From Siphonodentalium dalli (lineage: Eukaryota > Mollusca > Scaphopoda > Gadilida > Siphonodentaliidae), in contig CP136062.1 of NCBI GenBank assembly GCA_032622095.1, forward strand, positions 56,711,849 to 56,775,848: 64,000 nucleotides of DNA, given 5' to 3'. This document shows, piece by piece, positions 1 to 64,000 of this stretch (positions within the stretch are counted from its first letter, which is position 1; the number at the start of each line of letters is the position of its first letter). The notes under the pieces were generated by a model. That model did no database searches. It was not told where the DNA came from and saw only the letters and a list, made by a program, of their open reading frames with translations. Position numbers and translations under genes: made by a program.

Positions 1-1000
1 AGATCAATAAATAAATAAATAATTTATGACATCGCAACAGTGATACGTGACTGCCACCGGCCACACCCATGGTTAAGTGGTCCTGATAATTTGCTATTAT
101 GCCAGTGGGCCCTGCTGAATTAATATAACGCCGTTAGGTCAAATTGTTGCTGTTAAGAAAAAGTACCATTATTTTTCTAATGTTATAAATTGCGCAGTAT
201 TTGGCAATTCCTAGCAGTTATAGAAAAAGCCAGTATTTGAAACATTCAAGCATATGTCTCTCTTAAAATGATTTAATAATGGCGACGATGGTGTTTGCAT
301 ACATAACGACGTGTATGGTCGGTTAGCTGTAACCGACACCGCCGTTATTACAATATTTCTCAATATATCAGGGGGGGGGGGGGGTTATTTCCGCACGTAT
401 GCCGGGGTGGGTGGGTGGTCGATGGGACCAACAAACAATTTTTTCAGCAACTCAAATTTTTTTCCCCTGCAAGTCTGTTGACTGTTTTTTCAACGAGTTT
501 GGCTTAAACACCTTAGAATAAGAGAAATAATGTAATTCTAACTGCTAAACTGACTGCAGGCAAATTTTGAAATCCAAGATGGCCACTGGCAGCTATGTTG
601 TTTTGGCCGAATGGCATCAAAATGACTCGTTCCTATTTACATGTCAATGTTAACATCCATGACAAATAGTATGCACAGAAATCCATATACAGCTGTTTAT
701 AGTTAATTCCCCCCGCAAATATCTGTTTTAGTGTTCAAGGGGGGGGGGGGGGGGTGGGTGTAAAAAAAATGGTCGTAAAAAACTGCCGAAAACGGAAACA
801 AATTGGACGCAGGGGTGGGTGGAGCTCTTTCCATCGATGTATCACATTATTATAATCAATAAATTGGAAAAATGATTAAGGAAATATGGGTTGATACAAA
901 AATCTGACTTGGCACTGAAAGGGTTAATACGTATCGAGATCCACGTGGTTAAACTGTTAGCTGAGCGAGTGGGTTGTGGTTGTGAACAGTCTAGCTACAG
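1..1000. other. Non-coding stretch with two long G tracts
   Basis: No gene or recognised element is visible. The stretch contains uninterrupted runs of 14 G (371-384) and 16 G (739-754), each followed by a GGGTGGGTG-like tail, so local G-quadruplex formation on this strand is possible. Short open frames here have no similarity I recognise. Confidence 0.5.
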
Positions 1001-1410
1001 ATAGCGTGTCTGTCATTTGCAGAATGAGGTCCACAGAGGGTGAATTTAGTGACGCTATCCCGCATAGCGGGCTAGCATCACTAAATTCACCCTATGTGGA
1101 CCTCATTCTGCTTAGGCCTCATCTTCTGCGAAGTATATATACTATCCAATTAACATTGTTTTTAGTTACGTTTACCCATCTAGGAAGTATCTAGGAAGGT
1201 AAAATCCATAATCGTGGTGCCCAATGGGTGATCATCATCAACTTCAACTGGGGAACTTCAATCTGATCCTAGATCTACCATAACAGTTGAGGGCCTAATC
1301 AGAATGAGGTCCCCAGAGGGTGAATTTAGTGATGCTAGCCCGCTATGCGGGATAGCGTGACTAAATTTACCCTCTGGGAACCTCATTCTGTAAATGACAG
1401 ACACGCTATT
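1001..1410. repeat. Two inverted copies of a ~120-bp palindromic MITE
   Basis: Positions 1001-1118 form a near-perfect hairpin whose arms carry the string CAGAATGAGGTCC and meet at a CCCGC/GCGGG centre. A second hairpin of the same family lies at 1291-1410 in the opposite orientation: the flank ATAGCGTGTCTGTCATTT of the first copy reappears as its reverse complement at the outer edge of the second. The pair is therefore also one larger inverted repeat with a ~170-bp spacer. The short ORFs on both strands here simply read through the palindromes. Most likely a non-autonomous DNA transposon pair. No transposase is present. Confidence 0.75.
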
Positions 1411-1419
1411 TGCAGGCTT

Positions 1420-2627
1420 AGTTATAACCAACTGATATCCATATGCATATTGTTTACGGCGAAGTCGCCTTTTCGTTCCAAGTATCGGCGTTCGTCGAGC
1501 GGGTATGTCACGCGTTGCTATATACATGTATATATTATTTCTATATAGCAACCCAAGTTTGAAGTTTGCTGTTTTACAATCTAAACCTCTCTTAGTAACA
1601 TGATTGTGGAGGGCGTCGATATTTAAAAACAATCAGACGGAAATGGTTAACAGCTCTAAAGCTTAACTCTTTCATAACGGGAGTCGCCCGCGCGCGTGTG
1701 TGTTTGTGTTTGTGTGTGTGTGTGATGGGTGTTTAGACTTTCGTTTCATCCTTCGATTATATCTCTAAGCCTACTATTTTTTCTTGTATTTTCAATTTAT
1801 TTCTTTATGGTGATCGATTTGTTGGCTGTATTGATAACAAATTATAGTTATAAGCCGATTCATATCCCTCGGCCAATCAAATTGCTCCAATTCTTGAACA
1901 ATATTTCTTTTATGAATCTGTAATTCGACAGGGCCAAAATATAGACTTGAGCTAAATATCAAACATAAATTGACATTAACATTGGATAGTAAGCTGAAAG
2001 GAGATCGGAGTGGCAGGTGTGAAATTATAACAATACGCCATGATAATGATCGCACCATGCAGTCACTCGGGAAGTTAAAACACGGACCATACCATTACTA
2101 GCGGACATAGAGGGCGTGGGCTAATACTTTCGATTGAATATTTCTTGGTTTGAGGGGAGGGGCGGGGTGATTGGAAGTAAGCTGAACTAAATCCAATCCT
2201 GTTTGGAATGTATACTCCACAATAATCACGTAATGAATCTTTAGAATGACAACATTGAGAACATTCCTCAAACTGTTCACATACAGATGCATGTGCGCGG
2301 AAAATGCATGCAATATACACATGTCATGGATGCCGGCGATATTTCATCACACAAACTTCATGCAATGTGAAATAGTTTCAGTTCTGAGTCCGAATACTAC
2401 CGCGACATTGCCTCCTGTGTTCTGAACCATAATTCCATTATGACAACAAGACGAAAATCACCTTAACAGCCGAAACAGTTTACTATCACATGGAAAAATC
2501 TGTTTTATCCAGTAACACGTCATAGTATAAAAACATTCTCAAATTCTGAGACAAAATCGCTGATAAATAATGCTGACGTAAGTGTGGCTCATTTCCCCTT
2601 TCCTTTGGGTGTTGATCGGTTTATAAA
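1420..2627. other. Non-coding stretch, no element recognised
   Basis: It contains a short GT-rich run near 1695-1723 and overlapping small ORFs on both strands with no recognisable domain. Nothing here supports a gene. Confidence 0.4.
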
Positions 2628-3869
2628 TATGTTATAACCCGCTTGGGTATCCGTACAAGAAATGCAGATCGCGGCGCTAAGGGTGCATTTACACTGATAT
2701 AGAACTGCATACAGACCTGTATGAAGTCACGTGTCGCGCATTACTGTGATCACAATATGATTACTAATAGTGAACGCGCGCTGATCAGTGCTCTGGTAAT
2801 TGACAATTCACTACGAGTCGTTTCAGTTTAGGCCAGACATAAAAATGGATCTACCATCAGCAGACAACAGCGATTTGGTATGTGCCGCATGTATTTAAAG
2901 TGTATCATTATACCACTTGATAATGGTTCGAAGAAAGAATGAAAATCGCATAGGAATACACAATAAACAACAGTATACACAAATAGAGGCTAGAGAGCAC
3001 ACATATAGCTTTGGATGGAGATTCCACCAATATTTAGGATTTCAGGTGATCAACTATATATATATATAGGTCTCCTGTTTGACACCATCTGGGCGGTGGC
3101 CATTTTGGATCTGTATGGAATGGGTATCCACCCTACAACACCCTTTATTTGACCAAATGTAGTAACATTTCCAACTGATGACAATTCCAATGACAATGTT
3201 GACCAAATGTAGGACAATATTGTTTTATTAAATTAACTAGTAGCCTTTGACTGGCCACGGGGAGGGATCAGGACACAATCTTTCCAAGTGTCTGAAATTT
3301 CCAACCTGACACCCGCCCCCATGATAAAGTTGGAAAATTTCCAGCTGATGGCCATTCCAGCCCAAATTTTTTATAAAAAGTAGGAGATTATGCAAATATT
3401 GGTCCGAAAACAATAACTCCCCCCCCCCAATAAAATGTTTGAAAATCAAACTACAAGATCATTTTCAACCTATTGTTGGTTTGGAAATTACAGCTAATGT
3501 CGTGTCAGGTATGAAATTTCCAACTGTTGAAAATTTTGACCAAAGTTGCCACATCACTGTCCGTGTTCAATATTCGAAATACACGGGTTGAAATGACAAC
3601 GAAAACTAAAACACATTCGCCAAGCCCGAGTAACAATTAATCAAAACAGATTTGCCTGTCGCAGTGCTTCGGCGTTGGCCGTGGCGTATAGCGGACACGA
3701 TTTTTGCTCACACGAACTAATACCGTTTTCTTTCTGTGTGCATTTCTTTATCAACCCGTTTACACTAGTCTGCGTGTAGATCTGTGTGCAGTTCTATAGC
3801 AATGTAAATGCACCCTAAATCGCCTTGATCTGTTTTTCTTGTACAGATACCCAAGCGGGTTATAACATA
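2628..3869. mobile_element. Non-autonomous DNA transposon, ~1.24 kb, with ~95-bp terminal inverted repeats
   Basis: The left end (about 2631-2722) begins GTTATAACCCGCTTGGGTAT. The right end (about 3772-3866) is its reverse complement with scattered differences. Matching blocks include GGGTGCATTTACA and TATAGAACTGCA. Both ends are flanked by ATAT, so the target-site duplication is probably TA or TAT. The interior holds degenerate repeats rich in TTCCAACTGATG-type words and a C10 run near 3420, but no transposase-sized frame. The family is not assigned. It could be a mariner-like or Harbinger-like derivative. Confidence 0.7.
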
Positions 3870-4994
3870 TGCATTAACTATTCAATTGTGAAGGAAATAA
3901 AGACAAAATTTAGCGACATTTGTAACTGGTTTGAAAAACACAATAGGTGAAGGCAGTGCGGGTAATTCAAAAGCAAATGGTCGCTGTTCGAAACATGAAA
4001 AGTAAAAATGTAAATAAATTTAATCGCCAACGTCAATCCAATTATCATATTGAAACTTTAATACGATAAGATGATATTCTATCACTAGCAACATCAAATC
4101 AATTAATAAGGGAGTAATGTTCTTACAACAGCTGATCATCTGATTCAACCAAAATATATATATATTTTTTAAGAAAAGAAACAAAAACAAAATTACCTTG
4201 AACTTTTTATTGTTATCCCATTGATAAGAATTTCCGATAATACACATAATTATTGAACTGGTTTGACTTTCGTCGATAATAGTCTATATATAATTATAAT
4301 TATAGTATAAATAATACAGCGTTAAGTCAATTTGAAACACATTTAAAGGCCCACTTAATTTTCGAGTCGCCGATTATATTTTTTATAGTGACTTGATATA
4401 CCGTTTTAATAACAATCTATGCCATAAAATATGATTAAACTACTATAGTTCATCACTATTTGAAAAATCTGTGTCTCAGAAGATGCCCACAGAGAAACAG
4501 AAAACTGCTGAAATCATAGAATGACTCCCCCCTTTGGATCCCAGAATGCAACAGAATTCAAACTTTTTCAATGGAAGGGGAAGAACTCTATCTTTAATAT
4601 ATAGAGTTATTCCCCTTGCATTGAAAATAATACTGTTTTTTTACTGCTATCTAGATGACAAAACGCGTTGGCATAAGTTGATAATAATAAGTATTTCTTT
4701 TTCAGAGAATATGAAGCCCGTATATCAATACTTCATGTATTTATCAACATATCTTATACCTCCTTCTTAATTACGTAGTTCAAATGAGCCATGTCTGTTT
4801 AAAATATGTAATAAATATGGAACCATTTTGGTGTTCGTTTTTTGTAATTGATTACCTTTTTCAATTCAATTTAATTACTCTCCATCATGTTAGATATTAT
4901 ATGGTATGTCGATAATTACAATATAATAATACACAGTATATAGTGTGCGATGCATGAGGATTTTTGAGTGAATATTTGTGCAAGATAAAAATAG
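3870..4994. other. AT-rich non-coding stretch
   Basis: AT-rich sequence with short ORFs only and no domain, splice-supported exon or repeat that I can name. Confidence 0.4.
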
Positions 4995-5158
4995 ACAGAA
5001 CACAACGCGCATCATAATCGAGAATCTTTTATCGAATGAGTTGCGGGTGGCGCAAGGATATATTTCGCGAGAGCGTAGCGAGAGCGAAATATAACTTTGC
5101 GCCATCCGCAACGAGTTCGATAAAAGATTCGAGATTATGATGCAAGTTGTGTTCTGTA
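4995..5158. repeat. 164-bp palindromic foldback element
   Basis: The arms starting at CAGAACACAAC (about 4996) and ending at GTTGTGTTCTGT (5158) are reverse complements with a few mismatches over ~75 bp each. They meet near GCGAGAGCGTAGCGAGAGC (about 5065-5085). It is a single hairpin-capable MITE-like unit and the nearby ORF reads across it by chance. Confidence 0.75.
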
Positions 5159-5245
5159 TTTATTCTACACCGTTCAGTCAGATATGTTCAATCCATGAAT
5201 GTCACCTTTATTGTGATTTAAGTCTGACAAATAACCAGTAATTAT

Positions 5246-5265
5246 GGGGGGGGGGGGGGGGGGGG
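5246..5265 (+). repeat. Homopolymer run of 20 G
   Basis: Twenty consecutive G residues, the longest of several G tracts in the window (others at 371, 739, 50530 and 58602). The exact length is likely to be sequencing-sensitive. Confidence 0.8.
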
Positions 5266-5502
5266 TTCACCGGAAGCGGATGCTCGACGTAATCTTTCTT
5301 GGCGACAACGTCAACAAGAATAGTTCCGGCTTGTATTCCACTAGAGGTATACACTAATATGTATTCAATGGCTGGGGTTCCGTTGAATACATGTGACTCA
5401 CGTCAATGGGCGTGGAATAATACACAATATATAGTGAAATTTAACAATTATTTAATTCAACAACCCATGGTGGTGTCCTAACGTGTACGGTTATAGAATG
5501 CC

Positions 5503-5835
5503 TCAAGAGAGCATAAAGAATGGCATAACCCTTTTAATGAAGAGTGCAAGATTTTGTGTTCTCTTTCCCTTTCCCGAATTTAATAGTTCATTCAGTTTAA
5601 TAATGTTTGGTTTTCGGTAGAAGTAGGATTTAATATATCTCTCTCGTAGAGTCTGTAGTGCAGGACATTTTAAAATTACATGGAATTCATCACCGAGTTC
5701 TAAATTACATAAAGTACTGAACCTACACAGGATCCCGATTCAACTGGTAAGTAGTGATTTCTGCTCCCGAACCGTAAGATGGCGGTTACTAAGTTATTGT
5801 ATATACCGGACTTGATATCAGATCGTGGTGTAACT
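5503..5835 (-). pseudogene. Decayed non-LTR retrotransposon, C-terminal zinc-finger part of reverse transcriptase ORF
   Basis: Reading the minus strand gives an open piece containing LCNLELGDEFHVILKCP, followed by residues of the type RYIKSYFYRKPN and ending at a stop codon at 5503-5505. This is the CCHC-like tail (C-x2-C...H-x4-C) found at the C-terminus of many CR1/L2/jockey-group non-LTR polymerases in marine invertebrates. Upstream, in another frame, LRFGSRNHYLPVESGS matches the block that normally precedes that finger, so at least one frameshift separates the two around 5720. No RT catalytic motifs remain, so it is a 5'-truncated dead copy. It is the same general family type as the remnant at 50570-50860. 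Confidence 0.7.
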
Positions 5836-6025
5836 GTAAGTGCACTCAATATCTCATTCGGTAATCATTTCCAAAAACAAACACGACGACGGTTCTATAT
5901 AGTTATTACCACTTTCTCTTGTGAAACGTGAGGAACATGTTATGCGATATTTGGAACAAACACAAGTTTAATAATTTAGTCTGGTGGATCTGTTTAATAC
6001 ACAGCCCGGAAAAACCTTTCTTTCC

Positions 6026-7958
6026 CGGGGCCTGTACTATGGAATTACAATTGCCGTGTTTCTCCACGTGGACAGCGTTAGTCGGTAATTTCCCAGTCTT
6101 GTAAAGCTAGACTTGTGTTCTATAGTACTCGAGCAATTTGTGTTCTTGTAAATTCCTTGCATTGGATATTGGAATTTAACAATAGGCGATTACCCTTTTT
6201 CACACCATACATCGTTGTGAACTGACTTATATAATGTTCTGGGAGAGCCATTCTGTAACTGGGATTCATTTCAGCAGCAAGCTGCTCGGTTTTTGTGGTG
6301 TTTGGAGTGTCCCAACGCTGCATCTTTTTGTTATTCTATAGTACTCGAATTGTCTAACTTGGGGAAAAACAAGAACTCGCTTGACGGGCTGATAAATTAC
6401 CAACTTAGGGAGTTCCATAGTACAGACATAACACAAATCGGGTAGAACACGGTGTTAACATTACAAGTATACGAGGCTGAATTAGTGGTTGTCATCGCAA
6501 TGAAACGCGTGCGAATGTCGATATGTCGGATTATCGCTTTGTGTATTGCGCACTCATGCATTAACCCTTACTCGACGTGCGAAGTTTCACCGCATCAATA
6601 AAATCGTAGTCATATTGAGACGATGGGTTCAAATTACGCATGGGCGTAGATAGATATATTTTGAGATGGGGTTCATAAACATAGACAAATTGGCTTTGAT
6701 AAATAAGGGTTTGCACATAAATTATGTTGTGACGGGGGCGATTCTCATCAAAATACTCTACAATTGGGAATGTCACGCAGGGACGTTCAATGGGTGTTGG
6801 CGCATCACAATAATCTTCGTCCCAAAGTTAGTGATGATTGATTTATGGGGTAAATGGCAATTAGTTCAGAAGTTTCGATCGGTTGGAATAGTTGGTTTGG
6901 GGATTTCTAACAGTTGGAAATTTTGAGTAACCATTGCAGAATTTCAACCGAATGGGGTGCAAATATAGTTTTCTGGTTCAGGGAAGAGGTGTACTCGGGC
7001 AGCGGAGACCTTTTACGTGAATGTTACCGCGATTCCATGGTAGAAAATGGCACTGAATTTAAAATTAAGACTGGAGAATAGGTTATAATCATTACAATGA
7101 CTAAATTTTCCAGATGTAACTGCAAATTATAATTTATACTGCTAGTATGATTTTTTCCTACATTCAGTATAATTTTGGTTGTTAAATCTAAGTTTCTACT
7201 TAAACAAAAAGTTACACCGACCCTTTGGAAAATATACTTGAAATATATATTTTCACCCTTTTAACTTGGAAATATTTTTATCAGTCTATTATCTCCGGCA
7301 ATTCAGTTTGTTTTCAATTACTTTGTACAGGTATCGAAATCGTACGTATACGACAACCAGTTAAAATTTCCTTGCTCAATCTGACACTATAATCACCATG
7401 TGTAGGTTTTTCTGTCGATGGGGTTTATTTGTGATCACTCTATCCGTCTCTATCCCTTTGTGTTCGTACATACATACAAAGTCATGAAAAGCTATATATT
7501 GTCTTCTATGATGTTGGTCAATAAAACATCTATCTCTTATAAAGAGCGTTTTCGCTTACGATATTTTGTACTCGTGTTCAGCGTAAAATGTTGTAATCGT
7601 TTGTGTATTTTCGCGATGCTTGTGCCATTGGGATTATGGTGCACGCAAGTAGTTTCGTGTTCCCCATTGCCTATCATAACATTGACTTTATACATCCACT
7701 AAACCACTCGCCAAATGACTCAAATATATATAGGCATTACTATATCCATTTATGTATAATATTAGAGTAAGTTCCCTTTACCCATTAACAAGCGTTCGCC
7801 TCCACGCGTTGAAAACGAAGATCCATAGTACTGGATTTTGTCTGTTCTTGTAAATGACGGGGGGTCGCACACACTTGTAAATTATCGTATCCATAGTATT
7901 CGACAGTTTGTCCACGTGGAGAAACACGGCAATTGTAATTCCATAGTACAGGCCCCCG
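6026..7958. repeat. 47-bp inverted repeat arms 1.9 kb apart (possible element)
   Basis: The block at 6026-6072, containing CCTGTACTATGGAATTACAA, recurs as an essentially perfect reverse complement at 7910-7958. Related words (CCATAGTAC, TATAGTACTCGA) also occur at 6120-6135, 6333-6345, 6410-6420 and 7822-7830, so several copies of one repeat family may be scattered here. Alternatively the two arms may bound a single 1.93-kb non-autonomous transposon. The interior shows no gene. Confidence 0.45.
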
Positions 7959-8044
7959 GTGCTTGCCATTTTTTCCCCGATGGTTTTTATTCGAATTATT
8001 TACACACTTTGAGACTGTTCTATTGCTCAGCAGTCTCATTAAGG

Positions 8045-8454
8045 GTACGTTCATACGCTGGCAAGTTTGCACGGTGTGTTTTTGCAGGCATTTCATCATA
8101 AAAAACCACATGGTGCCTTAATATGAACGGATACATGCACATAACATGCATCTTTACCAAAGCTAACGACATGAGAAGTAAAATATATGTAGTTCCACTT
8201 GTAACGGCGCTACTGACATTTGCCTTCAAATACCTGTATGGTTTATTCTTGCGAGATAATTGCATGCTATTTACAGGCAAATTCCGGTAGCATCGCCACA
8301 GGTGGAACAACAGATCTTTTACTTCGCACGTAGTTAGCTGTGGTACAGATGCATCTTATATGGTTGTTTCCGTTCATATTCTGCCACCATATCGTTTTTT
8401 ACGACAAAATGCCTGCAAACCATACTGTGCAAACTTGCCAGTGTATGAACGTAC
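8045..8454. mobile_element. ~410-bp MITE with long terminal inverted repeats
   Basis: The left end GTACGTTCATACGCTGGCAA (8045) and the right end, reading GTACGTTCATACACTGGCAA on the other strand (8454), extend into ~200-bp imperfect arms sharing blocks such as GTTTGCA, AATATGAACGG and ATGCATCTTTACC. The whole unit folds back on itself. The same family, with an extra insertion, occurs at 34351-35087 and in truncated form in every unit of the 20-34 kb array. The ORFs on both strands are by-products of the palindrome. Confidence 0.8.
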
Positions 8455-8780
8455 ACTGTAGAATGCTTTATTTACTCAATCATGAATTAACATGAAATTA
8501 GAGATGAATGTGAACATATTTTTGTTAAGATGATGATTACATGATTGTGTTATCGCATGTGCTTAAATTTGCATCGGTTAGATTTAACTCGATATCTCAG
8601 GTCATTCAAATGTGTGTTGGGCACCATGAGCCATACCATTACGGACAATGCCAGATTTTGAAGTTTCGAACTTATGAGTGAACAATTTACAATTAACTAG
8701 AGAAACATCAAACAATAAAATATGTTGTTACCCTCCTCCCGAATTTACTCCCTTCTGATTGGCCCAAGTCCTGTAACGTG

Positions 8781-8839
8781 CCGGGTGACAAATCACACTG
8801 TCTCCCGCTGAGCAGGGAGACATTGTTTTTGTCACCCGC
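8781..8839. repeat. Short hairpin, CGGGTGAC arms
   Basis: An imperfect 57-bp inverted repeat: CGGGTGACAAA at the left and TTTGTCACCCG at the right, with an inner GTCTCCC/GGGAGAC stem. A loosely related set of GGGAGACA/TGTCTCC words occurs at 13540-13645. Probably a degenerate MITE. A transcribed function cannot be excluded. Confidence 0.45.
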
Positions 8840-8878
8840 CTGGTGGCTGAATATCTCAATTCTTTAATATCAATAAAT

Positions 8879-8937
8879 CAATACATATATATGTGAAATT
8901 TACAATAAACCAATACATATATATGTGAAATTTACAT
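8879..8937. repeat. Two-copy short tandem repeat (~32-bp period)
   Basis: CAATACATATATATGTGAAA is repeated with a 32-bp step, followed each time by TTTACA. Confidence 0.7.
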
Positions 8938-8939
8938 AT

Positions 8940-10011
8940 TCAAATAGAAAAAAACATGGCAGAAACACATTTAGGGTGGATACACACATGCATGTAATGT
9001 CTGTATGTAAAATACATGTATTTTACATGGCCACACCAATAATTGACAAAATTAATCACCTGCGCGCGAGAGGTCAATTTCACCAGTGAGTATTTATAAG
9101 CCATTATCAAACAAACTGCCATCAAGAAATTTCAGGCCAGTCATAAACATGTCTTCTTTCATGGATGCCGAAATGAGTAATTCTTGTCTGATATATGTTG
9201 CTGTTTTTCACGAGGTATAATTCATTTCGAAAAGTGGATTAGAGCCGGTCGATTTTATACTTGATTTGTTTCTGTCATTTCTTGGAAACAGGGTCATCCA
9301 AAACAAAAATAAAATATGCAGAATTCTTTTATAGGATGATACCGGCTTTTTGAGATTTGGTTTAAACAATATTTAATTTGAACTAATACAGAACATAATT
9401 ACATACAATAAATACAAAACATATAATTTATTTTAGTGTTCAAAAGAGGATTGGGCAACAAGCTTGGGGGCTTTTGTTAAGTCCTATCCTCAGGAAATAA
9501 ATGTTACCCCAATAGATACCATTGGGGTATAGCAGACGGGTTTGGTTCTGTGTGGTCCGAATAATAAAGTTTAGGTAAAGGGATAGGAAAGAGAAAGGGA
9601 GTGCAGGCGGTGGTTGAAAATGGGTCGGTGAACTTACTATTAACAGTAGGATAAGATATATCACGGAGAAATAAGTGAGGATTGTATCGTTTTAAATTGA
9701 TCACCATTTATTGTCACAAGCCAGTGAAAAGTCTTAATGCAAATAAATTTGAGCACGCTACGACCCAATTGGAGAGAATTCCAAATCGGCGGAATATCAG
9801 AATTATTCACATTCCTTTAATGAGCTTTTTAGTTAATGTATTTAATAAGTATTTAATAAGTGACGAAATGTGTATGTACCATAAATAATTATTCCAGTAT
9901 AGAGGGCGAGGTGGTAGGGCTAAAACACGCGCAGTGACTACAATTTAAGACATTACATATATAGGTTATTAGTAACACGCGTGTTTCGGCTTAAACCACC
10001 GTACCCGTGAG
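8940..10011. other. Mostly non-coding, possibly the 3' UTR of the adjacent retrotransposon
   Basis: No gene is visible. Because the reverse transcriptase remnant at 10012-10920 is on the minus strand, sequence immediately to its left (down to an unknown point) would be its 3' untranslated part. I could not identify the 3' terminus or a terminal microsatellite. Confidence 0.35.
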
Positions 10012-10920
10012 TCAGAAACGCCCAGAACAGACAATGAACTTCTGTACAACATCGAAAATTTTAATGTTCAAATCATCAGCGAGATCAGGAGACCCATACA
10101 GAAGTACATCAGGTGTTATTATAATTGATGGCAGATCAGCTAACATTTCAGTTCTTGCTTGAGTATATAATGGACATTTCAAGAGAAAATGATATGCTGA
10201 TTCAATTTCAAAACCATCACAAGGACACATCGGGGACTCTTTAAGGTGATTTGTGACAAGGTCTTTATTCAGGTTACTGCACCCCAATCTGATTCTAGTA
10301 TGATAAACTTGAGCTTTACGAGAATAACTATGGTAATAAAATTTAGCAATCTTTGAACGACAAGTGTTAATGTTTCGTTTAAAATCGGCTAACGTTTCTG
10401 AAGACCTTACCGAGTCAGATAAGCTGTTCCAAGCACGTGTGGCAGATGGTAGAAATGTACACATATAGTAATTATTATTACTATCAGGCGGGTGGATGCT
10501 GGGATGTCTAAGATTGTAGCCAGTTGAGGAAGAATCAGGTGGAATCATATTAGATAAGTAGGATGGAGCTCTGTGTTTTGTCATATTGTAAAACTGAATT
10601 ATTTTCTGCGTATGCCTGCGTTGTGCAAGCGGTTCCCAACCTGTTTCAAGTAATAATTTCCTATCGCTAGCACTTCTGGTTGCCTCAGTAACTATTCTTG
10701 CCATTTCATACTGGATATCCTCAATTCTATCGCTCGTACACTTGGGGATATTATCTCACACAGGTGATGCATACTCTAGGATGGGGCGAATAAATGAAAA
10801 ATATATTGTTTCAAGAGACTTTCTGCTTAATCTAAATTTATGTCTTTTTACAAGGTTTACTCTCTTCCATGCTTTATCAATTATGCTACAGACGTGACTT
10901 TCCCTTTTTTACTTAAATAT
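10012..10920 (-). pseudogene. 5'-truncated non-LTR retrotransposon, C-terminal part of reverse transcriptase ORF
   Basis: The minus strand encodes a 230-residue open frame (10012-10704) containing the block ATRAWNSLSDSVR and a C-terminal zinc finger, CPCDGFEIESAYHFLLKCPLY, both typical of CR1/L2-like non-LTR polymerases. In the same frame upstream, up to about 10900, come IIDKAWKRVN, LSRKSLETIYFSFIRPILEYA and SPV. The next codon is TGA where this conserved block normally has Trp (the usual text is YASPVW), at about 10756. The catalytic RT motifs lie further upstream and are absent, so the copy is 5' truncated and carries at least this stop. Frame preservation over 300 codons suggests fairly recent insertion. 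Confidence 0.85.
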
Positions 10921-12207
10921 TCCATAGTTGTAAATTTTGCGTATACATGTATAACTGTATAACACAAGAGAGGAAAGGTGGCGTAGTTGGGAACTCGCAG
11001 CTAGACAACCCTTTCGCCAAATGAAGACAAACAGCAACACCATGCATTCAAATTTAAAGCTGTATAATATGTTCATAATTATATGAATAGCATAAATTGC
11101 TGCATATTAGATTAATCACTCGTAGAAAACAGACATGACTACGATATTTATAAAGCAGGGTGTCAGGACTCAGGGTGCTGCATGCACACCCCCGTCGAGG
11201 AAATATGCAATGGTGAATTCGGTAGCTTCTGTGATAATATAGCTCCCCGTGCATGTTGGGGGTCATAACCCCCCCCCCTGCGTTGCATGGGGAAGAGGCC
11301 ATCACTGGTATTAACATCAATAGAAGACTAACAATGATTTAAACAGAATGTCGACCACTTGAGTTATCGCGCAAATAATTATTTTAAGCGGTCTGATGAC
11401 TTTGTCCCAGTCAACGGCTCTTCAGCGGTTCAGAGTTTAACTCACTGTGGTCAAACACAGTCGCAATGATTGGGTTGTCAGCGGACACATATTACACGGT
11501 GTGCATGATCCATGTAAAACGCAAAATACACGATATTTACAGAGATTACATGTATGTGTGTATCCACCTAATTAACAGGTACAATAATTATATAATAGTA
11601 AATGTAATATTAATATATTAATTGAATTCTAGGCACATCCACATTCCGAATTTATGTCATGAACCCATCTAGTGTGAGGGACAATAAAAAGTTTTAATAA
11701 TGTCGTTTTAATATGTCGATTGCGAAATTTTCTAAATTATTGCATGAATAATAGTAGTAGTTGTATTTTATCGCTAATGTCGGTGAGTTGTTTGGAAGTG
11801 CGAAACAAAAAATAAAACATTGACAAAAATAATAAATAATTTTAATAATAAAGACCAAGGCAATGTGGATGTGCCCGTTACTACATGTATATGTAAATAA
11901 TTTATTATTTGATAGCCTCGTATCATTCACACAGGAATGCTGTCATCGCGACACGCACAACATACATGTAAATGTCGACTTGAAACGATGGGTCACACGG
12001 GCTACGGATACACGTTTGGATTAGATAAACAGATCGGAGGTCAAAGTCTGGTATATGTTTTAATCATGTCATTCGCCCTATAAGTCGTAGTTATTTATGT
12101 TTCGGATATTATTTTGAGAAGAACGGGCTCGCGTGTCATGTGCGAGTTTAGTGGTGTTTAGGATAGCGTTGCCATAAATTAAACGACGGCGGCTCCGTTG
12201 CTAATAT
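10921..12207. other. AT-rich non-coding stretch
   Basis: Short ORFs only. A C-run near 11270 and AT-rich blocks around 11580-11860. No domain or element recognised. Confidence 0.4.
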
Positions 12208-12653
12208 GTGACCCGCCATATCAAATCCAGTCGCAAGTCGGGATTTTTTTTACCCTGTGCCAATGCATTCTCTTATATATGCGAGGCGACCATATATAAG
12301 AGAATGCATTGGCCTAACAATGTTTTATCATTTTTTTTAAATAAATGTTTCTTACAATTTTTAGGACATAAAATAAAAAAACATCCATTACCCTGCAGGG
12401 AGCCCCACACATATATAGAAGCATATAGAAGAGTGTCGTCTGCTCATGTTTGTCTGGGGGCTCTGTATGGGTGAAATCATAAAATTGTTAAAGAATACAA
12501 GACAAAATTATTAAAATGGTAAAAAATTGTTAGGCCAATGCATTCTCTTATATATGCGAGGCGACCTATGGTCGACTCGCATATATAAGTGAATGCATTG
12601 GCACAGGGTAAAAAATATCCCGACTTACGACTGGATTTGATATGGCGGGTCAC
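12208..12653. mobile_element. 446-bp composite foldback element (palindromes within a palindrome)
   Basis: The outer inverted repeat begins GTGACCCGCCATATCAAATC at 12208 and its reverse complement ends at 12653. Inside lies a module bounded by CCCTGTGCC (12253) and GGCACAGGG (ending 12608). Each end of that module is a hairpin made of CAATGCATTCTCTTATATAT-GCGAGGCGACC and its reverse complement. The left hairpin has lost part of its centre and the right one is complete. The spacer contains a further inverted pair, GGAGCCCC / GGGGCTC. The same module occurs inside two unrelated elements at 15099 and 15949. Confidence 0.8.
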
Positions 12654-12678
12654 GTATGTCCCATCGCATCAAGCGCAT

Positions 12679-13412
12679 GTCCTCGTCAAGCAATCCTGCG
12701 TAATCAGTGAGGATCAAACAAACCCTGTCCAAAAAAGGACTCTAGCCAACTGAATGGAACGCGCCGGGTACACGTTTATAACACGTATATACATGCACGT
12801 ATACAAATAATGATGTATATAAGTACTGTTAAACCTGAGTAGGTAGATACTCCAGCAAAGTATGATGTCTAAATATTCACGAAATTTTCCATAGAAACAG
12901 AGGGTGTCATTCCATTAAGATCTATTAACGTGTGCATATTTGATTTAAAAATCAAGTTGTATAAAAACACAAATAGTACCAACATATCTGCGGGCACCAT
13001 AACTTTTATGAGATCTTTGCACAGTTATAGTCGTAAGTTAGCTTACTAAAAAAATCCCTTTAGCAGGTACGGTACACTCAAAAATATGATAACCACTATA
13101 CAGCTCAATAGAGGAATAACGTTATCTGGATCAGTATATCGCTGAAATAGTGTTATACATTATGTGGTATCAAGGGAGATGTCTAAAAGTTCTAATGATA
13201 GACAAAATAAACACATTGGAATTATATTATAAAAATTCAGAACAAAAGTGAAAATATCGTGAGAAAATGGGTGGCTGATACACAATTTGTCATAGGCCAA
13301 AACTATTTTATTTTCAAGTGGCATTGTCCTCGTCAAGCAATCCTGCGTAATCAGGGAGGATCAAACAAACGTTGTCCAAAATCCTGCTCAATGCAACTGA
13401 ACAGCACGCGCC
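12679..13412. repeat. Pair of ~87-bp direct repeats
   Basis: 12679-12765 and 13325-13412 share TGTCCTCGTCAAGCAATCCT and the rest of an ~87-bp block ending in GCGCC, at roughly 80-85 percent identity by eye. The 560 bp between them holds no gene. Either a dispersed repeat or the ends of an unrecognised element. Confidence 0.6.
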
Positions 13413-13906
13413 AAAGTCACTGAAACTATATAATCACGAGCGAAAGCACTCGTGCGATGACTCCGCGCAACATTGTGCACGTGAATGATAAGGAATTTGC
13501 CTTCAGTAATCTGATAACAAAACAGTTGTTGCTTTTCTTCTCGGGAGACATGAGATATGTCACTCGCTCGAGAACGGATTGTCTCCCGAGGAGCGCAGAC
13601 ATTCCGTTATTGAGCGGTTGACAAATATCATGTCTCCATCGACAGCGGGCAACAACTGTAATTCTGTATATTATCTTGATGTATAAATGTCATAAATAAA
13701 CTTGTAAAATGTATAATATTCTGTAATATTTTATCTCATGTGACTATATAAGCCTTATCTACGCTTGTGATTGGTTGATTGACATTCACTATTATCGATA
13801 GTGTCGTCCACGAAGCCATAGTGGGCCTCCTAATTTTAGCACACCCACTATCGCTTGGAAAATCCAGAAATCTAATTTTAGCATGCCCACTATTCCGGGG
13901 AGGTAA

Positions 13907-14371
13907 TTTGAAAGTCATCTCCACCTCGGTGCAAAAGTTCAACATATTTTTATCCGAAATGTCTTTGTAATCGACAACAGTTACTGGAGCACAATAAATG
14001 ATCGTAAGCAAATTCGTTATGTTATTTGTGATGTTTTACCCATATTTGATGTGCCGATTTATCATGTTCCTTTCTCCGCTGATCACAATGTCGCTTCTAT
14101 ATTTTTGTCTATTTCCTCAGTTCGCGCTACTAAATTTTCTGAACGAATCTTCAGTTTGTTTTCGGGAAAAAAAGAGAATTGTTTTGAACTGATGTCATTG
14201 ATTAACAACAACAACGACGTCTGCTTTCCATTGTTAATGATTCTCGAGGAAGAAAATTTAAGATTTGCCCAATTAGAAACCGGGCAATTTATAGAAGAAA
14301 ATTTGACAAGCAAAAAAAAAACAACAACAACAAAATTTTGCACTGAAAATATTGAAATCGTTCTGCAATGA
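13907..14371 (+). CDS. Unrecognised 154-codon open stretch (weak)
   Basis: The frame is open from just after a TAA at 13904 to the stop ending at 14371, with the first ATG only at 14051. It would read FESHLHLGAKVQHIFIRNVF at the start and later DVPIYHVPFSADHN, with a Lys/Thr-rich stretch near the end. I recognise no domain. Composition is plausible for protein, with mixed hydrophobic and charged residues, but no splice site or homology supports it, and an AT-rich 64-kb window yields such frames by chance. If real it would be an internal exon or a remnant of an element. Confidence 0.2.
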   Translation, partial: FESHLHLGAKVQHIFIRNVFVIDNSYWSTINDRKQIRYVICDVLPIFDVPIYHVPFSADHNVASIFLSISSVRATKFSERIFSLFSGKKENCFELMSLINNNNDVCFPLLMILEEENLRFAQLETGQFIEENLTSKKKTTTTKFCTENIEIVLQ

Positions 14372-14460
14372 AAAGGGAATACATGGGAATATAGATGATT
14401 TTGAATTGTTTGACATTATGGGTCCTGGGACAGAATTAAAAAACGTTCGATAAAAATTAA

Positions 14461-14544
14461 TAAATATTGCACGGCTTGTCGGTGACTATGCCAAAATAGT
14501 GGTCCTCGGTGGAGGAATAGTCACCTCCAAGCGTGCAATATTTA
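14461..14544. repeat. 84-bp hairpin
   Basis: The arms AAATATTGCACG (14462) and CGTGCAATATTT (ending 14543) bracket a shorter inner stem GTGACTAT / ATAGTCAC. MITE-like or degenerate foldback. Confidence 0.55.
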
Positions 14545-15098
14545 TATAATAATTATCCAGTCAACATGACCCAATCGATGCAGATGGATACACGTGATGC
14601 GATTGACTGCTCATATAACAATGTACCGAAGATAGCTATAATTACGTATATAACCCAAAAAGCATAATTTGTGCATGGTGTTATATATACTTGGTGGGAA
14701 ACCATCCGAAATGTTCAGGTAATATGTTCCGCAAACAACCAATGTTTGTTGAACTTATTATCTCAATATTTCCTAAGGGAACTACTCGTCACTGAGTATT
14801 TCATATAGAAAGGGTTAATTGAATTTATCATTCGTCATTCACACACCCTATGTTACATTTCCATTTGTATTTTCCAAAGTTTGTCCGCAGTCGATATTAC
14901 AGGGCAATAGTGACGTAATTTATCATAGCTCTGTCCGAAGATTCACGAAATGGTTTATAAATTTTACAAACTATGCACTTTCGCGAAAATTAAGTAATTT
15001 GTTGACCAAACTGACCAAAAATCACCAGAACGTTAGAAAATTTAACAACTGAACAGATTTTGAAGAATGGCGCCAATAATACAAAATGAGCTAGATCG

Positions 15099-15498
15099 TT
15101 AACCCTTTACCCAACAGAACGGCCCTGTGCCAATGCATTCTCTTATATATGCGAGTCGACCATAGGTCGCCTCGCATATATAAGAGAATGCATTGGCTTA
15201 ACACATTAAAAATTATAAAATTGTTAAAGAATGTAAGAAAAAATGGTAAAAAGTGTTAAAAAAAGATTTTTTTTAGGCCAATGCATTCTCTTATATATGC
15301 GAGGCGACCTATGGTCGACTCGCATATATAAGAGAATGCATTGGCACAGGGCATAACTATAACCATCACAATGTGGTCAATGAGCCGGTTCCAATGATAT
15401 CCATATTTGTATGGTTTTATTGAGACAGACCCAAGATATTTTAGGCTGTTGAAGCTTTATTTGGCCGGTTTTGGCCGGTTTGTTGGGTAAAGGGTTAA
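15099..15498. mobile_element. piggyBac-like MITE with TTAA flanks, copy 1
   Basis: TTAA is followed by CCCTTTACCCAACAGAACGG at the left, and the right end closes with the inverted TGTTGGGTAAAGGG followed by TTAA. TTAA target duplications with CCC(T)-starting inverted ends are the hallmark of piggyBac-superfamily elements, and no transposase is present. Immediately inside the left end sits the CCCTGTGCC...GGCACAGGG palindromic module (15123-15351). The remainder (15352-15475) is unique to this family and recurs inverted in the second copy. Confidence 0.8.
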
Positions 15499-15948
15499 AC
15501 ACCGTCAGTCGATACTTTAGTCGGCAACCTATTTTTTCCGTAATCAGGGACAGGAAACACGTCACTAATGTAATCTCTAAACCACATTCAGACATTCTGA
15601 TAGTTGGTTTCTGGAATTAATGCAGTGGATGGGATAGTTGTTGCAGGACTCAGGAGTTATTATACTTACGTGTGGCAGGGATCATGTGCATTTTGTGAAC
15701 ATCAGTCTATTAAATGGTTGGGTGAATTTGATGTTCAAACAGACGCACAATTTACCTATTTTCCTTGTAAATTTCAAATATATTTATTACTTTTTAATGA
15801 CTACTGATGTTTTAATGTGCGTTGTGATTTTCCACAGCTTGTGTAACAGTTTATCCCATCATTGTGCATATCCACATGTGCAGCCCATGCACTATAGTTT
15901 ATCCCGTCAGATAAACCTTTCAATATACAAGTACACTGTATACATGTT
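15499..15948. other. 450-bp spacer between two inverted piggyBac-like MITEs
   Basis: The spacer contains ORFs of 67 and 104 codons in overlapping frames with no recognisable domain. Because the flanking MITEs are inverted relative to each other, this segment could move as the payload of a composite element. There is no direct evidence that it has. Confidence 0.4.
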
Positions 15949-16310
15949 TTAACCCTTTATCCAACAAACCGGCCAAAAACGCCCAAATAAAGCTTCAACA
16001 GCCTAAAATATCTTCGGTCTGTCTCAATAACACCATACAAATATGGATATCATTGGAACCGGTTTATTGACCACATTGTGATGGTTACAGTTATGCCCTG
16101 TGCCAATGCATTCTCTTATATATGCGAGTCGACAATAGGTCGCCTCGAATATATAAGAGAATGCATTGGCCTAAAAAACATTTTTTAACAATTTTTATAA
16201 TATTTTTCTACATTCTTTGACAATTTTATCATTTTTAATATGTGTTAAGCCAATGCATTCTCTTATATATGCGAGGCGACATGTGGCCGTTCTGTTGGGT
16301 AAAGGGTTAA
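15949..16310. mobile_element. piggyBac-like MITE with TTAA flanks, copy 2 (inverted, internally deleted)
   Basis: Starts TTAACCCTTTATCCAACAAA and ends TGTTGGGTAAAGGGTTAA, so both TTAA flanks are intact. Relative to copy 1 it is in opposite orientation. The palindromic module begins at 16096, but its second hairpin is cut off after GCGAGGCGAC (about 16280), leaving only half of the last stem next to GTGGCCGTTCTG. Such loss of one hairpin arm is typical of replication slippage at palindromes. Confidence 0.8.
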
Positions 16311-16421
16311 ACAAATTTAAAATAAAAACCGCTTTGGGTTAGAGATTTGATTGGTGACGTTGGCTACTCGCTACATGCACAGGTTACGTAGTTTTAAATG
16401 ACATATGGTATTGTTGATCAT

Positions 16422-16624
16422 CTATGACACTTGACAAATGATCATAAAGGTATCTTCGTTGTGAGTGTCATGGAATTTCCAGCCGGTGTACTCAGCTAAC
16501 CGCATATATAGATCCGATCCTCCATCAGGCTCTCCTGACCCCCACTCAATCCAGGGCAGTGGGTAGCCATTCCTGTTGCAGAACTCATAATCAGTACCAC
16601 ACCGCATGCCGTCGATCCATGCAT
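16422..16624 (-). CDS. Terminal exon: C-terminal half of C-type lectin domain
   Basis: The acceptor is TATTACAG just right of 16624. The exon then opens with AT completing a split codon and reads AWIDGMRCGTDYEFCNRNG, PLPWIEWGSGEPDGGSD, GWKFHDTHNEDTFMIICQVS and stop. The WI(D/G)G-like start, the EPD tripeptide in the place of the EPN/QPD sugar-specificity motif, and the final F-x-I-x-CQ are standard landmarks of the second half of the fold. EPD is unusual: EPN predicts mannose-type and QPD galactose-type binding. The canonical WND is replaced by FHD, so calcium-dependent sugar binding is uncertain. An ATG at 16637 lies in the intron and is not the start. The exon length of 203 bp fits a phase-1 start. 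Confidence 0.85.
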
Positions 16625-19600
16625 CTGTAATAGACATGTGTTACAACAGATGTGAATACAAATCAGATCATATTATAACTATGGTGGTTCAAAATGTAAT
16701 AATTTCAACAATGGTGGTCATTTTGATAAACTGTTTGCAAACTTCTTTCAAAACTGAAATTTATGGATTCACCAAAAAGCTAGTGCAAGTGTTAGATTGT
16801 TTCATGTCATTTTTGGGACAAGGCCTTCAAAACGACACTCACTGGTTTTCAACTGAAAAATCACGTTTTCTGCCAAAGTGGAACTAATGAACTGGTGAAT
16901 GTATTAGATCAAACTATTATCTATTTGCTCACAAGTATTCAACTATACAGCTACATTCAATTTAGTTTTTAGAAATATTTTTGTTCAAAATCATTTCACA
17001 TAATTCCGAAGTATGAATTACCTTCCTTTGAGATTTAACAGTAGCTACATTTCAGACAGGGTGAATGATGTCCATTTTACTATCAATACAAATCAATGTA
17101 TTCAATCCTGTCAATTTTCCAGCTGCGAGTAATTTATAATTTGCTGATGGATTATGTCTAGAAATGCATGCGGACGTGTTTGGGCGCCGTCGCTGGATAC
17201 TGGGAGGTCACACAATGTCATGGATCACCATGGCTTCGGCGATCGAAAATTATTTTCGGAATTGGAATATATACGTACGATCAACCGAGTCTCCTACTGG
17301 TAGTTGGGCTTTGATGTAATCATACATGAGTTGGTTTTCTATCTCTACCAAATGTCCACCGTCCGCCTCACACTGCGAAATGGCTTCGTCTCTGTGCTCC
17401 TTATTGGTGTATAACTTGGTACAATAGGCCGGGTCATATCCAATGGGACAGACTTCATGCAGAAAAAGATTATAACATAAACACTTAAACAAAATGAAGC
17501 AAACAAACCATGAAATCTCCAGATGTGCAACGGAACTTTGAAGTGATAAGCTCCTATGGCATGGGGCGATACGTTCCACGATGTTACCATGTGATAAGCA
17601 CCCTATACTGTCAGAAAAATGCAGAGAGCCTACTCAAGAGTAAACTCAGGCTCTTAATTTAAAACCATCAATACCAGACTACATGGAATATGGTGAATTG
17701 ATGGGATTGCCATTAGATATAACAATTTATTATATACTTGCCCATGAATTATAAGGTTTTAGCAGTGAGATATAAGTGATATCCCACTAGTGATATATCG
17801 ATATCTCACTGGTATTATTGCGCCGTATGGATCCTCATGTGTGTAGTCAGTTTATACCTCATAGTGAATGATTTCCTGCACACATCATGTACTGACATTC
17901 ATTGGGGGCCATCGGCAAGTAACGAAAGTATATAATAAATACAAAATCTAAACTTTTTGAGTGTTTTAATTATTGGAATATGTTTTTGGGCGTAATGTGT
18001 CAGCTTGAAATTTCGGATGTATTGACATTCATTGGGGGCCATAGGCAAGTAACTAAAGTATATAATAAACAGAATATCCACACTTTTTCAGTGAATATGG
18101 GTTAAATCTCATTCGTGATGACAAAACATTTGAATTTCCACTCGTGGCTAAAGCCACTCATAGAAATTCAATGTTTTGTCATCACTCATGAGATATAACC
18201 CATATCCACTGAAAAAGTTTATATATCCTCTATATAACTGAGAATTATTGAATACTGGACAAAAAATGTAAATGTGGAAGAAACCTTCTAAGGGAAAGCC
18301 CTGTATAATTTATTATCGAAACTCCTCTATAGTGCAGTTGATTCCTCCTTTAAATTGTTGAGAAATGTTCGGAAATTTCTCATCGAATGTGAGCACCACG
18401 ATTATTTTTACTATTAAATAGTTTATTCAGCTTGTTCTCGTGGAAATAATCAATTAACGGGCGTATTTTAGTGGTCGAAATATGCTCATATTGACATTAT
18501 GTATGACCGGATGACTCCAAAAAACATGGCCGCCAGCGCCATCTTGGATTTCAAAATTAAATCCATTAGCACGGGCTACAGGCCGAACTGTTCATCTGAT
18601 CTGATGAAATTTGTCACGGATGTTAGTATTGACATATAGATGGGAATGTGTCATTTTGGGGTCATTCCGCAATAAAACAAGGCCGTCGGCAGACATCTTG
18701 GATTTTACTCTTTGCATGACTCCTACGGGTCGTACCTTTGGTCGGATCATCATGAAAGTTGTCTTGGCTGATGACATTGACATTAGAGGTGAAAGATTCA
18801 TTTTTGGGTCATTCGACCATAAAACTTGTCCGTTGACAGCCATCTTGGATTTTTTACTCTTTGCATGACTAAATCCGTTGGCACGGGCTTCAAGTTGTAC
18901 TTTTGGTCGGATCATTATGAAATTTGTCATGTCTGTTGACATTGACAAGTATGTGGGAATCATTCGGCAAAAAAAACATGGCCCAGCGGCCATCTTGAAG
19001 TTTAAAATTCAATCCATTAGCACGGGATTATATGAGGATGCACAATGACGCCAATCACCAACTATTTTTGTGGAATTTATCCAACAAAGAACGATCGTGC
19101 AATATATCCAAATAACGTTTAACTGGTTTGGTAAAATTCAAACTCTGATGACACGTTACGCAAGACGATCAGCTAGAACCGCCGCTGTTAGCTCCAATCG
19201 GGCGTCGTTATTGGTTTCAGTGGTATTACTCGCCTCTTCGACAAAAACGAACACTGGCATGTAACATATTCTTCTCGAAAGCATATAGACCGCTTATTTT
19301 CAAGTACGTGACGTACACTTTGCAAAATTAAATGACTTTCACTGCAGCTCTATATGAAGCAAAACAATAGTCTAACGTAGTATTCCGTCTTTGCTATGAT
19401 GCTTGTAGAGAAAACTGATGCTGTTACGAAAATGTAACGATATTTTTTTCTAAAATTGTCATTTTCCCGGAGTTGGACAAATCGATGGAAAAAACATTAA
19501 AGTATATTCGATGATGGTTACTGCTGGCAAAGCGACGATAACATCCATTTTGATTGTGCTTGGTTTGCAACAAACAACGCAATCATTATTGAACTATTAA

Positions 19601-22600
19601 AGGTACTCAATCCGATTAAGCACCCCTAAATCACAATTTCTTTGGCTTTGGGGGTAAAACATATTTGATTCGAGTCAAGGAACCCATCCTCCAAAGCTCA
19701 GAGTGATCAGATACCGATTTTGAAATTTGTTAATTTTTGAGATGTGGTCCACTTTCACGTGCTGAAACGGATAAATTACGGACAAATTGCGGGTGTAAGA
19801 TGGATAACTCTAAAACAAAGTGGTTATTATTGTTAATAGTAACCACTTGAGTTTCGAGTTATCCATCTTACACCCGCAATTTGTCCGTTTGAGCACGTGA
19901 AACTGGACCACATCTGAAACATTAACAAACTTCAAAAATCGATATCTGATCACTCTGAGCTTTGAAGGGTGGGTTCCTCGACTCGAATAAAATATTTTTT
20001 ACCCCCGAAGCCAAAGAAATAGTAATTTAGGGGTGCTTAATCGGATTGAGTACCTTCAAACCATATATATATTTTTAATGTAGATAACATAGCAGCACCG
20101 GTTTTCCCTACCAGCATCATATCAACTCAACAGAACCCACCAACATCATAACAAACTTGCAGGACCACTTAACCAGGGGCTGGTGTATAGAATGACCAGT
20201 GTGTTTCTAGTGGGCAATAAATATCTCAGTGCCACGCCCTCATACAAGTACAAGTATAATCCTATACTAATCTGAATATACCCTTACCGAATGTCGTTGT
20301 GGTCGTTGTAGTCGTGGTGGTGGTCGTCGTTGTGGTCGTGGTGGTTGTTGTGGTCGTGGTGGTTGTTGTGGTCGTCGTGGTTGGTTCTTGAAAAAAAAGT
20401 TGTATTCAAAGATGTATTAAGATTTCCAGCCCGTCGAACGACAATACATATTTACTGTACATTCATACACTGGTAAGTTTGGACGGTCTATATGTTTGCA
20501 GGAATTTCGTCGTAAAGAACGATTTGATTCCAGAATATGAACGGAAACATGCATATAAAATGCATCTGTACCACATTTAACTACATGAGAATTAAAGTGT
20601 CTGTAGTTCCACATGTAGCGATGCTACCCGAATTTGCCTGTAAATAACATGCAATTATATATAGAATATACGCATAGTGTTTCTGAATAACAAATTTAAT
20701 CCACGAGTGAGATTGGCGATTTACAACACGAGCTTCAGCGAGTAGTATATATCGCCAATCCCAAGAGTGGTTTAAATTTGTTATTCAGAAACACTATGCG
20801 TATATTTTGTTTATGCCACGATCTTTACAATGCGATGGATAAACACTTTGCCGTTCAAATTGTATGGATAAAGTTTAATCCACTCTGCGAAGTTTAATCA
20901 ACAGCAGGCACGTTTAATCAACAGGTGTTGTTTAATTGTAAAACTTTATTTATATAGTAAGATAGGCGATCGTGGTATACATAGCATGAATCAATCGTAT
21001 ATTAGGTATTTGAAGGCAATTGCTCGTAGCTCCGTTACAAGTGGAACTACATACATTTTACCTCTCATGTCGTTCGCTTTGGTAAAGATGCATGTTAAAT
21101 GCATGTTTCCGTTCATATTATGGCACCATGTGGTTTTCCACCGAATGCCGGCTGATACGGACCCTGGCTCTTACGGACCCTGGCTCTTACGGACCCTGGC
21201 TTTTACGGACCACCGGCTGATACGGCCCCTGGCTTATACGGACCCTCGGCTTATACGGACCCTGGCTCATAAGGACCTCAATTAAAATATACAGGTTCAA
21301 TGCAGTCATTGTGGAATTATGCCAGTCAAAAATAAATCAGTTGAATATATACCAGTTGTGTTTTTACTAACATGTTTTCATAACAAATCAAACTCAGTGG
21401 ATTCATACTGATCACCATTCACTGACCATTTATCATCGCGTGTCTGTTTATAAAACAATATAAGGGATCACACACGAGTGTGTATACAAGGGACAATAAA
21501 TCAGTTGAAACAAGTTGTGTTTTTACTAACATGTTTTCGTAACAAATCAAACTCAGTGGATTCATCCTGATCACCATTCACTGACCATTTATCACCGCGT
21601 GTCTGTTTACACAACGACATAAAGGGATCACACGCGCGTGTTTATACAACGATGAAGAGATTAATTAACGCGATTCAATAAATGTTTTTTCAAGCCAGAA
21701 CATCACCGAAATTCTCAATTAATACAGATATATGTGTGAAAATACAATCATAATTATATATTAAATTCATAAATATAAGTTTGAAAAAAAACGAAAAAAT
21801 CGGTTAAATTCATAAATATAATCGCTATCTGATCACTCTGAGCTTTGAAGGGTGGGTTCCTCGACTCGAATAAAATATTTTTTACCCCCGAAGCCAAAGA
21901 AATAGTAATTTAGGGGTGCTTAATCGGATTGAGTACCTTCAAACCATATATATTTTTTAATGTAGATAACATAGCAGCACCGGTTTTCCCTACCAGCATC
22001 ATATCAACTCAACAGAACCCACCAACATCATAACAAACTTGCAGGACCACTTAACCAGGGGCTGGTGTATAGAATGACCAGTGTGTTTCTAGTGGGCAAT
22101 AAATATCTCAGTGCCACGCCCTCATACAAGTACAAGTATAATCCTATACTAATCTGAATAGACCCTTACCGAATGTCGTTGTGGTCGTTGTAGTCGTGGT
22201 GGTGGTCGTGGTGATTGTTGTGGTCGTGGTGGTTGTTGTGGTCGTCGTGGTTGATTCTTGAAAAAAAAGTTGTATTCAAAGATGTATTAAGATTTCCAGC
22301 CCGTCGAACGACAATACATATTTACTGTACATTCATACACTGGTAAGTTTGGACGGTATATATGGTTGTAGGAATTTCGTCGTAAAGAACGATTTGATTC
22401 CAGAATATGAACGGAAACATGCATATAAAATGCATCTGTACCACATCTAACTACATGAGAATTAAAGTGTCTGTAGTTCCACATGTAGCGATGCTACCCG
22501 AATTTGCCTGTAAATAACAAGCAATTATATATAGAATATACGCATAGTGTTTCTGAATAACAAATTTAATCCACGAGTGAGATTGGCGATTTACAACACG

Positions 22601-25600
22601 AGCTTCAGCGAGTAGTATATATCGCCAATCCCAAGAGTAGTTTAAATTTGTTATTCAGAAACACTATGCGTATATTTTGTTTATGCCACGATCTTTACAA
22701 TGCGATGGATAAACACTTTGCCGTTCAAATTGTATGGATAAAGTTTAATCCACTCTGCGAAGTTTAATCAACAGTAGGCACGTTTAATCAACAGGTGTTG
22801 TTTAATTGTAAAACTTTATTTATATAGTAAGATAGGCGATCGTGGTATACATAGCATGAATCAATCGTATATTAGGTATTTGAAGGCAATTGCTCGTAGC
22901 TCCGTTACAAGTGGAACTACATACATTTTACCTCTCATGTCGTTCGCTTTGGTAAAGATGCATGTTAAATGCATGTTTCCGTTCATATTATGGCACCATG
23001 TGGTTTTCTACCGAATGCCGGCTGATACGGACCCTGGCTCTTACGGACCCTGGCTCTTACGGACCCTGGCTTTTACGGACCACCGGCTGATACGGACCCT
23101 GGCTTATACGGACCCTCGGCTTATACGGACCCTGGCTCATACGGACCTCAATTAAAATATACAGGTTCAATGCAGTCATTGTGGAATTATGCCAGTCAAA
23201 AATAAATCAGTTGAATATATACCAGTTGTGTTTTTACTAACATGTTTTCATAACAAATCAAACTCAGTGGATTCATACTGATCACCATTCACTGACCATT
23301 TATCATCGCGTGTCTGTTTATAAAACAATATAAGGGATCACACACGAGTGTGTATACAAGGGACAATAAATCAGTTGAAACAAGTTGTGTTTTTACTAAC
23401 ATGTTTTCGTAACAAATCAAACTCAGTGGATTCATCCTGATCACCATTCACTGACCATTTATCACCGCGTGTCTGTTTACACAACGACATAAAGGGATCA
23501 CACGCGCGTGTTTATACAACGATGAAGAGATTAATTAACGCGATTCAATAAATGTTTTTTTCAAGCCAGAACATCACCGAAATTCTCAATTAATACAGAT
23601 ATATGTGTGAAAATACAATCATAATTATATATTAAATTCATAAATATAAGTTTAAAAAAAAACGAAAAAATCGGTTAAATTCATAAATATAATCGATATC
23701 TGATCACTCTGAGCTTTGAAGGGTGGGTTCCTCGACTCGAATAAAATATTTTTTACCCCCGAAGCCAAAGAAATAGTAATTTAGGGGTGCTTAATCGGAT
23801 TGAGTACCTTCAAACCATATATATTTTTAATGTAGATAACATAGCAGCACCGGTTTTCCCTACCAGCATCATATCAACTCAACAGAACCCACCAACTTCA
23901 TAACAAACTTGCAGGACCACTTAACCAGGGGCTGGTGTATAGAATGACCAGTGTGTTTCTAGTGGGCAATAAATATTTCAGTGCCACGCCCTCATACAAG
24001 TACAAGTATAATCCTATACTAATCTGAATAGACCCTTACCGAATGTCGTTGTGGTCGTTGTAGTCGTGGTGGTGATTGTTGTGGTCGTGGTGGTTGTTGT
24101 GGTCGTCGTGGTTGATTCTTGAAAAAAAAGTTGTATTCAAAGATGTATTAAGATTTCCAGCCCGTCGAACGACAATACATATTTACTGTACATTCATACA
24201 CTGGTAAGTTTGGACGGTATATATGGTTGTAGGAATTTCGTCGTAAAGAACGATTTGATTCCAGAATATGAACGGAAACATGCATATAAAATGCATCTGT
24301 ACCACATCTAACTACATGAGAATTAAAGTGTCTGTAGTTCCACATGTAGCGATGCTACCCGAATTTGCCTGTAAAAAACATGCAATTATATATAGAATAT
24401 ACGCATAGTGTTTCTGAATAACAAATTTAATCCACGAGTGAGATTGGCGATTTACAACACGAGCTTCAGCAAGTAGTATATATCGCCAATCCCAAGAGTG
24501 GTTTAAATTTGTTATTCAGAAACACTATGCGTATATTTTGTTTATGCCACGATCTTTACAATGCGATGGATAAACACTTTGCCGTTCAAATTGTATGGAT
24601 AAAGTTTAATCCACTCTGCGAAGTTTAATCAACAGCAGGCACGTTTAATCAACAGGTGTTGTTTAATTGTAAAACTTTATTTATATAGTAAGATAGGCGA
24701 TCGTGGTATACATAGCATGAATCAATCGTATATTAGGTATTTGAAGGCAATTGCTCGTAGCTCCGTTACAAGTGGAACTACATACATTTTACCTCTCATG
24801 TCGTTCGCTTTGGTAAAGATGCATGTTAAATGCATGTTTCCGTTCATATTATGGCACCATGTGGTTTTCCACCGAATGCCGGCTGATACGGACCCTGGCT
24901 CTTACGGACCCTGGCTCTTACGGACCCTGGCTTTTACGGACCACCGGCTGATACGGACCCTGGCTTATACGGACCCTCGGCTTATACGGACCCTGGCTCA
25001 TACGGACCTCAATTAAAATATACAGGTTCAATGCAGTCATTGTGGAATTATGCCAGTCAAAAATAAATCAGTTGAATATATACCAGTTGTGTTTTTACTA
25101 ACATGTTTTCATAACAAATCAAACTCAGTGGATTCATACTGATCACCATTCACTGAAAAAAGTTGTATTCAAAGATGTATTAAGATTTCCAGCCCGTCGA
25201 ACGACAATACATATTTACTGTACATTCATACACTGGTAAGTTTGGACGGTATATATGGTTGTAGGAATTTCGTCGTAAAGAACGATTTGATTCCAGAATA
25301 TGAACGGAAACATGCATATAAAATGCATCTGTACCACATCTAACTACATGAGAATTAAAGTGTCTGTAGTTCCACATGTAGCGATGCTACCCGAATTTGC
25401 CTGTAAATAACATGCAATTATATATAGAATATACGCATAGTGTTTCTGAATAACAAATTTAATCCACGAGTGAGATTGGCGATTTACAACACGAGCTTCA
25501 GCGAGTAGTATATATCGCCAATCCCAAGAGTGGTTTAAATTTGTTATTCAGAAACACTATGCGTATATTTTGTTTATGCCACGATCTTTACAATGCGATG

Positions 25601-28600
25601 GATAAACACTTTGCCGTTCAAATTGTATGGATAAAGTTTAATCCACTCTGCGAAGTTTAATCAACAGCAGGCACGTTTAATCAACAGGTGTTGTTTAATT
25701 GTAAAACTTTATTTATATAGTAAGATAGGCGATCGTGGTATACATAGCATGAATCAATCGTATATTAGGTATTTGAAGCAAACAAAATGAAGCAAACAAA
25801 CCATGAAATCTCCAGATGTGCAACGGAACTTTGAAGTGATAAGCTCCTATGGCATGGGGCGATACGTTCCACGATGTTACCATGTGATAAGCACCCTATA
25901 CTGTCAGAAAAATGCAGAGAGCCTACTCAAGAGTAAACTCAGGCTCTTAATTTAAAACCATCAATACCAGACTACATGGAATATGGTGAATTGATGGGAT
26001 TGCCATTAGATATAACAATTTATTATATACTTGCCCATGAATTATAAGGTTTTAGCAGTGAGATATAAGTGATATCCCACTAGTGATATATCGATATCTC
26101 ACTGGTATTATTGCGCCGTATGGATCCTCATGTGTGTAGTCAGTTTATACCTCATAGTGAATGATTTCCTGCACACATCATGTACTGACATTCATTGGGG
26201 GCCATCGGCAAGTAACGAAAGTATATAATAAATACAAAATCTAAACTTTTTGAGTGTTTTAATTATTGGAATATGTTTTTGGGCGTAATGTGTCAGCTTG
26301 AAATTTCGGATGTATTGACATTCATTGGGGGCCATAGGCAAGTAACTAAAGTATATAATAAACAGAATATCCACACTTTTTCAGTGAATATGGGTTAAAT
26401 CTCATTCGTGATGACAAAACATTTGAATTTCCACTCGTGGCTAAAGCCACTCATAGAAATTCAATGTTTTGTCATCACTCATGAGATATAACCCATATCC
26501 ACTGAAAAAGTTTATATATCCTCTATATAACTGAGAATTATTGAATACTGGACAAAAAATGTAAATGTGGAAGAAACCTTCTAAGGGAAAGCCCTGTATA
26601 ATTTATTATCGAAACTCCTCTATAGTGCAGTTGATTCCTCCTTTAAATTGTTGAGAAATGTTCGGAAATTTCTCATCGAATGTGAGCACCACGATTATTT
26701 TTACTATTAAATAGTTTATTCAGCTTGTTCTCGTGGAAATAATCAATTAACGGGCGTATTTTAGTGGTCGAAATATGCTCATATTGACATTATGTATGAC
26801 CGGATGACTCCAAAAAACATGGCCGCCAGCGCCATCTTGGATTTCAAAATTAAATCCATTAGCACGGGCTACAGGCCGAACTGTTCATCTGATCTGATGA
26901 AATTTGTCACGGATGTTAGTATTGACATATAGATGGGAATGTGTCATTTTGGGGTCATTCCGCAATAAAACAAGGCCGTCGGCAGACATCTTGGATTTTA
27001 CTCTTTGCATGACTCCTACGGGTCGTACCTTTGGTCGGATCATCATGAAAGTTGTCTTGGCTGATGACATTGACATTAGAGGTGAAAGATTCATTTTTGG
27101 GTCATTCGACCATAAAACTTGTCCGTTGACAGCCATCTTGGATTTTTTACTCTTTGCATGACTAAATCCGTTGGCACGGGCTTCAAGTTGTACTTTTGGT
27201 CGGATCATTATGAAATTTGTCATGTCTGTTGACATTGACAAGTATGTGGGAATCATTCGGCAAAAAAAACATGGCCCAGCGGCCATCTTGAAGTTTAAAA
27301 TTCAATCCATTAGCACGGGATTATATGAGGATGCACAATGACGCCAATCACCAACTATTTTTGTGGAATTTATCCAACAAAGAACGATCGTGCAATATAT
27401 CCAAATAACGTTTAACTGGTTTGGTAAAATTCAAACTCTGATGACACGTTACGCAAGACGATCAGCTAGAACCGCCGCTGTTAGCTCCAATCGGGCGTCG
27501 TTATTGGTTTCAGTGGTATTACTCGCCTCTTCGACAAAAACGAACACTGGCATGTAACATATTCTTCTCGAAAGCATATAGACCGCTTATTTTCAAGTAC
27601 GTGACGTACACTTTGCAAAATTAAATGACTTTCACTGCAGCTCTATATGAAGCAAAACAATAGTCTAACGTAGTATTCCGTCTTTGCTATGATGCTTGTA
27701 GAGAAAACTGATGCTGTTACGAAAATGTAACGATATTTTTTTCTAAAATTGTCATTTTCCCGGAGTTGGACAAATCGATGGAAAAAACATTAAAGTATAT
27801 TCGATGATGGTTACTGCTGGCAAAGCGACGATAACATCCATTTTGATTGTGCTTGGTTTGCAACAAACAACGCAATCATTATTGAACTATTAAAGGTACT
27901 CAATCCGATTAAGCACCCCTAAATCACAATTTCTTTGGCTTTGGGGGTAAAACATATTTGATTCGAGTCAAGGAACCCATCCTCCAAAGCTCAGAGTGAT
28001 CAGATACCGATTTTGAAATTTGTTAATTTTTGAGATGTGGTCCACTTTCACGTGCTGAAACGGATAAATTACGGACAAATTGCGGGTGTAAGATGGATAA
28101 CTCTAAAACAAAGTGGTTATTATTGTTAATAGTAACCACTTGAGTTTCGAGTTATCCATCTTACACCCGCAATTTGTCCGTTTGAGCACGTGAAACTGGA
28201 CCACATCTGAAACATTAACAAACTTCAAAAATCGATATCTGATCACTCTGAGCTTTGAAGGGTGGGTTCCTCGACTCGAATAAAATATTTTTTACCCCCG
28301 AAGCCAAAGAAATAGTAATTTAGGGGTGCTTAATCGGATTGAGTACCTTCAAACCATATATATATTTTTAATGTAGATAACATAGCAGCACCGGTTTTCC
28401 CTACCAGCATCATATCAACTCAACAGAACCCACCAACATCATAACAAACTTGCAGGACCACTTAACCAGGGGCTGGTGTATAGAATGACCAGTGTGTTTC
28501 TAGTGGGCAATAAATATCTCAGTGCCACGCCCTCATACAAGTACAAGTATAATCCTATACTAATCTGAATATACCCTTACCGAATGTCGTTGTGGTCGTT

Positions 28601-31600
28601 GTAGTCGTGGTGGTGGTCGTCGTTGTGGTCGTGGTGGTTGTTGTGGTCGTGGTGGTTGTTGTGGTCGTCGTGGTTGGTTCTTGAAAAAAAAGTTGTATTC
28701 AAAGATGTATTAAGATTTCCAGCCCGTCGAACGACAATACATATTTACTGTACATTCATACACTGGTAAGTTTGGACGGTCTATATGTTTGCAGGAATTT
28801 CGTCGTAAAGAACGATTTGATTCCAGAATATGAACGGAAACATGCATATAAAATGCATCTGTACCACATTTAACTACATGAGAATTAAAGTGTCTGTAGT
28901 TCCACATGTAGCGATGCTACCCGAATTTGCCTGTAAATAACATGCAATTATATATAGAATATACGCATAGTGTTTCTGAATAACAAATTTAATCCACGAG
29001 TGAGATTGGCGATTTACAACACGAGCTTCAGCGAGTAGTATATATCGCCAATCCCAAGAGTGGTTTAAATTTGTTATTCAGAAACACTATGCGTATATTT
29101 TGTTTATGCCACGATCTTTACAATGCGATGGATAAACACTTTGCCGTTCAAATTGTATGGATAAAGTTTAATCCACTCTGCGAAGTTTAATCAACAGCAG
29201 GCACGTTTAATCAACAGGTGTTGTTTAATTGTAAAACTTTATTTATATAGTAAGATAGGCGATCGTGGTATACATAGCATGAATCAATCGTATATTAGGT
29301 ATTTGAAGGCAATTGCTCGTAGCTCCGTTACAAGTGGAACTACATACATTTTACCTCTCATGTCGTTCGCTTTGGTAAAGATGCATGTTAAATGCATGTT
29401 TCCGTTCATATTATGGCACCATGTGGTTTTCCACCGAATGCCGGCTGATACGGACCCTGGCTCTTACGGACCCTGGCTCTTACGGACCCTGGCTTTTACG
29501 GACCACCGGCTGATACGGCCCCTGGCTTATACGGACCCTCGGCTTATACGGACCCTGGCTCATAAGGACCTCAATTAAAATATACAGGTTCAATGCAGTC
29601 ATTGTGGAATTATGCCAGTCAAAAATAAATCAGTTGAATATATACCAGTTGTGTTTTTACTAACATGTTTTCATAACAAATCAAACTCAGTGGATTCATA
29701 CTGATCACCATTCACTGACCATTTATCATCGCGTGTCTGTTTATAAAACAATATAAGGGATCACACACGAGTGTGTATACAAGGGACAATAAATCAGTTG
29801 AAACAAGTTGTGTTTTTACTAACATGTTTTCGTAACAAATCAAACTCAGTGGATTCATCCTGATCACCATTCACTGACCATTTATCACCGCGTGTCTGTT
29901 TACACAACGACATAAAGGGATCACACGCGCGTGTTTATACAACGATGAAGAGATTAATTAACGCGATTCAATAAATGTTTTTTCAAGCCAGAACATCACC
30001 GAAATTCTCAATTAATACAGATATATGTGTGAAAATACAATCATAATTATATATTAAATTCATAAATATAAGTTTGAAAAAAAACGAAAAAATCGGTTAA
30101 ATTCATAAATATAATCGCTATCTGATCACTCTGAGCTTTGAAGGGTGGGTTCCTCGACTCGAATAAAATATTTTTTACCCCCGAAGCCAAAGAAATAGTA
30201 ATTTAGGGGTGCTTAATCGGATTGAGTACCTTCAAACCATATATATTTTTTAATGTAGATAACATAGCAGCACCGGTTTTCCCTACCAGCATCATATCAA
30301 CTCAACAGAACCCACCAACATCATAACAAACTTGCAGGACCACTTAACCAGGGGCTGGTGTATAGAATGACCAGTGTGTTTCTAGTGGGCAATAAATATC
30401 TCAGTGCCACGCCCTCATACAAGTACAAGTATAATCCTATACTAATCTGAATAGACCCTTACCGAATGTCGTTGTGGTCGTTGTAGTCGTGGTGGTGGTC
30501 GTGGTGATTGTTGTGGTCGTGGTGGTTGTTGTGGTCGTCGTGGTTGATTCTTGAAAAAAAAGTTGTATTCAAAGATGTATTAAGATTTCCAGCCCGTCGA
30601 ACGACAATACATATTTACTGTACATTCATACACTGGTAAGTTTGGACGGTATATATGGTTGTAGGAATTTCGTCGTAAAGAACGATTTGATTCCAGAATA
30701 TGAACGGAAACATGCATATAAAATGCATCTGTACCACATCTAACTACATGAGAATTAAAGTGTCTGTAGTTCCACATGTAGCGATGCTACCCGAATTTGC
30801 CTGTAAATAACAAGCAATTATATATAGAATATACGCATAGTGTTTCTGAATAACAAATTTAATCCACGAGTGAGATTGGCGATTTACAACACGAGCTTCA
30901 GCGAGTAGTATATATCGCCAATCCCAAGAGTAGTTTAAATTTGTTATTCAGAAACACTATGCGTATATTTTGTTTATGCCACGATCTTTACAATGCGATG
31001 GATAAACACTTTGCCGTTCAAATTGTATGGATAAAGTTTAATCCACTCTGCGAAGTTTAATCAACAGTAGGCACGTTTAATCAACAGGTGTTGTTTAATT
31101 GTAAAACTTTATTTATATAGTAAGATAGGCGATCGTGGTATACATAGCATGAATCAATCGTATATTAGGTATTTGAAGGCAATTGCTCGTAGCTCCGTTA
31201 CAAGTGGAACTACATACATTTTACCTCTCATGTCGTTCGCTTTGGTAAAGATGCATGTTAAATGCATGTTTCCGTTCATATTATGGCACCATGTGGTTTT
31301 CTACCGAATGCCGGCTGATACGGACCCTGGCTCTTACGGACCCTGGCTCTTACGGACCCTGGCTTTTACGGACCACCGGCTGATACGGACCCTGGCTTAT
31401 ACGGACCCTCGGCTTATACGGACCCTGGCTCATACGGACCTCAATTAAAATATACAGGTTCAATGCAGTCATTGTGGAATTATGCCAGTCAAAAATAAAT
31501 CAGTTGAATATATACCAGTTGTGTTTTTACTAACATGTTTTCATAACAAATCAAACTCAGTGGATTCATACTGATCACCATTCACTGACCATTTATCATC

Positions 31601-34280
31601 GCGTGTCTGTTTATAAAACAATATAAGGGATCACACACGAGTGTGTATACAAGGGACAATAAATCAGTTGAAACAAGTTGTGTTTTTACTAACATGTTTT
31701 CGTAACAAATCAAACTCAGTGGATTCATCCTGATCACCATTCACTGACCATTTATCACCGCGTGTCTGTTTACACAACGACATAAAGGGATCACACGCGC
31801 GTGTTTATACAACGATGAAGAGATTAATTAACGCGATTCAATAAATGTTTTTTTCAAGCCAGAACATCACCGAAATTCTCAATTAATACAGATATATGTG
31901 TGAAAATACAATCATAATTATATATTAAATTCATAAATATAAGTTTAAAAAAAAACGAAAAAATCGGTTAAATTCATAAATATAATCGATATCTGATCAC
32001 TCTGAGCTTTGAAGGGTGGGTTCCTCGACTCGAATAAAATATTTTTTACCCCCGAAGCCAAAGAAATAGTAATTTAGGGGTGCTTAATCGGATTGAGTAC
32101 CTTCAAACCATATATATTTTTAATGTAGATAACATAGCAGCACCGGTTTTCCCTACCAGCATCATATCAACTCAACAGAACCCACCAACTTCATAACAAA
32201 CTTGCAGGACCACTTAACCAGGGGCTGGTGTATAGAATGACCAGTGTGTTTCTAGTGGGCAATAAATATTTCAGTGCCACGCCCTCATACAAGTACAAGT
32301 ATAATCCTATACTAATCTGAATAGACCCTTACCGAATGTCGTTGTGGTCGTTGTAGTCGTGGTGGTGATTGTTGTGGTCGTGGTGGTTGTTGTGGTCGTC
32401 GTGGTTGATTCTTGAAAAAAAAGTTGTATTCAAAGATGTATTAAGATTTCCAGCCCGTCGAACGACAATACATATTTACTGTACATTCATACACTGGTAA
32501 GTTTGGACGGTATATATGGTTGTAGGAATTTCGTCGTAAAGAACGATTTGATTCCAGAATATGAACGGAAACATGCATATAAAATGCATCTGTACCACAT
32601 CTAACTACATGAGAATTAAAGTGTCTGTAGTTCCACATGTAGCGATGCTACCCGAATTTGCCTGTAAAAAACATGCAATTATATATAGAATATACGCATA
32701 GTGTTTCTGAATAACAAATTTAATCCACGAGTGAGATTGGCGATTTACAACACGAGCTTCAGCAAGTAGTATATATCGCCAATCCCAAGAGTGGTTTAAA
32801 TTTGTTATTCAGAAACACTATGCGTATATTTTGTTTATGCCACGATCTTTACAATGCGATGGATAAACACTTTGCCGTTCAAATTGTATGGATAAAGTTT
32901 AATCCACTCTGCGAAGTTTAATCAACAGCAGGCACGTTTAATCAACAGGTGTTGTTTAATTGTAAAACTTTATTTATATAGTAAGATAGGCGATCGTGGT
33001 ATACATAGCATGAATCAATCGTATATTAGGTATTTGAAGGCAATTGCTCGTAGCTCCGTTACAAGTGGAACTACATACATTTTACCTCTCATGTCGTTCG
33101 CTTTGGTAAAGATGCATGTTAAATGCATGTTTCCGTTCATATTATGGCACCATGTGGTTTTCCACCGAATGCCGGCTGATACGGACCCTGGCTCTTACGG
33201 ACCCTGGCTCTTACGGACCCTGGCTTTTACGGACCACCGGCTGATACGGACCCTGGCTTATACGGACCCTCGGCTTATACGGACCCTGGCTCATACGGAC
33301 CTCAATTAAAATATACAGGTTCAATGCAGTCATTGTGGAATTATGCCAGTCAAAAATAAATCAGTTGAATATATACCAGTTGTGTTTTTACTAACATGTT
33401 TTCATAACAAATCAAACTCAGTGGATTCATACTGATCACCATTCACTGACCATTTATCATCGCGTGTCTGTTTATAAAACAATATAAGGGATCACACACG
33501 AGTGTGTATACAAGGGACAATAAATCAGTTGAAACAAGTTGTGTTTTTACTAACATGTTTTCGTAACAAATCAAACTCAGTGGATTCATCCTGATCACCA
33601 TTCACTGACCATTTATCACCGCGTGTCTGTTTACACAACGACATAAAGGGATCACACGCGCGTGTTTATACAACGATGAAGAGATTAATTAACGCGATTC
33701 AATAAATGCTTTTTCAAGCCAGAACATCACCGAAATTCTCAATTAATACAGATATATGTGTGAAAATACAATCATAATTATATATTAAATTCATAAATAT
33801 AAGTTTGAAAAAAAACGAAAAAATCGGTTAAATTCATAAATATAATCGATATCTGATCACTCTGAGCTTTGAAGGGTGGGTTCATCGACTCGAATAAAAT
33901 ATTTTTTACCCCCGAAGCCAAAGAAATAGTAATTTAGGGGTGCTTAATCGGATTGAGTACCTTCAAACCATATATATTTTTTAATGTAGATAACATAGCA
34001 GCACCGGTTTTCCCTACCAGCATCATATCAACTCAACAGAACCCACCAACATCATAACAAACTTGCAGGACCACTTAACCAGGGGCTGGTGTATAGAATG
34101 ACCAGTGTGTTTCTAGTGGGCAATAAATATCTCAGTGCCACGCCCTCATACAAGTACAAGTATAATCCTATACTAATCTGAATAGACCCTTACCGAATGT
34201 CGTTGTGGTCGTTGTAGTCGTGGTGGTGGTCGTGGTGATTGTTGTGGTCGTGGTGGTTGTTGTGGTCGTCGTGGTTGATT
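16422..34280 (-). CDS. C-type lectin gene, 3' part: Thr-stalk exon array plus lectin domain
   Basis: This is a split gene read on the minus strand: up to seven Thr-rich exons (listed separately) followed by two exons that together encode one C-type lectin domain of ~124 residues and a stop codon. All junctions are GT-AG and all introns seen are phase 1, so any number of Thr exons joins in frame to the lectin domain. The predicted product is a secreted or cell-surface lectin with an O-glycosylatable mucin-like stalk ahead of a C-terminal carbohydrate-binding domain. Such genes commonly act in innate recognition. Start codon, signal peptide and any membrane segment must lie in exons to the right of 34280 that I could not identify. 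Whether all Thr exons are used in one transcript is unknown. Confidence 0.75.
16625..17278 (-). other. Intron within the lectin domain (654 bp)
   Basis: The donor is GATC|GTACGT (17279/17278) and the acceptor TATTACAG. It splits a His codon (C|AT) and joins ...GDSVDH to AWIDG... in frame. The ORF seen on the plus strand within it shows no support. Confidence 0.7.
17279..17452 (-). CDS. Exon: N-terminal half of C-type lectin domain
   Basis: A 174-bp exon, phase 1 on both sides, with acceptor TTTCTGCATGAAG| and donor |GTACGT. It encodes VCPIGYDPAYCTKLYTNKEH, then RDEAISQCEADGGHLVEIEN and a tail ending LPVGDSVD. The pattern C-x(2-4)-Y...C.K.Y followed by A...C...GGHLV.I is the classic first half of a C-type lectin domain (first disulphide cysteines, alpha-1 helix and the GGxL turn). 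The first base of its Val codon comes from the upstream exon: the Thr exons all end in a lone G, giving GTC. A longer minus-strand ORF over this exon (to 17579) runs into intron. Confidence 0.85.
17895..18075. repeat. Two-copy direct repeat (~118-bp period) in lectin intron
   Basis: GACATTCATTGGGGGCCAT at 17894 and again at 18023, each followed by ~40 bp of closely similar sequence. Duplicated at 26187-26368. Confidence 0.7.
18082..18218. repeat. 137-bp palindromic MITE in lectin intron
   Basis: The arms ACTTTTTCAGTG and CACTGAAAAAGT enclose ATATGGGTTA / TAACCCATAT and GATGACAAAAC / GTTTTGTCATC stems, meeting at GTGGCTAAAGCCAC. Duplicated at 26375-26511. Confidence 0.75.
18480..19030. repeat. 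Degenerate ~150-bp tandem repeat, four copies
   Basis: The core word (A)GCCATCTTGGATTT or a close variant recurs at about 18537, 18690, 18838 and 18991. Spacing is ~150 bp, with shared flanks such as GGTCGGATCAT and CCATTAGCACGGG. The ORFs of 133 and 85 codons here are repeat translations. Duplicated at 26773-27323. Similar AAAATGGCCGCC words occur at 35790-36340 and 47655-47690. Confidence 0.65.
19600..20056. mobile_element. 457-bp foldback MITE in lectin intron
   Basis: The two halves are reverse complements. The left end is AAGGTACTCAATCCGATTAA and the right end its complement ending GAGTACCTT. The inner arms share ATGGATAACTC and meet at a TTATTATTGTTAATAGTAA centre. Complete copies occur only here and at 27893-28349. 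All other units of the array keep only its right-hand ~118 bp, starting at ATATCTGATCACTCTGAGC, so the left boundary of the 1.87-kb unit falls inside this element. Confidence 0.8.
20288..20386 (-). CDS. Thr-stalk exon 1A (99 bp)
   Basis: The acceptor is a T-run followed by CAAG (just right of 20386) and the donor is ACATTCG|GTAAGGG. Between them are two bases completing a Glu/Xaa codon, then Pro, thirty consecutive Thr codons (mixed ACC/ACA/ACG/ACT), Phe, and one G left over. Phase is 1 on both sides and the length is divisible by three. Mixed codons, rather than a pure trinucleotide run, indicate that the protein sequence is being kept. The Thr tract is expected to be heavily O-glycosylated. 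Confidence 0.75.
20665..20806. repeat. 142-bp palindrome nested in the array MITE
   Basis: The arms AATATACGCATAGTGTTTCT and its reverse complement (ending CTATGCGTATATT at 20806) enclose ATTGGCGAT / ATCGCCAAT. It interrupts the 8045-family MITE, which reads straight through in the copy at 8280, so it is a later insertion. Repeated in every unit (for example 22535, 24396, 25428 and their +8293 counterparts, plus 34559). Confidence 0.75.
21150..21285. repeat. 15-bp minisatellite, ~8 copies per unit
   Basis: Variants of TACGGACCCTGGCTC repeat in a 15-bp step. The array replaces the right terminal arm of the MITE in units 1-3 and is absent from unit 4B. It gives a 99-codon open frame on the plus strand only because the period is divisible by three. 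Recurs at about 23020, 24881, 29443, 31313 and 33174. Confidence 0.75.
21344..21655. repeat. ~160-bp internal direct duplication
   Basis: CAGTTGTGTTTTTACTAACA...GATCACACACGAGTG is followed by a second close copy starting at about 21500 and ending in CACGCGCGTG. Present in each complete unit. In copy A the unit-3 deletion begins inside the first of these two copies. Confidence 0.7.
22170..22256 (-). CDS. Thr-stalk exon 2A (87 bp)
   Basis: Same splice sites as exon 1A. It reads Ser, then 25 Thr and one Ile (ATC), then Phe and a trailing G. It is four codons shorter than exon 1A, so the in-frame length change occurred without breaking phase. Confidence 0.75.
24040..24117 (-). CDS. Thr-stalk exon 3A (78 bp)
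   Basis: Same splice sites and phase. It reads Ser, 22 Thr with one Ile, Phe and a trailing G, a further loss of three codons relative to exon 2A. Still divisible by three. Confidence 0.75.
28581..28679 (-). CDS. Thr-stalk exon 1B (99 bp)
   Basis: Identical to exon 1A and displaced by exactly 8293 bp. It lies in the second copy of the large segmental duplication and splice sites are intact. Confidence 0.75.
30463..30549 (-). CDS. Thr-stalk exon 2B (87 bp)
   Basis: Identical to exon 2A at +8293 bp, including the single Ile codon. Confidence 0.75.
32333..32410 (-). CDS. Thr-stalk exon 3B (78 bp)
   Basis: Identical to exon 3A at +8293 bp. Confidence 0.75.
34194..34280 (-). CDS. Thr-stalk exon 4B (87 bp)
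   Basis: Same type as exon 2 (Ser, 25 Thr plus one Ile, Phe). It is the rightmost, hence 5'-most, Thr exon. Its counterpart in the first large copy is missing because an ~838-bp deletion at about 25157 removed it. Confidence 0.75.
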
Positions 34281-34350
34281 CTTGAAAAAAAAGTTGTATT
34301 CAAAGATGTATTAAGATTTCCAGCCCGTCGAACGACAATACATATTTACT

Positions 34351-35087
34351 GTACATTCATACACTGGTAAGTTTGGACGGTATATATGGTTGTAGGAATT
34401 TCGTCGTAAAGAACGATTTGATTCCAGAATATGAACGGAAACATGCATATAAAATGCATCTGTACCACATCTAACTACATGAGAATTAAAGTGTCTGTAG
34501 TTCCACATGTAGCGATGCTACCCGAATTTGCCTGTAAATAACATGCAATTATATATAGAATATACGCATAGTGTTTCTGAATAACAAATTTAATCCACGA
34601 GTGAGATTGGCGATTTACAACACGAGCTTCAGCGAGTAGTATATATCGCCAATCCCAAGAGTGGTTTAAATTTGTTATTCAGAAACACTATGCGTATATT
34701 TTGTTTATGCCACGATCTTTACAATGCGATGGATAAACACTTTGCCGTTCAAATTGTATGGATAAAGTTTAATCCACTCTGCGAAGTTTAATCAACAGCA
34801 GGCACGTTTAATCAACAGGTGTTGTTTAATTGTAAAACTTTATTTATATAGTAAGATAGGCGATCGTGGTATACATAGCATGAATCAATCGTATATTAGG
34901 TATTTGAAGGCAATTGCTCGTAGCTCCGTTACAAGTGGAACTACATACATTTTACCTCTCATGTCGTTCGCTTTGGTAAAGATGCATGTTAAATGCATGT
35001 TTCCGTTCATATTATGGCACCATGTGGTTTTCTATGTCGAAATGCCTTCAAATCATACCGTGCACACTTGCCAGCGTATAAACGTAC
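34351..35087. mobile_element. Complete MITE of the 8045 family, 737 bp with nested insertion
   Basis: The left end is GTACATTCATACACTGGTAA and the right end GCCAGCGTATAAACGTAC. The interior includes the 142-bp palindrome and a further ~180 bp starting TATGCCACGATC and ending GATCGTGGTATA. It is the only complete member inside the array region and marks the right boundary of the duplicated block. Confidence 0.75.
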
Positions 35088-36600
35088 CATTATACCACAT
35101 GTTATTGTGTGTATACCACCTATTTCGTAAATTTCAGCTGTGGGTATAAATTTCTACTATGGGCGTAAATATTTCAACGGCGCTTCGTTGCTTAAAGTTC
35201 GCACATATAGTAGGACTACCCCGCAGTTTAGCTCTGCCGACCTCGCTGTCGAACGTTAGCAAAATTTTACTCCACGCCCGCTTCGCAAAGTAAATACACA
35301 ATATCTCCGACTCAAAACACTCTTTGGTTCGACAGGAGTCATACATACAGACGTGTTGAGAGCATGGGCTCTATGCAATTATATATACCGGTTTTTCCTC
35401 CCGAAAACGGCAACAGAAGGATACCGTAATCTAACTTAGTCCAGGAGATCGACCCCAAGAAATAACAAATGTTGCTCATTTTGACGGACAAGTGCTATCC
35501 AGTCTATTTTTGTAGTAAAATATATGTAGATTACGAAAATCCATGATAGCAGTGGTGAATTTGTAGCTTAATTGGCGAAAAACATGTTTTTATTGACCTA
35601 CCCGACGACCGAAAATAGAAGAATTTTCGGCGACGTCATAGTACTACTAGTATTCAGAGAGCTAATATTGGTACCCTTGAACTTCTTGGGACTTAACTTC
35701 TCCCCACTCATTTTGTTCCTTATTATGTCCTTCAACTTTTAAGCAATGTTAACAAGAAAAAAAAGTGGCCATATAGACTCCAGACAAAATGGCGTCCATC
35801 ATGGCCACTGTTTTTCAGACCAGACTCTTAAGTCAGTTTTATGCAAATTATAGCGGTAAAAATCTTGTAAAATGTATACAAATGTATATATTTTCGTGAA
35901 GGTAAGACATAATGTCACTTTTTTGGAGCAAAATTGAAACTCGCCATCCAAGATGGCCACCAAAATGGCCGCCGGAAGTTTAAAATATTACTTTTTTTTT
36001 ACAAATATCTTCTAGATCGATTCATGCTGTTTGGAACTGGTTAAGTAATGTGACTTTATTTTGTATATTAACTGATCATTGGGGCAATTCAATATGCACT
36101 TTTTGGGGTCCTAACCCCTTCCGTTCCCTCAAAAATACGAATTTACAGAATGTGGTATAAAATTTCACACAAAAACATCACAATTGGGATTCTAGTCATA
36201 TTTTAACAAGAAATGAACATAACTTTGTAATGTAAGTGATGCACATGATTACCTATGAATATTCCAACTCAATGGACCCACAATTCTTACTTTGGCTCAA
36301 AATGGCTGCCAAAATGGCCGCCAAAATATGGGAAATGGTAAATATTGCCCCAGTTGTGGATGATGTACAAAATTGGCTATTCTGCCTTCTATACATTGAA
36401 TACTAACATGTCTGATGTACCATGGTTAATTGTTACTATTGTCACCACTGACATCACCAAAGATATTGGAATTTTCTCTCAAAAACTTGACTTAAATATC
36501 GGCAAAAATTAACTTTTCATGTTTGGACTATTTTTTCAATTAAAATGTAACTATCTTTGGGTTGAAAGGTGTTTATTGTATTGGTCTATCTTAAATGTGT
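35088..36600. other. Intron or intergenic DNA, no gene seen
   Basis: Contains scattered AAAATGGC(C/T)GCCAAAATGG words (35790-36340) resembling the repeat at 18.5 kb. If the lectin gene continues rightward this is intronic. No upstream exon could be identified. Confidence 0.35.
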
Positions 36601-36630
36601 CACACTGCGGTATTTATAGACCAAATTGTT

Positions 36631-37630
36631 CGCCCGATTTTGACAGAATTGTATACTCTCATTAAGTAGACATGGATAAACTTTTTTATGCAGCCTGTGT
36701 CAGGGAGGACGCAGTTATATAGGAGTGGGTGTAATATAGTGTGTCATGTTGACGTATTTCTCGATGGGTTAATATATAATGCTATGCTAATTATGGTCTG
36801 AAATGACTAATATCGAGATTTCTGGTGACCATTCAACGTTTGATACCATTTGATGTCCCGATGGGTATATTCTTGGAGTTCTGACATGTCACGAAGCTTC
36901 GGTACATGTCACGAAGCTTCAGTACATAGGATGAAAAACCGCCACAGATTTGGGGTTAATGATGCAAGGTCACATTTTTCGCCAGATTTCGACAGAACTA
37001 TATACTTTCATTAAGTAGACATGGATAAACGTCTTGTATGTAGCACTGTGTCAGGGCTGAAGTAAAGCAGTTATATAGGGTGGGTGTAATATAGTGTGTC
37101 ATTTTGACATAATTACACCATGGATTAATATATATTTCTGTGATAGTTACGATCTGAAATGACTGATATCGAAGTTTATGGTGACGTTGATGCCATTTGA
37201 CGGTACGTGTCACGAAGCTTCGGTAAATTGGATGAAAAATCGCCACAGATTTGGGGTTAACGATGCGAGGTCACATTTTTCACCAGATTTTGACGGAACT
37301 GTATAGTCTCATTAAGTAGACATCGATAATCTTCTTACATGTAGCCCTGTGTCAGAGAGGGAGCAGTTATATAGGGTGGGTGTAATATAGTGTGTAATTA
37401 TGACATATTCCTCGATGGGTTAATATCGATGCTAATTATGATCTGAAATTATTAATATCCGGGTTTCTGGTCACCATTCAACGTTTGTTATCGGTGCCAT
37501 ATGATGTCCTGTGGTGGTATATTCCTGGAGTTCTGACACGTCACGAAGCTTCGGCACATGGCACGAAGCTTCGGTACATTGGATGAAAAACCGCCACAGG
37601 TTTGGGTTTAAGAATACATTGTCAATTGTT
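36631..37630. repeat. Satellite-like tandem repeat, three copies of ~300-350 bp
   Basis: Copies begin at about 36631, 36980 and 37281 with CGCC(C/A)GATTT(T/C)GACAG, each followed by CATTAAGTAGACAT and GGGTGGGTGTAATATAGTGT. Each copy carries one or two CACGAAGCTTCGGTACAT motifs, which contain the perfect palindrome ACCGAAGCTTCGGT in several instances. One more diverged ACCGAAGCTTCG occurs at 37882. The ORFs are repeat translations. Confidence 0.8.
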
Positions 37631-37639
37631 TTGCCACAG

Positions 37640-38630
37640 CGCTGGGGGATAAGTACCCAGGGCCACATGATTCTTCTTATTTCGATATTACTGTATACTG
37701 TTTTTAATAACGATACACCTTTATTAACTTCATGTTGAATGAAGCAGTCACAGTATAATTTTCTATTATTGAACATTTAACTTGAATGTCACGAATAATC
37801 GGTACATTCGTGTTTTTGTTTCGACGCCGACTGTAAGCATACATCTGATTTAAATATAGTAATATATGAATAATAATTAATGTACCGAAGCTTCGTATCT
37901 ATAGGTTACAAACACCTAATTATTTTCCATAGATGAGAGTGTTAACTAAAAGTCCCTCCGGCCATGGGTTAAGCCTATTTGAACTTCAAGTGGTCAATTT
38001 TTCCTTAGAACGTCATCCGTTGCACCAGTATGTGACAACAAACGCGCCCTTTTCGGTATTTTTTTTCAAACGATAATCTTGCATTTCTACAACTACCCCA
38101 TTAATGCACATAAATCAGCAGCATAAAAATATCCAGACCCATTCCATATTTCCCTCAATGATAATCAACCAATCAGCAGCCAGATTTTTTTGTTATGCTG
38201 ACTCGAGTTTCCCTACACAACTTCAAGAAGCGTAACTCTATATAATTAGTTGCTTGTAACATATTATTGTAAAGAAAATCGAACCTTGATCGTGTAAACC
38301 GCGCAAATTTTACAAAAACAGCTTTACTTTGATACGATAGAAATATAGGAGTCATTGGACATCCTATTATCTCCCAGTGGTCCTTTAACCCACATACCCC
38401 GTTTTAAAATTTATTTGGGTAAGAAATAACACCGATACTCTATTCCTGATAACTCTGGAAGCACAGTTTAGTAGAAAGTTACTAATGTCGCATGTCATGC
38501 TTGTCATATACATATATACTGCACAGTGCTGCACAGTGTCTCATGCCCCATGTCCATCCACTCTCTAACGGGAATATTATGACCACAAATGTGATCACAC
38601 CCAAATTTCAGGATTTTTCATCATAATTTA
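37640..38630. other. Non-coding stretch
   Basis: No domain or repeat recognised apart from the stray satellite motif near 37885. Confidence 0.4.
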
Positions 38631-38631
38631 A

Positions 38632-39516
38632 TTTGTAAAATCCGACTCGCTATATGGTTGCGAAATATGGGCCTCTGATATCAACCTCAACAATATAGAT
38701 ACTGCGCCATGTGAATCGTCTCATCTCAATTTTTGCAAACGAGCACTTGGAGTAAACAGGAAAGCATCAAATCACGCGGTACGTGCTGAGCTTGGGAGAT
38801 ACCCCGTTGTTTATGAAGCATTATCTCGTGCTGCTAAATATGCGTTAAAAATATCGACTGCAGACAAACATTCCCTCGTTCATAAATCAGCCACAATGTC
38901 CGATGACCGCATAATCCCAAATAAGTGGTCCTTTAACTTTGACATTCCAAAACTCACGGAAATTATTGATAAAACTGATCAGTATTTGAAGAAAGTTCAA
39001 CACACTATTTGTGATAGTTTCAAGGTTGACCATGTGTCGTGTTTCAGAAGAGATATATATAACGATGAAAAACCATCAGGTAAGAACAAATTGAGGGTGT
39101 ATAGAGAAATAATAAGTGATTACCGATTGGAGCCATATTTGGACATAGTAAAAAATATCGAAGTAAGAAAGATCTTCAGCAAATTGCGGATTAGCAATCA
39201 TACTCTAGAAATTGAAAAAGGGCGCCATAAACAACCGAAGATTCCTGTAGACAAGAGAATATGCAGAAAATGTGGATTGGAAACGGAAACCGAGGAACAT
39301 TTTATTTTAAAATGTCCTATTTACAAAAGCATTCGTCTCCGTTTCTTTGACGAAATAAATAAAGTAAATCACAAGTTTATTAATATGACTGATGCCCAAA
39401 AATTCATTTTCTTACTGCGAAATGACAAAACAGAAACATGCAATATCATCTGTAACATGGTCCGTCTCTTTTTCCACAAAAGGTCTGAAACACCAGATTT
39501 TCAACAACAAACATGA
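38632..39516 (+). pseudogene. 5'-truncated non-LTR retrotransposon: RT C-terminal region
   Basis: The frame is open from 38632 without an ATG until 38896. It reads LYGCEIWASDINL, SHLNFCKRALGVNRKASNHA, AELGRYPVVYEALSRAAKYA, later LRISNHTLEIEKGRHK, and a zinc finger CRKCGLETETEEHFILKCPIY. This is the post-RT region and CCHC tail of a CR1/L2-group non-LTR polymerase, where the FCK-LG-V...SN-AV..ELGR-P block is highly recognisable. The RT catalytic core is missing, so it is a 5' truncation. No internal stop is seen in ~295 codons, which suggests a recent insertion. The ATG at 38896 is not a real start. Confidence 0.85.
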
Positions 39517-39642
39517 ATTTTTTCCATTTTAATTATGATTACAATTGTGTATACTTATTGTATCATATATATATTTATTGTTATTAATGTTGTGACATCG
39601 GCCCCGTGTGGGTGTAATTGTCAATAAACTTATCTTATCTTA
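39517..39642 (+). mobile_element. 3' UTR and terminal microsatellite of the non-LTR element
   Basis: After the stop codon comes AT-rich sequence with GACATCGGCCCCGTGTGGGT, then AATAAACTTATCTTATCTTA. A short TTATC-type repeat at the extreme 3' end, in place of poly(A), is characteristic of CR1/L2-type elements and fixes the 3' terminus. Confidence 0.7.
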
Positions 39643-39649
39643 ACGCACA

Positions 39650-40480
39650 TGATAGAAAGGCATATGTATAAGTTTTGAAAACTAGTTACGTATATCTACC
39701 ATACGCCTTAAGAAATTGATCTAATTTTGAACAGTACAATGTTTAATTGGATTTGAATTAGACCCCCATCAACTTAGAAAACAAGTAGAAACCTTCTTAA
39801 ATCCATTTAAAAACATTGTAGAAGACAAGTTGTAAATTATTTAACACTATTAAAATAATTAATGGCGAATTTAACCATTAAAATCATACTAAGATGAAAT
39901 GGTTGCAATTTGGACGATTTTGCATAAAAAAAAAAATTTAAATGGTAAAAAAAATAAAAAAATTTAAATTCTTCAATTTGATTTAGCACGATTAGTTATT
40001 TAACATTATTAACACAATTACTATACAACTTAATCACCAAAATCATACTAAAATGAAATGGTTACAAATTGAAAAAAAATTGAAAAATTTGGGCTAAAAA
40101 CGTAGAAAAATGCCCAAAAAATCGAAAAAACCAAAGAAGGCTACAAATTTGTTCTTGCTATCATAATTTTTCTTCATTACCATACCTAAAACATTAAAAA
40201 TAACATGGTCGCAGCTTGTCCGTCAATATGAGCAATACTACCTCCCGATCTCCTAGACTAACTGGACTAAATGTACTTTAAAAAAAATCTTAGTCGACTT
40301 TGATGAGCTCTTAAATGTAAAAAAAACGCACATTTTCGTCGACATTTGTATTTCGGAGAAAAATAGCGAACGGCTGCTTAAACTCGTCTAATGATTGAAA
40401 ATGTTCGGCCATGTAATAGCAATTATTCCACGACATAGTTCATATACAGGAGAATGTTATTGAACGACATAGTCCATGTA
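39650..40480. other. A/T-rich non-coding stretch
   Basis: Long A-runs and repeated AATCATACTAA(A/G)ATGAAATGGTT words at about 39884 and 40046, hinting at a diverged direct repeat. No gene. Confidence 0.45.
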
Positions 40481-40489
40481 CATGCTAAT

Positions 40490-41020
40490 GCACAGCGAAA
40501 GATGTATTTGTTACACGCTTATATCAGTACGTCGTTGATATTACAAGTTCACCGTCAAGTTACATGTCGGATATTATCTACACCCTTGACAAATATAACA
40601 TGACAGAGACCCTTGAGAACTACATCGAAAATTCAATATTCCCGATGAAATCCACTTGGAAATGTGCGGTAAAAGAATCATGGTCAAGAAGTTGACAAGA
40701 ACTAATACTGAATATTGGGAAATGGGAAATGGGCGTGAATCAGGATACCCGACTTGCCAGGTTCTCTGCCATCCATCAAACGCTATGCGTGTCCCTGATA
40801 TGGAAAAATTGCCACAAATACCCAACCCATATATAGAAAATCTTATTTCTATCCTGGAAACAAATGAGAAAATTGCCTATTATGTGACAAGAAATACAAA
40901 GATCGCGTCAAACATGCCCTAATTGACTGTTCTTCCATTTGCGATGATCGAAATAGTGTTGAATTCGAGCTGCTCAGTAAACGTTTTTCATGTAAACATT
41001 TATTTTCAGTATGACAAACT
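40490..41020 (+). pseudogene. Decayed non-LTR fragment related to the element at 41.2-42.9 kb
   Basis: The plus strand reads SDIIYTLDKYNMTETLENYI, then FPMKSTWKCAVKESW, matching residues DIIEILNLYDLYHVLTTYV and FPTKSSWKNLVQ of the neighbouring intact frame. After several stops and a frameshift comes NCLLCDKKYKDRVKHALIDC SSICDDRN, corresponding to its C-terminal finger (C-x2-C...H-x4-C). It is an old copy of the same family in opposite orientation, lacking the RT core. Confidence 0.7.
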
Positions 41021-41034
41021 GGGTGGAGAATCCA

Positions 41035-41188
41035 AAACGCGCGTTATGTTGTCATGTATCCATAGTAACATATACTGTACTCTCGAAGAAGAAAACAGAC
41101 TAATATATTTTTTCGTGAACAAAGCTGCATTCCCATGGAAAGCATAATTATGTTGATCGTTTGACTTTAAGTCCTGACTATGGCTGCG
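41035..41188. repeat. 154-bp direct repeat, left copy (target-site duplication)
   Basis: Begins AAACGCGCGTTATGTTGTCA and ends CTATGGCTGCG. It matches 42934-43087 with one substitution (GATCG versus GTTCG near the end). It abuts the 3' end of the retrotransposon exactly. Confidence 0.85.
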
Positions 41189-41189
41189 A

Positions 41190-42934
41190 TATATTTATTG
41201 TGGACCTCCAGTTTGGAGAAGAATATGTATAGTTCATGTAAATATAACAACAATATACAAAGTCGTGGGTTGATAATGTGATTATTGTCCTCGAATCACT
41301 TGGCACAAGATGAACAGAAATGTAGCAGTGTCGATAATTATTTTGTCCATGTGTTGTTCTATTTCCACCGGGTACTGCATGACGTCGGTGCCGAGTAGAA
41401 ATGCACAAAGTTCTATATCGCTTAACGAGTCTATATACAAAAAGGCGGCAACGCCGTATTGGTCAGTTATGCAATCCAGATAGTCGTTCCTCAGGACGAC
41501 AGAACAGGGTGAATTACAGTGGCGGATTGCGTGTATTAACTCACAGTTATATGTATTTATACATGCACAACATGTCAAATTGTTACTGTATGTTGTCTTG
41601 TTTAGCAATAAGGCAAGATTTCGCAGTTGTTTATTATATCGTGGGTAATCTCGCAGGATTCTCCAAATGTTCCAACATGATGCTGGGTCTCCGTGCACAA
41701 TTTTAAACACATCGAGGTTTCTATCGACGGACACAGATCGGCACCATTCTCGATGATAGTTCTGTCTGACTGCTGTCTGCACAAGATTTTTCCAAGAAGA
41801 TTTCGTTGGGAATATTCCAGTTTTCACGTATGTTGTTAGCACATGATACAGGTCATAGAGATTTAATATTTCAATGATATCCGGGACGAATCCAGTTGTT
41901 TGACGAGCGAAAAGGGTGAGCTGGAAAAATTTCTGGAGAAAGATCGTAAGAGGTACCTGGTGTCCTTGAGGCAGATGGATTAGTTCGGAGAGAAAATTTA
42001 GTTTGTTGATGTGTATCTCCGTCTCAAGCGGTATTAATCCAAGGAGACTCATCGCAACGTTAGTCGGGGTCCGAGTCGGGAGCGTTTGGATGTGTTTGAC
42101 ACATAAACGGTATGCCTTTTCCATTGAATACATGACAGTGTTGTTTGTGATATTCAGCAACTGACAACCATATAGAGCTTTTGGCAGCACGATTGATCCT
42201 AACAGATTTGCCATTGTTAGTGGTGTGCACGATTTGAGCAAACCTCTTCCAGCGATACTAAAGTACGATTTTCGTAATTTTTCCGAAAGAATTGAGCTCC
42301 GTGTTGTATCAGCTTGAAATTTGCACTGTTTGATTCCAAGATGAACACAGTTGTTGGATTCTGGAAGCGGTTGATCACCAAGAAACCATTGTCTATCGTT
42401 GAGTTTATCTTGACGTTTTGTCTCGTTAAATACAACAATTGTGCTTTTCGTCGTTGAGAAATTAAATCTCCACTGCCGACTGTATCTGTAACAGATGTCG
42501 ATGAGGCTATCAAGACCCGATTTCGTGAGTGATATCAGAGCAATATCGTCGGCCGCAGACGGCGAAGTACACGGAATTTCAGAGATGTGTAGGCCATTTC
42601 TGGATTTGGTCAAAGTTTCCAGCAAATCATTTATATACACAAGATAAAAAAAGGGAGAAGTCACTGCCCCTTGTCTTGTTCCTTGTAGAACGTCGAATGG
42701 TTCAGAAAGAGATCCGTTATATAGCACATGGCTTTTACAATATTGGTGCATATTTGTCACAAGTCGCAGAATTTTTCCATTGAAACCCATGTCATGAAGT
42801 TTTATCAGAAGGCCCTCGTGCCATACACGATCAAAGGCCTTCTGCGAATCCAAGAAGCACACATATGCTCGGGCATCAAGGTCATGGAGATACGAGATAG
42901 ACTCTTGGAGAACGAATGAAGTCACGAGGCAGTA
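41190..42934 (-). mobile_element. 5'-truncated non-LTR retrotransposon, recently inserted
   Basis: The element runs from its truncated 5' end at about 42934 to a 3' end near 41190, where the minus strand reads TCCACAATAAATATATC. It is bounded by two 154-bp direct repeats (41035-41188 and 42934-43087). It carries the RT core, the C-terminal region and finger, and a ~90-bp 3' UTR. No long poly(A) is present; the terminus is an AATAAATATAT tract. Confidence 0.8.
41282..42934 (-). CDS. Non-LTR reverse transcriptase, 5'-truncated but otherwise open
   Basis: About 550 element codons with no stop. The translated frame continues upstream to an ATG at 43210, but its first 92 residues come from the flanking direct repeat and a MITE arm and are not RT. 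Numbering from that ATG: TSFVLQESISYL at 97-108, catalytic motif A VCFLDSQKAFDRVW (117-130), motif B QGTRQGAVTSPFFYLVYIND (176-195), motif C PSAADDIALIS (217-227), motif D WRFNFSTTKSTIVVF, and motif E HLGI (290-293). The C-terminus has a Cys/His finger (CCACINTYNCELIHAIRHC). The metal-binding DD pair is present, but the first residue of the YxDD box is Ala. The fingers domain and the endonuclease are missing, so the copy cannot be autonomous. Best placed in the CR1/jockey superclade; the exact clade is unsure. Confidence 0.85.
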   Translation of the reverse strand, partial: YCLVTSFVLQESISYLHDLDARAYVCFLDSQKAFDRVWHEGLLIKLHDMGFNGKILRLVTNMHQYCKSHVLYNGSLSEPFDVLQGTRQGAVTSPFFYLVYINDLLETLTKSRNGLHISEIPCTSPSAADDIALISLTKSGLDSLIDICYRYSRQWRFNFSTTKSTIVVFNETKRQDKLNDRQWFLGDQPLPESNNCVHLGIKQCKFQADTTRSSILSEKLRKSYFSIAGRGLLKSCTPLTMANLLGSIVLPKALYGCQLLNITNNTVMYSMEKAYRLCVKHIQTLPTRTPTNVAMSLLGLIPLETEIHINKLNFLSELIHLPQGHQVPLTIFLQKFFQLTLFARQTTGFVPDIIEILNLYDLYHVLTTYVKTGIFPTKSSWKNLVQTAVRQNYHREWCRSVSVDRNLDVFKIVHGDPASCWNIWRILRDYPRYNKQLRNLALLLNKTTYSNNLTCCACINTYNCELIHAIRHCNSPCSVVLRNDYLDCITDQYGVAAFLYIDSLSDIELCAFLLGTDVMQYPVEIEQHMDKIIIDTATFLFILCQVIRGQ

Positions 42935-43087
42935 AACGCGCGTTATGTTGTCATGTATCCATAGTAACATATACTGTACTCTCGAAGAAGAAAACAGACT
43001 AATATATTTTTTCGTGAACAAAGCTGCATTCCCATGGAAAGCATAATTATGTTGTTCGTTTGACTTTAAGTCCTGACTATGGCTGCG
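42934..43087. repeat. 154-bp direct repeat, right copy (target-site duplication)
   Basis: Same 154 bp, abutting the truncated 5' end of the retrotransposon. Its last seven bases GGCTGCG are also the first bases of the MITE at 43081-43697, so the MITE predates the retrotransposon insertion. Confidence 0.85.
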
Positions 43088-43697
43088 GACACACATACCA
43101 CAGTAGCGATGACATAGTAGGTGTGACAATTTATTATGGTGGAGTTTGGTGACCGCTGAGTTTCCACACAATGAGTTGACTGGACCAATTAACCAATTGC
43201 GTTTCACCAAAGTTGATCTCTGCTTAATGCTTATTACGTTTTGCTACATTGCATTCTCTACGATATATATAATTGCACGATCGATCTCTATAATTGTGTT
43301 TGACCGTGGCAATCCCTCATTCACTCACATATCATGCACGTAGAATTTTATTGATATATATGGTCTCACTGCATGTTTATCTACTTATATTAATTTCAGT
43401 TCTCCAATTGCGTTTTTAATTTTGCAACGTTTAGTTCTACGCATAATTCCGCTAACATTATCACGTTGGCCGACGAAGCTGTGTCGGAACTGTTGGCGGA
43501 AATGCAGCTGACAGAAAGTATCTGGAATAAACAAAGCGAACAATATATACCAAAACAAGAAAAAGGCTGATCAAAACGAACGGCATGGCTAGCTATGGCA
43601 TATCAATTGTGACAAACAATTGTCACCAAACTCCACCATAATAAATTGTCACACCTACTATGCCATAGCTACTGTGGTACGTGTGTCCGCAGCCTAT
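43081..43697. mobile_element. 617-bp MITE with ~80-bp terminal inverted repeats
   Basis: The left end GGCTGCGGACACACATACCA runs to GGAGTTTGGTGACC, and the reverse complement occupies 43608-43697 with a few mismatches. TAT flanks both ends. The interior has no transposase frame. Confidence 0.8.
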
Positions 43698-43699
43698 AT

Positions 43700-45340
43700 C
43701 CCAAAATAAACTATATCTACCGTGACATGGAAGTTGCATGCGCCACCGCGCATTTTCATATCATGGTTCTCTGCGCGTCGTTCAATATCAATATATAACT
43801 AAACGAAAACTACACTTGTAATTATAATAGATCAATAGAGCTAGGCACTCAATAAATATTAATTCAGATTCACACTCTTGACAATCTGGTTAATGTTACA
43901 CTGTTCGTCCGTTGTGTGTTTGTACATATGTCTGTTTCTCTACATATGACTTCCAGTCTGATTGTCGTGTATGTCTGCATGCCCGGCTGTTTTTTGTATG
44001 CCTGTCACTGGGGTATGCGTGTGTGCAGGAATGTATGCGGTTGTCAGGTGCCTGTGTGAGTCTACTGTTCCCGTTTGCATATACTTGTTGACTAGTTAGC
44101 CCGCATGTGTAAGTGTGTTACCCACATATAGCCCGCTTATGATCGTCTAATTATGACTGGCTTGTAGTATATATATGTTCACCATTTTTTCTTTTTTGTA
44201 TAGATTGTATTATGTATGAGTTAGATTGTATTATGTATGAATTAATGTTTGTTCACATACATGAAATATGATATTTATATATATGTATCTCCAGACCTGG
44301 AGGATAATAAAGATATATATATATATATAGTCTGAGTGAACATATATTTATATTTAAAACAGTCCAGAAATTCATAATTATGACCTATATATGCGGACTA
44401 TACGGCAATGCTCAATAATAATTATAATAGTTATATTATTGTCATAGTAAATATCCAAATATATGGATTGATTAGATATAGCTGATGCTCGGCACGACAA
44501 GTGGCACAACACGTATTGCTTCAATGACACCCAATATAAGATACATTAGACATGGCGTAATAAATAGCACATGCATATACGAATTCAGTACCCGCCTCCG
44601 ACAAGTCCACGACGGGACACGACTCGAATTATGCAGCATAATATTGTTTGCTTTGTCACGATATTGTTTTTTGTTATCATGTCCACCGATGATAATGTCA
44701 TTTGTGGAGACGGCAAATATAAACCATGCATGTATATGCTTACAGCCGAATCCACTCCCCAAATACATGTATACACAAGCAACATGGTAACATGTATTAC
44801 CAATATATGATATTGTACTTTATATTCTGAGTGGGAATAAATATTATTAAGCCAACTTGATAAGTGAGTACTGGGCGCTGGGGATTTTATTTATAGACAT
44901 GGGAATTTTTGGGACGGATTTAAAAGTCGAAATGCGACCCTGAGGCCGAGTCCAGTAAAAGGTGTAGTTGGGCACTTCAATTTCGTTTATTGTCATTTAC
45001 ATTATTATGGCAATAATGTTGATTTTTGGTTTGTGATAAGCTATGTCATTACAAATAAAATATATGAAAAAGATAATTTGTAAGTCTTATATTTCAACTT
45101 TTATAGACATTTTTCGTTCTGCAGCCCACTGGGGGTTGTGGTCGGAGACGGCCGAGTCGGCCGCCGGTTCGTTAATTATAGTTGCTGGTTGTTATTGTTA
45201 TTTTAACGGAATTCTGAGTTGGTCATTCACGAAACCAATATATTTTATATTCTATAATTACAATCATGGGTATATAATATATGATCTTGAGCGCGTTATT
45301 GACACCACCAGGTGTAATCGGTCTCATGCAGGTTTTATGG
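43700..45340. other. AT-rich non-coding stretch
   Basis: Contains a (TA)n run near 44311-44330 and a tandem TTAGATTGTATTATGTATGA pair at 44201-44240. The overlapping ~100-codon frames on both strands at 44472-44810 have no recognisable domain. Confidence 0.4.
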
Positions 45341-45347
45341 TTTTTTC

Positions 45348-45447
45348 CAGTTTATTAGTTTAAAGGTCAAACTTCGCGAATAGGAGGCCGGTCACCGGTT
45401 TATTAGTTTAAAAGTCGAACTGCGCGACCAGGAGGCCGGTCACCGGT
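45348..45447. repeat. Two-copy 50-bp tandem repeat
   Basis: TTTATTAGTTTAAA(G/A)GTC(A/G)AAC...AGGAGGCCGGTCACCGGT is repeated once. A further direct pair, CAATTTCGTTTATTGTC, flanks the region (44978 and 45466), so the ~490 bp between may be a diverged duplication. GACGGCCGAGTCGGCCGCC at 45149 is a local GC-rich palindrome. Confidence 0.65.
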
Positions 45448-45607
45448 AAACGGTGTTGTTAGGAATTTCAATTTCGTTTATTGTCCTTTACATTATTAGA
45501 GAGTTTGCGATACCCGTTGGACGGGAACGGGTACGGTAGATCGGTTAACTTGGGTACTTTCGATGCAGCGCATAAACCGACAAGAAAACCATAGTCAGAA
45601 ATGGTAA

Positions 45608-46066
45608 CGCCACCAATATCAAGCCTCACCTACAGGAAGAAATAAACTGAGAACATATCGACTTTTTAAACATGACTACTATATCGAACCTTACCTTATC
45701 CACACTAGCTCAATATATGATAGAATCGCATTCGCTCGCTTTCGGATAAGTAATCACCCATTGCTCATAGAAAAAGGCAGACACGCAAACCCCCCTGTAG
45801 ATGTAGAGAAAAGAATATGTCTATTTTGTAAACGTGGCTCTATAGAAGATGAATTTCATTTTCTGATGGACTGCTCGTTTTATGCGGGCCTTAGAAATGA
45901 TTTATTATCGATGATTAGTTCTGTACACCACCATTTTGATAAACTTTGCCCACTAGAGAAATTTAAAGTGATTATGACCAACGATTGTCCTGAAATTTGT
46001 GCAGGTGTATGTAATCTGATCCGGAGGTTCTTTGAATTGAGATCTGATTATTGCATTAACACCTAA
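45608..46066 (+). pseudogene. 5'-truncated non-LTR fragment: RT C-terminal finger region
   Basis: Open in frame from just after a TAA at 45605. It reads NKLRTYRLFKHDYYIEPYL, FARFRISNHPLLIEKGRHA, then CLFCKRGSIEDEFHFLMDCS. It is the same protein family as 38632-39516 (NKLRVYREI..., LRISNHTLEIEKGRHK) but clearly diverged, so a separate insertion. The 3' UTR runs to about 46335, ending AATAAATTCTATTCTATTCT, a TTCTA-type terminal microsatellite marking the 3' end of the element. Confidence 0.8.
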
Positions 46067-46490
46067 TTGGCTGACGGTTATTGGATACCAGTGGCCTCTG
46101 ATAATAACTGTGATATCGTATTTACAGTCGTAGCACAACTGTAAGTAATCAAACAAGCATTCCGTGGTAGATTGCCGCGGCGTGAATAATCATTATCATT
46201 TGTATTATTATTTGAATGCTTTGGTACTTCTTTTCGTCATGATTCCTATTTTGATTGTTTATTCATTATGTATTCTCAGCAACCTGTCCTTATATATGGA
46301 TGTTCTTGCTAATAAATTCTATTCTATTCTATTCATAATAATATTATTAGCCATAAATATAAATTATAATATAATTATACTATAAACTAGCTTTCAAATT
46401 TTATGTGGGAAATTTGCATACTTCCATATTTCAAGTTTTCCCGTTTCTCGTGTTATAAATTACATTCTTCAAACTGTCTTCTTTATTACA

Positions 46491-47060
46491 CAAGCTGATA
46501 GGCCCGACTTCGTCCGGGCTGTTTCCATCTGATTTCCGGCGAAAGGTGCGATTTGACCTTGAATTGACTATTTGAGGTCAGGGTCATGATTTGACCCGTC
46601 CAAAACACACCCACCCCGGAGAAAAGTACCCCTAGGTATCAAATTTCGTCGAAATCCGTCCGTTTTAACCCACTTGACCTTTAATTAACAATTTTGAATG
46701 TCAAGGTAAGGTCGGAGTCATGATTTGACCCGTCCAAAACACTCCCCCGACAAAAGTACCCATAGGTATCAAATTTCGTCGAAATCCAGCCGTTTTACCA
46801 GATTTGCCTTTGATTGACCACATTGAAGGTCAAGGTCACGCCGAGGTCACGATTTGACTCGTTCAAAACACTCCCCGGACAAAAGTATCCCTAGGTATCA
46901 AATTTCGCCGAAATTCGTCCGTTTTACTCAAATTTACCTTGCATTGACAGTTTTAAATGCCAAGGTCAGGTCGGGGTCACGATTTGACCCGTCCAAAACA
47001 CTTCCGTGACACAAATACCACTAAGTATCAAATTAAGTTGAAATCTATGGAAAGCCGAAG
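46491..47060 (-). mobile_element. Helitron-like 3' region with ~130-bp internal tandem repeats
   Basis: On the minus strand the end reads AGCCCGGACGAAGTCGGGCC, a hairpin, then TATCAGCTTG at 46491. This resembles a Helitron terminus (hairpin close to a CTRR end), but the end is CTTG rather than CTAG. Inward lie four tandem copies of ~130 bp, marked on the plus strand by GATTTGACCCGTCCAAAACA at 46588, 46722, 46851 (variant) and 46981, and by GGTATCAAATTTCG(T/C)CGAAAT. The 5' end was not found. Confidence 0.55.
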
Positions 47061-47339
47061 AGGACATGTTAGTTGCTAATTGCTAGATATACGACGCACG
47101 ACTTGTCGCGGTTTCTAAAGGTGTTTCAAACTAGGAGATAGAAGTATTCTGCGTTTCAAATGGTGATGAATTATAGTATTTTATTCAAATGTTATGGCAT
47201 AAATTGTTATTAAAACCGTATATACTATACAAAAATCAATGACTCAACAATTAAGTGGGCCTTTAAACAAAGTCACAATTGCAGTTAGGCTCATCTCATA
47301 CTCGTGATATTTCTTCAGTGATATTCTGCTGCGCCGTTT

Positions 47340-47640
47340 GTTATAGCCTCCAGTATTCATTATAGTGGGGCGGATAGATGACAAAATTGTGCATTTTATG
47401 GTAAAAGCACCAAACTTGACACGCATGTACTACATATAAAAATAAGACATTTTGGATATCATGCCAAGCTGGAGAATGCCCATGGTTGCCATGGCAACCG
47501 TTTTGACAACAATTTTTTTTTCTCAATCCCAACAAGTATGCATCGTTATGATTCAGTTTCTGATCGAAAAACAATGTTTTATTTACTTGTACTGAAAAGG
47601 GATCAGGCTATATATCCATTGACTCACGTGTCCCTTATAG
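47340..47640. repeat. Diverged dispersed repeat, copy 1
   Basis: TTTATGGTAAAA, TTGGATAT(C/G)AT and TGGTTGCCATGGCAACC-like blocks recur in the same order at 49490-49660. The palindromic CCATGGTTGCCATGGCAACC word is at 47481. It reads as a degenerate interspersed repeat, not a gene. Confidence 0.5.
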
Positions 47641-48594
47641 TTGGGTAGAATCAAAATGGCGGATAAAATGGCCGCCATTTGTTTGAAAGTCCCTATTATT
47701 GGCTGCGTGTATCAACATTTTATTGAGATGTGTGTACATTTTTTATTATAAAATGTACTTTGACAAGAAAATATACACTGATAAATTACTCTGTATATAT
47801 ATAACAATTATAAGGATTGCAAAACAACAATTATAGGCTAGAAGATGATGGAATAGCGTAAATATAATCCAAAAAAAAATCAATGGGTTGTTTGCTTTGA
47901 TTACTATAATTGATGGTTACAATGACACGAGAAGCACATCTATGATATAAAACTATCTGAAAGTTGATTATGACAATCTTCCGCGTTAACGTTATATCAT
48001 ATCATTTTAGCGAGTGTGTGTGGACAATATTGGTCTGGTACAAAACTGCTTGGCAACCGTTGTTATGGATCTACGCGATTACCTTTGTGCAGCTATAATT
48101 ACACTTACTCACAATGTGACAAGCTGCTAATCATTGTGGTATTATATGCGCAACATACAAGTACCACAAGGTTTACATATTTATGATATTAACTATAATT
48201 CTTCCAAATAGAGGTAAGCAAATGTTTTTATTACGAGCGTAGGTGCGAATTATGTGCGACAAGGTATGATATGAATTGTTTACATTTGCAATAGCAATAT
48301 CGTGAGATATGTGTAATTTCCTATATAGTTGTTATACATCTGAAGTGTGCTATACAATTTGATTCTAATATATTATGAGAATCAATCGTGCAATAACTCG
48401 TGCCTTTTCGCCGCTCCAATATGGGATAAAACAGTCGAAGACACTCATTCTGCGATAAGTGGCATTCAAGAATGTGCAATGCATAGTCATGTATGAAGAA
48501 TTCATGACAAATCGCCAGTCAATTCTGCTAGTTGTGTGAACGCACCATAAAGAGTTGGAAAAATTTGCATACATGTCACTGTTGGCAACACTTA

Positions 48595-48750
48595 CAGTAA
48601 TGCCCTAAGTAATCGACATCTTAACCACAGCAGAATTATGGGTAACTTTCAGGATTTAGTCGGAAATATGGATATTTATTTCCGAATAAATCCTGAAAAT
48701 TACCCATAATTATGATGTGGTTAAGGGGTCGATTACTTAGGGCATTACTG
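48595..48750. mobile_element. 156-bp palindromic MITE flanked by TA
   Basis: CAGTAATGCCCTAAGTAATC at the left and its reverse complement at the right enclose an almost perfect hairpin, including a second stem CGGAAATATGGATATTTATTTCCG at the centre. It is flanked by TA on both sides, as expected of a Tc1/mariner-type non-autonomous element. Confidence 0.8.
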
Positions 48751-48752
48751 TA

Positions 48753-48916
48753 TTTGCAATTGCAACTGCATTGAGCAGTACAGCGTAATGATGCCCTCGA
48801 GAATTTACAATTGGTTTTGCACCCATTCTTGCAACCACTTCGCAATAGTTCTTGGCAACCTTTGGATGCTCCAGGAAGATCGGTCCATGTCACACTCCAA
48901 CTTCCTTCATAGTAGC
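48753..48916 (-). CDS. Cys-rich module, probable exon or element remnant
   Basis: After a plausible acceptor (TTTTTTATACAAATGACAG, just right of 48916) the minus strand reads GYYEGSWSVTWTDLPGASKG, CQELLRSGCKNGCKTNC and KFSRASLRCTAQCSCNCKYS. Nine cysteines in ~40 residues in a C-x3-C / C-x-C-x-C arrangement resemble the CXC-like Cys-rich tails of uncharacterised, probably transposon-borne, proteins common in invertebrate genomes. The frame then runs straight into the TA-flanked MITE at 48750, which supplies an unrelated C-terminus. Upstream exons were not found. It could be a broken gene or a mobile-element fragment. Confidence 0.45.
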
Positions 48917-49439
48917 CTGTCATTTGTATAAAAAATTGGTTTCGTAAACAAAATTGGGGATTTTGGGCAATGTAGTTAATCGTCAATCCCATATACTGGA
49001 GACATTGGAAACCGTTGTTGATAAGCTTCTTATTGATTAGTAGCCTCAAAAATTGGCGTTACCATAGCAACAGTATGTGGTTTCTGAGAATTCTGGAAAA
49101 TGATCCTATATGAATTATTTTAGTGAGAACGGTGGACTTGTTGGTGGATATAGTTATATAATAAACTTGTATGCATACATTCTCCAAGACGAACCGCCAG
49201 CACTGATCTCAAGAGTCAAGGTGACTATGAAAGGTCAAGTGTTTTATCACTTCATGTGCTATTATTTGACTTTATGAGGAACCTTTCTCAATTTATTACA
49301 TCATATTGATATTTTGTTACATTCTGGAGATCATAGCCTTCATTTTGATACACATGTCTTATCCATAGGCTGATTATTACTTGTGTGGGAGATTTTACGA
49401 AACATGTGCCCGGGCCAATTGGCGACCCTTAAAATTAGA

Positions 49440-49660
49440 AATTGCTCTTCCCGATAGATAATGGCCACACCATTAGTTGGATGGAAAGAGGACACAATCG
49501 TCAATTTTATGGTAAAATCATCGCAGTTGGCACACATGTATATCACACCATTATATATCACTTTGGATATGATCCGAATAACGTACACTGTTGGCATGGC
49601 AACCATTTTGGTGAAATCACCTGTGTTTGCCATACTCTATCCCTTATGTATTGCTAATGA
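49440..49660. repeat. Diverged dispersed repeat, copy 2
   Basis: Partner of 47340-47640 in the same orientation. Shares TTTATGGTAAAATCATCGCA-like and GGCATGGCAACCATTTT blocks. Confidence 0.5.
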
Positions 49661-49797
49661 CCAGCAACTTAATAAAAACTGTTTGCTGTGCATCTATTTT
49701 AATTGGGTCATATACTTGTAAGAACATATAAATTTTCTATGTGGGTAGATTCAAAATGCTATCCCCAACAGTATGGTAATAGGACGCATGTACGCCA

Positions 49798-49826
49798 ATA
49801 ATAATAATAATAATAATAATAATATA
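49798..49826 (+). repeat. (AAT)n microsatellite
   Basis: About nine to ten uninterrupted AAT units. Confidence 0.85.
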
Positions 49827-50569
49827 TATTTAACAACAGTTGAGCATCGATGTTTTTATTTATTTCCAGATATTGTCGTAGAACATGGATCAGTTCAGTT
49901 GAAGTGCTTTAAAGTTATCGCCCTGTGATTACTCAAGTAAACAATTTAAAATCCATATCTCAGGTAAAATATACGCTTTGCGAAAACGACCGAGATGTTG
50001 CTATGAAAAATCCGTTTATCAACTATGCATCAATTCGGTCGACGTTTGTTCAAGTTATATATCGCGTTAAGTTTTTTTAATTAGACAATGGGCCTTTTGT
50101 TTCTGTTTGATTGCTTTGAAAAATTCGACTGACTGAATACTGGGAAAGGATAGTTGAATACTATTTCAATAGAACACAAACATTATATGTAAGACAGACG
50201 TAGAGAGATAATATAGAGTGAAAGACAAGGTATATAGATGGAGAATGGAGAGAGAGCGCGGGAAGGGAAAGATGCTTCTTTTTTATTTATATTTTGTCTG
50301 ATAGATATATAAGGTTATTGTTATTAAGTTCGGCGTAATGGTTGCGTGTTCGGTCAATGGATATGGATTTTCAATGGTTTAAGTGATTAGTCCTCAAGAG
50401 GAATGAGATTGTATTACTTGTTGTGCTTATCAAATAAGCGCATCTGCAGCCATAAACTATTATATTGGTGTTGGGGTCTTTCTTCATAAAATGTTGGTAC
50501 ATGTGTATATTATAACGGTATATTTTGAAGGGGGGGGGGGCGTACTTGTTTGTCCGAAAATGTAGCCTC

Positions 50570-50870
50570 AAGAGTTCCGAAATATATCAATGACCTTTTT
50601 TATAAAAACTGAGAGATTCTTGGTAATTCATCTGTTGTGGTTATTGAATAGTGCTGCTAACTTGTTAGCGTTTGGTCTCCGGTAATAGTATGGTCCCAGG
50701 TATTGTACGCGTATGTCTTGAGGTTCAATACATTTAAGGATGACGTGATACTCGTGGCCTATTTCTGAGTTGCAGAGGGCACATAATCTATCCGATTATG
50801 CGGCATTGGTCTACGTGCCATATTCTATTGGGAGTATATGGTTCCTCGTTCGGAAGAGAAGGATGCTTTG
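50570..50870 (-). pseudogene. Decayed non-LTR fragment: RT C-terminal finger region
   Basis: The minus strand reads RLCALCNSEIGHEYHVILKC and later YLGPYYYRRPNANKLAALFN, a stop codon, then NLSVFIKKVIDIF. The order and spacing (C-x2-C...H-x4-C, then YY-RRPN-K--ALFN) match the remnant at 5503-5835. A frameshift lies just upstream of the finger, where MPHNRID appears in another frame. No catalytic core. Confidence 0.65.
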
Positions 50871-51239
50871 CACGACTTGGTGGTTTGTTATTGATAGTTA
50901 ACTTTCTCGTTCAAATGAGGTCTTGATAGATAAGAGGCGAATTTACTGGATGTGGCTATCGATTGTGCATGGCATGCTCATCGATACTCATTCTCATGAT
51001 AGCATTATGTATTCAAGCAAGTGTACTAGTCATCATAATTATAAACCTGTGGATATATATACATAATCATAATAGTTAATGAACATTGAAGTCACTTCCG
51101 ACATATATATTAGCTTACCACTAAATCCGTTTTATGTTAATATTCTAATTGGACGCTATGCCATTGGAAATGCATACGTGGATGCTCATGCAGTGCCATA
51201 TTCGTCAAATGTGTTAGAGTTCATGAATAACTTGTTCGG

Positions 51240-52115
51240 ACGTTAGAACGATCAACCAATTAGTTTGTAAAGGTGGTCAATATTAGCCAGTTTCTTTGCA
51301 AAAGACGTAAGCCTACATCCTTCTCGAAATTTGAATGGCATTGAGCGCAAATTTCACCGTTTAATCTTCTAGTCTATTCCAGACAAAGAAATTTTCCAAG
51401 TAGATCTGGAGAGCTTCTATGAGTACTATGGCCTGTCCTATAAAACGTTAATGTCAATAGAACGTTGTTTGATAAACCAACGGCTAATTATGGACCCATC
51501 CAATTCTGATCTCTCACGATAATCCAGCGACAGAAAGGGCACCAGTCTCATAAGAGACATATACAACATCACAAAACAGCAGGTATGTCTTGGACAGTAA
51601 ACGCCCTTTGTGCTTGTCGTGTTTAGTAACTCATTCAACGTTTTAAAAAAATATTTTAGAGTTTGTGAGTTGTTAGGCTTGGATCGGATGTTAGAATAAT
51701 GAACCAATTAGTGTGTAAAAGTGGTCAATATCAGCCAGTTTCTTTGCAAAAGACATAAAGGATACATCCTTCTAGAAAATTGAATTGTCATTGTGTTTCG
51801 CAAATTTAACGGTTTATTGATCTAGTTTATTCTAAGCAAAGTCATTATCAAGGTAGACCCGGAGAGCTTCGATAGGCATTATGTTATTTCCTATAGAAAT
51901 TTAATTTCAATAGAACGTTGTTTGATAAACTAAAGGCTAATTTCGGACCCCTCTCCAAATCTGACCTATCACGATAATCAAGCGACAACAAAAGACCACC
52001 AACCTCATATGAACGATCTACAACATCACAACACAACAGGTGTGTCTTGGAGATAGTAAGCGCCCTTTGTGTTTGTCGTGTCGATTATTCATTCAAAGTT
52101 TTTCAATTAAACATT
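51240..52115. repeat. Two-copy tandem duplication, ~450-bp unit
   Basis: AACCAATTAGT(T/G)TGTAAA at 51254 and 51702, AGCCAGTTTCTTTGCAAAAG, TCAATAGAACGTTGTTTGAT and CGCCCTTTGTG recur at the same spacing. Identity is ~80-85 percent by eye, so it is an older duplication. No coding potential is shared between the copies. Confidence 0.75.
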
Positions 52116-52684
52116 AAAAGTTCTCTTCCTGCTGGATTGGTAAAAAGCGACACTTGCCAGTCAATATAGGTGATCGTGAATATGTGGCAGTGAGGCTCAA
52201 GTTGCCTCTACTCCTATCGTTAAGGCTACATACACATACAGACAATACGTTCACAACTTAAAGTCTGCAAGTAACGGTATGACATGTTCAGACTAAAACC
52301 GGACCATTGTCATGTGGAAATAAATTATAAGTACTTGTATTAGCGTGTGTACCCTCCCTTCTCACATCCCTGAATCGAACGGCAATTTGATGGAAACAAT
52401 TTGATGGCGACAAGATGTTTTACCAAATGTTTGGTCGGTATCCGTGGTGCATGTCATATATCAGGGTTTCCGCCAGGCCGGCTGCGGGTCCGTCAAACGG
52501 ACCAATTCCCCTCCCAGATTATCTGTTTGATTCATGCATGTCCCAAATGTCAGTAGCAATATGTCGTAAAAAAATTCCGGCTGCAACGGGAGTTCGGTGG
52601 TTAAACAGAATACTGGTGAAAAAGCGGGTCAAATAGCGACATTAGATCAGCGTAATACATGTCGCGGTAACATCAAAGAATGCC

Positions 52685-52855
52685 GGACTGTTGAGTAGGG
52701 ATGTTTTTGTGCACGGGATTCCATGGATGAAACTACTCAGGCTCGAAGACCCCGTCCTATCGTACAATTACATAATTGGATCAAAGAACACCCAATTGCT
52801 GAGTCGGGACATTTTTATGCACGGGATTTTCGTGGATGAAACTACTCAATGTTGA
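52685..52855. repeat. Pair of ~50-bp direct repeats
   Basis: TTTTTGTGCACGGGATTCC...GGATGAAACTACTCA near 52703 and a close copy near 52810, ~107 bp apart. Confidence 0.65.
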
Positions 52856-53644
52856 TCATTTATCTTATTGCTGTATTATCATTTGTTTTGAGTTCGATGT
52901 CAGTGAAGTTCCTGAAAAAAACATGTGATTCTCTACGTGTGTTGATTATTATGCGTATATTGCCATGCATACTCAACAAAATCCCAAAGTGATTTATTTC
53001 ACAATAATACGGAACCTGTCCTGTCTTTATAGCGCGAATTCATAGTGACAACACCATTCATTTGAGCCATATTACAAGCATGGAGGATTAACACAAACAC
53101 ATACCCCCCCCAATATGGAGATAAAGTCAAAGTACAGTCAATAATAGTTTCGTTGTCCCGCCTGGGTCCCCAAGCACAATCAACGACGCACATGTTCACA
53201 TTTCCAGCCGAAACTCAATTATATTTTATAAAACGTTGGCTAAAACTCTGTTCTATAGCTGCGGTCGATCGTCAGTTGTTGGCCTATACAGACTATTGAA
53301 CAAGCTACGCGTTCCGAGTGAAAGACTTCGCTACCATTCGTATTTCGCCGCTATAAAAATATACTCCAGAGTCCAGACAAACCCTGCAGTATGACGTCAC
53401 AGCGCACAAAGAGTTTTACGATTGACAGAATACATGTACATAATCCTGTCAGTTTAATTTCCACGGACGCTACTTGAAATTCTAAAAAATACTTTATTCA
53501 ATTCTCCTTGCGTGGTATTATTGGTCAATGCGTAGATGCTTTTTAGTGTTTATATTCATTATATCTTATTGTAATTTATAAATGTGTAAACACTGTAACT
53601 CGTAGCTCGTTATTTATATAGTATTCAATCAGACGACAGTCTTA

Positions 53645-53890
53645 TACGTACGTAATTACATAAAATGATTGGTTTTGATTGAAGGATTATCTAATCTTAT
53701 GCACAAAATAACAAACTCATATGACATCCAAGTATTGAGAATAAAGTTATTCGATACCCCACCCCCAGCCCACACCCAACCATCTTACAGAATTTCTTAT
53801 CGCAGATTTTTGTTCGTAATTCCACTTCCAGTTCTATAAAATGATTGTTTATGATTGAAGGCGTCTAATCTAATGCACAAATATATATAA
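53645..53890. repeat. Pair of ~55-bp direct repeats
   Basis: ATAAAATGATTG(G)TTTTGATTGAAGG...TCTAATCTTATGCACAAA at 53660 and a close copy at 53837. Confidence 0.6.
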
Positions 53891-54766
53891 TGACCATATA
53901 CACACAGAAGGATTCCCTTTTGACTGCCATGGTTCGGGCCACGCAGCCGATTTAGCAACAAAAAGTGCAATGTTGAGCTCCGTGCACGACTTCAGCCCAA
54001 TTATCGAAAATTTGGAAAGGGATATATTGTTGCGTCCCTGTCCTATGGACGCCCACCGAGTGGCACCGCATGGAAATGCAAAGATCCCCGGGAGGCCGCC
54101 ATGCTTCTAGCTACGTAATCATGTTTATGGGCTGCGAAACGGTTTTCAAAAGCATTTCTTTGTTTTTTTTGTAACATCTCCCAGTCTGTTGTTGAAAATA
54201 CGTACGAGTTTTAGGTCCTGATGGATCTGGGGTTTCTCTATCCATATTGTCGATTTAATTGTTTTAATACCAGAGGAGCAGATGGTGGCGATTTTCGACC
54301 ATGTCTATATAGTGGTATAAACGATACGGCGTCACGATATCGGGAAGAGAAGTCCCAGAACCCAAGATACTGGCAGGTATACCACGAAGAGTTCAGCGGA
54401 ACCCACTTGAAATCCTAAACGCTCTGTATAGTCACACCGACTATCGACCCATTGGCCAAACCAGGGACTATAGCCTATAGTACATGCATGAGGCGGCGCG
54501 GCATTTCCAAATTAATTGTCAACACACATCTATCCCACCCGGACAACATCTTCATGTATACGGTATTTTTATTTGTTTATATCTGCATTAAGTATACACT
54601 AATACTATAAAACATGTTGATTATACGGTGACAGTCTTGACTTATTGTTTACATTCAGACAGGATGTCACCCGGAAAACTAGCAATTGATTTGTGCCTGA
54701 TATTAAGCCAACTTAAGTCGGACAACGATTCCAACTTTTATAACCAAAATATGCAATATATGTATA

Positions 54767-55540
54767 CTAGAAGGTGACCCGACTTCGTCCGGGCTTTGAC
54801 CTTGAATTGACCATTTTGAAGGTCAAGGTCAGGTAGGGTCAAACACCAACACCCCAAAAATGGTGGAAATCGGCCCAGCGGATACCGGGAAATCGGCCCA
54901 GCGGATACCGAGATACCCTATGCATCAAATTTCGTCCGTAAAAATCCGCCAGTTTATACCCGATTTGATTTCCGCTGAAGTATATAAACGCGCCTCATAT
55001 ACATGTACAGATAAATTACCATCGGTGCCCGAGATATCGCCAAGACGTCTGAAACAGTCAAATGTATCGGCCGGTTAAGCGTTAACGTGATCTAACGTTA
55101 TGACCTCTAACGACGTCATAGAAGTTACGCATTGTTTTTATCCTGATGGAAGATAGTACCACTTCTTCTTGATAATTGAGGCAGATAACTAAAACGGATA
55201 CATACGCATTATATATCGTTGGAAAGAGGAAACACGAACGATTCTCACAGTGTCATTATTAGGACTGGCATTTTATTATTCGCACTGTTTCGAATCGATT
55301 TGTTAGCACCGAACTCAAATGAAAGTCCCGTAACACAGCATAAAAACAGATTTGACCTCGGCACGTGAAAAGTTGACCTCGGATCTGAAAATCAATAGGC
55401 CTATGTCACCCCCGGCCGAAAATACCCCCACATACCAAGTTTCATCGAAATCGGGTCGGCTGTTTTCGAGTTAATCGATTACACACACACACACACACAC
55501 ACAAACAAACACACACACAGATCTTCCAAAATATATAATA
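54767..55540 (-). mobile_element. Helitron-like non-autonomous element (minus strand)
   Basis: The minus-strand 3' end reads AGCCCGGACGAAGTCGGGTC, a hairpin, then ACCTTCTAG followed by host T, which is the Helitron-type hairpin plus CTAG terminus. The 5' part on the right reads TATATATTTTGGAAGATCTG followed by a long GT run (plus-strand CA repeat, 55484-55519). This matches the start of the element at 61140 (ATATATATTTTGAAGACCTC plus GT/TG-rich text). Internally there is a direct repeat GAAATCGGCCCAGCGGATACC (54866 and 54890). The exact 5' base is uncertain. Confidence 0.6.
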
Positions 55541-56194
55541 CAAAAGGCTTTCTACCATCCAAGGCGCACATGTTATTCTGGAAATCCATATATTAATCTT
55601 ATGAGACTGGTGGCATTTTGTGGTCGCCAGCGAACAGAATTGAAGAGGTGATTAAGAATCACTCTTTAGATACTGACACGCAACGTTCTGTTGAAATGAA
55701 TCTCCTAATTGAAATACCGCTAGGTTTATCGACGCTCCGTGGGTCTACGTGGATAGATCTTGAAACTTATGATGCAGAATAGCTTTTACCTCCCTTTAAC
55801 CCAATTGCAAATTAATTGATTAATATTGGCATCTATCACAAAGAAATTGGTTCATCGTCCGAACCATGACTAAAACGCACACTGCCATACATATTTAATA
55901 GAAAACATGTTTGAAATAGCATGATACATCCTAGGACCCAACTTTAACCCGTGCCTGTGTACATATTCCGTCATTTTCCAGTCATTTTTTTAAATTTGGC
56001 ACAGATTAAACATCGTTGGAACCTGCAATTCTGAGTTTGGTTGGAACCATTTTTGTCGAGTTCTTGCCATTTTTGCCGACTTTTCTAGCTCGTTAGCGCA
56101 ATAACTTGAACAAATATTATCGATTTTAACAATGTTTTGCATAAGAGCTGCTTTTAAAAAATATCTTGAACGAGTTCGAAAACCAGACTGATCT

Positions 56195-56730
56195 ATGGAG
56201 TCCTATTAGGGCCACTACCTAATGGCGCTTTCGGCGCGCGCCGAAAGCGACAAAAAGTGCGCCATTAGTAACGCGCCGAAAGCGCCGAAAGCACCGAAAG
56301 CGACAAAAAGTGCGCCGAAAGCGACAAAAAGTGCGCCGTTACGGCGCACTTTTTGTCGCTTTCGGCGCTTTCGGCGCCGAAACATACCCTAATGGCGCGC
56401 CATTAGGGAGTGGACCTAATAGTATGCCTAATGGCGCTTTCGGCGCGCGCTGAAACCGACAAAAAGTGCACCATTAGTAACGGCGCACATTTTGTCGCTT
56501 TCGGCGCGCCGAAACATGCGCTAATATAGCACATTTTGTCGCTTTCGGCGCGTGCGAAAGCAACAAAATGTGCGCCGCAAGCGGCAAAAAGTGCGCCGAA
56601 AGCGACAAATAGTGCGCCGTAACGGCGCATATTTTGTCGCTTTCGGCGCGTTACTAATGGCGCACGTTTTGTCGCTTTCGGCGCGCACCGAAAGCGCCAT
56701 TAGCAAGTGGCCCTAATAGGATTCCATACT
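56195..56730. mobile_element. ~535-bp foldback element made of short GC-rich modules
   Basis: The ends TATGGA(G/A)TCCTATTAGGGCC are inverted repeats of each other. Inside, two words and their complements are repeated in many orders: GCGCCGAAAGCG (with CGCTTTCGGCGC) and GACAAAAAGTGCGCC (with GGCGCACTTTTTGTC), separated by CTAATGG/CCATTAG and TAAC/GTTA pieces. The minus-strand frames of 61 and 75 codons are by-products of repeats. GC content here is far above its surroundings. Confidence 0.8.
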
Positions 56731-57417
56731 TATCCGATCTTTTCTACCGCAGTTATGGCCCCTAGTTTGACGATTTTTCTTGATTTTCAACATTTGAGGT
56801 TTCCGAATGATGACATTTATTCCGGATGATTTTAGTATTATAAACCACACAACTATCGGCCGCGTCGTATATATCAGTACCAGATTCCTAGATTATATCC
56901 ACGGTTCCCACTCTACTTTCCCACCCATCGGAAATATGAATTATCAAAAAAATGCTCTTCATTGTTCGGTCCACAAAATTTTAGGAGACAACGATACGAT
57001 TAGGTGCCATTAATTTAGCAGGTATAATTCCATACGTTATGACGCATTAAGATTCGTGGACTAAGTTTGTTACAAGTAACACCAGGGAGGTACAGCTTCA
57101 CCTGTGTAGCCTCTGATGTCTACATACAGTTTGCATTGGTGTGTGGTACGGTATATATCATCTCATTCTAAACCAGCTAAATAATCTTTTAATTCTTATT
57201 TAAAACAAAACACAGATTCACCCATATTAGCATTGCACTGTATCAACCCAATTTATTGTGCTGTAATGCCGTTGAAGGTTGTTTGTGAGTAGCTTCATAT
57301 CTGCCCGTACACAAGTTCCATGAATTCCGTTACTAGTTCCCAGACCAATCCCAGTTTCTAGTTCCCAGTTCTCATAATATAATAATAATCGTTACTGAAT
57401 CGCCCACATGTATGTAT

Positions 57418-57560
57418 GCATAATCACAGCAGCTACGGTGCCATCCTTTCTGGATTCTTCTTGTGCCGTGATTAGTCCATCTAGAAATCACAAACCAAGT
57501 CACATACGCTCGTCCAGCTGTTCAAAATTGGGCGTAAGTCGTGAATGGGGTCAACATAAT
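57418..57560. repeat. Dispersed repeat related to 59450-59705
   Basis: CATAATCACAGCAGCTACGG and CCATCTAGAAATCACAAAC...CCAGCTGTTCAAAATTGGG recur at 59597-59705, and partly at 59450-59545 (CCAGCTGTTCAAAAATTGGG, GTAAGTCGTG). Three copies in total. It may be part of a transposable element that I cannot name. Confidence 0.6.
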
Positions 57561-59449
57561 GAAAAAATGTCAGTTTTCGTTGTTAAATCGCCAGAGTCGT
57601 AATATCGCTAAAATCCGGATTGAGAATCCGAAGCCGATTACGGGGCGGGGCTAATTCCCGATTCTAGGTCAGATTTTGAAATCCACGTGGTCTCCGAAAC
57701 TATGTTTAATGTTCTCCCAGTGTCAAAAATATCTTATATTTATAAAGTTCATGTTTGTTGTGAAAGTCATGCTTTTCTTCTATGTGTATATACACGGCAC
57801 ATAATTTGATGCCAATCCGACTTAATCGCATCTTTCTTTTTTCAAGTTAAAGTGTGTTTATTGATATCTAAACGTGACAGCTCTAGGCCTCCTGAATCAA
57901 ATTCCGAAGATGTTGTGAAGAACACACGAAACTTGTCAGTTGAACAGGGACGTGACGACAGGGGTTGATTGGGTGTCTCGACCCCCACCCCGATCTTTGG
58001 TACAATTTGCTAAGCTGTGCAGTCATTCATACGTGAGGAAAATGATGATAATTTGACTATCTGTTTCAAATAATGATACGCACAAGCCAACAAACGCAAC
58101 AAACAAACCCGATTTTAAATAAATACATATACAAACTTATGACTAACTCGGGAGAGGGGGTGTCCAGTGATCTGTATATATGTTTTGGTAGTCATGTTGC
58201 TTTGCCATTACTAATTATTTATTTTTTCAGTGTAATAACATATGGGAGAGGGGGGTACCATTAAGTGAGTCAGTACTTGTCCCCCAATTCCTTTGTATGT
58301 ATAAACAAATGTATGTGTTATATATCATGTGTTATCTAAATTTGACATATATTTGAAATAAATATATCTAAACTAAACTTTGGTACATTCCAGCAGTCGG
58401 AAATTTGATGCATGACACAACATTAGTTGGACATTAATTTGACACCATATAATTATAGGTTGGCATTGTTCTCATTGTTTGATTTTTTCAACCAGTAAAA
58501 GATTGGTAATTTTCCAATCTAGTTGTTTGTCAGATTGGAAATTTCCAAGGGGAGCAAATTGAATTCTGCGAACCTGTGAGATTGATGTTTGGTTCAATGG
58601 AGGGGGGGGGGGGCGTGCAGTTGGCCGGAAATTTGAGGAAACTTCTAGCCACGTCCCTAGAACATGTGTCTGTTGTCTATACAGAGACTATTGTACAAAA
58701 CGACTGCATTTAACGAAACAAAACATGAAATTGCTATAACTTTAAGACTAGATGATAGTACATACGTGTATCTAATAATCCATCGATACCATATAATCCT
58801 ACTATTTCTTGAATAAGAAGAAACATTATAATAACGAACACAGCAGAAGACAATGTCATATCCATGCAGTTTCATATGAATTCGGTCAATGGTGACGTAT
58901 CCGCCGAATTCGAAATCGACATGCGTTCGGGTGGTATTTTAAGGATGGAATTATGAAATGGACAATGAAAGTGACAATCAACAATGATTTGCAATTGCTT
59001 CGCCATCAACCGAAGTGCTCCCACAGCGTTACTATCAATAGCGTTATTATTTGGCTAATTTCAGTAATATTCTCCCAGTTTACATTCAATAAAACAAATT
59101 TGTCTCCGCATTTAAATTTCTTTGATATAGATCGTTTATATTCTGCAATAATTTGTACACAAGAGACGGATTCTTATGTTTTATTGTGTTTTTAAACTCT
59201 GAGGTGGCGAAATCTCGGTTTGTTTACATTACGAACATTTGAGTCCGTAATCGGAATCCGAATCCCAATCGGATTACCACGAAATTGAGATTACGGTCTG
59301 TTCGTTTACTGATTCTGCCAATTTATGGTCTGTTCTTTTGCCGAACCAAGTCGTACGGGGACCAATCTATAATCTGAATCCAGAATCTGAATCGGATTTT
59401 AGCGAAATAACGCCTGTTCGTAGGCATAACCATAGCAACCACTAGGCTA
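57561..59449. other. Non-coding stretch with G12 run
   Basis: Contains a 12-G tract at 58602-58613. AAATAAATATATCTAAACTAAAC at 58355-58378 looks like a retrotransposon 3' terminus, but no coding remnant was found upstream of it. Confidence 0.35.
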
Positions 59450-59720
59450 TTGTTCTGGATTCGTTTTGTGCCGCTACTAGTCCATCTCAAAATTAAAAAA
59501 ATAGGTCACAATTAACCTGTCCAGCTGTTCAAAAATTGGGTGTAAGTCGTGCGTGGAGGAAATTAACAATTTCTCGTTGCCAAATTCCAATATATTATGC
59601 ATAATCACATCAGCTACGGGGCTATCCTTGTGTATTCTTGTGCTGCCATCAGTCCATCTAGAAATCACAAACTGGGTCGCATACGCCCATCCAGCTGTTC
59701 AAAAAAATCGCTTTTGTTCT

Positions 59721-60336
59721 GACAACACTATTGTTTGTAAAAGAGCAGACAAAGGAGGTGCACTGGTGATTATGGAAGCGACCGACTATGCCAACAAATC
59801 GGAAGATACACACTTGGACGATCGTTTTTACAAGAAACTTCCTTCAAATGAGTAGACGTTTGTCACAAAGTTCTCTAAATGCCTATATGATAAAGAAGTC
59901 GAATATCTCACAAAATTTTAGATGAAATGCAGCTCTTATGGATTACCCAAAATTCATAAAAGTCCCACAATCCAACAGGCAATTAAAGAACATAATTCCG
60001 CGTACATCCGAGAGCCCAGGTGTGGATAATATGGTCACTGGTGTTAGTCGGGAAAGTTTCTTTTGCGTGTATATACAGTTGGTGTTCGAGATAAATCAAC
60101 CAGAATATCGCAAAATTTCACTGAGTGAACATTTGGATGAATGTGGAAAGAATCAATATTCGATCTTCCCATTCCAAATTGTTTTCTCAGCAAACAGAAT
60201 ACGCAGAACCCGGAAGGAAGGTTTCTACGTTGATCACTTCCGATGCAAGCTAAGTGCGCCCAGGAAACGACGTTGCATAAAACTGGGTTATCTCCCTTGC
60301 CACTATGACGTCATAATTCAATTTATCGTCTATTGA
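59721..60336 (+). pseudogene. Penelope-like element fragment with internal deletion
   Basis: The plus strand reads DNTIVCKRADKGGALVIMEA, FYKKLPSNE, stop, YLTKF, stop, then YGLPKIHKS. The (K)ADKGG...YGLPKIHK pair is the signature of the N-terminal RT region of Penelope-like elements. Shortly after come ISLSEHLDECGKNQYSIFPF and RRTRKEGFYVDHFRCKL, resembling the far end of the GIY-YIG endonuclease domain found at the C-terminus of the same elements. The RT palm between them is missing, so this is an internally deleted, stop-bearing copy. The first half of the call is firm and the endonuclease part is less certain. Confidence 0.65.
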
Positions 60337-61139
60337 AAAGTGGCAATGCCACGAAAGGCCTATGGTGACACTCCACAGTTTCTGGGCCCTATCTCTAAAA
60401 ATTGCGCCTGAGGCTATTTCAGTTGTTACTATTCTGATCATTGTTAAAAATAGTCCCAACAATATATATATATATGTTTAGAATGGCCACATTAAAGACT
60501 TTCAAATTTTGTATAAAAAATGATAAATGATTGTTAGAGTGAAGAGTTATTCCCCTTGGTCTTCATTGCAAAAACACTGTTTTTCGTGCAAAAAATGACA
60601 AAAATTGGGCTAATTTGCCCCAAAATTACTGGAAAACCAGAAAATCTACAGCAAACACACATATATATATATATATATTGATAAAACACTGTCTCTACGA
60701 TCAAATATAAAAAATTGCCAACTTTCTCACCACTGTAATTTTTTAAAATTAATTCTGAATGCAGACGACACTTTTATTATAATGAAAAAAAAAAACACTC
60801 TTATATTCATGGGCACTGTTTCGCACAAAGCCCAGTTGAACTGTATAGGTGAAGCCACGCCCCCTTTTTTCTATTTTTATAAAAACTATAACAGTCACTC
60901 AAAAATTACCACATTCCATAACTCACCTGTCAGTAATATATATACCACGGGCATGGTATTCAATAGTACTGAGTCTATTTTATTAAAAATTTACCCCTAC
61001 TGATCATTCGAAACTGTGGAGTGTCACCTATAGACTATGTACTTAAATTAATTAATTTTCTATAGACATGTCTCATGTTATTATTGGAACATATATATAA
61101 CTGTGCACACGTCACTTTAAACTGTGAAATATATATATA

Positions 61140-61684
61140 TCTCATATATATTTTGAAGACCTCTGTCTGTATGTATGTTTGTTTGTCCTTCTGTCTGTCA
61201 TTTATACAAATCTACGATTCTCGACCGATCGGGACGAAACTTGGTAAGTGTGTGTAGTTTGACCAGGCGGTGGACGTTGTCGTATTGGCGAGCCCATGCG
61301 GCGCCCGCTTCGCGCATGCGCAGACGAGATCTCGGAAACGGTTGGAGCTATCGACTTGAAATTTGGTATGTGAATGTATCTTGCCCCGGATACGAATTTT
61401 ATCGGGTCGCCGAGCCCGTGCGACGCCAGCTTCGCGCATGCGCAGACGAGATCTCGGAAATGGGTGGAGCTATCGACTTGACTTGAAATTTTGTATGTGA
61501 ATGTATCTTGCCCCGGATACGAATTTTATCGGGTCGCCGAGCCCGTGCGACGCCAGCTTCGCGCATGCGCAGACCAGATCTCGAAAACGGGTGGAGCTAT
61601 CGACTTGAAATTTGGTTTTTGAATAGCTATCGACTTGAAATTTGGTTTTTGAATAGCCCGGACAACGTCGGGCTCATCGGCTAG
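61140..61684 (+). mobile_element. Helitron-like non-autonomous element, 545 bp
   Basis: It starts TCTCATATATATTTTGAAGA after host A and ends with the hairpin AGCCCGGACAACGTCGGGCT, then CATCGGCTAG before T. TC at the 5' end, CTAG at the 3' end with a hairpin a few bases inside, and insertion between A and T are the Helitron hallmarks. The interior is three tandem copies (period ~125 bp) of a unit with GCTTCGCGCATGCGCAGAC, AGATCTCGGAAA and GGAGCTATCGACTTGAAAT. No Rep/helicase is encoded. ORFs in the interior are repeat translations. Confidence 0.75.
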
Positions 61685-61870
61685 TCTCATATATAGTTTG
61701 AAGACCTCTGTTTGTCTGTCCTTTATAGAATCGAAAACGGGTTGACCGATCGAGACCAAACTTCCTATCCAAAGGTAAAATCCAACGGGAATCGTCGACG
61801 TCGCATTTTGGAGAAGCCCAGAGCACCCATTCTCCACTCTCAGTCACAAAAACGGCACTGCGGTGGTTAA
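61685..61870 (+). mobile_element. Second Helitron-like element, 5' part only, abutting the first
   Basis: Directly after CTAG comes TCTCATATATAGTTTGAAGA and CCTCTGT(T)TGTCTGTC, a fresh 5' end of the same family in the same orientation. The similarity continues through GACCGATCGAGACCAAACTT, then fades. No 3' hairpin was found, so it is truncated or diverged. Confidence 0.6.
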
Positions 61871-64000
61871 TCAAGTGATAATTTAATGAGCGTTTGTTTT
61901 TGACGCATCGTTATAAAGAGCGTTTGTTTACCATTCAACGTTATTAGCATCTGCAGATAGATATACGGGAACAATACTTTTGAGTGGTTTCCTATGCGGG
62001 GAGATTTATTGGATGCCATAGTACTCTTACAACATCATTGTTATTTCAGTCAAACCTTGGCTGTTTATTTCACAGTTGTTTCTGGGATGATCTGTGTGTC
62101 GACTGAGAACACATGCAGGATTTGTGTAAATGTTAGCCCAAACTACATTTCGAAGTAACGAGGGCTTTGTTGTTTATTTCGAGGAATAATACCGCATCAG
62201 ATGAATTCAGCCCAAATATATTGACATGTATCGAGGGTCTAACTCTATACTGAGCAATAAAAAAGTAATATAATAAATACCGAGTATATTTAATTTAACG
62301 CCAATGGGTCGTTTCTGTGCGTCTAAGAGTGTATTTATGCCTAAAGCAAAGTGAAATAACGATCTTAAAATGAATTGGCCGGTATATTTTATTAGTTATC
62401 AGGGTTACCAGGGTCGTAGTTGCATAAATTACAATATATCTTATTTTTATGCTAAGATAATTGCGTGGTTATTTGTTATAGCTTGATCGGTATTGAGGTT
62501 AACACAAATCCCATATATGGAAATTCCAAATATGAAAAGTGACTTGCGCATGTGCAAAACAGATACAATGGTCTTACTAAAAACGAAGCAATAAACGATT
62601 GATAACAACAAACACCGACCCAGTTAAATAACGACATTAGATGGCGGTGTATTGCGTCTTTAAGAGTGTGTTGATGTTATGTTAAGATTATTGCTTGGTA
62701 TTTGTTTCAAATCAGATAGCTGCATCTCGGTAATCTTGATCGCCTTGAGCAGATATATTTATAGCGTCGGTTCTGCGAACGAAGCGAAGAAATGTTGTCA
62801 AATTCCACGTCCAAATACGCGTCTTATTCTCACTTATACCGTGTTTATATCAGTTTTATTCTATGTGTTGTTGTGTATTGTATTACTTTGATCAAGGTTG
62901 CGCTTTTGTTATTCTCGCAAAAGGTAAATTTGTTGCGTGTTTGATGCGTGTTTACATTTCACAATTGCGTCTGCCATGTACAGTCTGCGATGGAATTCCA
63001 CATGTCCGAGCGCCATTGATTCCTTAATTACGAGACTAATTTATCGAATGATATCAAATTTTCGCATATAACAAGACTCGTATGTTATTCTGCACCATTC
63101 TGACGAGTGCCGACTTTCATTTCGCATTATTTTCGTTTTTATCGAAAAAATCGTTCTCTATGGAGATTCCCATGTAAATTTTTTCAACCAAAAAAAATTC
63201 TTTGTTTTGTCAATTTCAAGCTAGTTTATAGCATGGTCATGGGATAATTTGGCCTAGCGAGTGACGGTAGACGTTCCTTGAGTGTGCACAACAAATTTTG
63301 GTCCTAACGAAGCAGGCTAAAATCCCGAAATTGGTCAATTTTACTTTGCGTGTGAAGAAAATATTCATTTAAACTTCCAAAATTGGTTGAAATATGCTCA
63401 ACAACATTCAGTTGAATGGTGACATTATTTATAGTCACCGACTAACTTCCACGATTAATCAAATTTGTTTTTATTGGTGACAATTATGTCGCAAGAGATA
63501 AAAATGTAAAATATTTTAAGAAAATGTTAAATTTTAGCTCATTTTAAGACTTTAATTGCTTGGTAATTATTGAGATTGTAGTTTCCTTATATGGCAACTC
63601 GTTATTTGGAAGTTTCTTGCGCATGCGCAGAAATGATAGAATTCCATGAACACGTCGAGAACAGGCAGAGAAATTTTTGTTTCATTTATTTAATTTATGA
63701 TGGCGATGTTATTTGATCAATAATAGTAAATTTTGTGTTGATAACACGATGGTAAGATCAGTTCTGCAAATATCCACCGCACCTGCGAAGTTGATTTGTA
63801 TAATCGCAGATTTCAATGATCCTTTGTTCTTGTACTAATAATAATACTATTACGCGTTGGGCGGATCTACTGGTTATCCGTCACTTTTTGATTATCTCCC
63901 CTGATCTCGTTAGGTGATCACGTGACCCAATACAAATGGCAGCTACCATGAAAATTAGAAGATTCATCGTTTGCGATACAAAACATAACTAAAATGGCAA
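61871..64000. other. Non-coding stretch at right edge
   Basis: No element or exon recognised. A 70-codon frame at 62679-62891 is rich in Leu/Val/Ile and could mimic a membrane helix, but nothing else supports it. Weak similarity between CGTCTAAGAGTGTATTTATG (62320) and GTCTTTAAGAGTGTGTTGATG (62657) hints at an old duplication. Confidence 0.35.

Follow-up and report, generated by a model that had tools for sequence, protein, structure and literature searches.

Lectins with long Thr/Ser runs are already known. In the choanoflagellate Salpingoeca rosetta, rosetteless is a C-type lectin domain (CTLD) protein with a signal peptide and 50–60 consecutive Thr/Ser residues, and Rtls-like animal proteins have been named in a placozoan, a cnidarian, a nematode and a fish (PMC4381721). 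Rosetteless is a close relative in kind of the protein considered here; it has two CTLDs in which the calcium and mannose residues are conserved, and a mixture of Ser and Thr, whereas the present locus has one CTLD and almost pure Thr, and the passages covered do not describe repeated Thr exons for it (PMC4381721).

Classical mucins are characterized by Thr/Ser richness and O-glycans, and the neck repeat of DC-SIGNR (CLEC4M) is coded in a single exon. The neck-region VNTR of this C-type lectin has 5–9 copies in the cited study, so that the spacer length varies by tandem repeats as it might here, but its 23-residue repeats serve to bring the receptor, a type II membrane protein without a Thr-rich arm, together as tetramers (PMC2797785). 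In LPA, kringle IV type 2 (KIV-2) consists of 5.5-kb units, each with a 160-bp and a 182-bp exon, in 1 to >40 copies (PMC4378929). The likeness lies in intragenic tandem units of exon and intron, near-identical copies and a change in protein length; each LPA unit encodes a folded kringle in two exons with proven variation between people, whereas here there is one low-complexity Thr exon per unit in a single sequence (PMC4378929). In the mucin MUC16/CA125, each tandem repeat is likewise encoded by its own separate exons, five per repeat, although the repeats are 156 residues long, contain an SEA domain and are not pure Thr (PMC3431878). All mucins are stated to harbour a large exon made of VNTRs; they resemble this locus as repeat-rich glycoproteins, but their VNTRs lie within one exon, while here the repeat would be the exon with its intron (PMC13345508). 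Drosophila glue proteins are O-glycosylated with Pro/Ser/Thr-rich internal repeats, and the title of that study ties copy-number dynamics of their genes to nearby short repeats; these are repeats within coding regions or whole-gene copies, and no lectin domain appears in the passages covered (PMC10835880).

Among the matches listed in the open-licence PMC literature, the titles, abstract openings and passages covered describe no repeated Thr-exon array before a CTLD, and the most restrictive search returned no paper. This includes two papers matching 'C-type lectin' and 'threonine-rich' (PMC6626399 and PMC3611597) and a bivalve lectin review (PMC12842671), the covered text of which has one passage on Ser/Thr-rich low-complexity regions and no word match for mucin-like, stalk, exon or tandem repeat.

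Results
Threonine blocks and reading frame

In the 64-kb window (the whole stretch of DNA that was analysed), seven near-identical minus-strand blocks lie 5′ of a two-exon CTLD (Table 1) and read as almost pure threonine in the frame that continues into this domain. All seven were found, with the lengths given in the original prediction, each a multiple of three in length, stop-free and flanked by one common acceptor (TTTTTTTTCAAG before) and donor (TTCG|GTAAGG after). A recount over 615 bp gave the same 179 Thr in 205 codons if all the blocks are spliced. The junctions on both sides of the blocks are symmetric and in phase 1, and CTLD exon 1 is also entered in phase 1. With the candidate first exon taken as the leader, all 128 inclusion subsets of the blocks, including the empty one, keep the frame into the CTLD, because each block is 3n long and stop-free. 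The predicted frame relation with the lectin exon thus holds, and the units are frame-neutral like a VNTR of the LPA KIV-2 type.

Table 1. Features of the predicted lectin locus, with the Thr blocks in transcription order (exons are putative)
Feature	Position	Strand	Remark
Candidate first exon	58766..58865	-	signal-peptide-like; phase-1 donor, weak site ACAC|GTATGT
Thr exon 1	34194..34280	-	87 bp; most upstream copy, unit 4
Thr exon 2	32333..32410	-	78 bp; identical to 24040-24117
Thr exon 3	30463..30549	-	87 bp; identical to 22170-22256
Thr exon 4	28581..28679	-	99 bp; identical to 20288-20386
Thr exon 5	24040..24117	-	78 bp
Thr exon 6	22170..22256	-	87 bp
Thr exon 7	20288..20386	-	99 bp; adjoins lectin exons
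CTLD exon 1	17279..17452	-	entered in phase 1
CTLD exon 2	16422..16624	-	with stop codon TAG
Copy A of exact duplication	17487..25156	.	7,670 bp, three Thr exons; identical to 25780-33449
Copy B of exact duplication	25780..33449	.	identical to 17487-25156
Truncated eighth unit	25156..25778	.	623 bp, lacks the Thr exon; same sequence as 34287-34909 in unit 4
Junction J1	25774..25800	-	14-bp templated repeat and CTTCA microhomology
Foldback element	19597..20059	.	unit breakpoint 19937 inside it

In the 99-bp exon, variation across 30 consecutive ACN codons is confined to third positions, the pattern that a tract maintained as Thr would show. The tract is a 9/18-bp minisatellite as well (periods of 9, 18 and 21 bp were detected), so the third-position variety may reflect fewer events than is apparent. 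Two coding substitutions separate the Thr copies and both change the amino acid (P/S and T/I), which means that no current purifying selection is visible. If spliced, the blocks would form a long Thr/Ser-rich repeat region as in mucin-like glycoproteins. Mucins are also recognized by a Pro-Thr-Ser composition; the Thr region contains only two Pro and lacks it.

Splice-like sites

In the 48,849 positions outside the array, 11 donors score as well as the Thr-block donor, and the upstream-pyrimidine count of the Thr-block acceptor is reached at 12 AG sites. The chance of such sites lying within 10 nt of both tract ends is P ~0.0022 x 0.0025 (jointly ~5e-6), a post hoc estimate that depends on the weight matrix used and counts the near-identical copies as one independent observation. 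By acceptor score the Thr-block acceptors are unremarkable, though rare by upstream-pyrimidine count; like the acceptor of lectin exon 1, they read AAG instead of CAG and rank only in the top 19–25% of AG sites. For lectin exon 1, the donor falls among the best 18% of GT sites. From the sequence we infer that the Thr blocks are spliced exons. Five of the six introns between them would then be 1,783 bp long (three distinct sequences and two exact copies), and the sixth, of 4,463 bp, spans the block junction. A second coding exon in each unit was considered at an acceptor-like TTATTTACAG upstream of the Thr exon; by eye, entry in phase 1 leads to a stop after three codons, and this candidate was rejected.

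The lectin domain and a candidate first exon

The domain matches Pfam Lectin_C (PF00059) with 25.7 bits against a cut-off of 22.6, and the alignment covers residues 22–123 of 125 and profile positions 6–106 of 107. Both exons are open in the correct phase and run to a C-terminus like that of a CTLD. The locus is probably an animal C-type lectin gene; the assignment to an animal is based on the lectin domain, the layout of the introns and the repeats, and a mollusc or comparable marine invertebrate as the source is no more than a guess. Alignment to 3vyj places Y and N at the cysteine pair that we take to be C2–C3, the second conserved disulfide, which is absent. The calcium/sugar motifs EPN/QPD and WND define classical sugar binding, not the fold; EPD and FHD stand in their places in the same alignment. 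The domain may therefore be decaying or may not bind sugar.

The best upstream first-exon candidate found lies 24 kb upstream of the array. Its level was reached by 2 of 60 simulated sequences, with thresholds set after the candidate had been seen, and a stricter scan for first exons returned neither this candidate nor any signal peptide. If the signal-peptide-like exon is real, the product is probably secreted rather than a membrane stalk. The term 'stalk' in the original prediction presumes a membrane anchor; none was found in a search that covered part of the 34–64 kb region with Pfam.

A protein pattern search found no relatives in viral contigs (five stretches, none confirmed); a 21-base DNA pattern had no match, and a 17-base pattern had seven in bacterial genome contigs, by estimate roughly the number, or fewer than the number, that chance would give in 257 billion bases. 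Rfam gave no match at the gathering score, and a tRNA search with the bacterial code found none.

Duplications and junctions

The two copies of the large block are exact over 7,670 bases and the truncated unit matches unit 4 exactly over 623 bases, with no mismatch in either. This 8.3-kb block duplication with its truncated eighth unit had been missed earlier. The 623-bp piece is 99.4–99.7% identical to the other units, the next best being unit 3 at 99.7%, and the units differ from one another by 5–11 substitutions per ~1.19 kb. Both block junctions are non-homologous with microhomology, and one has a 14-bp templated slip. The unit breakpoints fall inside foldback elements, and the 123-bp end (19937-20059) of the element listed in Table 1 recurs in the upstream units; the filler is 679–682 bp by subtraction. 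Provided that the Thr blocks are exons, the locus consists of tandem near-identical units of exon and intron. A second lectin gene within the duplicated block was ruled out, since the block stops ~35 bp before the lectin exon. The idea that all seven exons arose by one-step tandem copying of a 1.87-kb unit was also rejected, since units 1–3 recur as one exact block.

Discussion

We favour, with moderate confidence, a CTLD gene with an N-terminal spacer built from repeated exons, each of them spliced separately and almost purely threonine, grown in three steps into a secreted mucin-like arm. Since every block is 3n long with both junctions in phase 1, any number could be copied, lost or skipped with the lectin domain undisturbed. 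The protein would most likely be secreted, and its one lectin domain would be preceded by a stiff, mucin-like arm, O-glycosylated and up to ~205 residues long; the length of this arm would set its reach and glycan density.

The Thr tracts could instead be an intronic ACC-type minisatellite between splice-like sequences, tandemly copied with its repeat-rich surroundings, with the lectin exons spliced directly to an upstream first exon. The repeat periods and the unremarkable acceptor score agree with this; moreover, a tract of ACN codons is stop-free on this strand in any frame, so its openness is uninformative, and the copies are recent, so seven exons amount to one observation. We consider it unlikely in view of the donor and acceptor at both tract ends at the joint, post hoc probability given above, the agreement of the Thr frame with the CTLD-joining frame (one chance in three) and the restriction of all changes among 30 codons to third positions. 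Quite improbable is a decaying pseudogene, in which an old pair of lectin exons would be preceded by a drifting repeat array. The missing C2–C3 cysteines and calcium motifs, the weak donor of lectin exon 1 and the amino-acid-changing differences among the Thr copies fit such decay, but both CTLD exons have stayed open and correctly phased up to a CTLD-like C-terminus, and the two cysteines were lost together, which we judge to suit adaptation better than decay.

The newest copying event left no base differences; either it happened very recently or the assembly is in error here. That the block duplication is an artefact of assembly or library, and that the true locus has four tandem Thr exons, is somewhat unlikely. 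It would explain why 7,670 + 623 bases carry no mismatch when the units themselves have diverged, and a chimeric library molecule could still yield such junctions; however, non-homologous junctions with microhomology and a templated slip are not expected from repeat collapse or haplotype duplication, and the truncated piece agrees with unit 4 at every base but less well with the other units. The zero differences and the non-homologous junctions also make false duplication by haplotypes unlikely.

Under the favoured reading of a spliced, growing exon array, a first duplication would have broken within two foldback elements and brought along ~0.68 kb of additional sequence. The array would then have expanded to four units of 1.87 kb, for which unequal exchange is the probable route. 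Very recently, a replication-type event may have switched template twice, with non-homologous junctions, and duplicated the 8.3 kb that reach from unit 4 to ~35 bp short of the lectin exon; the second jump would have passed over 838 bp, with the loss of one Thr exon, and the event would have left seven Thr exons where there had been four. The proposed duplication of a 1.87-kb unit would thus account for four units, but not for the other three Thr exons, which would come from the single 8.3-kb event. Because this event would also have dropped a Thr exon, copies would be lost as well as gained, and the idea of a ratchet is not supported.

Such block copying would lengthen a probably sugar-coated arm and leave the lectin domain untouched. 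If this is true, a mucin-like arm evolves by copying of a whole low-complexity exon, not by slippage inside one big exon, and a duplication has been caught so recently that no base has changed. The length of the glycosylated arm of a lectin could then be compared among individuals, like kringle number in LPA. A difference in copy number between individuals is plausible from the sequence, since the units have so few substitutions. We offer only tentatively, as a doubtful extension, that the number of exon copies in a lectin gene acts as a length dial, fast and with two speeds, in which slippage within Thr exons (3n bases) and replication jumps that copy whole sets of exons would give individuals very different glycosylated arm lengths, mixed too by exon skipping. 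The Thr exon lengths differ by 9–21 bp, whereas the five 1,783-bp introns do not vary in length.

Splice-like ends and reading frame of the putative threonine exons

The seven minus-strand blocks upstream of the lectin domain lie exactly where the original prediction placed them, with the same lengths (99, 87, 78, 99, 87, 78 and 87 bp in ascending coordinates). TTTTTTTTCAAG precedes all seven, and their 3′ ends read TTCG|GTAAGG. In the frame used, each block translates as S/P-(T)n-F with 30, 25 or 22 threonines, and a single isoleucine is present in 5 of the 7 copies. All seven lengths are multiples of three, summing to 205 codons (179 Thr), and the lectin frame is kept in 128 of 128 subsets of blocks when a candidate first exon (58865-58766, minus strand) serves as leader. 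ACN codons in a row leave every one of the three forward frames open, so the lectin exon determines which is read; the frame that it dictates is the threonine frame, a one-in-three agreement.

Using a donor weight matrix, equally good donors were found at 11 of 48,849 positions outside the array, and AG sites with equally many upstream pyrimidines at 12 of 48,849. The post hoc probability that both a donor and an acceptor lie within 10 nt of the tract ends is about 0.0022 × 0.0025, which counts as one event because the threonine copies are near-identical. A second score places the threonine and lectin acceptors in the top 13-25% of AG sites, an unremarkable rank; of the three acceptor types, two end in AAG. 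Third-base changes account for all variation among 30 consecutive codons of the 99-bp exon, and the four different third bases require at least three independent substitutions. Rough estimates for this pattern give P 0.04 with three substitutions, assuming equal mutation across sites, and P 0.0005 with a looser count of about seven. Both substitutions that separate the young copies (2/2) change the amino acid, which counts against the third-base evidence.

Five of the six introns between threonine exons are 1,783 bp long, the net effect of small indels within them cancelling; the last two of these in the table duplicate the second and third exactly, leaving three distinct sequences. The sixth, across the block junction, is 4,463 bp. 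Because the five introns are constant while the exons measure 78, 87 or 99 bp, net change in length falls mainly on the exon, in 9- and 12-base steps, as a minisatellite predicts.

Repeats, introns and reverse-transcriptase frame in the window
Feature	Position	Strand	Detail
Palindromic foldback element	8042-8457		arms 77-91% to element beside Thr exon (one unit compared)
Further foldback element and short palindromic repeat family	12204-12657 and 15094-16290		common to 3′ flank of lectin gene
16-bp minisatellite, six copies	21149-21277, 23018-23147, 24879-25008, 29442-29570, 31311-31440, 33172-33301		consensus GGCTCATACGGACCCT on + strand; within intronic filler between units
1,783-bp introns	34193-32411, 32332-30550, 30462-28680, 24039-22257, 22169-20387		
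Reverse-transcriptase open frame	41282-43243	minus	653 aa; RVT_1 64.4 bits
Tandem array	46575-47045		130-bp unit
Tandem array	61289-61657		127-bp unit, then 30-bp unit

Lectin domain and candidate first exon

The lectin exons (17452-17279 and 16624-16422) encode a 125-residue domain that matches Lectin_C at 25.7 bits (cut-off 22.6). At E ≤0.01, two solved relatives emerged, of which CLEC4A4 (3vyj, E 0.0013) was the better. In this alignment, Y and N stand where the C2-C3 cysteines are expected, and EPD and FHD occupy the sugar-motif positions; given these replacements, it is doubtful that the domain has a classical calcium-dependent sugar site.

Under strict criteria, scanning for hydrophobic phase-1 exons that start with ATG returned none. 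The looser scan gave 13 rows, among which 58865-58766 (MDMTLSSAVFVIIMFLLIQEIVGLYGIDGLLDT) was by far the most hydrophobic; its donor is common to three rows. When sequence as long as the 34.3-64 kb region was simulated, an equally good exon arose in 2 of 60 runs; the thresholds for this comparison were chosen after the candidate had been seen. Since its donor is weak, the array is 24 kb distant and a LINE-like element with a reverse-transcriptase frame sits between them, it is only a candidate. The real first exon may be located beyond the window.

The simplest account of these sequences would be a secreted or anchored lectin whose threonine arm has its length set by exon number. Of the known systems compared, LPA KIV-2, with 5.5-kb units of two exons each in 1 to over 40 copies (PMC4378929), is closest in mechanism; MUC16, with five exons per repeat, is closest as a mucin assembled from repeated exon sets (PMC3431878), and the DC-SIGNR neck as a variable-spacer lectin (PMC2797785). 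Among the matches listed in the open-licence literature, a spacer of separately spliced, tandemly copied pure-threonine exons was not found described.

Proposed origin of the array

Self-comparison showed that 17487-25156 is identical to 25780-33449 over 7,670 bases, and 25156-25778 to 34287-34909 over 623 bases. After removal of exact copies, four distinct intron-exon units remain (99, 87, 78 and the top 87), 5-11 substitutions apart in 1,179-1,191 aligned bases. In transcription order, the assembly starts with unit 4 and its threonine exon, followed by units 3, 2 and 1 and by intron to 25780, which corresponds in the other copy to a point some 35 bp upstream of the lectin exon. It then jumps back to 34909 and runs through 623 bases of unit 4 to the T run preceding its threonine exon; a second jump, forward, skips 838 bases including that exon, after which units 3, 2 and 1 appear once more before the lectin exons. 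At junction 1 (25780), TTTGTTTGCTTCA recurs with a step of 14 bp, and CTTCA is common to the landing site; at junction 2 (25156) only a base or two are in common.

This layout has the signature of replication with template switching, reported for human exon rearrangements (PMC6292170, PMC4303224). Homologous recombination between units would not leave such a layout. The absence of any base difference in the 8.3-kb copy argues for either great youth or error. An assembly error, with the copy missing from the animal, would explain this identity, but the odd junctions speak against the usual kinds of error, and we consider it rather unlikely. The stalk-lengthening "ratchet" of the original prediction did not hold: one threonine exon was lost in the very block event that brought their number up to seven from four. 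The second jump also put a T run beside CAG, giving an acceptor-like TTTTTTCAG that ends at 25153 (window 25100-25175, minus strand). Phase-1 use of this site would run into a TGA 13 codons on, which may make it a cryptic site with harmful effect.

For the older units, the upstream breakpoint sits in one foldback element. Unit 4 alone extends into the outer part of this element, where 55 bp match the copy at 8.0-8.1 kb at 87%. The downstream breakpoint sits in another (19597-20059), retained whole only by unit 1 and its exact copy; the other units have only its 123-bp end. By subtraction, the first duplication would have added 679-682 bp. The natural reading would be one first duplication, with breaks inside the two hairpin-forming elements and this added sequence, and later expansion of units through unequal exchange. 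Elsewhere, window positions 66-155 match part of an array unit at 73% over 90 bp, which hints at another dispersed repeat.
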